Shown here: one piece after another, positions 1-64,000 of the stretch
Position numbering within the stretch: the stretch's first letter is position 1
Layout of the letters: every line of letters starts with the position of its first letter
From: Anaerolineae bacterium
Lineage (GTDB): Bacteria; Chloroflexota; Anaerolineae; Promineifilales; Promineifilaceae
Direction: 5' to 3'
DNA: 64,000 bases
NCBI GenBank assembly: GCA_030425205.1
Contig: JAUIAP010000035.1
Coordinates: 1-64,000, forward strand
Made by a program: the position numbers and the translations under genes
The notes under the pieces: model-generated
What the model was told of the DNA's origin: nothing
The model's input: only the letters and a program-made list of their open reading frames with translations
The model's database searches: none

Positions 1-116
1 GTTGCCTTGACTGCTTGTATGCGAAAAATTCTCACCATTTTGAACGCTGTGATTCGTGATATGCGCTATTTGTCTTCGGCCGAATTAGCGTTACGATAAC
101 CTTTTTAATCACAGTT

Positions 117-146
117 GCTCCCGCGAATGCGGGAATCCATTCTTCT
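117..146. repeat. dRS3-like palindromic repeat, copy 1
   Basis: The core is CCCGC-GAAT-GCGGG (120-133), followed by AATCCATTCTTC. It resembles the widespread ATTCCC-N8-GGGAAT elements first described as dRS3 in Neisseria. A second copy with the same right flank (GCGGGAATTCATTCTTC) lies inside a coding gene at 2693-2721. Confidence 0.55.
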
Positions 147-259
147 GCTTCCCACAAACGCCATGCCACCCCACGCCCCGCGATCAATCGCAGGGCTACA
201 ATCGCGCCACCCCATCAATGGGGTTTTCTTCGCCCACTTCTATCAAAAGCGTACACCCT

Positions 260-291
260 GTAGCGTCGCGGCTTCAGCCCGACGTTTTCGA
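260..291. repeat. 32-bp REP-like hairpin repeat, copy 1
   Basis: This is 30/32 identical to 11591-11622. The core 264-284 folds as a 5-bp stem, one bulged C, a 3-bp stem and a TTCA tetraloop. The only two differences from copy 2 (C to T and G to A) fall on opposite sides of the loop-closing pair, so C-G is replaced by T-A and pairing is kept. It lies just downstream of the last eCIS gene. Confidence 0.65.
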
Positions 292-294
292 GGC

Positions 295-2400
295 TCACCG
301 CCGCCCATTCAACATCCCTACCAACGCCGCAACCCCGTTCTGCTTTTGCTGCCCATTGCCATTCCCGCGCAATGGTGACACCGCCCCCGCCTTGCGATAC
401 TCGCTATTGATCCCGTGCTGCAAATGGTCAGTCGTCAGCACGCCGTCACCGTCAATTGCGCTCAGCGTCGCGTGCAGTACGGCGTTGCGAATCTGCCCAC
501 CGGTCAGACGACAACGCACGGCGATCTCCTCCAATGCCAACAGATCGACGCTGTGTTGCATCGGCAAATGATTGTGCCAAATTTGCAGCCGTTCGGCCGC
601 TTGTGGCTCGACAAAATGCACCACCACATCCATGCGCCGTTGAAAAGCGCGGTCGATGTGGTCGCTCATGTTGGTCGTGACGAGGATGATCCCCTGATAA
701 TTTTCGAGCTTTTGCAGCAGGTAATTCGTCTCCAAATTGGCGTAGCGGTCGTTCGCCGACTTGACATCAGTACGCGATCCCAGCAGCGCGTCCCCTTCAT
801 CGAGTAGCAATACCACATCGAGCGCTTCGGCCCGACTGAGTAGCAAATGCAAATTTTTCTCCGTCTCACCGATGTACTTGTTGACAATCGCCGCCAAATC
901 GACGCGGTAGAGATCGATCCCCAACTCGGCCGCCAACACCCGCGCCGCCATCGTCTTGCCCGTGCCGCTCGTCCCCGTCAGCAACGCCCGCACGCCGCGA
1001 TTGTGCCGCTCTCGAAAAGCGGAGTTCAACGCCGTCAGCAGCCGTTCCCGATGGCGACAACGCCGCTCTAACTCGACCAACTTGCCCATCGTCTCATCGT
1101 TGACGATGAGTTCTTGCCAATTACCCTGCACCTCAAGCCGCGTCGCCAACGTGTCGAGTTGCTGCCGATTGAGCGTTCGCACAGCGCGGCGCACGTCTGG
1201 CAGCGTGATCGTCGTGCGCTCCTGCACAGCCGCTTCGGTGATGGCGATACGTGCCGCTTGGCGCAGATAGCCAGCAGGGAGGTGAAAGCGGTTGGTGATC
1301 GCGTCGAGATCGGCCGCTTCATATCCCTCAAACGCCTGCGCCCAAAGCTGCCGCCGCTGCTCCGCCAGCAACATCGGCAACGTGATTGTCAGCGCGTTTT
1401 CGAGAATATCGCCGCGCAAGCCGCCCTCGTTGCCCAATGTCAAGCCGATGAGACCTGTGTAACCGCTGAGCGGGGGGATTTCGGCCGATTCCCCCGGCAA
1501 CACCTCGTACCGCAAAACGGGAATCGCACCCGTCATCGTGCAGAACGCACCGAGCGGCAACCACTGTTCGCGGTTGTGCTGCGGCGGATTCTCGATGACG
1601 AGCAGCCCGCACCCCAACGCCGCCGCCACGCCCTGCAAAATCCCCAAGCGATCACTGCAAGCCGACCCGCGCAACAACACCGCGTCGATCTGCCCCGTCC
1701 TGGCTAGTACGGGAATGCGGTAGAGTTGAGCGCGAAAATCGTCGGGAAAGCACAGCGTTTCCAGTGGCGCACAATCGGCGTAGTAGTGCGTCGTCGCCGT
1801 TGGTCGTTCCTCCACCTCTCCGCGTACGCAATCCCACAGCAGTGGCGCGACGCACAACACCCACTCCGAGCGCGGCGCGTCACCATTCGCCACCGTCAGC
1901 AATCCGTTGTTGAGCAGCGGTTGACAGACGTGCCACGCATCGCTTTGGTTGGGCGCGTCGGGGTCAACCAACATCTGTCCGACCAGTTCAAGCATCGGCC
2001 GACGCTCCGAGAGCGGGGATTGCAGTTGGGCAAACAACGTCCCAAAACGCGAATCCTCCTCAACCAACCCGACCAACATCAATGCGAGACGAGTTCGAAA
2101 CGAGAATCCATAGTCAGCGAGAGCTTGCAATGGCAAATGCTCATCCGTCAACGCCGCCCACTGTGCGATCTCCGTCTCCCACCAATCCAATCCCTGCTCC
2201 CACGTCAATTCCTCTGGCAACAGGTCGATCATCTCGTCAAAGTAATGGTGTAGAAACGGGAACTGCTCGAACCATGTTTCCAGCGTCATACCGCTGCGCT
2301 CCGCCAATCGGCGCGAGTGGTTGATAACCGCGTAAACGGCGGCGTAAAAGTAGAGGACAAATTGCCCTTTCGGTGTGTGTGGAATGGGATCAAAAATCAT
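295..2400 (-). CDS. eCIS AAA+ ATPase (Afp15/Pvc15-like)
   Basis: A 701-residue AAA+ ATPase at the 3' end of the eCIS operon, in the position of Afp15/Pvc15, which is thought to help assembly or remodelling of the injection particle in the cytoplasm. The N-terminal ~440 residues have no motif I recognise. The C-terminal AAA+ module has Walker A GTSGTGKT (about residue 475), Walker B VVLLLDEGDALL (about 530), sensor-1 ILVTTN and an arginine-finger-like FQRR (about 587). The ATG at 2400 is chosen over upstream in-frame codons because it overlaps the preceding gene by 11 bp, as elsewhere in the operon, and because the extra N-terminal residues are antisense to coding sequence. The family is confident. 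The exact substrate, probably sheath, tube or cargo, is inferred from afp/pvc systems. Confidence 0.9.
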   Translation of the reverse strand: MIFDPIPHTPKGQFVLYFYAAVYAVINHSRRLAERSGMTLETWFEQFPFLHHYFDEMIDLLPEELTWEQGLDWWETEIAQWAALTDEHLPLQALADYGFSFRTRLALMLVGLVEEDSRFGTLFAQLQSPLSERRPMLELVGQMLVDPDAPNQSDAWHVCQPLLNNGLLTVANGDAPRSEWVLCVAPLLWDCVRGEVEERPTATTHYYADCAPLETLCFPDDFRAQLYRIPVLARTGQIDAVLLRGSACSDRLGILQGVAAALGCGLLVIENPPQHNREQWLPLGAFCTMTGAIPVLRYEVLPGESAEIPPLSGYTGLIGLTLGNEGGLRGDILENALTITLPMLLAEQRRQLWAQAFEGYEAADLDAITNRFHLPAGYLRQAARIAITEAAVQERTTITLPDVRRAVRTLNRQQLDTLATRLEVQGNWQELIVNDETMGKLVELERRCRHRERLLTALNSAFRERHNRGVRALLTGTSGTGKTMAARVLAAELGIDLYRVDLAAIVNKYIGETEKNLHLLLSRAEALDVVLLLDEGDALLGSRTDVKSANDRYANLETNYLLQKLENYQGIILVTTNMSDHIDRAFQRRMDVVVHFVEPQAAERLQIWHNHLPMQHSVDLLALEEIAVRCRLTGGQIRNAVLHATLSAIDGDGVLTTDHLQHGINSEYRKAGAVSPLRGNGNGQQKQNGVAALVGMLNGRR

Positions 2401-4237
2401 GAAAACCCTCGTCGGTAAAGTGGATGTGGATGACTCGGCCGAAAAGCGGTTGCCAACCCGGATCACGATCCAGTCCCGCCATGCGAACGGGCAGCGCAAT
2501 CGCGTTGAGCGGCAGCACCACGTCGATGTGGCTGCGTGTCAGATGAAGTTTGCCATTCCCCCGCAGGAGCGTCGTCGTCAAATTATCCTCTCCCAACGCG
2601 CCCCGCAATCGCTCTCCCACTGCTCCCAAAACAACGCGCAGCCACGCCCACAACTCATCATTGACCATTTGCAACAGAAGCGGCCGCCTGTCATTCTCGC
2701 GCAGGCGGGAATTCATTCTTCCAAGTGCGTGTTTCGAGATTTGCAAATCCCGAAACATCAACTCCGTCGGAGCAGGATACGATTCATGTATTTCACGCCC
2801 CCCTAACCACGCCAACACCAACCAAAGCGGGTCATGCACCAACAACGCATCACCCACCAACCCCCGCGCCAGTAAATCCAGCACGACCCATGCCCCCAAC
2901 TGCTCAATCGCCGCCGCAAAATCAAAGTGCGGCATGAGGTTGATGAGATAGAAAACGCCTGCCAATTGGGTTGCAATCGGTTCGTCAATGGGAGTGTAAA
3001 TTGGGGGTGGTTCGGCCGATCCCACCCTCACATCCGCCCCTTGCCTCTCACTGACGGTATCTGCAATGCGCGGCTCTTCCTTAAGCGGAGCCATCTGCGC
3101 CTGCTCTGCTTGCGCTGGCACATCAATTGCAACGACTTCAAATGGCGGTGATGTTGGTTCAGGATGTTCGGCCGATTCTTGCTCAACCGCAGGGACGCAC
3201 GCCTCAAAAATGCCATTTCTGTCAGAAATGGCATTTTTCTGAGAACGGGTTACTTCGGAAGAGCGAATTGGTTCGGCCGATTCCTCAGAAAAAATCTGTT
3301 GCTGCAACAACTCAACGATAACCTCATCCCCAACCATCTCCTCAACCCGCCCATCTATCGGCGCGTCTGAATGCGCCATTTCTGTCGCTTCTATATAGGA
3401 AGAAGGCGTGGCAACTTCCCGCAATGGTGTGTCATTTTTGATGCTAGATTGCGCTGGCGCATCCCACCAATCGGTTAGCTGTTGCCAGAAGGTCGGCCGA
3501 TAAACCGATCGCCTCTGCCTCTGCACAGACAACGCGACCGCCAGCAACGCCTGTTGCTTTTTGGGCAACGGCGGCAACTGCAAATCGGCCGACCACGGCG
3601 CAATTTCCCGCTTTGCAACACTCACCGATGGCACAACAACATCTTTTGCGGCAACAGTTGGTGATGTGCTGACCATCGGTAATACAAAATACGCCGCGAT
3701 CTCTCGCACAAGCTGCACGGCAACAGTCGGCGGGATCGTCTGCAAAACACGTTCAGCCTCCCCCCACTGGTGCAGGTGCGTCATGGCAGCCGGCAAATAG
3801 CGCACGTTGTCGCGCCAAATCGTCGCGGGATCACGCTCTAGGGTCGGCGCAACGTGTCGCCACCACCAATGATGCAGCCACCCCCCCTGCTGCGCGAGGG
3901 CGAAACAGGCGAGCAGTTCGGCGTAGTCGCTGAAGAGAACGGCATCGGCCGCTGTCGGTAATCGTCCTCGCTGTGGTCGCGCCGCCCGTCGCGCAATTGC
4001 ACCCAGTCGTTGGCGCACCTGTCGTTCCCAACGTGCTGTCACGCCAAGCGATTGCGCCGCGACGATGTGCTGCGGTAGCGGATCGGGCAGATGGCGCACG
4101 ACGAGAATCGCGCTCGGCGCAATCCCGCTGGGATGCAGATCGGCTTGGCTTAGGGCGTTGCTCAAACGCGACCGCCACTGCCAGCGCGTCCCGTGCGGCA
4201 CAGTCGTCGCCAATCGGCCGATCATCACCTCACCCAT
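2390..4237 (-). CDS. eCIS conserved protein in the Afp14 position
   Basis: A 615-residue protein between a fibre-type gene and the AAA+ ATPase, where afp14/pvc14 lies in known eCIS clusters. Afp14 is implicated in particle length. The N-terminal ~200 residues are basic and Ala/Arg-rich, the middle (about 230-400) is acidic, variable and probably disordered, and the C-terminal third is hydrophobic and best conserved in appearance (GVFYLINLMPHF, then LPLNAIALPVRMAGLDRDPG, then a GRVIHIHF ending). Residues about 482-517 derive from an inserted palindromic repeat (2693-2756) that keeps the frame. The start at 4237 sits 2 bp after the previous stop. A second ATG at 4225 has a better ribosome site and could be the real start. 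The tape-measure role is not shown by the sequence. Confidence 0.7.
   Translation of the reverse strand: MGEVMIGRLATTVPHGTRWQWRSRLSNALSQADLHPSGIAPSAILVVRHLPDPLPQHIVAAQSLGVTARWERQVRQRLGAIARRAARPQRGRLPTAADAVLFSDYAELLACFALAQQGGWLHHWWWRHVAPTLERDPATIWRDNVRYLPAAMTHLHQWGEAERVLQTIPPTVAVQLVREIAAYFVLPMVSTSPTVAAKDVVVPSVSVAKREIAPWSADLQLPPLPKKQQALLAVALSVQRQRRSVYRPTFWQQLTDWWDAPAQSSIKNDTPLREVATPSSYIEATEMAHSDAPIDGRVEEMVGDEVIVELLQQQIFSEESAEPIRSSEVTRSQKNAISDRNGIFEACVPAVEQESAEHPEPTSPPFEVVAIDVPAQAEQAQMAPLKEEPRIADTVSERQGADVRVGSAEPPPIYTPIDEPIATQLAGVFYLINLMPHFDFAAAIEQLGAWVVLDLLARGLVGDALLVHDPLWLVLAWLGGREIHESYPAPTELMFRDLQISKHALGRMNSRLRENDRRPLLLQMVNDELWAWLRVVLGAVGERLRGALGEDNLTTTLLRGNGKLHLTRSHIDVVLPLNAIALPVRMAGLDRDPGWQPLFGRVIHIHFTDEGFHDF
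2693..2756. repeat. Palindromic repeat insertion inside the Afp14-position gene
   Basis: 2693-2721 matches the dRS3-like repeat at 117-146, with ATTCTC-N8-GGGAAT. Directly beside it, 2731-2756 is a near-perfect hairpin (GTTTCG and GATTT arms around GC). Both lie within the coding frame and add about 35 residues without a stop. They interrupt a segment that otherwise reads as continuous helical protein. Confidence 0.6.
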
Positions 4238-4239
4238 CC

Positions 4240-7059
4240 CTATCTCCGCACGATGGCACGGGCGATGCTCATGATCCGCTGTGCCTCAACCACGTCGTTG
4301 GTCAACCGCGTCACTGCTCTCGGCTGGTCGAGAATGGCGCGGAAATCGGTCAATCCCGCATCGACCAAACGGCCGACAACCGCCGAATCCTCCTCTGCCA
4401 GCACGTCGCGCAACGCTGCTGTGCGAATCTCGGTTGCCCGGTCTGCGCCGACCAACGTTTCTAACTCGTCAGGGTTGGCACGCAGCACGTCGGCATTGTT
4501 GCGAATCCCCGCCTCACGCAGGGTGTCACGTGCGCCTGAGTCCGTCACCACCGTTTCCAAACGACCCGACGAGCGATCTGTCGCGGAGAGAACGCGCCGC
4601 GCTTCAACAATGCGGCTGACAAATCCCGCATCAGCCCCGCCGCTGCTCAATGCGTCCACAACATCGGTGCGCGTGCGTAGGTCGGCTTTTGTCTCGATGC
4701 CAATCGTTTGCAGACTGACGACATCGGCCGAACCCAACCCCAACACCTCGTCATCCAGCGACCATTCCGCCGCGGGCACGGCACGCCGCGCCTCGTCAAT
4801 GATGCGCGTCGCAAACGCCGCGCTGCTAAATCCATTGTCCGTCAGCAGACGGCTCGTTTTGGCGTTGGCGATGGTGGAGAGGGTCAGGTCAGCCGTCGCA
4901 ACATCCAAAACCGCCGCCATGCGTTCAATTTCCCCCGCGCCAACCCCTGTCAGCAACAATGGACTCCCCTGCAACTCGCTCACTCGCTCCTGCGCCTGTG
5001 CCGTCAACAACGCCGCCGTCCCGACATCGACATTGAGTGCATCGCTGACAAACACTGCGGGCGCGTAGGCCAACTCGTCCAATTCGCTGATATTCCCCTT
5101 GTCGAGACGATGCGTCATGTCTACATCGACTCCTTCGAGATTGCCTTTCGCGATGGTCGTCGGCCGATCTAGCGTCCCCTCCTGTGGGATAATCGTCAGT
5201 GGAACGGCCGCGCCACCCTTGCCGTACTCGACGTAGGCGATGGGGTGTTCGGGTGCGTGGGTGGGATCGGCCGCTGGGTCGATGAAAATACGCGGCTCCA
5301 ATGGATCGATCACCTCATCGGGATACTGATCTCCCAACAGTTCGCCGAGTCGCCGCGCCCACACTTCCATCTCCGCAAACTCAGGAGGCTCGATCAACCA
5401 CCGCTCATCGACCTCTGGTGGTAGCTGTTCCGCCAAGCGGCCTATCCATGCAACCGCCGTTCTCTCCCGCACTGCAATGCGCGGTGGCACCTCCTCCGTG
5501 CCGCGCTCCCGTCTTTCTAATGTGAAATTAACCGTCACCGTTGCACCGCTGTTGAGCGTGATCGGTTTTTTGCTCGGCACAAAAGAGGCGGCCGTCATGC
5601 CAACAACGTATTTATCGGCCAACAGCGTCGCTAAATAGACCAGCCTAACCGTTTCTTGACGCAGACCGTCAACATTTAGCAACTCCGTTGCACGCATTGA
5701 GAATTCGAGCGTGTGCTGAACTCCGCGCGGATTGGTTGCGGTCACCTCGATAAGGTGAATGATGGACGGCAATTGCGGAGGAGGGACAACGGCAACATGC
5801 GTGGCATGTGCGATAGCAGCAGCTTGAAAACCGCTTCGCAAAAGTTCAACCGGCACTGTGACATGCGCCCGCACCTCACCCGTGCGGGGCTGTTCCTCGA
5901 TGGGTGGGTCGTCTGGCTCTTCCACTTCGTAACTACGAGGTAAGCGTGTGAAGATGTGGATGTTGTCGTTGCGTGCGTGGCGATAGACGACAATCGGCGG
6001 CGGGTCGTCGAGGTCAATTGGCGGGAGCCAAAAAGAGGCTTGCAACTGTGCGTTGATCGTGTCGGGGTCGATGATGGCGGTTTGGTAGGGAATGCCGTTG
6101 AAAAATCGGCCGATATTCTCCACCCCACGCAAATACCCCGCTGCTGGCAAGTAGCGAAAGAGATCGTGCGCCCGTACCGTCGGATCGGCCGCCAGTTGAT
6201 CTTGAAATTGCAAGAAGGTGGCGTGTGCTTCGCTGGGACGGCGCACGGTGGTGTGGAAGGGGTAGGCAAAATCGGCCGATGGCGCACTCACCGACCGCCG
6301 CACCGCCCACATATCGACAAAGCCAATCGTGCCGTTCGTCGCCTCGAGCACCGCCAGTGGCACTTCGCACGGCTCAATCGTGCCGTCATCGCGCAACTTG
6401 TCGGCAATTCCGTGTGACACATACGGTGAGCAACCGCTCGTCTTGCGGGCAAACGGCTGTTGCTGTGTGTTCAATAACAGTGCCGTGCCGAGACAGAGGT
6501 GTGCGAGTTGGTTGCGAAAACGCGCTGTGCTGGTGTCGAAACCGTGAGCGATGCGGACGAGACGAAACTGCACGGCATGAACGTCGTAGGCGTAGGCGCA
6601 CTTGGAGCCGTTGCCGAGTCGATGCGTCACCGCCTGTCCCTCCTCCTCAAACGTCGGGGCGAGCAGCAGCAAATATGCCGTCGTGCCGTTCCCACTGAGG
6701 TCATCAGAAGCGTCGATGTGGCAGGGGTGGAAGGGACTGTCGGTTGCGCCGTTTGTGGGGGTTGGTTCGGTCGATTCCACCAATGAAACCGTCGCATCCT
6801 CCCCCAAGCGCACCAGCGACCCATCCGCCGCAATCGCCGTCCCCGCCGTCACGCCCACCGTCGCCCGCGCCGTCCCCGCCGTCACGCGCAACCCGCGCAC
6901 CACCCCCGCGCCGATCCCCAACCCCAGCAACCCGTGTTCCAGCACATTGGTGCGCTGTTCGACCGCCATCTCCTCCGCCGTCAGTACGCGCCCGTTGAGA
7001 AAGTGCAGGTGTTTGTAATCGCTGCTCGTAATTGATTCTAAAAGATTGACCGTTGCCAT
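4240..7059 (-). CDS. eCIS fibre/adhesin-like protein with C-terminal helix-hairpin-helix-type repeats
   Basis: A 939-residue protein. Residues about 10-100 (motifs FLNGRVLTAEEM, GVVRGLRVT, VGVTAGTAIAADG) match in pattern the N-terminus of the next upstream gene product, pointing to a shared baseplate-attachment domain. The middle has beta-rich domains (about 400-600). The last ~300 residues are a chain of short helical units with motifs such as LTGVGAGEIERMA, LQTIGIETKADL and LREAGIRNNADVL, which look like degenerate helix-hairpin-helix (DUF4332-type) repeats. The ATG at 7059 is preceded by a strong AGGAGGC site, so the upstream in-frame extension is rejected. It probably forms a peripheral fibre or spike-side structure. 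The repeats could bind cargo or DNA, or serve only as a scaffold. Confidence 0.7.
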   Translation of the reverse strand: MATVNLLESITSSDYKHLHFLNGRVLTAEEMAVEQRTNVLEHGLLGLGIGAGVVRGLRVTAGTARATVGVTAGTAIAADGSLVRLGEDATVSLVESTEPTPTNGATDSPFHPCHIDASDDLSGNGTTAYLLLLAPTFEEEGQAVTHRLGNGSKCAYAYDVHAVQFRLVRIAHGFDTSTARFRNQLAHLCLGTALLLNTQQQPFARKTSGCSPYVSHGIADKLRDDGTIEPCEVPLAVLEATNGTIGFVDMWAVRRSVSAPSADFAYPFHTTVRRPSEAHATFLQFQDQLAADPTVRAHDLFRYLPAAGYLRGVENIGRFFNGIPYQTAIIDPDTINAQLQASFWLPPIDLDDPPPIVVYRHARNDNIHIFTRLPRSYEVEEPDDPPIEEQPRTGEVRAHVTVPVELLRSGFQAAAIAHATHVAVVPPPQLPSIIHLIEVTATNPRGVQHTLEFSMRATELLNVDGLRQETVRLVYLATLLADKYVVGMTAASFVPSKKPITLNSGATVTVNFTLERRERGTEEVPPRIAVRERTAVAWIGRLAEQLPPEVDERWLIEPPEFAEMEVWARRLGELLGDQYPDEVIDPLEPRIFIDPAADPTHAPEHPIAYVEYGKGGAAVPLTIIPQEGTLDRPTTIAKGNLEGVDVDMTHRLDKGNISELDELAYAPAVFVSDALNVDVGTAALLTAQAQERVSELQGSPLLLTGVGAGEIERMAAVLDVATADLTLSTIANAKTSRLLTDNGFSSAAFATRIIDEARRAVPAAEWSLDDEVLGLGSADVVSLQTIGIETKADLRTRTDVVDALSSGGADAGFVSRIVEARRVLSATDRSSGRLETVVTDSGARDTLREAGIRNNADVLRANPDELETLVGADRATEIRTAALRDVLAEEDSAVVGRLVDAGLTDFRAILDQPRAVTRLTNDVVEAQRIMSIARAIVRR

Positions 7060-7069
7060 CACTGCCTCC

Positions 7070-9250
7070 TTAGCCGAGCAAACTATCGACTTCAGCACCG
7101 TAAATACTGATTTCGAGCATGAAACCGTGTGCAACCCACAGCCCCTCTTGCGGGACACGCCGCACCTGACCCTCTTCTTGCGACCTTTCGAGCAACTGTT
7201 GTTTTATTTCAAGTAATCTTTGTAACATTTCAAAGATGTTGCTGTCGTCAAAATCCAATCGCTCAAGGGCGTCTCTCTCTAACTCAAGCATCAGATTTAA
7301 CCCAGTGCTGAGGTCGGTCACTGATTGACACAACGCTATCGCAACTGCATTTTCCACATCATTAGTATCGATCAAATCCAGAATCGCCTCTGGCTCGATA
7401 ACCGTGAAAGTTGCACACATGTCGTTTTCAGAAATTTCGTTGAGAAATGGTGTCCCTTTGATAATGAGGGGTAGTCGATTCTCGCGTGCGCTTCTGATCA
7501 AATCCGAGCGCACGATGTAAACGATCTCTTCCACACCAGCTACTCTGGAAAAAGTTTGTCGGTCAATCTGTATTTGACCATAAGGGACAGTAATAGGGTC
7601 GCCGCTTGCGTCGAAAATGCCCGCACCGATGATGGCATACGGCAGTTCAAGCGCACGCACGAAGTTGCCATCAATCGTGCGCGGTGACCACATACGCCCC
7701 TGTGACGTATTGACCCACTGTAAAACCTGTCCCGTTTGAGGCGTTGTTGTTGCTACGCGATTACCCTGAATACGCGCCACCGTTGGATTTGGATAGCTAC
7801 CGCTTAGGTCGCCGCCAGCGTCTCCCGTTGGGCTACCGCCGCCCGTTTCTGGCGGATCGACGGGTTGCCAACTTGTGCCGTTGAAGCCGAGAAGTTGGTC
7901 GGCTTGGGCGTTGGTGGTGTCTACGTCGCGCAGGTCGTTGAGTGCGAGGATTGTGTAGACGTAATAGGCACGTAGTTGGGTGTTGGTCTGGTCAATGTAG
8001 TCGAAATGTGGTGAACCACCTTGCGGATCGGCCGAATCCAACCCCTCCGCCAACGTCCCTCCACCCTCAACGTCGATCAGCGTCGTATCAAACGTAACCG
8101 TCACCTGTGCGCCATCCCGAATCTCGAACGGCAGCGAGTCGGTCAAAACCAGTTCAAACAGATTTGTATTCCCGATGCGATCAACGGCAACGGGTGGCGT
8201 GAACGACGAGCCGCCTTGCTCAATCGTCACCGTAACCGCCTCATTCGGAATTCGCAACAGGTCGGGGTGATGCACCCATGCACGCAGGTTGGGAACGTCC
8301 GTTTGGAACAGTGTCGCAAAAGTGCGCGACGGCACACCCTGTTTGCCGACCTTGCGCCCACAAATCAACCACTCTTGCAACAGGCGGCTGTGTAGGAGAA
8401 TCGACCGATCCCCCTCATCGACCACAACCCCCGTCGGCGGACTGTCTAATACCTCAGATCGCAACGTCGCCAGCAAAACACACGCCTCCTCTGGCTGACC
8501 CGTCGCGCAGCTTTGACTCTCTGGCAGCAACGTCGGCCGCACCTCCGTCACCCACACACGCATCATTGTGTCGAGCAGGTCGCACGCCTCATTTGGGTGT
8601 AGGAACAACGGGGATGCGTCGTCCGGTGGAGAGGCAGGCGGCGAAAGCAGATCGTCATCCATGCCGAGAGCGCGTACCAGCTCTAGCAATTCCTCTTCGC
8701 TAGCGTAGGTGGCCACGTCCGCGCTGACGGCGATTCGTGCGAGTAATCGGCCGAAACGCCCCACCGCTGCCTCTTCCAAATGCACGGGTGGCTCCAACGA
8801 GAACGACAGTTGGAAATCATCGACAATGCGCGACGGGATCATCGCCTCTTCCGCCGTGCGGCATGGCGCACCCGGCACGGGAACGATTCCCTGTGGGCAT
8901 TCGCGGGGACAAAGTGTGACGTAAATCGGCGGTATGTCGTCCCCCTCGACGTTTGCCGTGATCCATGCGTTCAGGTCGGCGCATTGGCTGGTCGGCACAC
9001 GCACCGTGATCCCCTGCGGCGTAACGGCGACACCGGCCGAAACGGTAACTTCCCCCTCCGCATAGCTCACCCGCAAACCGCACACCGTCCCGTAGCCGTG
9101 TAGAGCGCGGTTGTGCAGGTGATCACGGCTCATCATGTAATGTTGTTCCTGACGAAATTCATCGACCCCCAACACCAAACCGAGCGAGTAGTTGACGCGC
9201 GTGTTCGGATCGAGCGGGGTCGCGGTCGTTGCTGTGCGAAAATTAGACAT
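7070..9250 (-). CDS. eCIS tail-fibre-like protein (Afp13 position)
   Basis: A 726-residue protein. The N-terminal ~100 residues (motifs EFRQEQHYMMSRDHLHN, GYGTVCGLRVS, VSAGVAVTPQG) are homologous in pattern to the neighbouring 4240-7059 product. Near residue 478 is the motif GGDLSGSYPNPTVARIQGN, very common in phage tail-fibre shafts, followed by a receptor-binding-like C-terminal part. The ATG at 9250 overlaps the previous gene by 8 bp; in-frame codons upstream lie within that gene and are rejected. Its position between the gpI-like protein and the Afp14/15 genes corresponds to Afp13/Pvc13, which recognises target surfaces. The specificity cannot be read from the sequence. Confidence 0.75.
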   Translation of the reverse strand: MSNFRTATTATPLDPNTRVNYSLGLVLGVDEFRQEQHYMMSRDHLHNRALHGYGTVCGLRVSYAEGEVTVSAGVAVTPQGITVRVPTSQCADLNAWITANVEGDDIPPIYVTLCPRECPQGIVPVPGAPCRTAEEAMIPSRIVDDFQLSFSLEPPVHLEEAAVGRFGRLLARIAVSADVATYASEEELLELVRALGMDDDLLSPPASPPDDASPLFLHPNEACDLLDTMMRVWVTEVRPTLLPESQSCATGQPEEACVLLATLRSEVLDSPPTGVVVDEGDRSILLHSRLLQEWLICGRKVGKQGVPSRTFATLFQTDVPNLRAWVHHPDLLRIPNEAVTVTIEQGGSSFTPPVAVDRIGNTNLFELVLTDSLPFEIRDGAQVTVTFDTTLIDVEGGGTLAEGLDSADPQGGSPHFDYIDQTNTQLRAYYVYTILALNDLRDVDTTNAQADQLLGFNGTSWQPVDPPETGGGSPTGDAGGDLSGSYPNPTVARIQGNRVATTTPQTGQVLQWVNTSQGRMWSPRTIDGNFVRALELPYAIIGAGIFDASGDPITVPYGQIQIDRQTFSRVAGVEEIVYIVRSDLIRSARENRLPLIIKGTPFLNEISENDMCATFTVIEPEAILDLIDTNDVENAVAIALCQSVTDLSTGLNLMLELERDALERLDFDDSNIFEMLQRLLEIKQQLLERSQEEGQVRRVPQEGLWVAHGFMLEISIYGAEVDSLLG

Positions 9251-11567
9251 CTGGTTGATCTCCTGCGGCCGTGTCGCGGCCGACAACAAAGCGGTCAGCC
9301 ACATCAAACGGGTGGGCTGCACCGAGATAACTTTCTGCGAGAAACGCATCGCCGAGCATCAGCGCGGTGAAGCGGCTACCCTGTCCGAGCAGCGTATCGT
9401 AGCCGAGCCGAGCCGAGCCGATTTGGAATAACGCGAGGAACGACTTGACCTCAAAATTGGTGTGGGCAGGTTTGGCAATCGCAACGATGCGACTCACCAA
9501 GTCGAGCCGTTGGCGTGTCGCCACCGAATCCCCAACCGCCGCCACCGAGACGGCGAAGCGATGCGCCCCTTGCTCCTGAATGCGAACGGAGGCGTTGTCG
9601 GGGTCGGTCGTGAATAGTGTGTCGTCGGGGCAGTCGTCAATCGCCAAGCGTACCGTGCGAATCAACCCTTGTAGCGTGCCACGCTGTCGGAAGATCGTCA
9701 GCGCGTGGCGCATAAACAGCCGCCGCCGTGCGACATCCCACGCGGGATCGAGCGTCACGCCGATCCAACTCGCCAGCCACGGCAGGTATTCCGCATCCAG
9801 CGCGTTGACGTTGAACAACGCCTGCACTTGCGCGATGCGCTCCTCGATGTCGGTGTACTGCCCCTCAAAATTGGCGAGGAAACGGTCGAGAAAATCGGCC
9901 GAATCGACATCATACCGATACGCCGCCGGCAAATAGCGTATGAGATAGGAAAAGCGCGGGTAGTAGACGCGCAACGCACGCAGTCGCGGGGTGCGCCGCT
10001 GATTGCCGCGCAACGTCAGACGCAGTTGTAAATAGCGACCCTGCGCCGCCTGTAGGAGCAACTCCCAAGACTCCACACCGCTATCGTGATAGGCCAACTC
10101 CGACCCTTGCCGACGGCGATAGAGCGGCGGTTCATCCTGCCATTCGAGTAATGGCAATGCCTCACGACGGTTGCTGGCGCGGCTCTGCACGCTGATCGCC
10201 GTCTCTGGCGGAATCAGCGCGTCGATCAACAGACGATGCCAAACACAATCTGGCTCGCGTCCGTCAAACGCTGCGTTTTTCTCCAATAGGTGTCGCCAGC
10301 CATCTTTTGGTTCGCAATCGTCAAGCGACAGCTCTTCTTCGTCGAAATCAATCGGCAATTGCAATGTAGCAAGCGGACGATAGCGACAGCGCGGCTGCTT
10401 GACCAGTGGCAGCCAGCGTTCGCCCAAGTCGTAGTACACCTTGTCTGCGTGGGCGACGAGTGCCTTGCCGCTGTACCGTCGTAGTGGGAAATAATTTTGT
10501 GTTAGCTCAAACTGCTGGTCGTCGTCCGTCAGCGTTGCGGTGAGGCGGAATGCCTGATTGCCGTCTGTCGCCACGGCGAACAGATCGCCATTGAACGCGA
10601 TGTCGTGGGCGTGCAGATGGGCGGCGGCTGGATCGGCCGATTTCACTGCCTCATCCAACAAATCTTCCAGCAAATCCTCAAACGAAAACGGCTCACCGAT
10701 CAACTGACCGCCCCGCGTGCGGTAGAGGGTGGAGAAATCGGCCGAATTTTCCAACAACAACACACTGTTATCGGGTAGGGTTTCGACGGCAATCGGCCGA
10801 ATCCCTTCCAGCGGCGACCCCATCTCCAAGCGAATGCCCGTCGAAAAGCTCTGCGCCGCCGTGCCGCGTGGGATGTCTAATGGCGGTTTGGGCTGAAAAT
10901 CATCGGTCGTCTCAGCCGCCAATTCGATCACGTCATCGTGCGCCACGACGCAAAAATCCCGATCCAGCCGCCACAAGCGGCATGCTTGTGTCTCATCTGC
11001 TGGACGATCCAAAATCCACACGCCGTCATCTGTCGCCGCCGCCATGTCAAACGGCGCAAACGGCACAGGCCAGCGCAACGCAATCGGCCGACCCCCCGCG
11101 TGCAGGTCGAAAATCAGCAACCCCGCCGGCTCCACCACACCAACGACGAGGTAATGGTGTTGGGTAACAGTCAGGCCGCGTAATTGCAGCAGCGGGGGCG
11201 GTGTGGGGGGTGGCTGCGGCCGAAATTCCCCCGCAACATCGGTCGATTCCTTAACCTCATCATTGCTCGCCCAGTAGTGAACGGCCGACTGCGCCCCCGC
11301 GCTCAAAAAGCGCAACGACCGCTCATCGTCGCCGATCCAGTACCAGTTGCCATAGCGGTCACACGCCGCGCCGCGCCGCTGGTCAGGGGTCAGGCGTTCG
11401 GCCGCTTGCCCGCGCTGTGGAAAGCGAAAGACGAGCGGCTTGAGTGTCACTGTCTGCCCTTGCCAATCCAAAACGGGATCATCCAGCAGCCCATTGGCGG
11501 CACAAATAGCAGGTCGCCAATCGTTGGCTCCGAGCAGGTGGTGGAAGCGAGTTTGGTTGACGTTCAT
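9243..11567 (-). CDS. eCIS baseplate protein, gpI-like (Afp12/Pvc12 position)
   Basis: A 774-residue protein. The N-terminal ~430 residues have repeated beta-strand units with DRYGNWYWIGD and GVWILDRP motifs, like an NHL- or propeller-type domain. The C-terminal ~240 residues form a phage tail protein I-type domain (motifs FSYLIRYLPAAYR, DFLDRFLANFEG, LDAEYLPWLASWIGV). P2 gpI-type proteins form the outer baseplate wedge that carries fibres. The start is the ATG at 11567; a TTG immediately before it is rejected. A dispersed hairpin repeat separates it from the gpJ-like gene. A propeller fused to gpI is common in actinobacterial and chloroflexal eCIS. Confidence 0.85.
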   Translation of the reverse strand: MNVNQTRFHHLLGANDWRPAICAANGLLDDPVLDWQGQTVTLKPLVFRFPQRGQAAERLTPDQRRGAACDRYGNWYWIGDDERSLRFLSAGAQSAVHYWASNDEVKESTDVAGEFRPQPPPTPPPLLQLRGLTVTQHHYLVVGVVEPAGLLIFDLHAGGRPIALRWPVPFAPFDMAAATDDGVWILDRPADETQACRLWRLDRDFCVVAHDDVIELAAETTDDFQPKPPLDIPRGTAAQSFSTGIRLEMGSPLEGIRPIAVETLPDNSVLLLENSADFSTLYRTRGGQLIGEPFSFEDLLEDLLDEAVKSADPAAAHLHAHDIAFNGDLFAVATDGNQAFRLTATLTDDDQQFELTQNYFPLRRYSGKALVAHADKVYYDLGERWLPLVKQPRCRYRPLATLQLPIDFDEEELSLDDCEPKDGWRHLLEKNAAFDGREPDCVWHRLLIDALIPPETAISVQSRASNRREALPLLEWQDEPPLYRRRQGSELAYHDSGVESWELLLQAAQGRYLQLRLTLRGNQRRTPRLRALRVYYPRFSYLIRYLPAAYRYDVDSADFLDRFLANFEGQYTDIEERIAQVQALFNVNALDAEYLPWLASWIGVTLDPAWDVARRRLFMRHALTIFRQRGTLQGLIRTVRLAIDDCPDDTLFTTDPDNASVRIQEQGAHRFAVSVAAVGDSVATRQRLDLVSRIVAIAKPAHTNFEVKSFLALFQIGSARLGYDTLLGQGSRFTALMLGDAFLAESYLGAAHPFDVADRFVVGRDTAAGDQPDV

Positions 11568-11590
11568 CAAAATCCCTTACAATCTAAACG

Positions 11591-11622
11591 GTAGCGTCGC
11601 GGTTTCAACCCGACGTTTTCGA
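11591..11622. repeat. 32-bp REP-like hairpin repeat, copy 2
   Basis: Second copy of the repeat at 260-291. It fills almost the whole 61-bp gap between the gpJ-like and gpI-like genes, which are otherwise part of a tightly packed operon. The two differences between copies are compensatory at the loop-closing base pair. It may affect mRNA stability or reduce downstream transcription. Confidence 0.65.
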
Positions 11623-11628
11623 TCAACC

Positions 11629-13821
11629 TCAGCAATCAAGCGGCACAACCGGCACAGCCACCGGTTGCAACACATCCTCATCGGCCGAAACTTGCCCCCG
11701 CAACGCCGCCAGCGGCATCGGCTGACCCGTCTGCACCGCGATTCCGCGCAGATAGGGCAGTTCAACTCCGTTCATCTCCACGCGGTCGGTGTGCGTCGTG
11801 TCTTCGGTCAGCAGCACGTCGTTGACCGTGCGAACCCCCGCGACCCGTGCAGCGACCGACCAGATTTCGAGTGCTTCGAGAGATTTTTCCAAAGGCCAGC
11901 CCGTCGCGTGTTGCAAATTGGGCAATGGTGATAAAAATTGAGCGATCTCACGCTCGACCACCTCGCGCACCGTCGCCAGCGACCCACCCGCCACCACATC
12001 GATTCCAATCGAGACCCAAATTGGCTTGTAGACTGCCCCGACGACATGCACCGTCGTCGTGATCAGGCGGCGCGGGTTGAGATATTGGCAAATCGTTTCC
12101 AAAAACAGGCGGTCGGGAACGGGGTTGCTCGGTTGCACGGGATCGTATTGCGGAATCGTCATCACTGTCACCGCGCCCTCGGCTGTTGCGTTCGTAGGCG
12201 GGGTTGGGTCAAACAGTGGCAACACCTCAACGCGCCCAATCGTCACGCCAGGCGTTTGCAAGGTGATGTGGCGAAAATCGTCGGCCGTTACCAGCCGTTC
12301 CGCGTGGCGAATTTGCTGCGGGATGCGCTGTTCGGCCGCCGCGACCGACTCCGCCTCATCGCCACCCCATGTCGGCAACGGATTGCTGACCTTGAGACCC
12401 GCGGGCAGTTGCGGCCCCTGCTTGATCGCGCCGATCCCGACGTTGCCCGCCTGTCCACCGCCGTAGTCATAGCTGGCGCGGATCGTCGTGTTGCGTGGAG
12501 GGCGTGCGCCGTGTGCGCCATCGCCAAAGCGCAGCAGCCCCGATTCACGATCCAGCGTGTAGACAAAAATCGGCAAATTGCCATCCGACAACTCCGCCCC
12601 CGCCACGATCAAATCGTCGATCTGCTGCCACACCACCCCATTGACGGTGATGCGTGCCGTGTCGGGCAGAATCGGCGTGTTGACGAGCGCGAATGTCTGA
12701 TTCGGTTCGCCGTTGCCCGTGCCGACTGGTTCATCGCTGACGCGCACGCGCTGTGTCACCTGCGCCGCGTTGATGCCCGCCCAGCTAATCCGCGCTTGCA
12801 GCTTGTGCGATTCATCCGTCTGCTGTCCGCTCTGAATGCGAATCCACGTGATCAGCCGCTCCTGCAAATCGGTCTCCTCCAACGAGGGTGGCAACGCGCC
12901 GACTCCGGCTTCGAGCGGGTCAAAATCCTGCCAGATGTGCAGTTGATCTTTGGATGGCAACGGAATCTGCACGATTCCCGGCTGTTGTAATAAGTTGCCG
13001 CTGCTCCGCACGTTGAGGGGTAAATACTGTACGTCGTTGACGATGTTGCCGAATGAATCGTAGGTGATACTCGGCCGCTTGAAGATCAGCGTGGGGAGGG
13101 TTTCGGCCGAATTGCCCGCCAACAGCACCTTGCCCACCTCCGTCAACGCCGGCATGATGCCGAGCGTCAACACCTTGCCCGCCAGTGCATCGCGCACGCT
13201 GTCCAAGAGGCGCACATCGCTTTCCCGCGCCAGCAACGCCAGCCAGAGACCATCGACGGTATCGGCCGAAAGGTCAACGACGGGAAAAACCGCACCCGAC
13301 GACGGTGGCTCTAACGGCTGCGTCTCGTAGAACATCAACGCTTGACCGTCCTGCAAATGGCTGGCGTAGAGTTGATTGTAGATCGCCTGAAAGTCGTCCT
13401 GTTGCGCGGAGTCTGTGATCGGTTTTTTGTAAAACAGCTTGCCCTCAATCGGCAGCACATCCAGCCCGTTCTCGCTGCGAAACGGCACTTTGCCGGCGAA
13501 AAGTGGCTGTCCACTCCCGACCGTCTCGGTGCGGATTTGCCCACGCGGATTTTGCAGCGTGACCATCCCCCGCGCCGCCGTCGCCGGTTGCAGTCCCATG
13601 CCAAGCAGCGACAAAAATTGCAGCCGATTGCGTTCAGGAATCAAATTGCTGCGATAGAGCAGGTTTTCCGTCATAAACGAAAATAGCTCAATCAGCGTCA
13701 CGCCTGGATCGCTGGCATTAAAATTCGTCCATTCAGGCGTGTGGACGGGAATCCGCGCCAGCGTCTCGGCACGCAGGGTGTCGTAGGTCAAATCATCGAG
13801 TTTCGGTACGATCATTGGCAT
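11629..13821 (-). CDS. eCIS baseplate J-like protein (Afp11/Pvc11)
   Basis: A 730-residue putative baseplate assembly protein of the gpJ/Afp11 family, which forms the wedge ring that triggers sheath contraction. The N-terminus starts with MPMIVPKLDDLTYD, followed by an IELFSFMTENLLYRSNLIPE segment typical of this family. The middle and C-terminus include FGDGAHGARPP and a gpJ-like TADDFRHITLQTPGV segment. The length fits the large eCIS version rather than the ~300-residue P2 gpJ. The start at 13821 lies 4 bp after the gp25-like stop. Assignment to the family is secure. The gene carries two TCGGCCGA copies at 13101 and 13260. Confidence 0.9.
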   Translation of the reverse strand: MPMIVPKLDDLTYDTLRAETLARIPVHTPEWTNFNASDPGVTLIELFSFMTENLLYRSNLIPERNRLQFLSLLGMGLQPATAARGMVTLQNPRGQIRTETVGSGQPLFAGKVPFRSENGLDVLPIEGKLFYKKPITDSAQQDDFQAIYNQLYASHLQDGQALMFYETQPLEPPSSGAVFPVVDLSADTVDGLWLALLARESDVRLLDSVRDALAGKVLTLGIMPALTEVGKVLLAGNSAETLPTLIFKRPSITYDSFGNIVNDVQYLPLNVRSSGNLLQQPGIVQIPLPSKDQLHIWQDFDPLEAGVGALPPSLEETDLQERLITWIRIQSGQQTDESHKLQARISWAGINAAQVTQRVRVSDEPVGTGNGEPNQTFALVNTPILPDTARITVNGVVWQQIDDLIVAGAELSDGNLPIFVYTLDRESGLLRFGDGAHGARPPRNTTIRASYDYGGGQAGNVGIGAIKQGPQLPAGLKVSNPLPTWGGDEAESVAAAEQRIPQQIRHAERLVTADDFRHITLQTPGVTIGRVEVLPLFDPTPPTNATAEGAVTVMTIPQYDPVQPSNPVPDRLFLETICQYLNPRRLITTTVHVVGAVYKPIWVSIGIDVVAGGSLATVREVVEREIAQFLSPLPNLQHATGWPLEKSLEALEIWSVAARVAGVRTVNDVLLTEDTTHTDRVEMNGVELPYLRGIAVQTGQPMPLAALRGQVSADEDVLQPVAVPVVPLDC

Positions 13822-13825
13822 AGCG

Positions 13826-14221
13826 TTACCCCGTCAACTGCACAGACAGCCCCAACCGTTCGAGAACGCTAGTTGCGATCAGGCGATAGGTCAGGGCGAC
13901 CGTGGCGCGTTGACGGTCTGTGTGATCGGCCGCGACAGTCACATCTTCCACGCTGATACGCGGCTCCCAACGGGCGAGTGCCTGTGTGATGCGTTCTTGA
14001 ATCAAGCGGTGCGTCGTCGGCGTGTTTGGTTCGTATAAAAATGCTTGCAAGCCGCCGCCAAATTCGGGCAGCATGAGCCGCTCGTTCATCTCCGTCAGCA
14101 AAATGACGCGGATCGACTCGCGGATATTGTCCGCCCCGACCGACCACGCAAGGCGACCATCCGCCCCGATGCGTGGGGGAAAGCTGATACTGCTGCCGAA
14201 AATTTGCGCGTCGTTCATCAT
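13826..14221 (-). CDS. gp25-like baseplate wedge protein (Afp9/Pvc9)
   Basis: A 131-residue GPW/gp25-family protein. Diagnostic features are SISFPPRIGADGRLAWS at the N-terminus, then IRESIRVILLTEMNERLML and PEFGGGLQAFLYEPN, and a LIQERITQALARWEPRI segment. In T4 and eCIS this subunit links baseplate to sheath. The start is the ATG at 14221, in an ATGATG doublet overlapping the previous stop by 4 bp. An in-frame codon at 14326 would add 35 residues read inside the upstream gene and is rejected. It is followed directly by the gpJ-like gene, without the PAAR (Afp10) gene that usually stands between them. Confidence 0.9.
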   Translation of the reverse strand: MMNDAQIFGSSISFPPRIGADGRLAWSVGADNIRESIRVILLTEMNERLMLPEFGGGLQAFLYEPNTPTTHRLIQERITQALARWEPRISVEDVTVAADHTDRQRATVALTYRLIATSVLERLGLSVQLTG

Positions 14222-15771
14222 GTCTCCGCTTTCAGATTTAGCGGGATGCAAATCTTGAAGAAAGGCAACCACCAAAAGACGATGTTGAGTAGCTGCACGA
14301 TTATCATGAGCAAAATCATGGCGCAAATGGTGATGATCGGGATGGAGAGCGAGCAGAGCATCCCCAAGTCGATGGTCTGCGCGGCATTGATGTCACCGCT
14401 GTCGAGATCACTGAGCGCGATATTTTGCACCCGCTCGATCTGCTTGCGAAGCTCGTCCGACAGCAGAAACGAGACGTTTTTCGGATATTTCCGCAAGCCG
14501 CTGATGCTCGTATCGACGGGCATCGTGATGCGAATCGGCCGAGCCGGGGCATCCGAATCGAAAAAGGAAGCCAACTGAAACGCCCGCGTCGGTTCACTGA
14601 CAATCGGCAACCCCTTGCAGCGCGGTCGCTCGTAGACGCAGCGCACGACGTACTCGGAGCCGGCACGCGGGTCGAGCTTGGGTGTCGGCGTGGTCGATGG
14701 CTGCTCTGTTTCATCTTCTTGCGGCAGCGCGGCCTCAACCAGCGTCACCAGCGTTCCCGCCGCCTCGCTCTCAGGAATCGGGATGTCCAAATCATTTATC
14801 ACGCCATTGATCTGCCCAGTAGACAACTTAAGTTCGGAGAGATCGTCGAAAAGGTCGTCGTAGTTGACAAGCCCCTCTTCAATTTCAGCTTCGTGCCTCC
14901 AAACCTGTTGGAGCAGCGACTTGCCCAAATTGGCGACGAGAAAGGCGTGCAGTGCCTCTCGGTCTTCATCGTCAAATTCGATAGGCTCGCCGTCACTCCT
15001 GCTGATCTCGCGGCGCACGTCCTTTAGGTGGACATTCAAGAACTGCATCAGGTCAAAGAGCGCAAAGGCAAACACCTCGCGGGCTTCGGCTGCGTCGTCC
15101 GGCATGTCGTCGCGCAACAGCGAGAGCGCGGTCACGACCTCTGTGCGAAAGCGCACCATGCGCGGCTCAGACAGCGGGTCGCCGTCGGGAGCCGCGACGA
15201 TTGGATCGAGGGAAGCGGTTGCCTGAAACGTCTCGCGGCTGGCGACGGGCACAAACCCCGCCAACAAGCGACGCGGCTGTCCCTTCTGCTCAAACCCCAT
15301 GCCAAACAGCGGCAACTGCTCCTCGCCCTCACAAATTTGCCCACACACCGCGACCGACTGCCAGCCGACAGCGGGAATCCATGCGTACTCCTGCTCATCA
15401 ATCAGGCGGCGCAACACGAACGTCGTGCGCTCATCTGATGCGACGCGCTTATCGGGCAGACCCGGCACGCGGCAAACGAGGCTGGCGGCGATCAGGTAGA
15501 ATCGCTGTTGGGTTGGTTGGTAGAGCTTGAGCGCGGCGTTACTCACCGCACTTTCCCATCCCGCAGCCTCTTCTCGCCAATTTTCTGGGCGGGCGACGAA
15601 ATTTTGTAGCTGATTTGGCCGATCTGCCAACACCCCCTGCAACTCCTCCATAAACGCATCCGTTTTGAAGCGCAAGATCGACGGCTGCCGAAAGCGCTTG
15701 CGCGTCTCGTCTTGCAGAGCGACCGACCAGAGGGGGGCGGCGGTGTGCCATGCGGGTGTGTGTGTTCGCAT
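14218..15771 (-). CDS. eCIS-associated protein with C-terminal membrane hairpin
   Basis: A 517-residue protein between the gpV-like spike gene and the gp25-like gene. The N-terminal ~450 residues look soluble, with a VVRCVYERPRC segment near 400. The last ~50 residues contain a long hydrophobic stretch (about 470-508: SIPIITICAMILLMIIVQLL, then NIVFWWLPFFKICIPL) able to cross the membrane once or as a hairpin. Similar tails occur, as far as I recall, in a conserved protein of intracellular CIS of Streptomyces and cyanobacteria, where membrane tethering of the particle has been reported. Identity with those anchors is inferred. The start is the ATG at 15771 in a TGATG overlap; a GTG one codon earlier is the alternative. 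Confidence 0.7.
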   Translation of the reverse strand: MRTHTPAWHTAAPLWSVALQDETRKRFRQPSILRFKTDAFMEELQGVLADRPNQLQNFVARPENWREEAAGWESAVSNAALKLYQPTQQRFYLIAASLVCRVPGLPDKRVASDERTTFVLRRLIDEQEYAWIPAVGWQSVAVCGQICEGEEQLPLFGMGFEQKGQPRRLLAGFVPVASRETFQATASLDPIVAAPDGDPLSEPRMVRFRTEVVTALSLLRDDMPDDAAEAREVFAFALFDLMQFLNVHLKDVRREISRSDGEPIEFDDEDREALHAFLVANLGKSLLQQVWRHEAEIEEGLVNYDDLFDDLSELKLSTGQINGVINDLDIPIPESEAAGTLVTLVEAALPQEDETEQPSTTPTPKLDPRAGSEYVVRCVYERPRCKGLPIVSEPTRAFQLASFFDSDAPARPIRITMPVDTSISGLRKYPKNVSFLLSDELRKQIERVQNIALSDLDSGDINAAQTIDLGMLCSLSIPIITICAMILLMIIVQLLNIVFWWLPFFKICIPLNLKAET

Positions 15772-16481
15772 CACCAGATATTCCCCGCGCCCGGCGTATA
15801 GCTCGCGCTCACAACCGAGTTCGTAATCACCGTGTCTGCCTGTACGACCCCACTGAACTTCGACATCCCCGCGTTGACCGTCACCATCCCCGCGCTGACT
15901 TCAACAGTGGAAGCGTTGATCGTCACCTTCGCGGAGGCGTTGACCGTGATACCGCTCGCTTCGAGCTTGACGGAGTTGCCGCCGCTGTCGCGCAGTTCGA
16001 TCAGGGTTGCGCCGTCTTGTAACGTCACCGTTTGACCGCCGGGCGTTTTGAGCGTCAGGGTCTCCTGTCCGCTACTGTCGTCGAGCGTGATTTCAATGCC
16101 AGAACGGGAGCGCAGTTGCTTGATGTTGTTGCCGCTCTGCATCGACTGGGGCGGTGCGTCTTGCCCGTTCCACAACATGCCGACGACGTAGGGATGGCGC
16201 ACATCCCCCGCCTCAAAACAGATCAGCACCTCGTCATCGACATCGGGGATAAACCACGATCCGCGCTCGTTGCCAGCCATCATCGTTGCCAGCCGCGCCC
16301 ACGCTTCGTAGGCGGTTCCCGCGCTGTCGGGCGACCATGGCAGGCGAATGCGAACGCGCCCCTGTCCGTCGGGGTCGTCATTGTCGCTGACGATGGCGGT
16401 GTACACGCCGTAGAAGCGACCACCAAAACCGTAGGGGACGCGCTGGGCGAAAAGGGTGTCGAGTGCTGTTGCGATCATCAT
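15771..16481 (-). CDS. gpV/gp5-like spike protein (Afp8 C-terminal half)
   Basis: A 236-residue baseplate assembly protein V. Residues about 20-110 are the OB-fold typical of gpV/VgrG (GVYTAIVSDNDDPDGQGRVR, LPWSPDS, SWFIPDVDDEVLICFEAGD, PYVVGMLWNG). From about 150 a beta-helix spike follows with short repeating strands (GITVNASAKVTINAS, VEVSAGMVTVNAGM). With the gpD-like gene just upstream it corresponds to a split VgrG/Afp8. It probably forms the trimeric central spike. No separate PAAR tip is encoded in the window. The start overlaps the gpD-like stop by 4 bp (ATGA). Confidence 0.9.
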   Translation of the reverse strand: MMIATALDTLFAQRVPYGFGGRFYGVYTAIVSDNDDPDGQGRVRIRLPWSPDSAGTAYEAWARLATMMAGNERGSWFIPDVDDEVLICFEAGDVRHPYVVGMLWNGQDAPPQSMQSGNNIKQLRSRSGIEITLDDSSGQETLTLKTPGGQTVTLQDGATLIELRDSGGNSVKLEASGITVNASAKVTINASTVEVSAGMVTVNAGMSKFSGVVQADTVITNSVVSASYTPGAGNIW

Positions 16482-17548
16482 CGGCCGATTCCCATTCTCT
16501 CTACTTGAAAGTTCGTTTTGAAGCCGTCCGCGCCGTTGAAGGTGTGGCGCACTTCGCAGACGTAGTACTCGCCGTTGAACAGTGCGCCGATCCCGTCGAG
16601 TGTGACGTGTGTGCCGACGCGCAGATGGGCGTTGCCCTCGGCGATGGCTGACCCCGTCACAAAGCGGCGTGCCAGCGTGCGATAGTGCGCGTCGGCGAGT
16701 GATTGCGCCTCGTTGCGCGTGAACGGCGCGAGGTGGACGATCTGTTCGGCGCGGTCACCAAGCGCCTGTTGCAAGACGGCGCGACCACTTTGCAAGCCGT
16801 TGAGTTCGGATTGCAGGGCGGATTCGGCCGATTCCGCCGTAATCGCCTCTTTCCCCGCCACATCCCATCCGCTGACGGAAAGCGTCGTGCGCTGATGAGC
16901 GAGATCGGCCAACACCGAAAATTCGTGCAGCTTACGCCCGTAGGTCAGCGTCAAACGGTTGCTGTTGCGCTTGGCGCGACTCTGCACGAACAGCTTGTCG
17001 TCTGCAAACCACAGTTCTGCGTCAATCGCCCGCGCCCGTTCGCGCAAAAAGGCGAGATCACTCTGGTTCAACTGCGCCAGCACGCGATAGGTCGGCCCCT
17101 CGACATCCGTTTCGATCTGCAAGCTGTGTTGCGCCGCGATTTGCTGAAAAACGTCGTCGTCGCTGACATCTTCAAAGGTGCGTGTGCGGCGCGTCATGCG
17201 CAAATCTTGAAAGCGATCTTCGAGTAGCAGCGTCAATTCAGGCGGTCGCTGGCGCGGAAAAGCGGCTTCGATCCCCATGATGCGCCCCGCGAAGATCGTC
17301 GCCTTGGCCGCTCCCACGCCCATCGACACGCTGACCAACTTGCCAAAATCGAGCAGGTCGCGGTCAAAGTAGAGGAAGTCGGATGACTCACCCGTGCTGC
17401 CCCAATTGCCAAGCGTCATCTCGCAGCGATACAGCCCCTCCGTCGTCTCGCAGACGAGCAGGGAGGTGATGCCGCTACTCAGGTTAGGCTCCTCGCGGCC
17501 GTCCAGCGTCAGGGATGGGCGCGAGGGGAAGAAGGCGTTGTGATCCAT
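16478..17548 (-). CDS. gpD-like hub protein (phage protein D, Afp8 N-terminal half)
   Basis: A 356-residue phage late control gene D-family protein, the tube-like hub of the spike (gp27 type). It shows NAFFPSRPSLTLDGREEPNL at the start, VSVSMGVGAAKATIFAGRIM, a DLRMTRRTRTFEDVSDDDVF segment and SLADAHYRTLARRFVTGSAI near the end. The ATG at 17548 is chosen, two bases after the stop of a small gene read in another frame. The longer ORF running to 17743 would wholly overlap that small gene and has no family-like N-terminus. It forms a split VgrG with the next gene. Confidence 0.88.
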   Translation of the reverse strand: MDHNAFFPSRPSLTLDGREEPNLSSGITSLLVCETTEGLYRCEMTLGNWGSTGESSDFLYFDRDLLDFGKLVSVSMGVGAAKATIFAGRIMGIEAAFPRQRPPELTLLLEDRFQDLRMTRRTRTFEDVSDDDVFQQIAAQHSLQIETDVEGPTYRVLAQLNQSDLAFLRERARAIDAELWFADDKLFVQSRAKRNSNRLTLTYGRKLHEFSVLADLAHQRTTLSVSGWDVAGKEAITAESAESALQSELNGLQSGRAVLQQALGDRAEQIVHLAPFTRNEAQSLADAHYRTLARRFVTGSAIAEGNAHLRVGTHVTLDGIGALFNGEYYVCEVRHTFNGADGFKTNFQVERMGIGR

Positions 17549-17550
17549 TT

Positions 17551-17724
17551 TCAGTGCGCTTGTACTCGCTGATGGCGCAAATGCTGCCAGCGGCGAATGT
17601 GCTGTATCTTCTGTGGTGTGAGCGTGGGTTGTGGGGGTGGGGATTGGGTTTCGGCCGAGTCCCCGCTCACCGCCGGTTGCGGCGGCTCCACGACAACCTC
17701 GAAATCGTTGATAATGACACTCAT
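17551..17724 (-). CDS. Small eCIS protein, 57 residues
   Basis: A short ORF between the LysM and gpD-like genes. Its ATG at 17724 overlaps the preceding stop by 4 bp (ATGA) and its TGA lies 2 bp before the next ATG, so it fits the operon exactly. The product begins MSVIINDFEVVVEPPQP, has a Pro/Ser-rich middle and ends in a basic helix (IQHIRRWQHLRHQRVQAH). I recall small ORFs of this type (acidic DFEVV-EPP start, proline linker, basic end) at the same place in actinobacterial eCIS clusters. The function is unknown; an assembly or linker role is possible. It is too short for usual gene-calling cut-offs. Confidence 0.75.
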   Translation of the reverse strand: MSVIINDFEVVVEPPQPAVSGDSAETQSPPPQPTLTPQKIQHIRRWQHLRHQRVQAH

Positions 17725-18548
17725 AAATCGATCCTTGCCGCACCGCCTAATCCGACGGAGACGCTGGCATCAAAGGTGACGGCGGTAGCGAGATTGGGCG
17801 CGCTGGCGTTCAAAGATACGCCACCTGCTCCAAACGACGCGCCGCCTGAAATGGAAGCTCCTGCTGAGAGCGACGCACCCGCATTTAGGTCAACGAGCGT
17901 GCCGGGCGCAAGCAAACGCGGATTCTCGATGTTGTTGGCGGCGGCAATATTTTTCCAATCTTTGCCTTGTCCCGATTCGGCCGCCATTTGCTGCACCGAT
18001 TGATTGTCCTTTGCGGCGTTGAGGGGTGACTCACCGGCATTGCCACCACTGCCCCCCGCACCAAATTGAAATTGAATCGTCTGGCTCGATAAACTGATCG
18101 AAACAGCGGCACGCAATGGCACGCCGTCTTCCGAAAAGTACTCCAATGTTTCGTTCATCGAGTCCATAATGCCGTCGAATAAAAATGTTCCCCAGATAAA
18201 GCGCACGCCTGGCGGAATCCATTTCTGCCTGTCGGACGTGGGTTCGGGCTTGATAAAGTAGTTGACTTTCTCCGTCAGTTTGCGAACGTCGGTGATCGCC
18301 TCGTCGCCGGGCAGCGGCGCGGTGACATCGAAAATCAGGTCGAGCGAGAGCTTTGTCGTCCCCGCTCCGACAAACTGAATCGCTGAGCCGCCGCGTTGGT
18401 CGCCGCCCGAACTCTGGTTGGCAAAGGCCACCTTGAGCGTTTCGGGGTTGAACTGCACGACGATGGTTTTGTCTTTTTTGATCTCCTGCGCTTGCTGGCT
18501 GTCGTTCCATTTGATTTGGCGCAGTTCGGCTTTGACGAGTTTACTCAT
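17721..18548 (-). CDS. LysM-type baseplate/tube-initiator protein (Afp7/Pvc7-like)
   Basis: A 275-residue protein. The N-terminal ~165 residues (VKAELRQIKW, IVVQFNPETLKVAFANQ, KLTEKVNYFIKPEP, VRFIWGTFLFDGIMDSMNET) form the CIS tube-adaptor domain. A degenerate LysM follows at about 185-225 (MAAESGQGKDWKNIAAANNI, LLAPGTLVDL). The C-terminal ~50 residues are a Gly/Ala/Ser-rich tail of amyloid- or linker-like composition (SAGASISGGASFGAGG). In eCIS this family connects tube and spike and resembles T4 gp53. The start at 18548 overlaps the tube 2 stop by one base (TAATG). The low-complexity tail is longer than I would expect. Confidence 0.85.
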   Translation of the reverse strand: MSKLVKAELRQIKWNDSQQAQEIKKDKTIVVQFNPETLKVAFANQSSGGDQRGGSAIQFVGAGTTKLSLDLIFDVTAPLPGDEAITDVRKLTEKVNYFIKPEPTSDRQKWIPPGVRFIWGTFLFDGIMDSMNETLEYFSEDGVPLRAAVSISLSSQTIQFQFGAGGSGGNAGESPLNAAKDNQSVQQMAAESGQGKDWKNIAAANNIENPRLLAPGTLVDLNAGASLSAGASISGGASFGAGGVSLNASAPNLATAVTFDASVSVGLGGAARIDL

Positions 18549-19066
18549 TAGGCAGCCCTCTTGAGACGCAGCGATTCGTAGGCCAGCGTCAGTTCTTCGA
18601 TGGCGACGAACCCATCTTTGGCATTGAGCGACGGGGCTTTGAGCTTCGTTGGCAGACAGCCGACCAGTTCAAATTCGGCGTTGACCGTCTGCTGATCGGC
18701 ACTGTAGAGGACGACCAGCCCGGTTGCGCGGAGTCCCTGTTGTGTCGGCCGACCCAGATGCTCAAACCATTTCCACAAATCGAAATTCCTCGTCATGCCA
18801 CGCTTGAGGGCGAGTTGTCCATAGCTGATCGGGCCAAGCAGATGGATGTGACGGGCGTTGTTGCCACCCTCGCGGATCGACTTTGGTTCATGCGTCATTT
18901 CCAACCCATCGCACTCGGCAAAGGCGGCACTGCACAGCGGTCGGCCGTTTTTCGGATCGCTGTGATCGGTGCGCTCTCCCTCCAACGCATCGACGTATAG
19001 CTCAATGCGAAAGTTGAACGCGCTAAAGGGAGGGGCTATCGCCTCACGGTCGAGAAAATTACTCAT
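18548..19066 (-). CDS. Tail tube protein 2 (Afp5-like)
   Basis: A 172-residue T4 gp19-type tube protein. Motifs include PPFSAFNFRIELYVD at the start, CSAAFAECDGLEMTHEPKSI, LALKRGMTRNFDLWKWFEHL and AIEELTLAYESL at the end. It is paralogous to the tube protein at 22110-22562 and probably forms the baseplate-proximal tube ring, as Afp5 does. Its ATG overlaps the sheath 2 stop by 4 bp. Confidence 0.88.
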   Translation of the reverse strand: MSNFLDREAIAPPFSAFNFRIELYVDALEGERTDHSDPKNGRPLCSAAFAECDGLEMTHEPKSIREGGNNARHIHLLGPISYGQLALKRGMTRNFDLWKWFEHLGRPTQQGLRATGLVVLYSADQQTVNAEFELVGCLPTKLKAPSLNAKDGFVAIEELTLAYESLRLKRAA

Positions 19067-21858
19067 ACGACCTCCAATCCCTCATGCTGGACGAGGCGTA
19101 GCGTGAGAAAGGCGAGTGGATGGCTGGGCGCGACGCGCAGTTCGATGATCAGTTGACCGCGCTCGGTTGCGCTGCGCGTGTTGAGCGTCTCGTCGATGAC
19201 AACGCGGTACGCCTGATCGGGGGTGGCGCCCGCGAACGCGCCACGCCCGTAGAGATCAGCGAGAAACAGCTCAAATTTATGACGGATCAGACGGCGCAGT
19301 TCGGTGCTGTGTGCGCCAAAGACGTATTTGTTGCCTTCGCGCAGCGCGAGACGACGCAGCAAGATGAAGAGGCGGCGGACGTTGATCGGCCGAAAATCCC
19401 CATCCCGACTCAACGTTTCCGCGCTCAACAGCATGAAACCGCGTGGGTCTTGGCGCACGACATTGATCTGCGCGGCGAAAAGGGTCGCCCATTCGCTGCG
19501 TGTCGTTGTCGGCGTGAGCGCGACGACGGTGTTGAGCGGCTCGTTGGCTGGCGCGATCCACGCCCCGTGCGTGAGAGCGCGGCTGGCAAATTGTCCACAA
19601 ATCGCGCCCGTCGGCGGGATCGTCTGACCGCGCTGTGTCGTTAGCCACGTGTGATAGAGTGCGCCGTAACTGAGCAGATCGCGTGCGCTTTCCCACTGGA
19701 CGCGGCTGATCAACTGTTCAGCGTGTGCAGTGGCAGCGGCGGCGCGGTAGTGGGCAGGCAACGCGAGGAGGGCGAACAGATCGCCACGTGCGACACAGAG
19801 GCGCAGCAAGGCATGTTGCAGCGTCAAAAGCGTTGTGTCGTCGTATTGCGGGTTGCGTTCCCAGCGCGTCGTGACGGGATGCTGATCGGGGTAGCGCACG
19901 GTGTTTGACCACACGCCGATCTGATCGCCAAAGTGGGCGCGGACGCGATAGTAGTGGACATCGGCCGAAATCCGCCCCACCCGCACCTGCAACAGATCGA
20001 CTTCACTCGTCGTGTGGACGGTTGTAAAAAGGGGATCGGCCGATCCTTGCCATTCGTATTTTGTCGCGCCGTCAACGGCCGACCACTGTAAACTCAGTTC
20101 GTCAGCGACGAGTCGTTCTAATTCGGTCGCCACATTCAGCGCAAAGCCACACACGTCAAACGAATCGTGCGGAATCTCCACGCCAATGGTGTTTGACCAC
20201 GCGCTCGTCTCGCTGCCAAAGGTGGCACGGACGCGCCAATACGTCCACGTTGGGCAATCGCCATCAATCGGTAACGCGACCGCCGTCGCCTCTCCCGCGT
20301 AGCGTTGGCGCGGTTGGGCAAAGGTCGGCTCCGTTGCCGATTCAAGCAGATAGCCCGTCGCGCTTACAACGGCCGACCAGCGCACGTCGACCATTTCGCT
20401 CACCGCGACGCTTTCCAAAACAGGCGGGTCGAGAATCGCCATCACGGGCTGTTCGACCGCACGCCATGCATGCTGAATCGCGTCGGGAATGGTGATCAGC
20501 GTCACCTCTGTGAGCGGCAAAACGGTGTGCAAGCCCGTCAGCCGCGCACCGCGCACGTACTGTTTATCGTGCGCTTCGGCCAGCAAAAGCTGGCTGCGCG
20601 TGGTGGCGAGATGCGGGTCTAGGAAGAGATCGGCCGAAAACACCCCCAACCCATCCCACACAAGCGCATCGTCCCCTACGTCCGCCCCCGCCGTGATCGT
20701 GAAACGCGACTCCATACCAAACGGCAATGTCAACGCGCTAAAGTCGCCAGCCAACGGAAAGCGCGGCTCATCGGCGAGGGAGTCCAGCAGCGTCAACTTG
20801 CGCGGTGCGTCACCGATCCGCAAGTCGAACAGGTCGTCGTCACTGGGTAAGTTGCCCCAGAAGCGTGGATGGTCGGGCGCGCAGGCGAGATCGGTCAGTT
20901 GGGCGATGATCTGCTGTTCGCGCCAAACCGCCAAGTCGAAACGTAAACGGGTGACGATAGGCGTTTCAGTTGGTGGGATCACGTTGCCATTGACGATTTG
21001 CAGCCCTGTGCCACGCACAATCCATTCCTCTTCGGGTGGGGAGTCGGCGGTAAGCGTTGGTTCAACTTCCGCGATGGAGAGGAGCAGCGTCGCGTCGTTA
21101 TCCAGTCGCACGCGCACGATTGCGCCGCGTTGTGGGAGGTGTGGGGTTGGTATGATGGTTAGCGCGACTTGATCGCCGTCTTTGACTATGCGAAGGGGTG
21201 CAAGGGGATGATGGGGGTGGATTTCGGCCGAAACAACCCCCATCCCATCCTCAAACCGTCTAAACCAATGCGGCTGGCTGAGTTCCAACATCAACCCATC
21301 GATCCGTGTGACAACTGCGTAGAGTAGCAGCCCTGCCTCTGGAAAGTCGAGTTTGAGCAAGTCGTGTTGCGTGACAAACGGGGCGACGGTGGGGAGATGC
21401 AGCGTCATATCATTCAGCGCAAGCGCGGGGAAAATGTCGTTGCGGAGGCGTGTGCCGACCCGCAAGTCGTCCGCCCAACTGCCGGGTGAGCGGGCGGGGG
21501 TTGTGAGGGGGGTATGGGTTTCGGCCGATAGCAAATGCGGCAATCCAAAGCGCGTCGTCTGCCCCTCTTGCGCCACGCGCACAACCCAACAACGACGACC
21601 CCCATTGGCAAAAAACGCCTCAACCGCTACACCGAGATAGCCGTGTTGCTGCTGTCCCGTCGCCTCATCCCACGCCAGCGCAACGTCCGCGCCGAAGATG
21701 TCACGGAAGCGCGTCACATCCTCCACCGCGACGGGAATGTTGACGGGGCCAGACGCGGCAAAGCCGACAAACGCGGCGATGTCCATGCGTGGCAACGTCT
21801 CCGGCAGCGGCGGCGGGACGGTTTGGAAGGTTAGGCCGGGGAGGGTGTTGGTTAGCAT
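19063..21858 (-). CDS. Tail sheath protein 2 with FnIII-like insert domains
   Basis: A 931-residue second sheath. The N-terminus (LPGLTFQTVPPPLPETLPRM, IAAFVGFAASGPVNIPV, EAFFANGGRRCWVVRVAQ) and C-terminus (SRDGDFRPINVRRLFILLRR, then LALREGNKYVFGAHSTEL) are sheath-like. Between them are about 300 extra residues with two fibronectin-III-like units (DVRWSAVVSATGYLLES, TYWRVRATFGSETSAWSNTI; LSLQWSAVDGATKYEWQ, YYRVRAHFGDQIGVWSNTV). Normal sheaths are 350-620 residues. The inserts would sit on the outside of the particle. The ATG at 21858 is used because the codons upstream lie in a MITE-derived gap. It may be a minor or baseplate-proximal sheath, as Afp4 is. Confidence 0.85.
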   Translation of the reverse strand: MLTNTLPGLTFQTVPPPLPETLPRMDIAAFVGFAASGPVNIPVAVEDVTRFRDIFGADVALAWDEATGQQQHGYLGVAVEAFFANGGRRCWVVRVAQEGQTTRFGLPHLLSAETHTPLTTPARSPGSWADDLRVGTRLRNDIFPALALNDMTLHLPTVAPFVTQHDLLKLDFPEAGLLLYAVVTRIDGLMLELSQPHWFRRFEDGMGVVSAEIHPHHPLAPLRIVKDGDQVALTIIPTPHLPQRGAIVRVRLDNDATLLLSIAEVEPTLTADSPPEEEWIVRGTGLQIVNGNVIPPTETPIVTRLRFDLAVWREQQIIAQLTDLACAPDHPRFWGNLPSDDDLFDLRIGDAPRKLTLLDSLADEPRFPLAGDFSALTLPFGMESRFTITAGADVGDDALVWDGLGVFSADLFLDPHLATTRSQLLLAEAHDKQYVRGARLTGLHTVLPLTEVTLITIPDAIQHAWRAVEQPVMAILDPPVLESVAVSEMVDVRWSAVVSATGYLLESATEPTFAQPRQRYAGEATAVALPIDGDCPTWTYWRVRATFGSETSAWSNTIGVEIPHDSFDVCGFALNVATELERLVADELSLQWSAVDGATKYEWQGSADPLFTTVHTTSEVDLLQVRVGRISADVHYYRVRAHFGDQIGVWSNTVRYPDQHPVTTRWERNPQYDDTTLLTLQHALLRLCVARGDLFALLALPAHYRAAAATAHAEQLISRVQWESARDLLSYGALYHTWLTTQRGQTIPPTGAICGQFASRALTHGAWIAPANEPLNTVVALTPTTTRSEWATLFAAQINVVRQDPRGFMLLSAETLSRDGDFRPINVRRLFILLRRLALREGNKYVFGAHSTELRRLIRHKFELFLADLYGRGAFAGATPDQAYRVVIDETLNTRSATERGQLIIELRVAPSHPLAFLTLRLVQHEGLEVV

Positions 21859-21876
21859 CTTTGCTGACTCATAAAC

Positions 21877-22099
21877 GTAAAACGTAATTTCTCTGATCAG
21901 ACGCATTACTTCGTACAACGTCAAAATGTGCGTCGTTTGCGTAAAAAGTTGTGACACAGAGGCTCACGGAGGAGGCACAGAGGCTCACAGAGTTTTTCTC
22001 CTTTCTTCTCTCTGTGAATCTCAGTGTGTCCTCCGTGCAACTCTGTGTTACTTTTTGGTTGTGGCTTCGCCACTTTACGTTTTACGCATTACGTTTTAC
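21877..22099. mobile_element. 223-bp MITE-like palindromic element between tube 1 and sheath 2
   Basis: Perfect 12-bp terminal inverted repeats, GTAAAACGTAAT at 21877-21888 and ATTACGTTTTAC at 22088-22099, bound a segment without an ORF. Inside is an imperfect inverted repeat built from CACAGAG and CACGGAGGA blocks (about 21953-22000 against 22003-22055), so the whole element could fold into a long hairpin. It occupies almost all of the only large gap inside the eCIS structural genes. It is probably a non-autonomous element. Its sequence type (ACACAGAG/CACGGAGG runs) is seen as a repeat in many bacterial genomes. Confidence 0.7.
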
Positions 22100-22109
22100 C
22101 GACAAGACG

Positions 22110-22562
22110 TTAGGCGAGTTCGATGCGTTCACACGATAGGACGAGCTCCTCAATAGCGAGGTCGTTGCCTTTGCCGTTGAGCGAGGGGCCGGTGTATTTC
22201 ATCGGCCGAGCCTCCATCAATTTCCATGTGAGAACGGTACCCGTGTGGGCTTCGTCTTGCAGTTCGATGGTGACGGTGCGGCGTGCATCTTGCGAGCCGT
22301 TGCGGATTTGATCGAGCCATTGGTAGAGGTCGAGCGCACCGAGAACGCCGCGTTTGAGCGTTACGTCGGGGACTTTGTATGTACCAGTCACCTTGAGCGG
22401 CGCATTGTCGCGGAAGTTGCCAGCGCGATACTCAGCGACGTTGATCTCCATGCCGAGACCGCTGACCTCTTGAAAACCAGCGGTCACACCTTGCGCGTTG
22501 AGACCGTCCCAACTGACGAGGAAGTTAAATTGGCTGTAGGGTCTTTCCCGAAATTCTGCCAT
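22110..22562 (-). CDS. Tail tube protein 1 (Afp1/Pvc1-like, gp19 family)
   Basis: A 150-residue main tube protein. It has the family pattern: RPYSQFNFLVSWDGLNAQGV, FQEVSGLGMEINVAEYRAG, VPDVTLKRGVLGALDLYQWL and the C-terminal AIEELVLSCERIEL. It forms the inner conduit of the particle. The start at 22562 is 63 bp after the sheath 1 stop. It is followed by a MITE that separates it from the second sheath/tube pair. The size and motifs fit the family well. Confidence 0.92.
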   Translation of the reverse strand: MAEFRERPYSQFNFLVSWDGLNAQGVTAGFQEVSGLGMEINVAEYRAGNFRDNAPLKVTGTYKVPDVTLKRGVLGALDLYQWLDQIRNGSQDARRTVTIELQDEAHTGTVLTWKLMEARPMKYTGPSLNGKGNDLAIEELVLSCERIELA

Positions 22563-22625
22563 GATTGTTTCTCCGATTAGTTTGTTATCTGCTCAGAACA
22601 GACTAAAGTCCGTTCCACATGGGTG

Positions 22626-24482
22626 CTAACCACTTGCCGTTGCCGTCCATTGTCCGATGCGGAAGATGACGAATTCGGCGGGGTAGAGCGGCGCGACACC
22701 GATCAGGCAGATCAGGCGGCCATTGTCGAGGTCGTTTTGGGTCATCGTGGTACGGTCACAGCGCACGAAAAACGCCTCTTTGGGTTGTCGGCCGAAAAGC
22801 CGCCCCGACTTCCACTCGTTGAACAGGAAATCCTCGATGGTGCGTGTCACGTTAGCCCAGAGCGCATCCCCATTTGGCTCGAAGACGGCGAATTGCGTGC
22901 CGCGTTCGATGGAGCGTTCGAGATAGGCGAAGTAGCGACGCACGTTGACGTACTTCCATTCCGAGTCGGAGCTGACGGTGCGTGCGCCCCAGAGTCGATA
23001 GCCGCGCCCCTCAAAGAAGCGGAAGCAGTTGATCCCTTCGGGGTTGAGAACGTCTTGTTGGGCTTTGTTGAGCAGTCGCTCGAAACCGATGGCGAGACGC
23101 ACAACCTCGTTGGCGGGAGCTTTGTGAACGCCGTGTTCGACATCGTTGCGGGCGTAAATGCCAGCGACGAAGCCACTCGGCGGCAGATTGAGTTCCTCTT
23201 CCGTCACGGGATCATTGATCGTGACCCACGGGTAGTAGAGGGCAGCGTGGGTCGAGTCGATTTGCCCACGAAACTGGCGCACATCGCCGAGCGTTTGACC
23301 GTTGGGCGCATCGAGAACGGCGACGCGATAGCGCATGATCCCTTCACAGTGAGTGATGAGATGGCCTTGAATCGCCCGAACCCGTGCCTCGTTCTCTGTT
23401 GTATAGTTGTGGGAGTAGCCGGGCGCGGCGACGATGGAGATGTCTTCCAAATCCTCAAACGCACGCAAGCCGCTCTTGAGACCGTCGGTGGCTCCGTCGT
23501 CTCCTTCGTATTGAGCAGCGGTTGGGAGTGTACCGTCTGTGCCACCTGTGAGGAAGAAAACGCGCTGGCGATCTTCGGCCGATGTCGCATTGACCAAATT
23601 CGTCAGAATGGTCTCACCGAGCAGGTCGGCCGCCAAATCGAACCCGGTCGTCGCGTCGGTGTCGAAGAAGATCGGGATGTAGAGGTGGTCGCGGCGCGTG
23701 GCGGGGGTTGCGATGAAGGAGCGCGTCAGGCTGTTGCTGTGCTGTGGATGGAAGCCGTACTCTTGCCACAGTTCAAGCGGTTCGTAGCGGTCGCGGGGGC
23801 GTTTCGGCCGATGGCGCGGCTTCTCAACCCCGACATCAATGGTCAACAGATAGACTTCGTTCTCATCAGTCAAGCTGGCGATTTGCGTCACGCTGCCACC
23901 GCTGCCGCGCAGTTCGAGATCGCCCTCATCGTTGCGGACGACATCGTGGATTGCGGCCGAAAACTCTGGTGGACTCGTTGTTACTACGCTACGCACCAAC
24001 ACGGTGTCGTTCGCCTGCACGCGCCGCAAGACGTTGCCATCTCCCGTAACCAGCACATTACTGCTGATGCGCGGGAAGAGCGTGATTCGCATGTTGCCGC
24101 CGCTGCCGACAAAGCGTGCGCTGATTGCGGCAGCCGGCGCGGGTGGGGAAGCGGGTGGCGACGCGGCTGGCACGCTGGCGCGGGTTGCGTCCGTATTGAC
24201 GACCCGCGAGACGTAGCAGCGGCTACCCCCCTCTTGGAAAAAGGCACGTACCGCTTGGGCGGTAAAGTTTGTGGTGGCGACTCCGCCGAATGAGAGTTGA
24301 TCAAGACCGCCGTAGATGCGCTCGAAGTCGGCAAAGCTAGTCAGCAGTTCCGGCTCGCCGTTGGCGGGGCCATAGCGCGTCGCGCCGACAAAGCTGGCCG
24401 TGCTGGTGCTGACCCCCTCAATCGACTTGGAGCGGAAGCTGGTTTCCTCGATATAAACGCCGGGAGCTAGATATTCAGGCAT
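22626..24482 (-). CDS. Tail sheath protein 1 (Afp2/3-like)
   Basis: A 618-residue contractile sheath. It begins MPEYLAPGVYIEETSFRSKS, followed by IEGVSTSTASFVGATRYGP, EPELLTSFADFERIYGG and FFQEGGSRCYVSRVV, all hallmarks of the sheath family. The C-terminal handshake domain is clear (WKYVNVRRYFAYLERSIERG, FLFNEWKSGRLFGRQPKEAF). Residues about 115-235 form a surface-exposed beta insertion with an Ala/Pro-rich linker. It is probably the major contractile subunit. A 556-codon plus-strand ORF lies antisense to it and is judged a shadow. Confidence 0.93.
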   Translation of the reverse strand: MPEYLAPGVYIEETSFRSKSIEGVSTSTASFVGATRYGPANGEPELLTSFADFERIYGGLDQLSFGGVATTNFTAQAVRAFFQEGGSRCYVSRVVNTDATRASVPAASPPASPPAPAAAISARFVGSGGNMRITLFPRISSNVLVTGDGNVLRRVQANDTVLVRSVVTTSPPEFSAAIHDVVRNDEGDLELRGSGGSVTQIASLTDENEVYLLTIDVGVEKPRHRPKRPRDRYEPLELWQEYGFHPQHSNSLTRSFIATPATRRDHLYIPIFFDTDATTGFDLAADLLGETILTNLVNATSAEDRQRVFFLTGGTDGTLPTAAQYEGDDGATDGLKSGLRAFEDLEDISIVAAPGYSHNYTTENEARVRAIQGHLITHCEGIMRYRVAVLDAPNGQTLGDVRQFRGQIDSTHAALYYPWVTINDPVTEEELNLPPSGFVAGIYARNDVEHGVHKAPANEVVRLAIGFERLLNKAQQDVLNPEGINCFRFFEGRGYRLWGARTVSSDSEWKYVNVRRYFAYLERSIERGTQFAVFEPNGDALWANVTRTIEDFLFNEWKSGRLFGRQPKEAFFVRCDRTTMTQNDLDNGRLICLIGVAPLYPAEFVIFRIGQWTATASG

Positions 24483-24494
24483 AGTGCATTCTCC

Positions 24495-25325
24495 TTAGCC
24501 GATCCAGAGGGTCGGCAAATTGTCTGTGTGAACGATCAGTGGTTCACCCCAGTGCAGGGTCGTCGTGAAATCGGCCGGCGGTGACGCAGGCAGTGGCGCG
24601 GTCTGGGTTTGCCAAATCGGGCGTTGTGCTTGGTCGAGCAGCGTGCCGATTTCGGGATAGTCACTGCCGAGTGGAACGCGCACGCTGGCTGGCTGATAGC
24701 GCACCGTGAGTGTGACCGCCCATGATTGATCGCTAGGGGCGAGGCCAGAAGGAGGCGATGCGCCCAGCGTTGTTTGAAAAGGTGGATAGGGAAAGATCAG
24801 CGTCACGCTGCCATTTTCATCAGCGATACCGAAGTGTTCTCGGCCGCCGATGGTGGCGATCAAGACGGCGTGTTCGGCTGGCGTGTCGGTATTCGCCACG
24901 ATCAGTTGGGTGTGCAGCGCGGCGTGTGCGGCAGTCGCGGCGCGATTGGGCGCAGAAGCCAGTAGCAAACCCGGCGGCTGATCGGTCGGTGGAGACGTTG
25001 GCGTGGGGTTAGGGTCAGGAAAGAGGCGACCATGCGCCAGCGGCACGTTGAGATCGAGCGTTATCGGTATAAAACGTCGCTGATGATCCTCGATTTCGAT
25101 GACGAATGGGAGCGTGTCGGGTGGCGACGCGCCGTTGTCGAGTTGGCGTGCCAGATGATGGAAGGCGTAAACACCGGATGGCGTGGTGATGGCGGCGATG
25201 CGACGCTGGGGACGTTGGTCACGCCATGCCGTGACCGATAAGCCATTGCGAACGATGCGCTCCGTCACGGGGTCGTAGAGCCGCACGCCGAGCCATGTGG
25301 TGTGGGTGTTGCGTTCAAATATCAT
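24495..25325 (-). CDS. eCIS-associated beta-rich protein of unknown function
   Basis: A 276-residue protein between the DUF4255 cap gene and sheath 1. It starts MIFERNTHTTWLGVRLYDPV and has SGVYAFHHLAR, a pattern like a carboxypeptidase regulatory-type or SdrD-like beta-sandwich. A Pro/Thr-rich linker follows (about 105-120), then a second beta domain (LIATIGGREHFGIADENGSV). The ATG at 25325 overlaps the DUF4255 gene by 11 bp. An in-frame codon at 25577 would add 84 residues fully antiframe to that gene and is rejected. I recall similar genes at this position in other eCIS clusters, but no function is established. It may decorate the sheath or help capping. Confidence 0.7.
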   Translation of the reverse strand: MIFERNTHTTWLGVRLYDPVTERIVRNGLSVTAWRDQRPQRRIAAITTPSGVYAFHHLARQLDNGASPPDTLPFVIEIEDHQRRFIPITLDLNVPLAHGRLFPDPNPTPTSPPTDQPPGLLLASAPNRAATAAHAALHTQLIVANTDTPAEHAVLIATIGGREHFGIADENGSVTLIFPYPPFQTTLGASPPSGLAPSDQSWAVTLTVRYQPASVRVPLGSDYPEIGTLLDQAQRPIWQTQTAPLPASPPADFTTTLHWGEPLIVHTDNLPTLWIG

Positions 25326-25902
25326 CGGTGATATCCAGCGTGCGTTCGGTGACGAGTGGGTATCGATTCGGCCGATTCCGCAACGACTCGATCCAAACGT
25401 TACGAGCGACGTAGGGAATCGACAGTTGGTAGACGTTCTGCACAACGGTGTCCCAAATTCGCAACATATCTTCGGTGCGGAGGTCGGCGAGGCTGAGTTC
25501 GACGGTTTCGGCCGATTGGAACGTGCCCGGCGCAACGGTGTTGAGCAAACCGGATGGCAAAATCGGGTTGTCCTCAATCACGCGCATCATCCAGCCGACG
25601 ATGCGATGTTGTAGGCTGGCATCCGCGCCCCACGCGGTCAAAATGAAATGCAGATCGAGCGGCAACAGCGGTGGCTGGCGGTCGCCATTGGGGGCAACGC
25701 GACCCGCCGGGTGGCGGTGTGTGCCGTTGGGATAAACGCGGTAGAGAAAGAGCGAGACCCCCGCCTCCATCGGCTGCCCAAAGTCGGGCGTGAGAAAGAC
25801 GCGGAATTGGAGTTCGCGGCCGAACTCGGCGGGGTCATAGCTGGTGCGAAGCAGGTAGATAATCGCGTCGCACGTCGCTGAAACTGCTTGATAGCTTGCC
25901 AT
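25315..25902 (-). CDS. eCIS cap/terminator protein (DUF4255, Afp16/Pvc16-like)
   Basis: A 195-residue Pvc16_N (DUF4255) protein. Diagnostic features are a SYQAVSATCDAIIYLLR start, the FRVFLTPDF...AGVSLFLYRVYPNGTHRH segment, LDLHFILTAWGAD, then LQHRIVGWMMRVIEDNPIL and a C-terminal YQLSIPYVARNVWIES. Afp16 ends the tube and sheath at the distal cap. It is the first structural gene of the eCIS operon, preceded by a 60-residue protein and the BTAD regulator. Confidence 0.9.
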   Translation of the reverse strand: MASYQAVSATCDAIIYLLRTSYDPAEFGRELQFRVFLTPDFGQPMEAGVSLFLYRVYPNGTHRHPAGRVAPNGDRQPPLLPLDLHFILTAWGADASLQHRIVGWMMRVIEDNPILPSGLLNTVAPGTFQSAETVELSLADLRTEDMLRIWDTVVQNVYQLSIPYVARNVWIESLRNRPNRYPLVTERTLDITDDI

Positions 25903-25955
25903 TTATTTGGGGTTTGTAGGATTTAGAGAGCCAACCCGCCAATTCCCACAGAACC

Positions 25956-26138
25956 TTATCCTTTGATGATCGTCGTAATGTGCTGTTGCAGGTAATTAAT
26001 TAGCGTATCGAGATCGCGGAAGTGCAAATCATCCTCGCTCATGATGCGTGTGACGTGGCCTGTCCATTGGAACGGCTCGTTGTCTTCAAGCCAAATCCGT
26101 AGGACAAAGGAGAGGTTGCCCTGTTCCGCAGTGTTCAT
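25956..26138 (-). CDS. Small eCIS-linked protein, 60 residues
   Basis: The product starts MNTAEQGNLSFVLRIWLEDN and ends FRDLDTLINYLQQHITTIIKG. It has one beta-hairpin-like segment (PFQWTGHVTRIMS) and a terminal helix. The ATG at 26138 is preferred because the residues encoded upstream are rich in Cys and Arg and lack family-like pattern. Small proteins with an SFVLRIW...W.GH.T start and FRDLD...I end seem frequent beside eCIS or regulator genes in Chloroflexota and Actinobacteria; I cannot name the family. It lies 53 bp before the cap gene and could be its regulator or a particle component. Confidence 0.6.
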   Translation of the reverse strand: MNTAEQGNLSFVLRIWLEDNEPFQWTGHVTRIMSEDDLHFRDLDTLINYLQQHITTIIKG

Positions 26139-26274
26139 TGCGGAGGCATTGTAAGTGGGGGGCGTTGCGAGAGCGTTGCAAATGCGTAGACAATTGCGTT
26201 CTTGGAAGAAATTGAGGAGGCGCAGTGGTCTACGGCAGATTAGCAAATAAATTGGGTACAAAGCTCTGGTCGGG

Positions 26275-26309
26275 CTCCTGACCCTACCAGTGGCAGAGCC
26301 GGTCAGGAG
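26275..26309. repeat. Inverted repeat between BTAD regulator and 60-residue gene
   Basis: A perfect 9-bp inverted repeat, CTCCTGACC (26275-26283) and GGTCAGGAG (26301-26309), with a 17-nt loop. It lies in the 236-bp gap downstream of the regulator. There is no T-run directly after it on the minus strand, so it is not a standard terminator. It could be a dispersed repeat or an attenuator. Confidence 0.45.
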
Positions 26310-26374
26310 ACCGTCCGCAGCTTATCTCCGTTTATTTTGTCAACTTACAAATGACCACTCGATAGACGGCGATT

Positions 26375-27250
26375 TTAAGCTAGGCTGCCCTCAATCGCGT
26401 TGATGTGCGTGTCGAGGGTTTGCTGGACGGCGGTGAGGTGTGAGCGCATTTGTTTAAGTTGGATGAGGACGTGGGGTATCGTTGTGGGAATCGGCCGATC
26501 AATCTCCCAATTATCAGCAACGATTGTGGCGTAGAGGCGTGTGGTGCGCTGGGCGGGCTGCACGCCGAGTTCCGTTTGCAGCGCATCGACACAACGTTGA
26601 TGTTGGCGCAAGGCGGACGAGCGATCCCCTGCGAGGTAGTGGAGGCGCATGAGGGCGCGGTGGGTGCGTTCGCGGGCGCAATCGTGCGCCAGAATGCGGT
26701 TGCCGTAGTCGATCCCCGCGGAATAGAGGGCATTGCGCTCACAATATTGAACCATCTTGTCCAGCAGCACAAGGTGGATGAAGGTGAGTTGTTCGCGGCG
26801 CAAGATGCACCAGTCGCTATAGCAACCGACGAGCAGTTCGTCGCAGCACGCTTGTAATGCAGCTTGGACAGTCGCCGCTTGGTCGGGGGTAAGCGCGGCT
26901 CCTTTTGTGTTGCGGCAGAGGGCAAATGCCGCTTCGAGTTGGGCAGTGTCGAGCCAGAGATCGGCCGATTCACACACCCGCACCCACTCTGGCTCGATGT
27001 CAAGCAACGGCGCAGCTTGACCAATCGCCTGCTGCAACTGCCAGAGCGTTTTGCGAAGGTTGCGCTTGGCACGGCTTTCGTCGAGGTCACGCCAGAGGAG
27101 CGTTGAGAGTTTATCGCGGTGGTGTGGATTGGCAGGGTGACAGAGAAGATAAGTGAGCAGTTCAAATACTTTGATGGTTGCAAATTTTTCAATCGTTGTG
27201 CCACAAGGCAACTGGAAGGTGAATCGGCCGAATAAATTCGCTTTGTACAT
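26375..27250 (-). CDS. BTAD/SARP-family transcriptional regulator
   Basis: A 291-residue activator-type regulator. Residues 1-95 form an OmpR-like winged helix (FGRFTFQLPCGTTIEKFAT, ELLTYLLCHPANPHHRDKLS, LLWRDLDESRAKRNLRKTLW). Residues about 100-245 form a bacterial transcriptional activator domain with TPR-like helices (LLVGCYSDWCILRREQL, ERTHRALMRLHYLAGDRSSA, LGVQPAQRTTRLYATI). A short coiled tail follows. It lacks the NTPase and large TPR parts of the 47200 protein. It lies between the protease operon and the eCIS operon on the same strand and is the best candidate regulator of the eCIS. Two small inverted repeats lie just upstream. Confidence 0.85.
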   Translation of the reverse strand: MYKANLFGRFTFQLPCGTTIEKFATIKVFELLTYLLCHPANPHHRDKLSTLLWRDLDESRAKRNLRKTLWQLQQAIGQAAPLLDIEPEWVRVCESADLWLDTAQLEAAFALCRNTKGAALTPDQAATVQAALQACCDELLVGCYSDWCILRREQLTFIHLVLLDKMVQYCERNALYSAGIDYGNRILAHDCARERTHRALMRLHYLAGDRSSALRQHQRCVDALQTELGVQPAQRTTRLYATIVADNWEIDRPIPTTIPHVLIQLKQMRSHLTAVQQTLDTHINAIEGSLA

Positions 27251-27263
27251 GATCTCCTGAGGA

Positions 27264-27305
27264 CAATAGCGACACTCCTATCTATTGCCCTTGTTTGGTC
27301 AAACA
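27264..27305. promoter_or_regulatory. Inverted repeats upstream of the BTAD regulator
   Basis: Two inverted repeats lie within 60 bp of the regulator start: CAATAG/CTATTG (27264-27269 and 27282-27287) and the palindrome TGTTTG-GT-CAAACA (27292-27305). The second is followed by T6 on the plus strand only. They could be operators, or the second a terminator for plus-strand transcripts. This is weak evidence from position and symmetry alone. Confidence 0.35.
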
Positions 27306-27319
27306 TTTTTTCGTCATCG

Positions 27320-30300
27320 CTATCCTACGAAGTAAAATGCTGCCCAGAAAAATGGATGGTCGGGTACGACACCTTTACTTGTGCCGCGTTGAGCATCACG
27401 CAGTCGCACCTCAGTTTGCCGCAATGTTTTGAGCGACCATTGTTCGCGCTGAGCCGTTTGCAATGCAGACAGCGTTGACGCTTCATCGAGTAGCGCGTTG
27501 TAAAAGTTGAGCATCACTGTCATCGTTGTGCGATCAGATACAGGCCACAACGTCACGATGGCAGAACGCGCACCCGCACCCAACAGGCCGCGCGTCAGCC
27601 CGATAATTTCGTCGCCGCTGGTCTGTTCACCAATCCCCGTTGAACACGCGCTTAACACAACGAGATCAGCATTGAGTTCGATGCCAGCTAGTTCTGTGAC
27701 GGTTAACGCATCCCCATTTGCCAGCAAAATGGATGAGAGTAGCGGGAATTCGGGCGACAGATAACCGTGTGTGGCTAGATGGATGAGACGAGCCGAACCG
27801 AGTTGCTGCCGCACAGCCGCTTCGGTTGCGTCTGATCCAATGAGGGGCTGACTGTTTGGAAAGCTTTGCGCGATGAGCATGGCCTCTTGCGACGCGCCGG
27901 GCAAGCGACGAGCGGGAATGCGTTCTGCATTGAGGATGTGCGGAACAGACATGTTGATCGGATTGCCGACGATGAGTGCGGGGGTCTCGGCCGAAATTCG
28001 CCGCGCTTTCCCCACGCGCAAACTGCTCGCATTCGGCCGATAGCTCACCAAATGCGTCGCCGCCAGCCAACCCCCCTGCCATGTCAGCGCATGGAACGGC
28101 AGGCGATGGGTTGAGCCGTGCGGCACAATCATGATGTGTTGGTAGCGGACGAGTTGTGTTTTGATAGGGTCGAGCAGCACTGCGGCGATTGTTTTACCGA
28201 GCTGCCTGATCTCGGAAACGCTGGTGGCTGGGTCGCTACACAATGCGTAAAATCGCTGCACCTGCCCGTTTAGCTTGAACGTGTCGCTTGACAAAACCTG
28301 TCCAGCGGCTTCTTGACGGCTGATTGCCCAAATGAGCAGCGTCTCATCGTGAAACATGTATTCAACCAAAAGTGTGTCATCGTCTAGCTGAGATTGCATC
28401 TCTGCCAATGAGAGCGGGTGCGACTGCGGGTTGATCAACTGGTAGAAGGCGGGGTTATCGGCCGCCAGCGACTGTTCTAACTGCTGGCGTTTGGATTCGG
28501 CCGATTGTACCTGTTGCCGCAATACGCTTGCCCGCTCGTTGTCCTCTGCCTCGATTGCCCGTTGCAACAAGCCGCGCCATGTCGCCACCACCATCGTCGC
28601 CTCGCGCCACGCCGCCACACGGCTATCTTGGGCGATCTGCTGTCCGCCCGCACTGTTGACACTCGCATCGACCAAATCCTGTAGCGCACGCCCCTTGCCC
28701 AACTCCGCATAGCGCAAACTTTGGGTGAGATAGTGGTATCGTTGGTCGGGTCGCAATGCCACGACGCGCAGTGCAGTACGCGCCGCCCCCAAGTAGATAA
28801 GGCTAACGGTCAAACTACCCATCAGGGCGACTTTCAACTCATCCCGACTGAGCGTTGCACGGCGTTGCTCCACCGCCTCGATTGCTAAATCGTAGTAGTG
28901 CAGCGCATCGTCGTATTGTGTTAGCCCTTCGCACATCTCGGCGTAGTCGAGCAGCGTTTCCCATGGTCGTCGCTCACGCTGCCACCAATCTACGCCAGCA
29001 ATCCGCTCAATCGTTTGAAACTGCTCATACGCCGCCGCAAATCGCTTAATCCGTGTGAAAAAAATAGCGGCTTGCTGATGGAGCGAGAGATTGCGCGACT
29101 GCATTAACTGATCGTACTGTCCCCCCATGCCAAGACGACGCATCGCCGCAACGAGGGGGTCGTCATCGGCCGAAAGCGGTACAGCCGCACGGAAGATGCG
29201 CTCAGCTTGATCATACTGGCGCAAGCTGCCGTAAATGCTGGCCTCACGAATCGCACGCATTCGGCTGTCTGACCCTTGCGCTTGCTGTACGATTTGCAAT
29301 GCTTCTTGATAATATCTGTGTGCCGTCTCCCTATCACCAACGCGCTCGGCACGCTTGGCGCGATAGAGCGGGGCGTTAAACTCGGCTCCTTCCAGCGCAA
29401 TCCACAAGTGCGACCAAGACGCCACTTGATGCACAGCCGCATCGTTCGTCGTTTCATCCGCTTGGACACGCCGCCATATCTCGCTCAAAAACGCTGTGCC
29501 AACATTGCTGGCGGCCGCATAAGACGACCCGCGCCGTGCGTCGAGTTGACGTAGGCGTGTCGCCAACCGCTCGATCTGTTCGGGATTACGGGCAGCCGTG
29601 TACAGTTCGAGCATTTCAGTCGATAGGTGCAAAATCCGATACGCCAACGGGTTGCCCGTCTCTGCATTGCCGGGCAGTTGACCTTCAAGCAGGGTTGTCG
29701 CCTCGCCGTAGAGCTGTCCTGCGCTGTTGTTTTCGCCCAAAAATTGGTAGACGGTGGCGCGGTCGGTCAGCGCACGCGCCAGCGCAATCGGTGCGTCGAG
29801 CGCACGGAAAAGATGTTCGCTCAGTCGGAATGCCGCCAGTGCCTTTTCCGACGCGCCTTCCCGCGTCAGCCAATAGCGGCCGATGCGTAGACAAAAGATA
29901 CCCAAGCCCAACGTGAAGCTAAACGCCCCATTTTCTTTGCCCCACGCCCCGACTTCCTGCGCCAAATCGCGTCGCTCTGGCATTTCGCCCGCCGCGATGG
30001 CGACAAGCGCGCGCTGCATCTTGATGGTTTGGAGCATGGCGGGGTCGCTGTGGAGGACGGTTTCGGCCGCAGCCAACCACTGCCGCACCTCCGCATACGC
30101 TCCCTGCAACCACGCGATAAACGCCAGCCGCAGCATCACCGCGCCCGCTTCTGCCGTTGCGCCACGCCGCTCAAATAGGTCGAGCAGCCGTTGATAGTGT
30201 GGTTGCAACAGAGCGAGATTTTGACTGCTCGCCCGCACTTCTTGCGCTTCGATTTCCCATGCGAGTTCGCTCGTCGCGCTCCCCTCAACGATGGCACAGT

Positions 30301-31030
30301 TCCAGACCAGTGGTGTACTGAGCGGCGCAAGTTGGAAGTCGAGTGCCGCCAACTCACAGGCGGCGATTCCCATCTCGTCGTTGACCGCTTGATAGTGCCG
30401 CTGTGCCGCTTGCAGATAGTGCTGTGCATGTTGCCAATTGCCAGCGCGATGACAGAGATCGGCCGACAACAAATCACCAATCGGCAACAACTCGCGGTGC
30501 ATGTGCGTCACTTGTGCGGGGAGTTGGATCAGCGAGAGGGCTTGTTCGAGCAGTTTGGGGCGCATTTCGGCCGAGTCACGCTGCGTTTTGTCCACAATCG
30601 AGCGCATCGACAACAAACTCGTCAACCAACGGTCGATCAGCGCGTGTTCCAGCGCAATTGGCTCCCCCTTACGCTCCAATCGCCAGCGCAACTGATCGAG
30701 TTGTGGAACGATGCGTTCACCATAGGCCACCGCGTCGTGTTGCTGATCGATGTCAAGTGCCGTCGCCCCTCGCCCATCTGGAAAGAGACCGTAGCGATGG
30801 CGCGTCGCCACGTGGGCGTAGCTTTTCGCTCGCCAGACGCGCAGCGTGTCTTGTGGGCGCAAATCTTCGACTTTGGCAAATGCAGCAATAGCTGATTTGT
30901 ATTCGCTGTGCGAAAGATGCTCGACACCCCGCCGCAAAAGTCGATCACGCCCTAGCGTAGTAGGTAGCGCAACATTTTCCGACAGACCAGCGAGTTGACG
31001 AAGGATCATGTCAAAAGCAGAAAGAGTCAT
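27320..31030 (-). CDS. TPR-CHAT protease
   Basis: A 1236-residue protein. About the first 850 residues are helical TPR-type repeats (for example YDDALHYYDLAIEAVEQ). The C-terminal ~330 residues are a CHAT domain, a caspase-clan (CD) peptidase. The catalytic His1088 lies in LIHLATHGYLSPEF and Cys1129 in LVVLSACSTGIG. The pair is intact. CHAT proteases cleave partner proteins in several bacterial immune or death systems, with the TPR part sensing or docking. It is the last gene of a ten-gene operon, 14 bp after the 286-residue protein. Targets are unknown; the neighbouring caspases, subtilase or eCIS parts are possible. Confidence 0.9.
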   Translation of the reverse strand: MTLSAFDMILRQLAGLSENVALPTTLGRDRLLRRGVEHLSHSEYKSAIAAFAKVEDLRPQDTLRVWRAKSYAHVATRHRYGLFPDGRGATALDIDQQHDAVAYGERIVPQLDQLRWRLERKGEPIALEHALIDRWLTSLLSMRSIVDKTQRDSAEMRPKLLEQALSLIQLPAQVTHMHRELLPIGDLLSADLCHRAGNWQHAQHYLQAAQRHYQAVNDEMGIAACELAALDFQLAPLSTPLVWNCAIVEGSATSELAWEIEAQEVRASSQNLALLQPHYQRLLDLFERRGATAEAGAVMLRLAFIAWLQGAYAEVRQWLAAAETVLHSDPAMLQTIKMQRALVAIAAGEMPERRDLAQEVGAWGKENGAFSFTLGLGIFCLRIGRYWLTREGASEKALAAFRLSEHLFRALDAPIALARALTDRATVYQFLGENNSAGQLYGEATTLLEGQLPGNAETGNPLAYRILHLSTEMLELYTAARNPEQIERLATRLRQLDARRGSSYAAASNVGTAFLSEIWRRVQADETTNDAAVHQVASWSHLWIALEGAEFNAPLYRAKRAERVGDRETAHRYYQEALQIVQQAQGSDSRMRAIREASIYGSLRQYDQAERIFRAAVPLSADDDPLVAAMRRLGMGGQYDQLMQSRNLSLHQQAAIFFTRIKRFAAAYEQFQTIERIAGVDWWQRERRPWETLLDYAEMCEGLTQYDDALHYYDLAIEAVEQRRATLSRDELKVALMGSLTVSLIYLGAARTALRVVALRPDQRYHYLTQSLRYAELGKGRALQDLVDASVNSAGGQQIAQDSRVAAWREATMVVATWRGLLQRAIEAEDNERASVLRQQVQSAESKRQQLEQSLAADNPAFYQLINPQSHPLSLAEMQSQLDDDTLLVEYMFHDETLLIWAISRQEAAGQVLSSDTFKLNGQVQRFYALCSDPATSVSEIRQLGKTIAAVLLDPIKTQLVRYQHIMIVPHGSTHRLPFHALTWQGGWLAATHLVSYRPNASSLRVGKARRISAETPALIVGNPINMSVPHILNAERIPARRLPGASQEAMLIAQSFPNSQPLIGSDATEAAVRQQLGSARLIHLATHGYLSPEFPLLSSILLANGDALTVTELAGIELNADLVVLSACSTGIGEQTSGDEIIGLTRGLLGAGARSAIVTLWPVSDRTTMTVMLNFYNALLDEASTLSALQTAQREQWSLKTLRQTEVRLRDAQRGTSKGVVPDHPFFWAAFYFVG

Positions 31031-31044
31031 TGGGCGGATGATTC

Positions 31045-31905
31045 TCAGTGGCGCGAAACGCCAAATACGAAGTAGTTGAACGGAATTGGCAAGGCGACAT
31101 CGGCTGCATTGACCATGCGACCTTTCGCCCGATCAAATTTCCAGCGCGACCAATCCCAATCGTCGTCGCACTGCACGACGACGTAAGAGCCGATGTTGAG
31201 CCGTGCGCCGACGGGGTTGTTGCCAAAGTCCAGCCCCAACTCGACGCGCTGAACGGGTACATTGCGATTGCGCTGTGCAATGTGCTTCGCCAACCCAAGC
31301 GCAACTGCCGCAAATGGCGCAATGGCGGGTTGGGCGGTCGTGGCAAGTTCAAGCCCCTTGCCCGCCATTTCCGAATTTAACGCCGTCAGTAGTTGCTCGT
31401 CGCGGTTATTCTTGACGTTGATCGTCGTGCATTTGAAGTGAACGCCGCTCGCCCCGACCTGCAACCCAATAAAGATAGGGACATTCCGCAGACCGATGAG
31501 TTGCCCATTTTGTGCTTGGTAGGTCTGGTTGAAGTGCAGTTGTTCGGGCTTGTCATCGGCCGAATTGACCGCCGCAAAGTTAAACAAAATCGTCCGCTCC
31601 CCCCAACCCGGATATTTGGCGATGTGAATTTGGTCGAGCGTGATGTTGACGCGGGTTTTTTGGAGGGTGGTATCGGCCGATTGCAGCCCAACTGGAATAA
31701 TGTCCAGTTGAGTGTCTGCCGCGCCATCGACAGGTGGTAAGTAGCCGTAGGCGTGCGACTGATATTTCCATGCGGGATATGATAATATGCTCTTGACACT
31801 GTCCTCGGTCTGAAAAGTGTCGTCTTGCGGTTCGACTTCGTTCAGTTTGGCGGTCATTTCATCTGCGGGCATCTCTGCGAGGGTGCGAAAGTTGTCGTCT
31901 GACAT
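31045..31905 (-). CDS. Protein of unknown function between subtilase and CHAT protease
   Basis: A 286-residue protein I cannot assign. The N-terminal ~45 residues are acidic and probably disordered (MSDDNFRTLAEMPADEM). Then come two beta-rich parts: about 80-180 (ITLDQIHIAKYPGWGERTIL, LIGLRNVPIFIGLQVG) and about 215-286 (RVELGLDFGNNPVGARLNIG, SYVVVQCDDDWDWSRWKFD, ending FNYFVFGVSRH). A small hydrophobic helix lies between (IAPFAAVALGLAKHIA). There is no signal peptide. Spacing of 12 and 14 bp to its neighbours places it firmly in the protease operon. It could be a protease substrate, inhibitor or effector. This is inferred from position only. Confidence 0.7.
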   Translation of the reverse strand: MSDDNFRTLAEMPADEMTAKLNEVEPQDDTFQTEDSVKSILSYPAWKYQSHAYGYLPPVDGAADTQLDIIPVGLQSADTTLQKTRVNITLDQIHIAKYPGWGERTILFNFAAVNSADDKPEQLHFNQTYQAQNGQLIGLRNVPIFIGLQVGASGVHFKCTTINVKNNRDEQLLTALNSEMAGKGLELATTAQPAIAPFAAVALGLAKHIAQRNRNVPVQRVELGLDFGNNPVGARLNIGSYVVVQCDDDWDWSRWKFDRAKGRMVNAADVALPIPFNYFVFGVSRH

Positions 31906-31917
31906 GGGTTGGTCTCC

Positions 31918-34344
31918 TTATTTGAATTGCCATGTGATTCGGCCGATTTCTTCCCCTGCAAAGGATTGTCGAATGGTCAATTCGTATGGTTGCTGCAACT
32001 GGTTAGGAAATTGTACGTCAAATCGCATTGGAATTCGGTCACTAATCACCAGTTTAATGGGGGATGACTGTACGATCTCATGAATTGGTAACTCAATACG
32101 AGCTACGCTCGCTCCTGCAAAATGCTCCAATCCATCACCCATACCAAATTCCACAATATCTGGGTCGTGAGGGAAATACTCGAGAAAATCCTCTGGCACA
32201 TCTAACCAAAGGGTTGCGCCATCTGGTAACTCTGAGATGATTTCCAAACGGTACTCATTTAATCCCTCGGTTACACCTTTCGCATCAATTGTTAAGTTGT
32301 CAGTTGACTCCGCATCTGTGTCAATGATATTGAAATTGCGCCATGCGACATTGTTATTGTTGCGGATGTAGTTGCGGTAATCTGCTGGGTTGGGAAAACT
32401 GACAGGTGGGAATGGCTGAGGATCGTCTTCTGCATCAAGCAACACCACGAAGCAGTAGTGACCGGGAGCGGGCAAATTGGATGCAGGCCAAGGAATAGGA
32501 CTAGAGATAACCTCTACGGAACCGCTCGGAACCGTGGGGATGTTAACAGAACCAATTTCAATCCACTCATCTGGCAGTAGGATTGTCGATGAGTTTAAGT
32601 AGAATACAGTTGCTGTTACATCATTTATCTCTACGCCCCCACGATTGCGGACACTTACATACACTTCATGGTCATCACCTGCCACCACACGACTGCCTCT
32701 TGTCTGTGGATCGCCATTGCGCTCTACCCACACGTCAGGGCTGGACGCGAGACTGCCAAGGTGCGGTTGAGTACCATCATCGTCGACATTGTCGCGGATG
32801 TATACATCCGCTATTGTGTTGAGGTTGATCAGTTGACCGACGAGATTACACAATTCGGGCATCGTTCCTATACCTATACCCAGTCTGTCTACACCGAGAT
32901 TGGGATCGCTGAGTATCTCTCTCAACTGATATCCGTTGAAAACGCCATTTGACCGACATTCCCTTGCAATACCTTGCACTGCACCAGCGACTCCTGCAAT
33001 AATGGCAGCCGCGCTTGATGTACCGTTATATAGCGACGTGTATTGAGCATATCCCACATTTTCATTAGCGTCACCCGAAGGATCGTTTCCAAGGGTTTGA
33101 GCGAATGCTCCGCGCGCAAAGCAATTGACTCGAGAACCATAGTTCGATTGAGGTAGCCTCATGTTAGAGAGGAGCATATTTTGTGTTGCGATACAGGCTC
33201 CGACTATAATCGCCCCAGAGTCTTCTGGATGGTCATTAGGATCGCCGAGTAGTTCATCATATGCGGCGGCTGTCAGTTCAGTCCCGCCATTGCCTGCAGC
33301 TGCAACAACGACCATTCCAAGTGCCGTTGCCAAGCGCGTCATATCAAAGACACCCAGTTGCGTTTCCGCTGGAAGAATCAGTTGATTGGGCTGAACTTGG
33401 TCTTCAATAAGAATGATGTGTCCAATCTCACCCGTATTAACCAACTCTCGAATCGTATAAAGTAGTGACCTGATGCGATTTCGATCACTATTGCCTGTCA
33501 CGGTGTCGAGATGAAAAATGGACATAACATCGGCCGAAATATTCGGAACCATCCCCGTACAACCAACTGCATTGTCGCCTATTGCAGCAATGACACCCAA
33601 GGTTCGTGTTCCATGTCCCCTAAAGTACATGGACAATCTTTGTGGCTCCGGTTCACCCGGCACCTGTACTTCAATGGGATCATTAAGCAAACGAATCGTA
33701 TTCGCGAGCAAATCCTGATGCTCAACATATGTTCCATTGTCATTCATTCTCCAGCCTTGCTCAATGTCAATGATTCGGATGTTATTCCCATCGCCTCCAG
33801 TCCAGTGCCAAGCACAATCCATCTCAACTTCATCGAGATAACTTTGTTGCGTGTGTTCTGCGTCTAATCCTGCAAGCAAAGGTTGTTGCAACCTATTGCA
33901 AGGCGGGGAAACAGGCTGCGACTTGATGTAGGCCATCTGAACATATTCTAGGTCTCGCAACTCAGAAACAATGGTCTGCATCTCATCATTACTCAAATCA
34001 TCCGGCACGAAAAACTGAAAGTACTTGGAGAAGTCCGTCGGCTGATAATCAGGGTCTCGCTCTTGGGCGAGGTTGACTAACTCTTCCGCAATTGCCAAAT
34101 CTTCTTCCTCTAACGCTGGGCGTAATGTAAAGTCCGGGATGTTCGTTTCAGCCAGAAAGTTCTGCCAGCTAGGTTCAGAAATCTCCCTCTCAGCTCCTAT
34201 AATGCTGGGTACGGGAGCATCATCGAAAAATTTTACAACAATCGTGTTTGGGAAGATTCCGTCAAGTACAAAATCGTTTGTAGCTAAGGCTTCCTCGTTT
34301 TGTCGTAATGGGACATCGGGTTGATTTATTTCAAATTCGGTCAT
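31918..34344 (-). CDS. Subtilisin-like serine protease (S8), no signal peptide
   Basis: An 808-residue S8 peptidase. The catalytic triad is Asp193 (IRIIDIEQGW), His244 (YFRGHGTRTLG) and Ser443 (NGTSSAAAI), with oxyanion Asn352 in VVAAAGNGG. All four are present. The N-terminal ~180 residues look like a propeptide or docking part. After the peptidase domain come beta-sandwich regions (about 500-800), one with a CARDB-like pattern (DDHEVYVSVRNRGGVEINDV). There is no N-terminal signal peptide or lipobox, so action inside the cell, or export by another route, is likely. It follows the LysM lipoprotein after 98 bp and precedes the 286-residue gene by 12 bp. Confidence 0.92.
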   Translation of the reverse strand: MTEFEINQPDVPLRQNEEALATNDFVLDGIFPNTIVVKFFDDAPVPSIIGAEREISEPSWQNFLAETNIPDFTLRPALEEEDLAIAEELVNLAQERDPDYQPTDFSKYFQFFVPDDLSNDEMQTIVSELRDLEYVQMAYIKSQPVSPPCNRLQQPLLAGLDAEHTQQSYLDEVEMDCAWHWTGGDGNNIRIIDIEQGWRMNDNGTYVEHQDLLANTIRLLNDPIEVQVPGEPEPQRLSMYFRGHGTRTLGVIAAIGDNAVGCTGMVPNISADVMSIFHLDTVTGNSDRNRIRSLLYTIRELVNTGEIGHIILIEDQVQPNQLILPAETQLGVFDMTRLATALGMVVVAAAGNGGTELTAAAYDELLGDPNDHPEDSGAIIVGACIATQNMLLSNMRLPQSNYGSRVNCFARGAFAQTLGNDPSGDANENVGYAQYTSLYNGTSSAAAIIAGVAGAVQGIARECRSNGVFNGYQLREILSDPNLGVDRLGIGIGTMPELCNLVGQLINLNTIADVYIRDNVDDDGTQPHLGSLASSPDVWVERNGDPQTRGSRVVAGDDHEVYVSVRNRGGVEINDVTATVFYLNSSTILLPDEWIEIGSVNIPTVPSGSVEVISSPIPWPASNLPAPGHYCFVVLLDAEDDPQPFPPVSFPNPADYRNYIRNNNNVAWRNFNIIDTDAESTDNLTIDAKGVTEGLNEYRLEIISELPDGATLWLDVPEDFLEYFPHDPDIVEFGMGDGLEHFAGASVARIELPIHEIVQSSPIKLVISDRIPMRFDVQFPNQLQQPYELTIRQSFAGEEIGRITWQFK

Positions 34345-34402
34345 TTATTCCTCTTCTTCTATTGAGATTAGCTCACAAACTTGTAAGTTCGCAGGGCATA
34401 AA

Positions 34403-34416
34403 GGCGTGTGAACGCC
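34403..34416 (-). terminator. Weak hairpin in the lipoprotein-subtilase gap
   Basis: On the minus strand GGCGT-TCAC-ACGCC forms a 5-bp stem with a 4-nt loop followed by TTTA. It lies in the 98-bp gap between the lipoprotein and subtilase genes. It is short, so at most partial termination or mRNA-end protection. Confidence 0.25.
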
Positions 34417-34442
34417 CCACTCTAGCTCTAAAAATTGTAGAG

Positions 34443-35819
34443 TCATGGTTCAGATGATGGTGTGGTCGGACTTTCGGTAGTGGCTAGTGTAGGTGTTTTT
34501 GTCTCTGTCGTCGCTGTGGGCAATTCCGGTTCATCTGTCATTGTCGGCGATGGCGTGGTTATTGAGGTCGCTGTTACAACGTCAGGAGTTTTCGTCGGGG
34601 TTGGCTCTGGTGATGGTGTCATCGGACTTTCAGTAGCGGGGGGTGTAGGTGTTTTTGTCTCTGTCATTGTCGGCGATGGTGTGGTTATTGGTGTCGCTGT
34701 TACAACATCAGGGATTTTTGTCGGGGTCGGCTCTGGTGACGGTGTCGATTGGCTTTTTCCAGTAATAGTAAATAGACCTGTCCGCAGGTCTGCTGAACCG
34801 AAAAAGGCCAAAACAGAGTAAGCTCCTGTTTCAAACGTAGCATCCGTTGGTATCTGTACAACAGCAATACTGTCTGAGTCAGTCGTTGCAGAGAGTTGCA
34901 ATTTAGGTTGATCCGAGTTCGGAGGATAAACGAACACCAACCAAGACTCTTGTGGGCCTGTACCCTTGAAACGACCAACAAACAGAGCCCCTGCAACCCC
35001 TTTGTCACAATCAAATCCACTACTACACACAAACTGAATGACAGTACCATCTGGTGGCCCGAGTGTCACCGTCATTGGCGTGTCCGTCGGTGTGGGAGTT
35101 TCTGTCGGTGTTTCCGTCTCTGGGGTAACTGTCGTGGGCGATTCTGTTACATTAGGCGATGGTGGTAGCAGAGTGACCGTCAAAGTCGGCGACTCGCTTG
35201 TACCTGTTGGGGTCGGTGCAGGTGGCGCAAGAGTAAGCGTAGGTGAATCATCTGTCTCGGTTGGTGTTATGACGATGCGTGTGTTTGTTGCGATTGGGAG
35301 TGGAAACGGTAAACCAATCGTTTCGCCAGCGTCAATCCGTTCGTTGATGCGGCAGTTGCTTTGCATGAGCGCGGATGACTGCATGTTGACCGCCTGCGCC
35401 AAAATAGACCACACTTGACCACGCTGGACAACATGCGGTACCCACCCCGTAGGAATGGGGCAACATTCATCGCTACCTTGCATTTTGACTACACAAGTGG
35501 TTGGCGCGCCGGGTGGAATCGGTGTTCCAAGTGGTGTATTCGTTGGGAGTGGCGGAGCGGGTTCAGTGGTTTCAGTAGGTAGCGGTGTTGGAATAGGTGT
35601 TACAGTTGAGGCGGGTTCAGATGGCTGCCCCGCTGTAGGTTCCGTTGCGGTTACGATTTGCGCGACAATTGGAGGCTGTTTCGTTGCGGTTGGTGGCACA
35701 GTTGCAGTTTCAGGTACAACAGTCGGCAATGGAACCTGCTGAACTGGTTCCGGTATTGCTGCACCGCTGCATGCAACTGCCATGATGAATAAGAGAAGTA
35801 GGGCTGTACGTTTGAACAT
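34443..35819 (-). CDS. Thr/Pro-rich LysM lipoprotein
   Basis: A 458-residue exported lipoprotein. The signal peptide MFKRTALLLLFIMAVACSG carries a lipobox with Cys17. A long Thr/Pro linker follows. A LysM-like domain (about 129-171: VPHVVQRGQVWSILAQAV, INERIDAGETIGLP) follows a Cys-containing segment, then more Thr/Pro linker, a ~100-residue beta domain (about 260-350: VIQFVCSSGFDCDKGVAGAL, FGSADLRTGLFTI) and a C-terminal tandem repeat. The ATG at 35819 has a perfect GGAGG site (CAAGGAGGAAAA), so the longer ORF to 35870 is rejected. It probably stands on the cell surface and binds peptidoglycan. The mucin-like linkers would be glycosylation or stalk regions. Confidence 0.85.
   Translation of the reverse strand: MFKRTALLLLFIMAVACSGAAIPEPVQQVPLPTVVPETATVPPTATKQPPIVAQIVTATEPTAGQPSEPASTVTPIPTPLPTETTEPAPPLPTNTPLGTPIPPGAPTTCVVKMQGSDECCPIPTGWVPHVVQRGQVWSILAQAVNMQSSALMQSNCRINERIDAGETIGLPFPLPIATNTRIVITPTETDDSPTLTLAPPAPTPTGTSESPTLTVTLLPPSPNVTESPTTVTPETETPTETPTPTDTPMTVTLGPPDGTVIQFVCSSGFDCDKGVAGALFVGRFKGTGPQESWLVFVYPPNSDQPKLQLSATTDSDSIAVVQIPTDATFETGAYSVLAFFGSADLRTGLFTITGKSQSTPSPEPTPTKIPDVVTATPITTPSPTMTETKTPTPPATESPMTPSPEPTPTKTPDVVTATSITTPSPTMTDEPELPTATTETKTPTLATTESPTTPSSEP
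34446..34745 (-). repeat. 126-bp tandem repeat encoding Thr/Pro tail
   Basis: Two copies of a 42-residue unit (starting TPSPEPTPTK) plus a truncated third start (TPSSEP). The second copy carries a 10-residue insertion. The third copy is cut off by the stop codon, which suggests unit loss or gain at the 3' end of the lipoprotein gene. Confidence 0.75.
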
Positions 35820-35832
35820 TTTTCCTCCTTGT

Positions 35833-38190
35833 TTAGCGGACATCGCCACAGCGGGCAGTTGTGCGTTCATCGTTCAGATCGTGTCGTCGCTGCTCGATGG
35901 TGTTTGCCAATGGTGGGGGTTCGACCCCACGATCCCACATCCGCCGTAATAGCGGCAACTCGCGCCGCTGTACCGCTGCCAACTCGTCGAGGCTCTGCAC
36001 GGCAAGATCAAGGCTGACTGCCGCATCACCAACCTCACAAAGCTCGTGATACACAACTGCCATGTAGTAGTGCGTTTGGGCGACCATAGACAGTAGTCGC
36101 TCACCTTCAGCTTGGTTAGCACGCTCATAGGCAGCGAGAACCGCTTCATATGCCTGCAAGCTCGCTGTGCCGTAAATCCATTGTTCTTCAATCGTCGCTC
36201 CGCCGCGGCGTACATCTTGTAGCGTTTGCAAATTCACATTGCCGATGTTGAAGGCCGCTTTTTCATTCACGAACGCTCTGGGCGGCTGGTCGGTCAACCC
36301 TGCCGCCGTTTCATACGCATCTATCGCTGCAAAATAGTTGTTTTGGTAGTAATGCAAATTGCCTTGTGCAATGTAGCCGCGCCCGTAATTGTCGTTGAGG
36401 TCAAACGCTTGTTGAAGGTGTTCTTCGGCCACCTTGTAATTGGGTTCTTCCGCGATAGAGGCAGTGTGCGCTGCCATCAGATACAACAACTCCTTGCCCT
36501 CAAACGTTTCTGGATAGAGATCGGCTGCATCCAACGAATTTTGAAACGCCTCGCGTGACTTTTCATTATTTCCCACTTCTAAATAGACAAGCCCTTTGAC
36601 CAGTTCAGTCAACACAACGGTGCGCTGCTGTAGTTCGAGATTACTTGGATGATTGTTGGAAAGCTCTTCTTCAGTAAATGTTACTGGCAAATCTAAGACA
36701 TGCTGACCGCCAAGGGGTGTCGAGCCAGTCACCTCTTGTATATCAGGCAAATGCTGCTGTGAAACGTAAAAGTGAGGGGTAAAATCTATGATGTCGTCAG
36801 TTATCTTGCTCACGAACCCATAGATAACTAAATTGGCGTTAACCTGCTCTGCCAACGCTTCCGCTTCTGTGTTGTTGACGACAAGTGGCATTTTATTATA
36901 TGTTACATCTGCTTCGCCTAAGCCAGCATCTGTGAGAGCTTTATCAATTGCCGAATTAAGGTCGCGGGTAAGCTTCGTAGCTGCATCAAATCCATCATCA
37001 AACGATTCGTAATTAAATTGTGCAATCGCAACGTTGAAGTCCCCTGTCATTTTCGCTGGCTGACTCTGCCACCAAACCACCCCAAAGATAATCAGCGCAA
37101 TCAATGCCAAACTGCCAACCAACGTCAATACCTGTGCCACACCACGCCAGAGCAAGGCACGTTGAACGTTGTACGTCACCTCCTCAGCCAAGCCATCGAG
37201 TGTGACCTCGATTCGCTGGTTAGGCAGGATTTCCCGTAGTTGCATGTCAAAATCAGGTGAATCCTGTAAAAGCTGTTTGATCGTATCGAGAAACGCTTTA
37301 CGGTTCTCGTATGGGGCGGCTTGAATTGCCTCCAGTGCCGAACCAATCGTGGGATTTTCCGCTGCTAACTTTTGAAATTCCGCATAAAAATGTCGCGCTG
37401 TCTGAGCATTTGTCGCAATTGGGAATGCTAGTTCACCACCGCGATCTGACCCAAATCGGCCGAACTCCGGAATCTGTTTAGAGCCACCAGCCGTGCCAAC
37501 CCGATCGACGAGCAATTGACCAAGTTGACTACCTGTTCGGTATCGATTGTTGATCGAGTACTCTCCACCGTGTTCCAACGCAGATAGCAAATGACTTGTA
37601 AAGATCGAGTGACCGGGTATCGTCCCACCATCTGAGGCGCGTTCATTAGAAAGCGCGGCTGCGATCAGTTTACGACTGCGACGACTTGCTAGCTTTGTCA
37701 GATAACGATCTTGATTGAATTTCCGCACTACGTCTCGCTTAACATCGGGCTGCTCAAACCTAAACTGTAGAGAGACATTGAATGCGGCTCCAGCATAACA
37801 AGCGTCTAAAATGACTAAAATGTGCTTCGCTGGAAGCGCATCCACTCTTTCGAGAAATGATGTCAGCTCAATGCAACGCGCTAGCTGGTCGGGATCACCA
37901 TCAACAGGCAGGAGATAGCCGTGATGATCGTCCACAATCCCATGCCCCGCAAAGAACAGAACAAGCGAATCATTTTCAGATAATAAACTCGGCAACTGTT
38001 CATCAAGCAGGCGATTGATATTGTCGAATGTCGCCTGCCCATTGAGCAGTGGGGGAATCGGTGTTTTGTAGTCCAAGGAATCATCGAAAAAACGCGCTAC
38101 CCCAGTCGCATCGCGCACAGCATTGTGCAACCTATTTGGAGAGGGATATTCGTCGATCCCGACAACCGTGATGATTTGCTTGCCTGTCAT
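35833..38190 (-). CDS. Caspase-like protease (C14) with transmembrane segment and TPRs
   Basis: A 785-residue protein. The N-terminal caspase domain (1-265) has catalytic His83 (LVLFFAGHGIVDDHHGYLL) and Cys131 (ILVILDACYAGAAF). A single membrane segment lies at about 352-374 (VLTLVGSLALIALIIFGVVW). The region beyond it contains a beta/alpha domain and TPR-like repeats (about 550-690: AEEHLQQAFDLNDNYGRGYI, NNYFAAIDAYETAAG). With no signal peptide, the caspase domain probably faces the cytoplasm. It is the second of two adjacent caspase genes, 15 bp after the first. A membrane-bound caspase fits a signalling or death role. Substrates are unknown. Confidence 0.9.
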   Translation of the reverse strand: MTGKQIITVVGIDEYPSPNRLHNAVRDATGVARFFDDSLDYKTPIPPLLNGQATFDNINRLLDEQLPSLLSENDSLVLFFAGHGIVDDHHGYLLPVDGDPDQLARCIELTSFLERVDALPAKHILVILDACYAGAAFNVSLQFRFEQPDVKRDVVRKFNQDRYLTKLASRRSRKLIAAALSNERASDGGTIPGHSIFTSHLLSALEHGGEYSINNRYRTGSQLGQLLVDRVGTAGGSKQIPEFGRFGSDRGGELAFPIATNAQTARHFYAEFQKLAAENPTIGSALEAIQAAPYENRKAFLDTIKQLLQDSPDFDMQLREILPNQRIEVTLDGLAEEVTYNVQRALLWRGVAQVLTLVGSLALIALIIFGVVWWQSQPAKMTGDFNVAIAQFNYESFDDGFDAATKLTRDLNSAIDKALTDAGLGEADVTYNKMPLVVNNTEAEALAEQVNANLVIYGFVSKITDDIIDFTPHFYVSQQHLPDIQEVTGSTPLGGQHVLDLPVTFTEEELSNNHPSNLELQQRTVVLTELVKGLVYLEVGNNEKSREAFQNSLDAADLYPETFEGKELLYLMAAHTASIAEEPNYKVAEEHLQQAFDLNDNYGRGYIAQGNLHYYQNNYFAAIDAYETAAGLTDQPPRAFVNEKAAFNIGNVNLQTLQDVRRGGATIEEQWIYGTASLQAYEAVLAAYERANQAEGERLLSMVAQTHYYMAVVYHELCEVGDAAVSLDLAVQSLDELAAVQRRELPLLRRMWDRGVEPPPLANTIEQRRHDLNDERTTARCGDVR

Positions 38191-38205
38191 GCGGTTTTGC
38201 GCTTG

Positions 38206-40233
38206 TTAGCGCACTAACGTGTACTGTCGTTCTTGTGTTATCCAATGTTCGGGAACTGCAACTTTTTTTCGCCGCGCATCTCGATCCCCCGTGCCAGTCA
38301 GTGCCAGCGTCATCAATTCCTCAATGGGTGAGTTGATGGCCTTTGCGCGTTCTGCTCTAGGAACCGAACGCCACCCTTCCTGCACCAGATGGGAAAAGTC
38401 GGCCGGGTGTGAGGTGACGATAATTTTGAGGCGATCATCGGCCGAATTCCCCGCAAACCCATCTGGAAAATAGGTGGGAATCTCGTCATCATCCGCCACG
38501 CCAAACGAGATTTCGTTACCCGGTTTTAGCTCCTCACTCGCGCCTTTAATTGGGTGTAACTGGTTGATCGCGCCGGAGATGCCAAAATTTAGTACCGTGA
38601 CGTAAACGGACTGCGATGCCGATTCATTTTTGAGGGTCATGGCGAGTAAATCGCCTTCTTCAAATGTGGGAACGGGATCATCGATCGCGAACGCTTCCCA
38701 ATTGCCAACCCCTGAACGGCGTTTGAGCGTCGTGATGACAGTGTTTGTTAACGGATTATTTACGTCAGCGTTTTTCAGTGCCCATGCGACACGGAATCGG
38801 CCGAGTTTCTCCAAATTGTCGACAATGCGCCAGATGGCATCTTTGTCGGATGCGGCTTGTGTGCGTTGCATCCGGCCGTCGCGGGTGACAGTGACCCATG
38901 TATCTTCTAATAACACGTCGAGTTCGGGGACATGCTTGCCTGCCTCAGAGCGAGGTGGCAGCAGGTAAACAACACAATCGGCTTGATCATCATTCATCGT
39001 CTCGGTCAACAGCGGTGAGTCGCGGATCATCTCTTTCAAAAGTTGCGCTTGCTGTGAAAATGCGGGGGAGAGTGCCACGACCTTGACAGCAAGCGTCATC
39101 TCGCCGTAATCATGGACGACCTCGACAGCGCGACAGCCAGCAGCAATTGCGTCAGGATCGTCACATTCAGCAAGCAGGATATCCGCATCGGCCGAAACCG
39201 CCCGTACCGTCTTGATCTCAACCAATCCCAAGCGCGGCGTCTCATCCAATACCTCGTTGACCTCTGGCGCGTAGATCGCCCACTGCGACCCAACCGACAA
39301 TCCATGCGCTGCACCACCGCGCAACGTCACCTTCAGCCTATCGCGTTTGTCGACACCGATATAGCGCATCGTCGCAACAAGGCGGTCGCCAAATAGTTCA
39401 CGGTCGCGTGCACCCTCCATTTGTGGGTGCTGGGCCGGTTTGCGGGCAGTAACGGCTGCACTGGCGCGTTCAAAGACTGTGCGATAGGAGGTGCCGGCTG
39501 CGGCCGAACGCAACGCCTTGCACAGATTAAATGTGAAGATGCCATGTTTTGCGTCGGAGCCGACACGCGCCTCATACGAGCGCTCCTCATCTCGGCAACC
39601 AGCTAACAGCACGTACTTTTCGCTTTTCGGCAGCCATCCCTCCTTACCGATGTCGCGTGTCCCCTCGTCAACCGCGACAGGCGGGGGTAGGAGTGCGATG
39701 TGTTGTTCGTAAGCGGGATCATCCTCCGCAACGTGATCCCCCTCCACCCAACGATCCGCGTCTCCAAACGCATCCCGCGCCATGGTTCCTGAATGACAGC
39801 TATCCACGATCAGTGTAACGTTTTTCGTCTTTTCATTGAGTTGCCTGATAAACAAGGCGATTCTATCGTCTTTGATGTCCCGATTCTCATGACCATCCGA
39901 TGTGCGACCACTGTCATGTGTGACCAACGTCTCGTCCAATCCGTCGGACTCATCCCCTTCTATATCAGTCATCTGCGATCCATGACCGCTGTAGTAGAAC
40001 ACCACGATATCGTCTGTCTCTGTCGCTGCGACTAACTCGTCAAAGCCAGTCAATATCCCCGCTCGTGTCGCGGCTTCGTTGGTCAGCCGAGCGATGTTTG
40101 TCTCGCTGAACCCGAACTCGTTCTGTAGTACATCCTGTATGAGGTCAACGTCATTCACGCACCCTTCTAAATTACGGATGTATGCTCGCTTATATCGATC
40201 AATTCCAACTAATAAGGCTCGTTTTGTTTTCAT
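38206..40233 (-). CDS. Metacaspase-like protease (C14) with DUF4384-type C-terminus
   Basis: A 675-residue soluble caspase-like protease. The N-terminal domain starts KTKRALLVGIDRYKRAYIR. His84 lies in VVFYYSGHGSQ and Cys146 in LIVDSCHSGT, with acidic surroundings typical of type I metacaspases. The middle has two beta-rich modules. The part around 530-600 (EEGDLLAMTLKNESASQSVY, then NQLHPIKGASEELKPG) matches the DUF4384 pattern often fused to caspases. The ATG at 40233 has AGGAGC in front; the ORF extension upstream is rejected. It lies 19 bp after the J-like gene. Basic residue specificity is expected for metacaspases but is not shown here. Confidence 0.9.
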   Translation of the reverse strand: MKTKRALLVGIDRYKRAYIRNLEGCVNDVDLIQDVLQNEFGFSETNIARLTNEAATRAGILTGFDELVAATETDDIVVFYYSGHGSQMTDIEGDESDGLDETLVTHDSGRTSDGHENRDIKDDRIALFIRQLNEKTKNVTLIVDSCHSGTMARDAFGDADRWVEGDHVAEDDPAYEQHIALLPPPVAVDEGTRDIGKEGWLPKSEKYVLLAGCRDEERSYEARVGSDAKHGIFTFNLCKALRSAAAGTSYRTVFERASAAVTARKPAQHPQMEGARDRELFGDRLVATMRYIGVDKRDRLKVTLRGGAAHGLSVGSQWAIYAPEVNEVLDETPRLGLVEIKTVRAVSADADILLAECDDPDAIAAGCRAVEVVHDYGEMTLAVKVVALSPAFSQQAQLLKEMIRDSPLLTETMNDDQADCVVYLLPPRSEAGKHVPELDVLLEDTWVTVTRDGRMQRTQAASDKDAIWRIVDNLEKLGRFRVAWALKNADVNNPLTNTVITTLKRRSGVGNWEAFAIDDPVPTFEEGDLLAMTLKNESASQSVYVTVLNFGISGAINQLHPIKGASEELKPGNEISFGVADDDEIPTYFPDGFAGNSADDRLKIIVTSHPADFSHLVQEGWRSVPRAERAKAINSPIEELMTLALTGTGDRDARRKKVAVPEHWITQERQYTLVR

Positions 40234-40252
40234 ATTAAGCTCCTGAATAATG

Positions 40253-40915
40253 TTAGCGATACATTTCAAGCGGGAAATCACCTTGATAAGGGACGCTCAG
40301 GGTACCCGAGATGCGTTTATTATTGGCAGCAACCGTTAACTGTGCCGTTCCCCCTCCTCCCATCGAGTTGCGAAGCTGGAGGGCTAAATTGCGCCCTTGT
40401 AACATTCCTTGCCCCTCGATCATCACCCCCATAAAGTTGCCGCGCAGGTAGACGTGACTACCATCCTGCTGAATTTGGAAGATTGTTCCATCTCGCATCC
40501 CCCACTGACCTGCAATCGAAGCTGGCAATGTAGCTAATCGCTGTTCCTCCTCAGCCCGCTCACGCCGCGAATCAAAGTACGCTTTGCCCGCTGCCAAGCC
40601 CCATTTGAGGAGCAGCGACCCAACTTCGCCCACAAGTCCCCCTGTGTCGTCATCTCCAGTAGTGGGGGGAGGAGAAGGATCGGTCTTTGGCGGATCGATC
40701 TTGATCTGCTGAATATCTAACTCAGCGAGATAATCTTGATATGAACGCTCGCTTTGGAAATGTGCCAGTGCTTCCTTTAATTGTCCCTGTTTGACAATTG
40801 CCTTCTGCGAGTGCAGATTGTTTACCTTGAGCAGTTCGCGCTGCAATTTATCGTAATTCGTCTGACGGCTTGCTGTTCGTGAAAGTCCAAATAGTTCGAA
40901 GTAATCTGCAACCAT
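40253..40915 (-). CDS. J-like protein lacking HPD, with C-terminal beta domain
   Basis: A 220-residue protein directly after the Hsp70 gene (11 bp). The first ~70 residues resemble a J domain at both ends (VADYFELFGLSRTAS at the start, FQSERSYQDYLAELD at the end), but the HPD motif between helices II and III is absent; LLKVNNLHSQKAIV stands at that place. A Pro/Asp linker follows (about 75-90), then a hydrophobic helix, and a C-terminal beta domain (about 130-220: IAGQWGMRDGTIFQIQQDG, KRISGTLSVPYQGDFPLEM). Without HPD it should not stimulate ATP hydrolysis in the usual way. It may be a substrate adaptor or inhibitor of the local Hsp70. Remote homology to J domains is inferred by eye. Confidence 0.65.
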   Translation of the reverse strand: MVADYFELFGLSRTASRQTNYDKLQRELLKVNNLHSQKAIVKQGQLKEALAHFQSERSYQDYLAELDIQQIKIDPPKTDPSPPPTTGDDDTGGLVGEVGSLLLKWGLAAGKAYFDSRRERAEEEQRLATLPASIAGQWGMRDGTIFQIQQDGSHVYLRGNFMGVMIEGQGMLQGRNLALQLRNSMGGGGTAQLTVAANNKRISGTLSVPYQGDFPLEMYR

Positions 40916-40926
40916 GTTGTCTGTTC

Positions 40927-42459
40927 CTATCGCACATCAAGTCGGGCGACCTTTTGCTTCGCTCGCGCTTGCTCTGAAGCCGACATCAATGCACCGTATT
41001 CAATTTCGGCCTTAACTTCTCGACCAGACCCCAACTCCTTGGCGTAAAGACGTACAATTCCCGACTTGTCGTAGCCGAGTGTAATTTCAATGCGCGGCAC
41101 GCCTCTGGGTTGTGGCGGAATGTTTGATAACATTGCAACATCACCAACAGGGGTGCATTCGTCGGGATCGGCCGATTCACCTTGCAAAATAGGAATCTCA
41201 ACGACCGTTTGATTGTCAAAGTGGGTTGAGAATGGGTCTGGTGATTTAATCTCGACAGGTATCTTGCTGTTGCGCGGTATGATAATGAAATTTTGTAGCT
41301 GGCTGTTTCGATTGTACGCAGAAATCCCGAGCGAGTAGGCAGTCACATCTTGTACTGAAATGTGTCCCAATGGTTGCATGCTTTCATCGCGTAACATTCG
41401 ACCGGTTAAGCTGGCTGCATAGGCGGCCGCTCCGAGTGCCACGACTTCATCAGGATTGAACCCAACTTCTGGTTCTTTACCAATTAGCTCGGCGACGATT
41501 TTGTGAACCAGTGGAATGCGCGTAGAGCCACCTACCAATACAACCTTATCGACCTGACTGGCTGTCGTTTTCGCTTCGGAGAGTGCGTCTTTTGTTAAAT
41601 AGATCGTCTGATCGATTAGTGGCTTAATCAACTCCTCAAATTTGTCGCGGCTCAAATCAACGTCAATTGTATGCCCACTTGCCGAATAGTAAATTTCAGC
41701 TTCCGTGTCGCTAGAAAGGTCGTGTTTAACTTCCTCAGCCATGTTCCGCAGGTCTTGATAACTGCGTGGATCTTCGCGTGGATCAACCCCATGTTCGGCC
41801 GTAAAGAGATCGGCGACATATTCACAAATCGCCTCATCAAAGTCAACACCACCCAAGTATTTATTGCCGGCAGATGCCAACACCTGAAAATTTGACTGGT
41901 TGACAATTTGCATCACCGTTATGTCAAAGGTGCCGCCCCCTAAATCGTATACGAGGATCGTTTCGTTGTTGCCACCCGAGTTGATCCCATAAGCGATGGC
42001 TGCGGCCGTTGGTTCATTAATAATGTCTAGCACTTCCAAACCGGCGATTTCGCCTGCCTGTTTGGTACGATTACGCTCTAAGTCGCCAAAATATGCGGGA
42101 ACAGTAATGACCGCCTGTGATACAGGTTCTCCTAAAGCCTTCTCCGCATCTTGCTTGAGCTTGCGTAGAATCAACGCCGAGATCTCTTCGGGGCGGTGCC
42201 GCTTACTGTTGCTGTCAATGAACTCATAGTCGGGTTCATTCATGCGCCGTTTGATAAATTGCACAACGCTATTCGGTCGTGCAACGGCTGAACGCTTCGC
42301 CTTGTCTCCGACAATTCGTTCTTCCCCACGTATCAATACGGCCGATGGGGTGAGTGTTTTACCCTCGGCGTTCTTGACAATTTGAGGGCGATCTGCCTTA
42401 TCGATGGTCGCAATCACCGACATCGTTGTACCTAGATCAATTCCGATTAGTCTACTCAT
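40927..42459 (-). CDS. Hsp70 (DnaK-like) without C-terminal lid
   Basis: A 510-residue Hsp70. The ATPase domain is complete (LIGIDLGTTMSVIATIDKAD, AVITVPAYFGDLERNRTKQA, ILVYDLGGGTFDITVMQI, VVLVGGSTRIPLVHKIVAEL). The beta substrate-binding domain is present (about 385-505: DVTAYSLGISAYNRNSQLQN, IPRNSKIPVEIK, LYAKELGSGREVKAEIEYG). It stops where the alpha-helical lid should begin, about 130 residues short of DnaK of E. coli. There is no frameshift signature at the end. It lies between grpE-like and J-like genes at 16 and 11 bp. It is probably a dedicated chaperone for products of this operon. Confidence 0.92.
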   Translation of the reverse strand: MSRLIGIDLGTTMSVIATIDKADRPQIVKNAEGKTLTPSAVLIRGEERIVGDKAKRSAVARPNSVVQFIKRRMNEPDYEFIDSNSKRHRPEEISALILRKLKQDAEKALGEPVSQAVITVPAYFGDLERNRTKQAGEIAGLEVLDIINEPTAAAIAYGINSGGNNETILVYDLGGGTFDITVMQIVNQSNFQVLASAGNKYLGGVDFDEAICEYVADLFTAEHGVDPREDPRSYQDLRNMAEEVKHDLSSDTEAEIYYSASGHTIDVDLSRDKFEELIKPLIDQTIYLTKDALSEAKTTASQVDKVVLVGGSTRIPLVHKIVAELIGKEPEVGFNPDEVVALGAAAYAASLTGRMLRDESMQPLGHISVQDVTAYSLGISAYNRNSQLQNFIIIPRNSKIPVEIKSPDPFSTHFDNQTVVEIPILQGESADPDECTPVGDVAMLSNIPPQPRGVPRIEITLGYDKSGIVRLYAKELGSGREVKAEIEYGALMSASEQARAKQKVARLDVR

Positions 42460-42475
42460 CTGTTTTCCCCTTTGT

Positions 42476-43102
42476 TTATGCTGAAACGATCACTTTTTGT
42501 GGTCGCAAAAGTTGATTGCCGTAAAAGAAGCCATCTTCAACAACGGCAACGACTTGCTCGACTGCCCCATTGTCGCTCATCGGTTGTGTATCAATTGCCT
42601 CTTGGATTCGGTCATTGAAGGGTTTTTCAAGCTCCACGGGAATTCGGATCACATTTTGACGATCTAATGCTTTAAGAAGCTCCTTATCAAATCGCTCAAT
42701 GCGACGAATTAACGCCTCGTGGCTCATGCCTTTAATGTTTTCTGGCTTTAGGGTTTGCACAAACTTGTCGTGTATCCGCAACAAGTCGTTAACCAAGCGA
42801 CTCATAAACTGTTTGAACCAGTAATCGTCACGGTACTTTTGCATGTCGGCATGCAGCGTCTGTGCAAGATTGGCTTGATCCCTTAGCACAGCCAGTTGCT
42901 GCGTGAGATCGCTCTGTAGCACCTCTATTTTGGTCGTCACCTGATCGATTGATGCCAGAATCGTTTTTCCGTCTTCATTCTTTGAAGATGGCCGCGCTAT
43001 CTCGTCAGTCGGGTCGTTCTCTGACGAGGGTGATTCTTCAGTAACGACGACTGTTTCTTCCTCGACGACATCTTCTATTTCTACCTCGTCTTTTGTATAC
43101 AT
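42476..43102 (-). CDS. GrpE-like nucleotide-exchange factor
   Basis: A 208-residue protein. The N-terminal ~45 residues are very acidic (KDEVEIEDVVEEETVVVTEE). A long coiled-coil follows (about 60-120). The C-terminal beta-wing has the GrpE ending VVEDGFFYGNQLLRPQKVIV. The ATG at 43102 has TTAGGAGA in front; the longer ORF to 43237 is rejected. It precedes the Hsp70 gene by 16 bp. The sequence is more divergent than housekeeping GrpE and the coiled-coil is interrupted by a RIHDKFVQTLKPENIKG region, so a specialised pairing with the lidless Hsp70 is likely. Confidence 0.85.
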   Translation of the reverse strand: MYTKDEVEIEDVVEEETVVVTEESPSSENDPTDEIARPSSKNEDGKTILASIDQVTTKIEVLQSDLTQQLAVLRDQANLAQTLHADMQKYRDDYWFKQFMSRLVNDLLRIHDKFVQTLKPENIKGMSHEALIRRIERFDKELLKALDRQNVIRIPVELEKPFNDRIQEAIDTQPMSDNGAVEQVVAVVEDGFFYGNQLLRPQKVIVSA

Positions 43103-43273
43103 GTTGTCTCCTAATATGAAGTTAGATAGTTTCGCGTGCGCTAAATCTAGTAGCACTAGTAAGCCCTCTCGCATTGTTGTGGATCTCATAGTAAAACCTT
43201 TTGAATCTTCGTTAACACATTGATCTAATGTCATCAACAGCGAATGTCGTTAGCAGTTACACCGCTGCGCTTC

Positions 43274-44023
43274 TCAAAACAGGGCATCTTCGCGTGCTGG
43301 CGGCTGAATCTCAACGTGTACATGGTTATCATGTCCCGCTAACACGGTGCACAATCCCATCGCCACTAAATCTGGATCGTTGAAGAAAATGTTTGTGACT
43401 TGTGATTGTGAACGCAGCACAGTCAACATAGCGCACATCGCGTTTTGGTCATAAATCACGTCGCTGTAGGTAATGCCGCCGGCTGAACCGCCACTGCTTG
43501 GCAATTGTAAGTTGCACGCAAGCCCGCTCTCATGTCCTTTATGTTTCGGTGTGATGCCGCCGTAGCGAGGACTAATTTCATTCAGCGTAAGCGGCACGCT
43601 GTTATGATTTTTGCTGAGATAGTCAGCGTGATACTGTTTTCCAGCAGCACGCAACATTTCAAAGAGCCAATTTGTGCCAAAAGAGTAGACATCTTGCGGT
43701 TCAAAGAGGGCGATTGTGACAAACCCTTCCTGCCATGAACCGAGTGGCGCAACTTGCCACTGTGGCGCGTTGACGGCATTGAGCCAGTGCTGGGTATCGC
43801 CAGCCACATCGATACATCCATCATTTAGGGTCGGGTTGCTCGGGTGCAGTCCATTTTTAATCGCTTGGAAGAGACGAATCGCGTTGATCGTTTTACTATC
43901 CATCAGTGCATCAAGTGTCAGCCAATGAAAACCCAATTCGATTAGTCGGGCTTTGACGGCGATGACATCATTGCGCTGATTGGCAGATCTGCGACCAACA
44001 GAATCTCGGATAATAAGAGCCAT
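43274..44023 (-). CDS. PG-binding/MepA-like (M74, LAS family) protein with altered metal ligand
   Basis: A 249-residue protein. The N-terminal ~60 residues fit a peptidoglycan-binding 1-type helical domain (VIAVKARLIELGFHWLTLDA). The rest fits the MepA/LAS metallopeptidase pattern: H164-ESGLAC-N171 lines up with the MepA His113-x6-Asp120 motif, and H231, H234, H236 (AGHDNHVHVEI) match the spacing of MepA His206, His209, His211. The metal-ligand Asp is Asn171 here, and the Asp two residues before it is Ala169, so activity is doubtful. There is no signal peptide. It is the first gene of the protease-chaperone operon, 171 bp before grpE. It may bind peptidoglycan fragments as a sensor. This last point is inferred. 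Confidence 0.75.
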   Translation of the reverse strand: MALIIRDSVGRRSANQRNDVIAVKARLIELGFHWLTLDALMDSKTINAIRLFQAIKNGLHPSNPTLNDGCIDVAGDTQHWLNAVNAPQWQVAPLGSWQEGFVTIALFEPQDVYSFGTNWLFEMLRAAGKQYHADYLSKNHNSVPLTLNEISPRYGGITPKHKGHESGLACNLQLPSSGGSAGGITYSDVIYDQNAMCAMLTVLRSQSQVTNIFFNDPDLVAMGLCTVLAGHDNHVHVEIQPPAREDALF

Positions 44024-44103
44024 TTTCTTCCTTTAAAAACATTGCGATTTGCATTGTTGCTGTCATTACTTGTGTGTGTTTATCTATCATAGGAGCAAAG
44101 TCA

Positions 44104-44169
44104 GTTCAGCAGGACGCATTGCCAGTTCACAAACGCATCAACTTTGTTCAACTTTGTTCACATAGTTCA
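44104..44169. promoter_or_regulatory. GTTCA direct-repeat array (candidate SARP operator)
   Basis: GTTCA occurs at 44104, 44125, 44146, 44156 and 44165, at steps of 21, 21, 10 and 9 bp, so on one face of the helix. The last copy overlaps the -35 of the promoter proposed for the 44261 gene. SARP/BTAD regulators bind direct repeats with about 11-bp spacing near -35. The region lies between divergent operons, so it could control both. Confidence 0.5.
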
Positions 44170-44194
44170 AAAACGGCTTCAAATCCGTTACAAT
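44166..44194 (+). promoter_or_regulatory. Candidate sigma-A-type promoter of the 44261 gene
   Basis: TTCAAA (44166-44171), a 17-bp spacer and TACAAT (44189-44194), about 65 bp before the start codon. The -10 is good and the -35 weak, as expected of an activator-dependent promoter. The start codon is preceded by a GGAGAAAAGG ribosome site. Confidence 0.45.
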
Positions 44195-44260
44195 AAATTC
44201 AGCTTGTATCGGCTTCGGCCGATTTTCGGAACGCATCACACGATAATTTAGGAGAAAAGG

Positions 44261-46885
44261 ATGTCTCGTGTCATACCCAGCGCGTTTACGAAGGAGGTGT
44301 TTCGGCCGATCATCGTTGGAACCCTCGACGCACTACGCCAAAGGCAATTGCTTGAAACAGATCATGCCGCTCTAAAGCGTCTACTGCTAATTCATGAACA
44401 ATGTGCAATCGCCATGCGTCAGCAACAGACGGTCTCGCTGCATCATGCGGCAGAGACCGTCGTCCAAAATGGCATTCAGGCTTTGGCAAGTCGTAATACG
44501 TTAGGTGCAGATTTGCTCGATCTCTACTATCTACAGGGTTATACGATTCAGGCGATCCGTAACAATCGTCGTTATAAGGAAAGCGTCGCAACGTTACGCC
44601 GTCGCCGCATTGAAGCGGTTGTTCAATTGGCAGACTTGCTCTATTTAGAGGAAGTTGCAGTACGGCAAAGCGCGTTAGAAGCTGTGGCTGACCAGCTACC
44701 GCTTTTGAACTATGATCGTATTTTTGGTCGCAACGCTGACATTGCCACAATCAGTGAAAAATTGTGTGACAGCGACTCTTTCTGGCTGCAAAATTTGACA
44801 GGAATGGGGGGTTTAGGTAAGTCGGCTGTCGTTCACGCAACGATGCGTCAACTTGTTGCATCACAACGTGTCTTGCATTTTGTCTGGATAGATATTGAAT
44901 TAGACGTGCGTTCGGCCGAGCTTCTCTGGCATTCCATCATAACCCAACTCGCCCGTGCGCTCCCGACTGTAGCAAGTAACGGCGTTCCATATCAGCAGCT
45001 AGAGCGACAGGTGCGACAGACCCTTAAGGCAATTCCCTATCTGATTGTGATTGACAATGTGGAAGCGTTTGATGATACAGGTGAGTTGTCGCAACGGCTC
45101 TATGCGCTCACCAATCCGACGCGCTTTTTGCTTATCAGTCGGCAAGAAATCGCGGCAACTCAACCTATCTGGCGCTATCGTCTACAGCCAATTTCACCTC
45201 TAGCGGCGGAAAGCTTTGTGCGCCATCGTGCCGAACAATTGGGGATTGTGTCATTAATTGCGGCCGAAGACACCATTCTAAAGCGCATTTATGCCCTCGT
45301 CAGTGGACACCCGCAGGCATTAAAACTGTTTATCCAGTTGTGTGGATATTTTGATGTTGCAGCGGTGTTGGAAGAGTTTGAAACGGCACAAACGGCCGAT
45401 CTTGAAGCACTCTACAACGATATTTTTCAACGCATTCTTGACAAACAAGAGCATCAAACGAGACAACTGCTCGCTATGATGCGACTGGCTCCCGCCGTTG
45501 GTTTGCCGCTCGACCTAATAAAAGTTTATAGCGGTATGGAGAAGCGTGATTATTGGGCAGGCCTAAAAACATTATCCCGCATATCGTTTGTTGAAAAACA
45601 AAAACTCAATGGTAAGACGCTGCATTATGTTCACAGTTTGACGAACTGTTTTCTTGCCAATCATCAACAATCATCGGAGGAGAAAACAGCATGGGTTGAC
45701 TCAATCATGCGTGGCTGTCTCTATTGGCAAGCGCAGATTGTCGACATGCAACCAGAAACGTTTGCGGCTAACCATCTCTTTCTTGCGCGACTGATTCGCA
45801 TTGGCTTGTCTCACACAGAGACATGGGAAATTAGTAGCGAAATTGCACTTGCGCTGTTTTTCCTAGCTGAAAATGGCAGTTATTGGCGCGAATGGCTGGC
45901 GATCTATCAACTTGCGTTGCAAGAATCGACACCTCGCAACGCGCCACTATTACTCAAACTGCACTCACGGGCAGCCAATTTACTACACATGGCAAACCGC
46001 TACGATGAGGCGTTGCAACATGAGCATCATGCACTCACGGTTGCAGAGCAGTTGAACGACATCAAAGCACTTGGGCGGCATCATGTTCATCTCTGCATCA
46101 CCCACCGCTATCTTCACAACTTTGAAAGAGCGCAAATGCACGGCGAGACAGCTCTAGACATTTTTGAGGAGTTGAAACTGCCCAACACATTTAGCGTTGT
46201 CGCGCTCAACTCATTAGGTCAAGCTGCTTACTACCGCGGTGACTTTGTGAAGGCTGATGGCTACTATCGACGTGCTGCAGAGCTGCACGAAAACGTGCCT
46301 GACTCAATGTTATCTCGACTATATAGCAATTGGGCTGATACATTGAGGGCGTTACATCAATCGGCCGAAGCGTTGAAAAAGGGGCAACAGTCGGTACGTT
46401 ATGCCAATGCCTCAAAGGGTAAAACAGACTTTCTGTTAAGCCAATTTCTGTTATGCGAATGTTATTTGGATCAGGCGGACTTACATGCGGCCTATCAGAT
46501 CATCAACAGCGCAGAGTTTGACTACACGAGCTTATCAATCGCTCCCGAAATCGCGGCGCATATCGCCAAGACAACGGGGCGTTACTATTTGCTGCAAGGT
46601 CAGCCAGTGCAGGCGATTCAGCATTTAGAAGCGGCACTTGTGCGTTTTGACAACATTGCCCATCTGGTCAGTGTTGCCGAAACGAAGGTGTTACTGGCAC
46701 ACGCCTATCAACTTTTGAGCGAGGAGGCGATGGCAAACCAACTGCGCCAGTCGGTTCAGCACGCACTTGTTACTCAGAAATCTGAAAGTTGGATGCGTCT
46801 ATTTGTCAAACGAGGGGTGCTTGAAGAAGACAAACTGCGATTGCAACCTCGCCAGAGTGAGATTGCAACCGCAGTCAGGGCTTAG
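44261..46885 (+). CDS. STAND NTPase regulator: HTH, NB-ARC-like, TPR
   Basis: An 874-residue signal-transduction NTPase. Residues about 80-130 hold a sigma-region-4-like helix-turn-helix (DLLDLYYLQGYTIQAIRNNR, then ESVATLRRRRIEAVVQLADL). The NTPase has Walker A GMGGLGKS (181-188), Walker B LIVIDN (261-266) and an RFLLISRQE segment after it. The C-terminal half is TPR-type (RYDEALQHEHHALTVAEQL, YRGDFVKADGYYRRAAELHE). Such proteins assemble upon ligand binding, and this one may then act on DNA or partners. It is the divergent neighbour of the protease-chaperone operon and could be its sensor. It overlaps the convergent small gene by 4 bp. Confidence 0.85.
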   Translation: MSRVIPSAFTKEVFRPIIVGTLDALRQRQLLETDHAALKRLLLIHEQCAIAMRQQQTVSLHHAAETVVQNGIQALASRNTLGADLLDLYYLQGYTIQAIRNNRRYKESVATLRRRRIEAVVQLADLLYLEEVAVRQSALEAVADQLPLLNYDRIFGRNADIATISEKLCDSDSFWLQNLTGMGGLGKSAVVHATMRQLVASQRVLHFVWIDIELDVRSAELLWHSIITQLARALPTVASNGVPYQQLERQVRQTLKAIPYLIVIDNVEAFDDTGELSQRLYALTNPTRFLLISRQEIAATQPIWRYRLQPISPLAAESFVRHRAEQLGIVSLIAAEDTILKRIYALVSGHPQALKLFIQLCGYFDVAAVLEEFETAQTADLEALYNDIFQRILDKQEHQTRQLLAMMRLAPAVGLPLDLIKVYSGMEKRDYWAGLKTLSRISFVEKQKLNGKTLHYVHSLTNCFLANHQQSSEEKTAWVDSIMRGCLYWQAQIVDMQPETFAANHLFLARLIRIGLSHTETWEISSEIALALFFLAENGSYWREWLAIYQLALQESTPRNAPLLLKLHSRAANLLHMANRYDEALQHEHHALTVAEQLNDIKALGRHHVHLCITHRYLHNFERAQMHGETALDIFEELKLPNTFSVVALNSLGQAAYYRGDFVKADGYYRRAAELHENVPDSMLSRLYSNWADTLRALHQSAEALKKGQQSVRYANASKGKTDFLLSQFLLCECYLDQADLHAAYQIINSAEFDYTSLSIAPEIAAHIAKTTGRYYLLQGQPVQAIQHLEAALVRFDNIAHLVSVAETKVLLAHAYQLLSEEAMANQLRQSVQHALVTQKSESWMRLFVKRGVLEEDKLRLQPRQSEIATAVRA

Positions 46886-47019
46886 TCTGGACACCAGATG
46901 TTCCCACAGCTTTGAGGCGCAGGCGGGATGTCTGGAAGTGGGCTGTTGCCAAACTGTCCAACGATTAAGGTTGTAAAAAGAGCAGTGAGCGCAAAGGCTC
47001 GCTTGATATTGAGCATCAT
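46882..47019 (-). CDS. Small secreted-peptide candidate, 45 residues
   Basis: An ORF starting ATGATG at 47019 with GGAGATG 8 bp upstream. The product begins MMLNIKRAFALTALFTTLIVG (a positive start and hydrophobic core like a signal peptide) and ends with a short tail containing Pro residues and SCGNIWCPD. The 2-Cys tail after a signal sequence resembles exported signalling peptides. Its stop overlaps the 44261 gene by 4 bp. It is divergent from the SARP-like gene at 47200, with paired GTGAAC repeats in the shared gap. A longer form may start at 47028. The length is small, so coding is not certain. Confidence 0.5.
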   Translation of the reverse strand: MMLNIKRAFALTALFTTLIVGQFGNSPLPDIPPAPQSCGNIWCPD

Positions 47020-47166
47020 GAGTTTCATCTCCGTTGTGTGAAACTCGTTAAGGCGGGATCCCCAGATGGTTGTTGCCATCTGCTTGCAAGATACTCAACG
47101 AGAAGGGTCTGTGTTAACTGCTTATGTTTGGCCGTGCGTAAGCATGACCATCTTAGCTCGTAGACC

Positions 47167-47185
47167 GTGAACAGATTGTGAACAG
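47167..47185. promoter_or_regulatory. Paired GTGAACAG repeats upstream of the SARP-like gene
   Basis: GTGAACAG occurs at 47167-47174 and 47178-47185, an exact 11-bp period, ending 14 bp before the start codon of the SARP-like gene. The hexamer GTGAAC is the complement of GTTCAC, present at 44125 and 44156 before the other STAND regulator. This is the layout expected of a BTAD-family operator. It could serve autoregulation or the divergent peptide gene. The start codon has no clear Shine-Dalgarno sequence. Confidence 0.5.
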
Positions 47186-47199
47186 GTTCCAGAAACAAA

Positions 47200-50100
47200 A
47201 TGTCGCAGCTATCGCTATCTTTTTTTGGCTCACTACAGGTTTTCCTTGATGGACAGCCAATCAAAAATTTTCGCTCGGCCAATGTTCAAGCGTTGCTTGT
47301 CTACTTGGTTCTCAATGCGGGCAAAGGGATACCGCGTGAAGAATTGGCGCAACTGTTGTGGCCTGACGACAAGAATGCGCGAACCAATCTGCGTCAAATC
47401 ATCTATTTGCTTCGCAAGCTGCTTGGCGACACCAAAAAGCGGTCTGAACCGTTTATTGTGCTGTCGCGGCAAACAGCGACATTTAACACGGCCGCGTCTT
47501 ACACATTAGACTTAGAACGGCTGCGTCATGCCGCGACAATGGAAGCGTGGTCAACGGCTGTCGCGCAGTGTAATGGTGCATTTTTGGACGGATTCGTCTG
47601 TGAGAGCAAGCCATTTGCAGCGTGGCTCAAGCGTGAGTCGGATCAGATTTACGCAGAGGTGAAGCACGTTCACAGCATGTTTGTGGCATTGCAGATCGAG
47701 CAAGGTGCATACACGGAAGCAGAAGTCGCCGTTCGGAGAATTCTCAGTTGGCGAGCGTGGGATGAGTGGGCGCATCAACAGATTATGCGGATTCTCGCAT
47801 TACGTGGAGATCGGGCAGCGGCACTTGCACAGTATGACATCTGCTATGAGGCGTTGCGCGAGGCGGTTGGCGAGGAGCCATCTGATGAGACGAATCAGCT
47901 TTATGAGCAGATTGCGCTGTATGTCCCAGAAAGTGGCCTGTCTCTTCACAAAGTCTCACAACCCCAGACTGCATTTTTCGGCCGATCGGCCGAATGTACC
48001 CATCTCGTTCAGCTTCTCAACGACCCCGCAGAGCGGCTCATTACAATTACGGGGTTAGGGGGAATCGGCAAAAGCCGTTTGGCGACCCAAGTCGCACTGA
48101 TCTATCAACAGCAAACCGGCTGTCCTGTACGATTTATCTCGCTTGAGAACGTCGCTTCACACGCCCAGTTTGCCGTGCGCCTAGCGCAGTCGTTGCGTAT
48201 TCCGACGCTCGATCCAGCCAACGCAATGACGCAAATCGTCGCTTCATTACGTCAGGCGCGTTTTTTGTTGATTTTTGATGGAGCGGAGCGCTTGCTCAGA
48301 CAGGACCGGCAATCTTTTGTAGAGACCTTACTTGCCATTCAACAAACAGAGCTAAACGTCATTATCACAACGCGGCAACCGCTCAGGGTGGCGCACGAAT
48401 TTGTCTTGCCGTTGCGTGGATTGACACCGCCTCCCCTGACGTATTGCGATGGATGGCAGCAGTATGCGGCGCTTGCGCTCTTCGTCGAGCGAGCCAAACG
48501 TGCGCATGTCAATTTTGCGCTGACAGAGCGCAACTACGCGGCAGTGGCAGCACTTTGCCGTTGGGCGGATGGGTCGCCGCACGTCATTGAATATCTCGCG
48601 GCACAGACGGCGCATCTAAACGTCGCAACATTGGTCGCTGGGTTGGTCAATGGTTCTGAGCCACCAGACGCGGTCTTTTCACAGATCACACAACTAGACA
48701 CAGTCTTGTCATCAGCAATCAATGCGCTCTCGCAACCAGCACAAGCGGCTCTTGCGATGATTGGTGTCTTTCAAGGAGGGTTTACAAGAGCGGCCGCACG
48801 TCAAATAATGCAACACCATTGTGGCTATCTAGGCGAGTTGATCGATCATGCGCTGCTGCACGTCGCACAAAACGATGAAAGAGCGATCCGCATCCGTTAT
48901 CGAATCGCCCCCTATGTTGCATATTATATCTCGACGCATTTGGCTCCATCGGCCGATGTCCGCACACGCCACGCGAATTACTATCTGAGGTGGGCTGTCA
49001 AACATCAAGAAGAGCTTCAGAGCGAGTGGGAGAATTTGAGGCACGCATGGGCGTGGGCGCAAACAGAAGCGCAACTCCGCCCACCAGACGAATGGCAGGC
49101 CAGTTGGCTGAACCGTAGCCCTCCCCAGATTGAGCGCGAAACGCGCTGGAAAGTCAATCGACCGATCTTCATCGGCCGACACGCAGAGCTACAAACGCTA
49201 CGCGCCAAGCTACACATTCTGCGACAAAAACAGTTCGCTGGTGTCGTTAATATCATTGGCGCGGCGGGCGTTGGCAAGACCCAACTGATCGCACAGGCCG
49301 CCCAGTTCAGTCAGTCGTATAATTGGTTTGGCTGTGCTTGTGAAGAAAACAACGTACAGGCACTGCATCCCTTTCGCTACTGGCTCCGCACCTACTTTGG
49401 TCAGGACACACGACGCTCCTATCGCGAAAATAGGCAGCGTTTTGAGACACGCTTCAACGATATTTTAGACGCAACGGACCAACAAGCTGACCTAGAGGAG
49501 TCGCGCTCACTGCTCGCCGCGCTGGTCGGGATTGAATTGACCGATTCACTCTATCTGCGTCTGCAACCCCAGCAGCGCATGGCGTATTTTCATCGTGCGG
49601 TGCGGGCGTTGATCAAGGCGGAGTGCAAGCTACAGCCGCTGGTCATCCATTTGGAGGATGCCCATTGGATCGATGATGAGTCGCGCAAATTGGCCGTGCA
49701 GTTGCTCAAAGAAGGCAACAAATATCCGCTGCTGCTGCTCGTCACAGCGCGACCGGCTACAGATTTTCAACCAATTACTCACCATACCGCACCACAACAG
49801 CGTATCGAGTTATCCCCATTTGAACGGTCAGATGTCCGTCAATTAGTCATGCATTACTGCGGGAAGCGGGTATCGGCCGAATTGACAGAGTTGATTTTCA
49901 CGCATGGACAAGGGAATCCGTTTATCATCACCCAACTGCTGCACTATCTACTCGAAAATGGGCTGATTTACGACGGCAACATACGACGCACAGCACTGGA
50001 CAAGAAGATAGATACCAACTTACCGCTTGACATACACAACCTACTTGCTGCGCGTCTCGATAATCTCGACGATCAATTGCGTGCAGTTATCTCGCAAGCT

Positions 50101-51798
50101 GCCGTGTTAGGGCATGAGTTTTCGATTGCAACTTTACATAAGATGTGTGGGCAATCTGATTTTGTCGCGCAGTTACAGCGCGGCAGTGCTGCGGCTATCT
50201 GGCATCCCGTCACCAATGACCGCTTTGCCTTTGCCCATATCCTCCTGCACAAATCCGTCTATGAACTGCTCTTTCTCTCAACGCGACAACATTACCACGC
50301 AGAAGCAGCGCGTGCCGTTGCCACAACAGCGGGTGGACGGTCACGCTATGGCACGCTGGCTTACCACCACGATCAGGCAAACAATCTCGCGCAGGCAACC
50401 CGTAATTATGCGCTAGCTGGATCACAAGCGTTGAGCAATCACTCCGTTCATGAGGCGATCCACTTCTACTCACGAGGGCTAGAGTTGACCGACACACCAG
50501 CGCAACAACTCGCGTTTCTATTGGGACGTGAGACGGCGTATAACTGGCTCGGTAAACGTGAGCAGCAACGCGCAGATTTGCTGCGCCTACGCCAGTTGCC
50601 GACCCAAGACAATGCGATGTTGGCGACAATTGCGCTGCGCTGGGCGACATTTGGCTTAGCGACAGCCGACTATGAATTGGCGATCCGTGAGGCGCAAAGA
50701 GCCAAGCTGTTATCAGCAGCGACCGCTAACCGCGCTGGAGAGGCAGCTGCTTATCAACGGTGGGGGCGGGCGTTGTGGCAACAGGGACGGGCGGAATCGG
50801 CCGAACCGCTGCTCCAACAAGCTCTGCATCTTGCAAAAAAGGTCAACGACTCATCCTTGCAGGCGACCTGTCTTTACGATCTAGGCATGATCGCTCGCTA
50901 CACGGGTCAATTCACACAAGCCCAAAGCTATATCGAACAGGCAGTTGACCGTTTTGCGGCCGATGGGGACAAAACATATCTTATCCGCTGCACCGATCAG
51001 CTTGGAACAATTGCCCAAGCACAAGGGGAGTTTGAAACCGCAATAGGCTACTATGAACAAGCGGCCGAATTGTGTCAAACATTCGAGTGGCCTTTTGGTG
51101 AGACCTACGTCCTCGCGCATTTGGGAAACTGTTATTTCGATCTGGGCATGTATGATCGCTGCCGTGCGTTGCATCATGATGCACTGGCAATCGCGCTATC
51201 TATCAATGATTTGGGCGCAGCCGTCAACAACCACGACACAATTGCCCTCACCTACCACCTTGAAGGCAAACACAAACAGGCGCAGGAACATTACCAACAC
51301 GCACTCAATCTACACAAAAATGTCGACAACCCACGCGCACGTGCCTTTATCCAGACGCACTACGGCTGGTTATTAACCGACATGGAGGAGATCGAAACGG
51401 CTGGCATTTATCTTTATGAGGCGTTGGCATCGCGCAATACCCATAGCACGAAAGAAGTGGCAATCGACAGCGAAACCGCTCTCGCATGGCTGAACATGGC
51501 TGAGGGAGATACGGAGTTTTCTCTGGCACGCACACGCAAAATTGTCGCGTGGTTAGCGCAGAATGGGGTTGACGGCGTTGAACTACCATTCAACGTTTAT
51601 TGGCAATGTTACCTCATTCTAAAGATGAACCATCAACACGATGAGGCGACAACGCTGCTTGAGAACGCGCACGCGCTGTTAGAAAAGATGGCGGGACGTA
51701 TCGCAAACAAAACACTGCGCCACTCCTTCTTGACCCACGTTCCCTACAATCGCCGTATCTGCGAAGCCTATCGAGAATCGCATATAACCCATGTATGA
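47200..51798 (+). CDS. Large SARP-like regulator with two NTPase domains and TPRs
   Basis: A 1532-residue protein. A winged helix (about 1-95) and BTAD (about 100-245) start it (FFGSLQVFLDGQP, NARTNLRQIIYLLRKLLGD, LRGDRAAALAQYDICYEALR). A first NB-ARC-like P-loop follows at 285-292 (GLGGIGKS). A second AAA_16-like NTPase has its P-loop at about 687-694 (GAAGVGKT) after FIGRHAELQTLRAK, with LVIHLEDAHWID as Walker B. TPR repeats fill about 1050-1500. Most SARPs with an NTPase carry one such domain, so the double set suggests fusion of an AfsR-like and a MalT/LAL-like protein. Two TCGGCCGA copies abut at 47978-47993, at the start of the first NTPase. It is a likely master regulator of neighbouring operons. 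Confidence 0.9.
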   Translation: MSQLSLSFFGSLQVFLDGQPIKNFRSANVQALLVYLVLNAGKGIPREELAQLLWPDDKNARTNLRQIIYLLRKLLGDTKKRSEPFIVLSRQTATFNTAASYTLDLERLRHAATMEAWSTAVAQCNGAFLDGFVCESKPFAAWLKRESDQIYAEVKHVHSMFVALQIEQGAYTEAEVAVRRILSWRAWDEWAHQQIMRILALRGDRAAALAQYDICYEALREAVGEEPSDETNQLYEQIALYVPESGLSLHKVSQPQTAFFGRSAECTHLVQLLNDPAERLITITGLGGIGKSRLATQVALIYQQQTGCPVRFISLENVASHAQFAVRLAQSLRIPTLDPANAMTQIVASLRQARFLLIFDGAERLLRQDRQSFVETLLAIQQTELNVIITTRQPLRVAHEFVLPLRGLTPPPLTYCDGWQQYAALALFVERAKRAHVNFALTERNYAAVAALCRWADGSPHVIEYLAAQTAHLNVATLVAGLVNGSEPPDAVFSQITQLDTVLSSAINALSQPAQAALAMIGVFQGGFTRAAARQIMQHHCGYLGELIDHALLHVAQNDERAIRIRYRIAPYVAYYISTHLAPSADVRTRHANYYLRWAVKHQEELQSEWENLRHAWAWAQTEAQLRPPDEWQASWLNRSPPQIERETRWKVNRPIFIGRHAELQTLRAKLHILRQKQFAGVVNIIGAAGVGKTQLIAQAAQFSQSYNWFGCACEENNVQALHPFRYWLRTYFGQDTRRSYRENRQRFETRFNDILDATDQQADLEESRSLLAALVGIELTDSLYLRLQPQQRMAYFHRAVRALIKAECKLQPLVIHLEDAHWIDDESRKLAVQLLKEGNKYPLLLLVTARPATDFQPITHHTAPQQRIELSPFERSDVRQLVMHYCGKRVSAELTELIFTHGQGNPFIITQLLHYLLENGLIYDGNIRRTALDKKIDTNLPLDIHNLLAARLDNLDDQLRAVISQAAVLGHEFSIATLHKMCGQSDFVAQLQRGSAAAIWHPVTNDRFAFAHILLHKSVYELLFLSTRQHYHAEAARAVATTAGGRSRYGTLAYHHDQANNLAQATRNYALAGSQALSNHSVHEAIHFYSRGLELTDTPAQQLAFLLGRETAYNWLGKREQQRADLLRLRQLPTQDNAMLATIALRWATFGLATADYELAIREAQRAKLLSAATANRAGEAAAYQRWGRALWQQGRAESAEPLLQQALHLAKKVNDSSLQATCLYDLGMIARYTGQFTQAQSYIEQAVDRFAADGDKTYLIRCTDQLGTIAQAQGEFETAIGYYEQAAELCQTFEWPFGETYVLAHLGNCYFDLGMYDRCRALHHDALAIALSINDLGAAVNNHDTIALTYHLEGKHKQAQEHYQHALNLHKNVDNPRARAFIQTHYGWLLTDMEEIETAGIYLYEALASRNTHSTKEVAIDSETALAWLNMAEGDTEFSLARTRKIVAWLAQNGVDGVELPFNVYWQCYLILKMNHQHDEATTLLENAHALLEKMAGRIANKTLRHSFLTHVPYNRRICEAYRESHITHV
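47978..47993. repeat. Two abutting TCGGCCGA copies
   Basis: TCGGCCGA stands twice in direct contact. They encode Gly-Arg-Ser-Ala-Glu at the entry to the first NTPase domain of the SARP-like protein. It is the only tandem pair I found among about 80 copies. Confidence 0.9.
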
Positions 51799-54700
51799 CC
51801 ATTCGGGCAGCGACGTGGGGGGGCAAAATACAGCACATCGTCCTCCCACAATTGCACCAGTGCCTCGTCAAGCTCAACGAGATAATAGTAACCCGGTATC
51901 AAATGAGTTGCTGGTCTGGCATCTCCCAAGCTTACTTCAACGTTATCTCCCTTCAACGTCACATTGACATCGACGACCTTCAGCGCAACACCATATGGCA
52001 TCAGATTGGTTGTTGCCAACGTCTGCGAAACGGGCAACGAGTAGAAGAAGAGATTTTGACCAGCTTGTAGCTGTTTGCCTTGCACTGTCACCATAAGCGC
52101 GTATGTGCCGTCAATCGCGTTGCCCTCCGCATCGAGCACAACCTGTGCTGTTGCAAAATTCTCGACAAACTTTTGCGTTTCTAAACGCTGCCAACGTGAA
52201 TCACACGTCTCGTCATTGACATCGCACGATGCTAAAAAGTAGAGTGCAAGGGCATATTCATACCCTTCTGGCACATCGCGCTGCAAATAGCTAAGCGAGA
52301 CGATTTGCGTCTCGCTAATCGCCTCGTTTGCAACAAATTTGACGCGATATGCTTGACCAACAGGATACAGCCAAGGATGTTGTGCAATCGCCGGGACAGT
52401 CGGCAACGCCTGAATAGTGTCCACCTCTGTATCCTCAAAAAAGCCGTTCGTATTGTAGATGGCAATTTGGGCATCGCCCGACAGAGCGGGCGCACTAAGC
52501 GTTCGTGCAGCCGTTCCTGTCCCAAAGCGTGTTGGTCCGCCAATTCCTGCGTTATTCGGTCCGCCGATGCCTGCATTATTCGGCCCACCAATTCCCGCAT
52601 TATTCGGTCCGCCGATGCCTGCATTATTCGGTCCACCAATTCCCGCATTATTCGGCCCACCGATTGGCGCGTACTGTAATGGTTTCTGTACTAAACTTCC
52701 CAATCCATCATCTGGCACGTCATCATTCTCCCAAGCAGGATTCAGCCTAATCAACGTGATCGCCTCCAATGGACAGCTTTTCTCGTCTTCGCACCCTGCT
52801 ACATTCCCTCCTGTGATCCAGACACGCACTGCAATATCATAAGTTGGAAGCGTCGTCGTCAATATTCGTGAGAAGGAAGTTTGCCTAGTTGGAGCACGCC
52901 CTAGCTCTGTAACTGGTGCATTGCCCATGACCGATGGATAGTGCATGGGAAATAGTTGCACCATCAATGTTTGCGAGGGGGCAAGAGTGGGAGAAAGCTC
53001 AACCGTCACCTCAACGGTGTGGGAGGTGATCGCTTGAGCAGAAATATCACGCAACCATGTCACTTGTTGATCACTTAACTTGTGCATCTTAACTTGGGCA
53101 TCGGTCGCGTCTAAAGAGTGAACACACCCAGTGTAAGCATTAAACCCATCATTTTCAAAAACACATAGGCGATCCCCTGCATTGGCTCCACGCACCTTCA
53201 GACGATCTCCCCCGCCCGTCGGGTTGCCTAGCGGGATTAACACATCATCTGTAATGACAGCTGTGTTGGCTGTTTTGAATAGATATGCCTGTGCGTTAGG
53301 CAAGCGCAACCGCTGGCTCGTCTCTACATTGCGAATATCGTAGTTGCGACTTCGCAATGCCACACGCTCGAACTCATCTTCAAATACCCACGCGACAACC
53401 GTTGTGACGTTTAACGGTAAGTCTGTCGGGCCACCGCTAATCGGATCGGCTGGCACTTGTACAGCGTTATAGAATTCTTTAATTGTTTCCCAGTCACTGC
53501 GCTCCGTCGTTTTGTGTGCGAGTGTTTTCAAACAACCCTCTTTCGTTCTCCAAAGGTCTCGGTTGAGAAACTGTGTAAAGCTAGGGTCTTGTGTTGCGGT
53601 CATGAAACTGTCTGGACAGGTGATAATCCTAAAGACACCGTTTTCAATACCAAGATAGTTGTCAGGCAAGTAGAAGAGGTAGTGACCTAACTCATGGGTC
53701 AACGTGCGCACCCACTCTTCACCTAAATCGGCCGTGCGTTCCCCGTAAGGATCCCACACTGTTCCCATGTGAACTTGACCCGGAAAATAGGCATCTGTGA
53801 TGACTGTGCCATTCGCCAGCGTGTCGCCAGTGACAGACGGCGTTACGCCACCAATTGCGGCCGATGGGCGCAGACTGTTATCGGCGTGAATGACAATATC
53901 GGCAACGCCCCAATACGCTTTGTTGTGGAATAGGTTGATGCGCCCCAATGCGGCCTGACCGTGCGTTACCTCATACAGGAGTGCGGAGGCTCTCCGAAAA
54001 CTGTCCTCCAATTCCAGCAAAAAGAGGGTGTCGGCGCGTGCATCCCACTCAAGCGACACGTCGAGGTCGAAGAGAATCAGCGGGTTGTTCTTGGTCACGG
54101 TAATCACTTGCGTCCCGCCTGCGTCGCCCACAGTTTGAAACTGAACACCATTGACATAATCAGCGAGAGGGCCGCCGTTCTCGGCAATCGCACCGCTCGT
54201 GTGCAGAATGGTGTAAAGCGGTCGGAACCATACATAAGCATTACCATTGACCGTTGCCACAGATGCACCACTGGAGAGGTCGTTGATCGAAAGTTTGTCG
54301 TCTTCTGTGATCGGCCAATAGCCAACCAATGCTGACGAGAGTAGCTGCTCATCTACTAACTCTTTTTGGTACTGGCTTTTTATGTCTGTTTGCAGTCGTG
54401 CTTTTGACCAAAGGCGAATGTCGTCCACTGCTCCACGATAGTTGCGCCCAACTGTGATTTGCTCGATTGTAAATGTGTCCAGCGACAGCGACTCTAACGA
54501 CTTAGCGTCCGCCTTCTCCCCGTCCACAAATAGCACAAGCTCATCGTTCTCATTCAACGTTACTGCAAGATGGTGTGGAAATCCGTCGTTGAGGGAGGTC
54601 GGCAGAACAACGGAGGTTGTCTTTTCATTATTATCACCTAACGTCAACGTCAGTGTCGTTTGGCGTGTCGGTGTTGTGACAGATGAGTAGGCCAGTGCTA

Positions 54701-57700
54701 ATTGGTGGGATTTGTTCTCAATTGATCCTTGGAATTCCCACAGCGAGCCTGTATCTGAATTTGGAAATAGCCACATCTCGGCTGTCCAGTTGGTGCTGCT
54801 GATTGGCGTGGAAAGATCGGCCGAAAACACCCCTTCCCCCTCAAAAATAAGCTGTGGTGGCATCCGAAATGTACGTGTCATCGGGACAGCAGCAAAGATA
54901 CGATCTGCACTGTTTAGGCTTCCGCGACCAACGACAAACCCCTCATCGTTTGTCATTAACGGTCGATTGGTAAAGGCATCTGTCATCAATTGCGCCTGTG
55001 CCTCTCCGGGCTGTAGGCGAAAGATCAATGCTGCCTCAGCAGCGGTCGTTGCTGTTTCGTCGACAACATGAAGCTGCGTTCCCCGCGCACGAAATGGGAA
55101 GGAGGATGCGCTGGTATAAGCCCAAGCCACTGAATCGATGGTGTGGTTGAAATACCTGATCGTCCCAGATAAAAGTTGCGTCCCGCTCGGAACCTGTGGA
55201 TAGGCGGAGATGCGAAAAACGACATTATCGCTTTCTCCAAAAAAACCACTGGTATGTGTGTCCCAATAAAAAGTGTGTGATGCGCCAATCGGGGCAACAG
55301 TCGGTTGGCTACTGCCTACCCAGCGACCATGCTGCCCGTGTTGACTCTGATCGTAAAGGATACGCTGTGTGGTGGAATCGCTATCTGAGCAGATTTCGTT
55401 ATTCTGTCCACAGAACAATTTGTTTAGCGACCAAGCCCCCTGTAACCCATCTTCGTCTCCTATTATCCGTCTATATGGCTCTGGTGTATACTCGCCATTC
55501 CAGATGTGTACATCACGGATAAATCCATAGAAGGAATTTGGTTCTTCGGAGCCATATCCTATTTTCATTTCGGCCGATGCGTCGGCAAATGAGATATTGG
55601 ATAGTGACACAGTTTCGATCAACTCACCATTCAGATAAAATCCAGCCTCTCCTTGATTGTATACAAGAGTGACGTGCGACCATTCACCACTATTGACCGA
55701 TATGTCAGATACAGTATACCATTGGGGCAAATCACCTAACCGCCAACTAATCTGACCACACATGTTCCTGCGAAGCGAAATGACGCTCTCACGTTCGAGA
55801 AGCGGTTCGTATTCGGCCACTGCGTTCACGCTACAGTCAACTCTTGTCAAGGGGTGAACCCACATCTCTGCACTGAAAGGAGTAGATGTACTCGGCGCAA
55901 CGGCATCTGTTATGCGAACACCCCCATCTCCTCCATCGAGATATAGCGAGTTGTCAAACGTGGTTAAGGTCGTGGTCAACGTCTGCCCATCGGGGATCGC
56001 TGGCAACCAGTTTCCGCCTCCGTTCAATGAGTATTCTGCCTGCACATACGTCACATCATCCCTGTCAACATCGAACAGTTCGTAAGCGATTGGAATGGTT
56101 GCGCCACTGTAAATATCAAATGCTGTGTAATTGTTTGTAATAGCATTTATGCTCGATTGATCAACCTGCACCGCAGGCGGCCTATTTCGGTAGCCAAATT
56201 GATTGACACGACGATTCTCATACCAATAGCTTGGCACACGAAAGCTAGAAAAGATGATGTCTAAATCACCATCGTTATCAAGATCAGCTAAATCAGCCGC
56301 GTAACTGTCCTCACGTTTAGCGAGGATCGTGGTATCAGCCAAGCTAAAGCGACCAGCACCATTATTCAGGTAGATTAGATTGTTGGGTTGAAACGGCGTT
56401 CGCGTGTAATTCTCCCCTGATGTGCGTGTTTCGGCGAAAATCAAGTCGATATCACCATCTAAATCAATATCACCAGACTCGATTTCGTAAGTTAACCCTG
56501 TTGTATTTGGAAATAGTGCCGCCTCAACAATGCTGAATCCTCCTAACCCGTCATTCTCATAGAGTCGGTCATTGATATTACCAAGTATAAAATCTAAATC
56601 ACCGTCGCTATCAAAATCTGCAATTTCAACAGACGTTGCCGACGATCGGCTTCTAACCTGTTCTACTGACCCGATCTCATAAGCATTAGAAAAGTCGCCA
56701 CTCCCATCTCCATCATTGAAAAAGATATACGACGAGCCGTTACCAACACCAACGAGAATATCCAGATTTCCATCACCATTTAGATCACCCAATTCAATAT
56801 CTGTTGTTTCAAGAGTTCGAAAAGCATCAGGTAAATCCCTTCGCTCAAAAACAGTTTGGTCTTGTCGCGTTCTATCGCGCTCCTGCCAAACATTGTAGAG
56901 AATGCTCGGTGGATGAGCTGGCAAACATATCTTGGTAATCGGAACTATAAACTGTCTATATGGGACTCCGTAAATCGTAGGATTGGGCAAACAACCGTCT
57001 CTATCCTCATTTGCTCTATGTGCAACAATATCTATCCATTGATCATTATTCAGATGCCCAACGGCAAGACTGGAACCCTCCCAATAGCTGCACCAATCAA
57101 AATGATGAGTTGCAATTAATTTTCCCACGCCATCGTTAAGATAAATAATTCCGTAACCAGAGATTAAATCAATAAAGCCGTCATTGTTCACGTCCACAAG
57201 AACCTTGCTCGTAGACTTATCCCGCGCTTTTCGCTCATCAGGTTCACTGTCCCATTGAAGCAGATGTCCTATCTTCACCAAACAATCTGCGCTTAACAAC
57301 TCTACGTCAAATAAGAGTTCCTGTGATTGAATCATTTCTCCAAAATGATTGATAAAAACTTTATCTCCTGCTATTAAGTCGATAAAACCATCTCCATTAA
57401 TATCTCCGGTCGTGATGAATCTGCTGCATTCTCCCATGTCTTTGTGTCCAATTTCTAAATTCGTGTAAAGAGATGCTTTTGCAGGATTTCTCAGGAACTT
57501 ACTCTTCCCTTCACATTCCATATAATCTAGAATTTGCATTGACTGAAAGTTTGCTTCAAACGTATTTTTCAGGACGAAATCCTGCCAAACGAGATGCGAT
57601 TCTGCCAAATCCAAGTCGCCATCTCCATCCATGTCTCCCAAGTCAACGGCGGTTGAATTTCTCGTCTGAAAAGATGAAGTGTAACTATCCCAATCTATTG

Positions 57701-59024
57701 TTTCAGTTGATGTCATCGTTGCTGTAAATTTATCCTCAGCAATGATTGTTGTGTCGGATGTCGTCGTTGCTGTAATTTCGTCCTCAGCAGTGATTGTTGT
57801 GTCAGATTCTGTTGTGTCCTCTGTCCAAGTAGAGGATGTGTATAGGGGATAGACATTGTAGTTTCCATCTCCATCATTCAAGTAAAGTTGATTTTCTTCT
57901 TGCGGTATGATGGTTAAGCTAGAAAATTCACCATTTGCCGTGACGATGTCAGGGTGGTTATCTCCATTGATGTCTCCAACAGCCAAATCGTTCGCGTGAA
58001 AGCCTTGTGAGTCTGAAACTGGCTGGTAGTCAAAGTTAGGGACATTCTGCGCCGTTATATTTCTCCAAACAGCAATGGACGGGGAGCGCGTTACGTTGAC
58101 TGGGCTTGAACCCTCTTGAACCTTGATTGCCTTTCTACGTTGACAGTGATCTTCACCAGATAATGCGATGTTGGTGCTACTTTCTATCAAGTCAAGCGCA
58201 TCATCACCATCCACGTAAGCCCACGCGATATCCGTCGTCAGGCTGGACACATTGCTGGCGAATGGGTTAGGAGTAACTAGCTCCAGACTCCCTTCATCGT
58301 TTTCAAACAGTTGATTTGGTTGGGCGTGATTGCCAACAGCCAAATCGAGGTCACCATCATTGTCAAAATCGCCCCACGCAACGGCGTAAGTCGCCATCGC
58401 ATCGTCTGCATCGCTCCATTCTTGTAACTGCAACATCCCATGGTTGTTCCGATAAATTTGATTGGGTGACTTGCAGTTTGCAACAATAAGGTCGAGAAAC
58501 CCATCTCCGGTGTAATCACCCCACGACAAATCAAATGTAGGGGTACCGCTTGACTGTGGAAGCGGCAATCGCTCAAACTTTCTACCCGTCCCATCATTTA
58601 TTAGGATGAAGTTGCCCGATCCCTTGTCGTTTCCCATTGCCAAATCTAAATCACCATCTCCGTCGAGATCTCCCCAAACCAACTCTTTCGTGACAAATCC
58701 ACTTGTGTTTGGAATGGGATAAACCTCGAACTCGTCGTTGCCTTGATTGAAGTAGATGTATGACGCGAGAGATCTTGTATGTGTTCCTACAGCAACATCC
58801 AAATCACCATCCCCATCTGCATCACCCCATGCAACTGAGTTTGAAGGGATTGCGTTGGCACCATCGGCCGAAAAAATCGGGAAGAACACACCTTCGTTCA
58901 CCGCTTCAGGCTGGTCTGAGGGTTGAGGGGATTGGGCTAGAGAGTGAGAAGGGACAATGAGAAATAAAAAGAAAAAAGTTATCGATGGGGGTAACGTAAT
59001 AAGCAGCCAGCGATAGATATTCAC
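51768..59024 (-). CDS. Giant secreted FG-GAP/LamG protein with zincin motif
   Basis: A 2418-residue protein starting at a GTG with a strong AAAGGAGG site. The signal peptide is about residues 1-31 (LLITLPPSITFFFLFLIVPS, cleavage near SLAQ). About 40-950 hold many FG-GAP/VCBS repeats with Ca-binding loops (WGDADGDGDLDVAVG, DLDNDGDLDIIFS). LamG-like domains stand near 1026 and 1393 (FSAEMWVHP, WTAEMWLFP). A metallopeptidase motif THELGHYLFYLPDNYLG lies near 1778. An 8-residue tandem repeat lies near 2130-2170. No LPxTG or sorting tail is evident. It is a candidate extracellular adhesin or protease. It carries only three TCGGCCGA copies in 7.2 kb. Its 3' end overlaps the SARP-like gene by 31 bp, convergently. 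Confidence 0.85.
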   Translation of the reverse strand: MNIYRWLLITLPPSITFFFLFLIVPSHSLAQSPQPSDQPEAVNEGVFFPIFSADGANAIPSNSVAWGDADGDGDLDVAVGTHTRSLASYIYFNQGNDEFEVYPIPNTSGFVTKELVWGDLDGDGDLDLAMGNDKGSGNFILINDGTGRKFERLPLPQSSGTPTFDLSWGDYTGDGFLDLIVANCKSPNQIYRNNHGMLQLQEWSDADDAMATYAVAWGDFDNDGDLDLAVGNHAQPNQLFENDEGSLELVTPNPFASNVSSLTTDIAWAYVDGDDALDLIESSTNIALSGEDHCQRRKAIKVQEGSSPVNVTRSPSIAVWRNITAQNVPNFDYQPVSDSQGFHANDLAVGDINGDNHPDIVTANGEFSSLTIIPQEENQLYLNDGDGNYNVYPLYTSSTWTEDTTESDTTITAEDEITATTTSDTTIIAEDKFTATMTSTETIDWDSYTSSFQTRNSTAVDLGDMDGDGDLDLAESHLVWQDFVLKNTFEANFQSMQILDYMECEGKSKFLRNPAKASLYTNLEIGHKDMGECSRFITTGDINGDGFIDLIAGDKVFINHFGEMIQSQELLFDVELLSADCLVKIGHLLQWDSEPDERKARDKSTSKVLVDVNNDGFIDLISGYGIIYLNDGVGKLIATHHFDWCSYWEGSSLAVGHLNNDQWIDIVAHRANEDRDGCLPNPTIYGVPYRQFIVPITKICLPAHPPSILYNVWQERDRTRQDQTVFERRDLPDAFRTLETTDIELGDLNGDGNLDILVGVGNGSSYIFFNDGDGSGDFSNAYEIGSVEQVRSRSSATSVEIADFDSDGDLDFILGNINDRLYENDGLGGFSIVEAALFPNTTGLTYEIESGDIDLDGDIDLIFAETRTSGENYTRTPFQPNNLIYLNNGAGRFSLADTTILAKREDSYAADLADLDNDGDLDIIFSSFRVPSYWYENRRVNQFGYRNRPPAVQVDQSSINAITNNYTAFDIYSGATIPIAYELFDVDRDDVTYVQAEYSLNGGGNWLPAIPDGQTLTTTLTTFDNSLYLDGGDGGVRITDAVAPSTSTPFSAEMWVHPLTRVDCSVNAVAEYEPLLERESVISLRRNMCGQISWRLGDLPQWYTVSDISVNSGEWSHVTLVYNQGEAGFYLNGELIETVSLSNISFADASAEMKIGYGSEEPNSFYGFIRDVHIWNGEYTPEPYRRIIGDEDGLQGAWSLNKLFCGQNNEICSDSDSTTQRILYDQSQHGQHGRWVGSSQPTVAPIGASHTFYWDTHTSGFFGESDNVVFRISAYPQVPSGTQLLSGTIRYFNHTIDSVAWAYTSASSFPFRARGTQLHVVDETATTAAEAALIFRLQPGEAQAQLMTDAFTNRPLMTNDEGFVVGRGSLNSADRIFAAVPMTRTFRMPPQLIFEGEGVFSADLSTPISSTNWTAEMWLFPNSDTGSLWEFQGSIENKSHQLALAYSSVTTPTRQTTLTLTLGDNNEKTTSVVLPTSLNDGFPHHLAVTLNENDELVLFVDGEKADAKSLESLSLDTFTIEQITVGRNYRGAVDDIRLWSKARLQTDIKSQYQKELVDEQLLSSALVGYWPITEDDKLSINDLSSGASVATVNGNAYVWFRPLYTILHTSGAIAENGGPLADYVNGVQFQTVGDAGGTQVITVTKNNPLILFDLDVSLEWDARADTLFLLELEDSFRRASALLYEVTHGQAALGRINLFHNKAYWGVADIVIHADNSLRPSAAIGGVTPSVTGDTLANGTVITDAYFPGQVHMGTVWDPYGERTADLGEEWVRTLTHELGHYLFYLPDNYLGIENGVFRIITCPDSFMTATQDPSFTQFLNRDLWRTKEGCLKTLAHKTTERSDWETIKEFYNAVQVPADPISGGPTDLPLNVTTVVAWVFEDEFERVALRSRNYDIRNVETSQRLRLPNAQAYLFKTANTAVITDDVLIPLGNPTGGGDRLKVRGANAGDRLCVFENDGFNAYTGCVHSLDATDAQVKMHKLSDQQVTWLRDISAQAITSHTVEVTVELSPTLAPSQTLMVQLFPMHYPSVMGNAPVTELGRAPTRQTSFSRILTTTLPTYDIAVRVWITGGNVAGCEDEKSCPLEAITLIRLNPAWENDDVPDDGLGSLVQKPLQYAPIGGPNNAGIGGPNNAGIGGPNNAGIGGPNNAGIGGPNNAGIGGPTRFGTGTAARTLSAPALSGDAQIAIYNTNGFFEDTEVDTIQALPTVPAIAQHPWLYPVGQAYRVKFVANEAISETQIVSLSYLQRDVPEGYEYALALYFLASCDVNDETCDSRWQRLETQKFVENFATAQVVLDAEGNAIDGTYALMVTVQGKQLQAGQNLFFYSLPVSQTLATTNLMPYGVALKVVDVNVTLKGDNVEVSLGDARPATHLIPGYYYLVELDEALVQLWEDDVLYFAPPRRCPNGHTWVICDSR
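52534..52668. repeat. 24-bp tandem repeat (GGPNNAGI) in the secreted protein
   Basis: Five full 24-bp units (52534-52653) and a partial sixth. Each encodes IGGPNNAG. Units 2 and 4 are identical (24/24) and differ from units 1, 3 and 5, so the array grew in 48-bp steps. It has no spacers, so it is not a CRISPR. Confidence 0.9.
57709..57804. repeat. Two 48-bp tandem units in the secreted protein
   Basis: A 48-bp direct duplication (57709-57756 and 57757-57804) encoding a 16-residue Thr/Asp-rich unit (SDTTITAEDEITATTT-like), inserted between FG-GAP repeats. It looks like a recent linker expansion. Confidence 0.75.
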
Positions 59025-59189
59025 AACGCCTCCTTTGCGAAAAGGTTTCAGAATTCTCCAATTGTAATCTTTCTGTATATATGGTCGATTGTACTCTTAT
59101 ACTGTGAAATTTACCGTCTTTTGAACAACAATGAACGAAATTTTGAATATGTGAATCGTTACGTACACGTTCTGACACCCTCTCAAAAC

Positions 59190-59226
59190 AGCCGAAATCC
59201 AGGTGCCAAAAAGTCGTTTTTCGGCT
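59190..59226. promoter_or_regulatory. Inverted repeat upstream of the resolvase gene
   Basis: AGCCGAAA (59190-59197) and TTTCGGCT (59219-59226) form a perfect 8-bp inverted repeat with a 21-bp centre, about 50 bp before the resolvase start, in the divergent gap with the secreted-protein gene. It could be a recombinase (res-like) site or operator. Confidence 0.4.
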
Positions 59227-59274
59227 ATTCTTATAACCTCTTAGATGATCTGTTACAGCAGAACGGAGGTTAAA

Positions 59275-59832
59275 ATGGCATTGGTTGGATACGCACGAGT
59301 CAGTTCTGTTGGGCAGACGCTGGATGTTCAGCAGCAAAAATTGCAGCACTGCGACAAGCTATTTGAAGAGAAACAAAGTGGGAGCGCCTATGCTCGACCG
59401 CAGCTCAAAGCATGTTTGAACTATCTGCGCGAAGGCGATACCCTTGTTGTCACGCGACTCGATAGACTGGCACGTTCCACACTTCATTTATGCCAAATGG
59501 CAGAACAACTCAGTGACAGTGGGATCAATCTCCATGTTATTGACCAAAATATTGAGACGAACAGTGCAACAGGACGGTTGCTATTCAACATGCTGGCTGC
59601 AATCGCTCAGTTTGAAACCGAACTACGTGCGGAGCGACAGCGCGATGGGATTGATCGAGCGAAGGCGCGTGGGGTACAGTTTGGGCAGAAGCCTAAACTT
59701 TCTGAGGAACAGATTGCGGAACTTCGCCAGCAACGAGAAGAGGGTGCGCTGATTCGTGAGTTGATGGATGAATATACACTGTCGAAGTCGAGCGTATATC
59801 GCTATTTGCGCATCAATCTTTCGGCCGAATAA
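59275..59832 (+). CDS. Serine recombinase (resolvase/invertase family)
   Basis: A 185-residue small serine recombinase. The catalytic Ser10 lies in GYARVSSVGQT, and the LDRLARSTLHL motif supplies active-site arginines. Helix E follows (NMLAAIAQFETELRAERQRD). The C-terminal HTH is Hin-like (EEQIAELRQQREEGALIREL, SKSSVYRYLRI). The ATG at 59275 has GGAGG 6 bp upstream; an upstream in-frame start is rejected. The domain set is complete, so it should be active. No transposase or resolvable repeat pair is seen around it, apart from an inverted repeat just upstream. It suggests a mobile or inversion remnant next to the giant secreted-protein gene. Confidence 0.9.
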   Translation: MALVGYARVSSVGQTLDVQQQKLQHCDKLFEEKQSGSAYARPQLKACLNYLREGDTLVVTRLDRLARSTLHLCQMAEQLSDSGINLHVIDQNIETNSATGRLLFNMLAAIAQFETELRAERQRDGIDRAKARGVQFGQKPKLSEEQIAELRQQREEGALIRELMDEYTLSKSSVYRYLRINLSAE

Positions 59833-59850
59833 TCCTTACCCACACGCATC

Positions 59851-60522
59851 ATGACGGAACACAACAGCATTTCTTATCATCGGCCGAATTTGGAAAAACA
59901 AACATTCGCACGCACCAATCGCCAAACGATTGAACAACGTGCAACCTTAATCGCGGAACTATTGCCAAACACCACATCCATCGCAGAGCTATGTTGTGGG
60001 GACTGTTCATGGCAGCATCGACACTATTCCGACACGCTCAACATTCAACACTATCGCAGCCTTGATCTCGACCCTGCCATCGTGGCAAGGAACCAGACGG
60101 CTGGGATAGATTGCATCTGTGCGAACGTCATGGATAGACATGTCCTTCACACGTTTTTAGCTGCCGATGTCGTCTTCTTCGGCCCACCCTTGTCAGTGGA
60201 TTGTGATGGTCATCAGCTTTTGTCATTCCACAACGTGACACCAAGCTTCACCGATTTCACGGATCTATTTCTCGGCGAGCTTGATTACAACGGCACGCTC
60301 GTTTGTATCTGTCCCAAAACAACCACAATGGGAGATGCCGCGCAGCTTTATCATCCTATTCAACAGCGGCGCAACGATGTCGGACTACGTCTGATTCATC
60401 ATACCTATGCCACATTAACGGGAAGCGGAGAACAGACAGCACCGCGATTGAAATACGTCGAGCTGTGGTTTTCATCTCAGCTTGCAGACCGCTGGGAGCT
60501 GCGAGAGAGTCGGTCGATTTAG
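59851..60522 (+). CDS. Class I methyltransferase-like protein, substrate unknown
   Basis: A 223-residue protein. IAELCCGDCSWQHRHY fits motif I of SAM-dependent methyltransferases, LDLDPAIVARN motif II, and VVFFGPPLSVD stands where motif IV is expected, with GPPL in place of the D/N-PPY of base methylases. The C-terminal part (LIHHTYATLTGSGEQ, LKYVELWFSSQ) resembles Rossmann strands 6-7. There is no target-recognition domain. It lies 18 bp after the resolvase gene and may be co-transcribed with it. A DNA-modifying role is possible but not supported by the exact motif. Confidence 0.55.
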   Translation: MTEHNSISYHRPNLEKQTFARTNRQTIEQRATLIAELLPNTTSIAELCCGDCSWQHRHYSDTLNIQHYRSLDLDPAIVARNQTAGIDCICANVMDRHVLHTFLAADVVFFGPPLSVDCDGHQLLSFHNVTPSFTDFTDLFLGELDYNGTLVCICPKTTTMGDAAQLYHPIQQRRNDVGLRLIHHTYATLTGSGEQTAPRLKYVELWFSSQLADRWELRESRSI

Positions 60523-60559
60523 CCCCGCCGCCGACAAACCCTGTTAAAATGATCAGCCC

Positions 60560-61009
60560 ATGAAACGACAGCAAGGTGTGCGACGTGGTCGCATGTATCT
60601 GAAAAAATATATTAGCTGGCTAACGGGCTACCCAGTTGCGAGGCACGAGACGGGGATCATCTGGCAGGTTGTGCCGCGTGTCGGTGCGCCCTATCAGGTG
60701 ACGGTTGATAAGAATCGCCTGCATCACACGACGCGCATTTGGACAAAATTGCTGCATCGTTTTCCGCGTGCGCTGCCGCAAATTGTGGCAGATTTACCCC
60801 ATTGGAAAGATGCTATCCCCTCTCTCATCGGGCAGTTGGGGGCAGCACTACATCACGACCAACCCCTGCCGCGCAACCTACATGGGGAACGGACAAATGA
60901 TGCGCTGACAGATGCGCTCAGTTGGATCACCTACTTATGGGGGCCTGACGAAACGCTGGCGTGGGTGACGCACAATCGCCCTGCATTGGACATCGTGTGG
61001 GATTGGTAA
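60560..61009 (+). CDS. Unknown protein, probable 5' part of a broken gene
   Basis: A 149-codon ORF in a frame different from the following long ORF. The product is basic at first (MYLKKYISWLTGYPVARHE, possible start at 60593), then helical with LTDALSWITYLWGPDETLAW. It ends at a TAA (61007-61009), 8 bp before the ATG of the next ORF. That ATG has no ribosome site and the open frame of the next ORF extends back to 60961, overlapping this one. This is the pattern of a single gene with a frameshift near 60990-61010, though two coupled genes remain possible. I do not recognise the family. Confidence 0.5.
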   Translation: MKRQQGVRRGRMYLKKYISWLTGYPVARHETGIIWQVVPRVGAPYQVTVDKNRLHHTTRIWTKLLHRFPRALPQIVADLPHWKDAIPSLIGQLGAALHHDQPLPRNLHGERTNDALTDALSWITYLWGPDETLAWVTHNRPALDIVWDW

Positions 61010-61017
61010 CCGCCCTG

Positions 61018-63225
61018 ATGCTGTGGGAGCTGATGCGACGAGATGGAGGCGAGCGCATCGACGCACTGCTGGCAATTGGGACAAGCCAATCGCTCCTTAT
61101 GTCTGGGTCAAACGCGGCGTTACAGCAGTGGCGCGACAAATTACAGCGCGTTGCGACAGGCAAACAATCGAAAAAGCAGCCAGACCCCTATCAACTTGAT
61201 CCCACACCACCGATTGCGGACTTTCTCACTTGGTTACTCGACCACCGCACACAGGTGCGGCGCAACTATCTTGACATGCTAACTTGCATCTTGCCAGCAG
61301 ATCTTTATGTCGCATGGGAGAGTTGGCAGCAGACGTTTGACCGATTTGTGCAAGAGGCACGCTGGGTAATTAGCAGTGACGATTCGCAATCGGCCGAAAA
61401 TCTACTCACCCAGCTCCCAGCATCACCACCGCCATTTGATGCAACCGCCTTCTTCAATCTCGCACGGCAAGGATTTTACAAGCCGGGTTGGATTCAAACA
61501 GCGTTACCCATTCTCACCAAGCTGCCACAACAGCAGGACTCTGTATTGATTCGCCACATATTCCTGACATCTGTCAGTCACTATGCGTATGTGCCAAACT
61601 TCGACGCGCTGCTCGCCCAATGGCAAGCACGCATGTTAACGCCCACCATCTTGCCCTACACAGTTGCCCTATTGATTGAGCAGCAGAGCCGTTCGTATCA
61701 CACCTTTGGCCGTCAATTTGATACGCTGCAAAACAATCATCCGCCTGACAGATGGCCGCTTTTGTTTGACCTGATCACGGCTGCATTTGGGCGCGTCTCG
61801 CCCAGCGACATCAACACCGAATTCTTGGCAAATTTGCTGCCTTTTTGGCAGATTGTCGCGGCGGCTGGCACGGATGTCGCCGTGCGCTGTTTTGAGGAGT
61901 GGGAATCGGCCGAACGGGACTATCTCTCGTCCAAAGAGCTTTATCTCGCCTATCTAATCGCACGCAATCAGCCGTTCGCGCCCATCGCGCAACGCATCGA
62001 CAAGCTCGATGTGTGGGATGAGAAGGAGGCGTGGCTTAGCTTTGTGCAATCCGTTGAACAACTGGGTTGGCACGATCTCGTCTATCAGTTGTTCATGGCG
62101 GGTCATGCGGAGTCGTTGGGCAAATTGATCTCGACACGGCAACTGTTGGGCGCGATGCAGTTGCAACCCCCACTGACTGCGCCCCCCATCCCACAGCGCG
62201 ATCCCGCTTGGGCGAGTGACTATCCCGCCGAATTCGGCCGAATTCTCGCCACACTCGCCTTGCTCGCCCCGCACGCAGAGGCAATCGCCCGACGCATTCT
62301 CGGCAAGGCGTTTCCGCAACCCGCCGCTCTACAAGCTGAAATCGCGTTCCTGCGCGAGAAGTTGACCCAACCCCCTGATAACCCCAAGCTGTCAAAGCGG
62401 ATCGACAACTTAGAGGCACGTCTTTTGCAACCTGTCCGCATTTCCGCAAGTCGCCGCGCCAAGCTAGCCGCCAAGCTTGAACACAGCCTGTATGTTGCCG
62501 TCCTGAAACAGTGGCAGGCACAAACACACGAGGCATTGCGCCAATTCGTCGAGCGCGTTTTGCCCAGCGAATCCCCCCTACCCGACCACTTTTATGAGCC
62601 GCCGTTCTTGCACATCCTCGCCGCGCTCACCAAGCTCGACCCGCGCTTTCAGGCGTTGGGAATGCGCTTGTTGTTGCAACCAGACACGTTGTTGACAGAA
62701 TCGGCCAACCAGCAATGTATCGCCACGCTGCATCGCATGGGGTTACAGTTGACACAGTGGCTACACCCACTTCCCCCACGCCGCATGGTTGGCGCAAATG
62801 GTCGCGTCGTCTATCTTGGCTTCACGACTGATCCAATCGACATTTTTATGATGGGGGAGCATTTCCAAACGTGTCTCTCGATTGGCAGCTTCAACTTTTT
62901 TTCGGCCATCGCCAATGGGGTCGATGTCAATAAACAGGTGCTGTACGGCTGGGATGAGCAGGGGCGCGTCATCGGTCGCTGCCTGTTCGCGCTCTCAGAT
63001 GTGGGGGGATTGTTGACATTTCATCCCTATTGCCATGATGATACCGTCCAGTTTGGGGCGTTAGTCGGCCGATTTGCCAGCGATCTCGCCACGGAACTAA
63101 ACACAGTTGTCATCCAAAGTGGCAATATCCCGCGCCTCGTTGCGCCCGATTGGTATGATGATGGTGCGCTCGATTTGACGGGTGGGTTTGCCTACTTCAA
63201 AGAAAAATCACCGTTTCGCCAATAG
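61018..63225 (+). CDS. Unknown protein with conserved-looking Cys-containing C-terminal segment
   Basis: A 735-codon ORF (ATG at 61018; the open frame begins at a GTG at 60961). It is mostly helical, HEAT- or ARM-like. Near the end, EHFQTCLSIGSFNFFSAIAN, then VIGRCLFALSDVGGLLTFHP, looks like a conserved core domain. I do not recognise it with confidence. The TAG at 63223 is followed in the same frame by 163 more codons of coding character, including a TCGGCCGA read as Ser-Ala-Glu, so the stop may be a nonsense mutation. The gene has four TCGGCCGA copies and codon use like its neighbours, so it is not recently transferred. Confidence 0.55.
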   Translation: MLWELMRRDGGERIDALLAIGTSQSLLMSGSNAALQQWRDKLQRVATGKQSKKQPDPYQLDPTPPIADFLTWLLDHRTQVRRNYLDMLTCILPADLYVAWESWQQTFDRFVQEARWVISSDDSQSAENLLTQLPASPPPFDATAFFNLARQGFYKPGWIQTALPILTKLPQQQDSVLIRHIFLTSVSHYAYVPNFDALLAQWQARMLTPTILPYTVALLIEQQSRSYHTFGRQFDTLQNNHPPDRWPLLFDLITAAFGRVSPSDINTEFLANLLPFWQIVAAAGTDVAVRCFEEWESAERDYLSSKELYLAYLIARNQPFAPIAQRIDKLDVWDEKEAWLSFVQSVEQLGWHDLVYQLFMAGHAESLGKLISTRQLLGAMQLQPPLTAPPIPQRDPAWASDYPAEFGRILATLALLAPHAEAIARRILGKAFPQPAALQAEIAFLREKLTQPPDNPKLSKRIDNLEARLLQPVRISASRRAKLAAKLEHSLYVAVLKQWQAQTHEALRQFVERVLPSESPLPDHFYEPPFLHILAALTKLDPRFQALGMRLLLQPDTLLTESANQQCIATLHRMGLQLTQWLHPLPPRRMVGANGRVVYLGFTTDPIDIFMMGEHFQTCLSIGSFNFFSAIANGVDVNKQVLYGWDEQGRVIGRCLFALSDVGGLLTFHPYCHDDTVQFGALVGRFASDLATELNTVVIQSGNIPRLVAPDWYDDGALDLTGGFAYFKEKSPFRQ

Positions 63226-63714
63226 CTTGACACGATTTCGGCCGAAACCTTCCCCACCGCCCTCAAAAACCAGCTCGACCCACTGCCGATTGGCACGCTG
63301 ACCATTCCAATGGTGCTGCAACTCTCCGAACTCCGCGACCGTCCCGAATTGATCGTCACCCTGATCCCGTTTGTGCGCCGCTTGAAGGGGTATACGAATG
63401 AGACGTTGATTGCATTAGCGACTGCCGCTGTACAGCAAGCGGTTGAAACGACCTTTGTCTTGCGCGTCGTGAACGAACGCTGTCGGCCGATTCTGCAAAC
63501 CCAAGCCGACACACTCGATTATGATGTCCAGGTCAATGCATTGCGGCTGGTCACGTGGGTCAACCCATCACGCGGATTGCAACTGTTGCGCCACACGCGC
63601 TGGCAGCGACGGGGCAGCGACTTTGACGAACACGGTCAACGGCGTGAAATCGCAGCATTGGCACACGAACGCTTAAATCGGCCGAATCTCGCCGTAAAAT
63701 TACGTAGTGATTGA
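63226..63714 (+). pseudogene. 3' remnant in frame with the preceding ORF
   Basis: It continues the frame of the 61018 ORF after its TAG. It reads LDTISAETFPTALKNQLDPL, then helical HEAT-like sequence (LIPFVRRLKGYTNETLIALA, AVQQAVETTFVLRVVNERCR), ending KLRSD. The first ATG is at 63310. It could be re-initiated as a 134-residue protein, but no ribosome site precedes it. It is best read as the tail of the same gene, cut off by a stop codon. Confidence 0.5.
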
Positions 63715-64000
63715 CCTCTTCCAATTCGGCTATGTGTTCACCAGTAGCTTTCAAAAACTCAACAAGGATAGAATGTCGGGTTTCTGATTGACTGACAATG
63801 GTACATCTCCACACATGTAAGGAAAACGTGTCGAGTCCGCGGCGACACCCACAATAGAGTCAAGGACGGGATACGTGCAAAAGTGCGACACGAGGTCGCT
63901 CAATGTAGCTGTTGTGCTTGTGGGAACAAGACACAACCCGATGTGCTGTCATCGGTATCCTACCAGAGCGTGCGTCACTGGCAACGGTGGGGTGCGAAGC
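63715..64000. other. No supported gene
   Basis: I find no convincing feature. A minus-strand ORF of 61 codons (63751-63936) starts only at a TTG directly downstream of a stop, has no ribosome site and matches no family I know. Confidence 0.5.

What the first reader, a model, noticed from the sequence alone, without database searches (positions are those of the whole stretch)
14218..15771. Baseplate-region protein with a C-terminal membrane hairpin
About 40 hydrophobic residues end an otherwise soluble 517-residue protein in the middle of the baseplate genes. This could hold the particle at the cytoplasmic membrane, as reported for intracellular CIS in Streptomyces and thylakoid-bound CIS in cyanobacteria. 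It would argue for a cell-associated and not a freely released weapon.
Basis: partly seen in the sequence, partly recalled or inferred. Interest (0 to 1): 0.6.

Follow-up and report, generated by a model that had tools for sequence, protein, structure and literature searches.

The report
Greasy-tailed spike partner replacing PAAR
A bacterial phage-tail-like injection machine carries an undescribed, widely conserved protein with a very hydrophobic end, whose gene sits where related machines encode the cap of their piercing spike, so it is more likely a membrane-entering spike tip than a simple anchor.

Summary
On the minus strand a 517-residue protein ("X", 15771-14218) ends in about 40 hydrophobic residues (469-508), the only clearly membrane-capable stretch in the injection-system (CIS) cluster. 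There is room for one membrane helix. A hairpin is not shown, although two flanking cysteines are kept or lost together.

X is an unnamed conserved family with no Pfam, NCBIfam, PHROGs or PDB relative. All 30 X-first loci, from seven named bacterial phyla, have it between spike (gpV) and gp25. Four X-less CIS encode a PAAR or PAAR-like spike cap in that interval. No X locus held a PAAR gene.

Every visible spike beside X ends in Y[TS]PGAGN[IV]W, and none of eight X-less spikes does. A blind DNA search for that tail found X next door in every testable case (21 of 21 viral-collection contigs and 4 of 4 genome hits).

Best reading: X is a dedicated spike partner, probably a tip replacing PAAR, whose greasy helix enters a membrane. 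That it binds the spike tail, and which membrane it enters and when, are inferred. It is not CisA and not the thylakoid Cis13 anchor. "Cell-associated, not released" cannot be concluded. It is a new variant of a known kind.

The parts
14218..15771 (-). gene X: 517-residue conserved CIS protein of unnamed family (subject of the finding)
   Evidence: no Pfam/NCBIfam/PHROGs/PADLOC match; no PDB sequence match better than E 0.1
14248..14367 (-). hydrophobic stretch, residues 469-508, one membrane-length helix; motif C-x2-S-I-P-I-I-T-x-C-A ... F-W-W ... K-I-C-x-P
15771..16481 (-). gpV/gp5-like spike (OB domain plus beta-helix), partner of X
   Evidence: PF04717 E 7.8e-27; PDB matches to CIS and T6SS spikes
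15774..15800 (-). spike C-terminal peptide YTPGAGNIW, strictly coupled to the presence of X
13826..14221 (-). gp25-like baseplate wedge protein; its ATG overlaps the X stop codon
   Evidence: PF04965 E 9.6e-23; overlap read
16478..17743 (-). hub protein (gpD/gp27-like); this ORF is probably over-long at its N-terminus
   Evidence: PF05954
17551..17724 (-). small ORF MSVIINDFEV..., likely separate hub plug (Cis6/Alg6 position), so X is not the plug
   Evidence: function by position only
11629..13821 (-). gpJ-like baseplate protein
   Evidence: TIGR02243 E 3.3e-77
9243..11570 (-). gpI/Cis12-like baseplate protein
   Evidence: PF09684, TIGR02242, NF053768
17721..18548 (-). CIS tube / tube initiator protein (Cis7-like)
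   Evidence: PF19266 E 4e-25
18548..24482 (-). inner tube proteins (18548-19066, 22110-22562) and sheaths (19063-21957, 22626-24482)
25315..25902 (-). cap protein (Pvc16 N-terminal domain)
   Evidence: PF14065 E 5.3e-27

Best explanation
X is a dedicated partner of the spike, most likely the tip cap of the particle in place of the usual PAAR protein. It probably docks on the three C-terminal peptides (YTPGAGN[IV]W) of the trimeric spike and carries a conserved, very hydrophobic helix. The helix would be kept packed against other chains or other parts of the tip and would enter a lipid bilayer when the tip touches or is driven into a membrane, easing passage of the spike and tube. Shown here: the family, the strict position, the two-way coupling to the spike tail, the absence of PAAR in X clusters, and the conserved hydrophobic stretch. 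Inferred: physical binding to the spike tail, tip location, stoichiometry, and membrane entry on firing rather than before it.
For: Position: 30 of 30 X-first loci have spike-X-gp25. Stop/start codons of spike, X and gp25 overlap in the window. In four X-less plasmid CIS a PAAR (PF05488, three cases) or a DUF2169 gene with a PAAR-like domain (one case) fills the same interval. A PAAR profile finds none in any X locus or the window. The window's whole genome has no PF05488 or PF13665 match. Coupling: 28 of 28 visible spikes of X-first loci plus the window end in Y[TS]PGAGN[IV]W, and none of 8 X-less spikes does. Blind search with the tail's DNA pattern: 4 of 400 genomes of the phylum, all with X adjacent and none for the reversed control pattern; 22 viral-collection contigs, X adjacent in all 21 testable. 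Three of those contigs and two of those genomes were already known, leaving 20 new cases of 20. The tail is 95% conserved against 64% for the spike body (the pattern-found spikes inflate this somewhat). Known CIS spikes in the PDB align only to about residue 191-220 of 236. Helix: sequence, not just greasiness, is conserved (0.68 mean top-residue frequency at 476-500, the highest in the protein). This suggests specific packing rather than a plain anchor.
Against: No structure or binding data. No PAAR-like fold or motif in X, and no structural relative in the PDB or viral model libraries. X is about 5 times larger than a PAAR cap, which would be bulky at a tip. In AFP the PAAR gene (afp10) lies after gp25 (own knowledge), so the slot argument is not universal, and three X-less clusters have no PAAR in the slot while one has an unrelated hydrophobic protein there. 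Strict coupling could also arise if X binds the spike tail only during assembly.
Confidence: 0.55

Rival explanations
1. X is a tail-anchored membrane protein that holds the loaded particle at the producer's own cytoplasmic membrane by gripping the spike or baseplate from below.
For: Topology fits a tail-anchored protein: folded soluble N-terminus, one hydrophobic helix, about 9 residues after it. It is the only strongly membrane-capable protein of the CIS cluster. Cell-attached CIS with membrane proteins are known.
Against: Not related to CisA, Cis13 or the haloarchaeal anchor by architecture or position. The hydrophobic stretch is more conserved in sequence than the soluble domains, unusual for a plain anchor, and carries charged Asp-Arg/His pairs at 496/500 in 9 of 48 relatives. 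It sits in the PAAR slot with a coupled spike tail rather than a coupled wedge.
Confidence: 0.25
2. X is an effector or pore-former that rides on the spike and is left in the target membrane, like T6SS spike-tip effectors with transmembrane domains or tape-measure-related CIS effectors.
For: Spike-tip effectors with membrane helices exist (prePAAR effectors, PMC7773334). Membrane-hairpin CIS effectors exist (Sle1, PMC13277306). Some relatives carry an extra C-terminal domain.
Against: One copy in a fixed core position in every cluster, no toxin domain, no variable C-terminus in most members, and no second locus in the window's own genome. Effectors usually vary; X does not.
Confidence: 0.08
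3. X is an internal or assembly part (hub plug, cage around the spike, or spike chaperone), the hydrophobic helix forming a trimer core inside the particle and never meeting a membrane.
For: High sequence conservation and an i,i+4 covarying pair (N-W / D-R at 496/500) look like protein packing. CIS spikes can have a trimeric plug with a hydrophobic core (Alg6, PMC8894135). Tip chaperones of the DUF2169 type are known (PMC11883445).
Against: A separate small plug-like gene exists in the window and in X clusters. The helix is more hydrophobic than needed for a coiled core, with no charged residue in 31 of 48 sequences.
Confidence: 0.12

Closest known systems
PAAR / PAAR-like (PIPY, DUF4150) spike caps of T6SS and eCIS
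   Same: Gene position next to the spike; one dedicated partner per spike type; four X-less CIS have one in the same interval
   Different: X has no PAAR match, is 517 residues against about 100, and bears a hydrophobic helix
CisA (SCO4242) of Streptomyces CIS
   Same: CIS-cluster protein with one membrane-length helix
   Different: CisA has a disordered N-terminus, a conserved C-terminal domain after the helix, lies downstream of the baseplate genes and is absent from purified particles (PMC12237407); X has a folded N-terminus and a different position
Cis13/Cis12 of the thylakoid-anchored CIS (Anabaena)
   Same: C-terminal membrane helix on a particle protein (Cis13)
   Different: Cis13 is a tail-fibre-like trimer; X has no sequence match to the solved tCIS proteins and lies at the spike, not the rim (PMC8894136)
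T6SS prePAAR effectors with transmembrane domains (Eag clients)
   Same: Idea of a spike tip bearing membrane helices that help cross a membrane (PMC7773334)
   Different: X has no PAAR, no toxin domain, a C-terminal rather than N-terminal helix, and no Eag-like gene was looked for or noticed
Alg6 hub plug of AlgoCIS
   Same: Hydrophobic helix associated with the spike complex (PMC8894135)
   Different: A separate small plug-like gene is present beside X

Membership tests
Contractile injection system (host cluster) | Sheath, tube, hub, spike, gp25, gpJ, gpI, cap and AAA ATPase genes in one cluster | tested here: met
CisA | Disordered N-terminus, one membrane helix, conserved C-terminal domain after it | tested here: not met
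   AF2 folds the N-terminus (pLDDT mostly 80-96); in the window only 9 residues follow the helix
[quoted passage not shown]
   X is between spike and gp25 in 30 of 30 loci
CisA | Sequence homology to CisA | not tested
   the CisA sequence was not at hand
tCIS Cis13 anchor | Tail-fibre-like protein homologous to solved Cis13 (PDB 7B5H) | tested here: not met
   no PDB sequence match; no fold match at E <= 0.001
PAAR / PAAR-like cap | PF05488 or PF13665 domain | tested here: not met
   no Pfam match for X or relatives
PAAR / PAAR-like cap | Gene in the spike-gp25 interval of CIS | tested here: met
PAAR / PAAR-like cap | Binds the blunt end of the trimeric spike | not testable with these tools
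   no complex prediction offered; coupling to the spike tail is indirect evidence
prePAAR transmembrane effectors | prePAAR/PAAR motif and C-terminal toxin domain | tested here: not met
   no family match
Integral membrane protein | At least one stretch of about 19 residues favourable for insertion | tested here: met
Membrane hairpin | Two membrane helices joined by a short turn | tested here: inconclusive
   too short for two full helices; one helix in AF2, broken helix in a relative; Cys473/Cys508 co-loss favours close ends
T6SS TssL (tail-anchored) | Helical cytoplasmic domain and C-terminal membrane helix, homologous to TssL | tested here: not met
   the general shape is similar, but no PDB sequence or fold match to any TssL was listed

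The most novel reading that the evidence does not exclude
A widespread branch of contractile injection systems has replaced the PAAR spike cap with a large membrane-inserting tip protein clamped on a conserved nine-residue spike tail: a previously undescribed kind of piercing tip that uses a lipid-entering helix.
Probability: 0.45. Interest if true: 0.75.

Novelty: new variant of a known kind. Interest (0 to 1): 0.55.

Why it matters
How CIS spikes cross membranes, and what decides whether a CIS is released or used inside its maker, are open questions. A core protein with a lipid-entering helix, tied by sequence to the spike's last nine residues, gives a direct handle: delete the tail, the helix or the gene and ask whether particles assemble, dock, fire or penetrate. 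The Y[TS]PGAGN[IV]W tail is also a simple DNA tag that finds this CIS branch in raw sequence.

Tried and rejected
1) Homology of X to anything solved or named: no match in Pfam, NCBIfam, PHROGs, PADLOC, the PDB by sequence, or phages; fold searches gave only scattered weak matches with TM-score near 0.1, not interpreted.
2) Classical two-helix hairpin: rejected as stated, because the second half is unfavourable for insertion; a short re-entrant fold is not excluded.
3) X as hub plug: unlikely, since a separate plug-like ORF exists.
4) Spike-X gene fusions as proof of contact: looked for, none.
5) Trp500 as an invariant residue: an artefact of the search pattern; in the pattern-free set it is Arg, Trp, Phe or His. 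Cys473, Ser476, Pro478 and Ala484 were not in that pattern.

Full report
WHAT IS THERE. The finding's coordinates are read on the minus strand: ATG at 15771, stop TGA at 14220-14218, 517 residues. I call the protein X. Its last 50 residues hold one long hydrophobic stretch, 469-508 (LGMLCSLSIPIITICAMILLMIIVQLLNIVFWWLPFFKIC). Its best 19-residue Kyte-Doolittle mean is 2.8, while no other protein of the CIS cluster exceeds 1.83. With the Hessa scale quoted from memory it is the only stretch in the cluster with a favourable value, and only one such helix fits. Chance from composition alone reaches this in 52 of 20,000 shuffles. Conservation across 48 distinct relatives removes doubt.

THE SETTING. 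In transcription order the cluster reads: cap, sheath, tube, second sheath, second tube, Cis7-like tube protein, small plug-like ORF, hub, spike, X, gp25, gpJ, gpI, then three unknown proteins and an AAA ATPase. Spike stop, X start and stop, and gp25 start overlap, so X is read as a core part of the baseplate/spike block. The host is probably a Chloroflexota bacterium of the Anaerolineae (inference: relatives placed in the same class by the genome search coincide with Ardenticatena and Caldilineales contigs).

THE FAMILY. X matches no Pfam, NCBIfam, PHROGs or PADLOC family and no PDB chain. Relatives were found in 26 genome contigs, three viral-collection contigs and one Rhodococcus plasmid. 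Named phyla are Chloroflexota, Rhodothermota, Myxococcota, Gemmatimonadota, Poribacteria, Actinomycetota and Pseudomonadota. All 30 loci have X immediately between spike and gp25 where both are on the contig. The hydrophobic stretch is present in all with the motif C-x2-S-I-P-I-I-T-x-C-A...F-W-W-x-P...K-I-C-x-P or close variants. In six relatives (Rhodococcus, Actinoplanes, Kribbella, an Acidimicrobiia bacterium, two viral-collection contigs) a soluble extension of about 110-120 residues follows.

THE SPIKE TAIL. All 28 visible spikes of X-first loci, and the window's, end exactly in Y[TS]PGAGN[IV]W; eight spikes of X-less plasmid CIS do not. I tested this blind: the DNA pattern of the tail plus stop was searched without reference to X. 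In 400 genomes of the phylum it hit four, with no hit for the reversed control; all four have X next to the spike, two of them new. In the viral collection it hit 22 contigs; X follows the spike in 21, and the remaining contig ends 191 bases after the spike. Three of the 22 were already known. In the new, pattern-free X proteins whose end is held the hydrophobic stretch is again always present (maximum KD at least 2.35). Spikes of known structure align only to about residue 191-220 of the window's 236-residue spike, so the tail is a feature of this branch.

THE SLOT. In X-less CIS the spike-gp25 interval holds a PAAR gene in Streptomyces sp. NBC_01324, Rhodococcus sp. WB1 and Haloferax larsenii, and DUF2169 plus a PAAR-like domain in Cereibacter. 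In Roseomonas it holds an unnamed, also hydrophobic protein, and in three others nothing. No PAAR was found in any X locus or the window. The window's genome has no PF05488 or PF13665 match anywhere. Some other X-bearing genomes do have such genes; the one checked by coordinates on the same contig (Roseithermus) lies millions of bases from the CIS, and most others lie at positions or contig numbers that do not fit the CIS contig. Published work places a single PAAR-like protein at the spike tip in AlgoCIS (PMC8894135). X therefore most likely takes the cap's place.

SHAPE. AlphaFold2 with 29 sequences folds most of the N-terminal 350 residues well (mostly above 80) but domain packing is uncertain (pTM 0.52); the tail is one helix, 469-508, about 89 in its core and lower at both ends. 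For the Kribbella relative the helix is shorter and broken. No structural relative was found. Cys473 and Cys508 at the two ends are both present in 45 and both absent in 3 sequences, never singly, and the three lie in separate parts of the tree. That suggests they work as a pair, which a straight single helix does not explain; a folded-back or inter-chain arrangement would. Positions 496/500 covary as N-W or D-R/H, as in a packed helix. Because sequence is conserved most in this stretch, it probably makes specific contacts and is not merely greasy.

HOW IT MOST LIKELY WORKS. Shown: conserved family, fixed place, strict coupling to a spike tail, PAAR absent, conserved lipid-compatible stretch. 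Inferred: X sits on the spike tip through the nine-residue tails and its helix enters a bilayer, most simply on firing, helping the tip through a membrane. The main rival is that X docks the loaded particle to the producer's own membrane before firing; both can be true of one protein.

RELATION TO KNOWN SYSTEMS. It is not CisA (different architecture and position) and not Cis13 or Cis12 of the thylakoid CIS; neither is it the six-helix haloarchaeal candidate. It works most like a PAAR cap combined with the membrane-helix idea of prePAAR T6SS effectors, but it belongs to neither family. I found no paper describing it in the open-access library searched; papers outside that library were not seen.

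LIMITS. The genome set was drawn with a pattern containing W-W and C, so those residues are biased there; the blind set corrects this. Counts of loci are not independent events (nine are Myxococcaceae). No complex prediction or experiment was possible.

Noticed in passing
27320-44023 (minus strand): Upstream of the CIS genes and on the same strand lies a run with a CHAT-TPR protein, a subtilase, two caspase-like (C14) proteins, Hsp70 and GrpE: a possible cell-death or protease module linked to the CIS.
   Followed up: no
44261-51798 (plus strand): Two large divergent STAND-type regulators (NB-ARC/TPR; BTAD-NACHT-TPR) next to that run.
   Followed up: no
17551-17724 (minus strand): Small unlisted ORF MSVIINDFEV..., conserved in L015, L016, L032 and L041 between Cis7-like and hub genes; likely the hub plug. 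It overlaps the N-terminus of the 421-residue hub ORF, whose true start is probably further downstream.
   Followed up: partly
L049:7845-8603: Roseomonas plasmid CIS has an unrelated 252-residue hydrophobic protein (max KD 2.2) in the spike-gp25 interval, perhaps another hydrophobic tip solution.
   Followed up: no
L014, L037, L038, L039, L075, L078: Relatives with a 110-120-residue extension after the hydrophobic stretch; those whose end was displayed (L014, L037-L039) finish in a conserved [RS][DS]QV[IV]HP-like end (RDQVIHP, RDQVVHP, RSQVIHP); function unknown.
   Followed up: partly
L057-L078: 22 contigs of the viral collection carry this CIS; they are probably CIS clusters mis-called as viruses.
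   Followed up: no
51768-59024 (minus strand): 2418-residue protein with FG-GAP repeats and laminin-G/concanavalin-like domains, possibly an adhesin.
   Followed up: no
59245-59832 (plus strand): Resolvase-type recombinase near the right end of the window.
   Followed up: no
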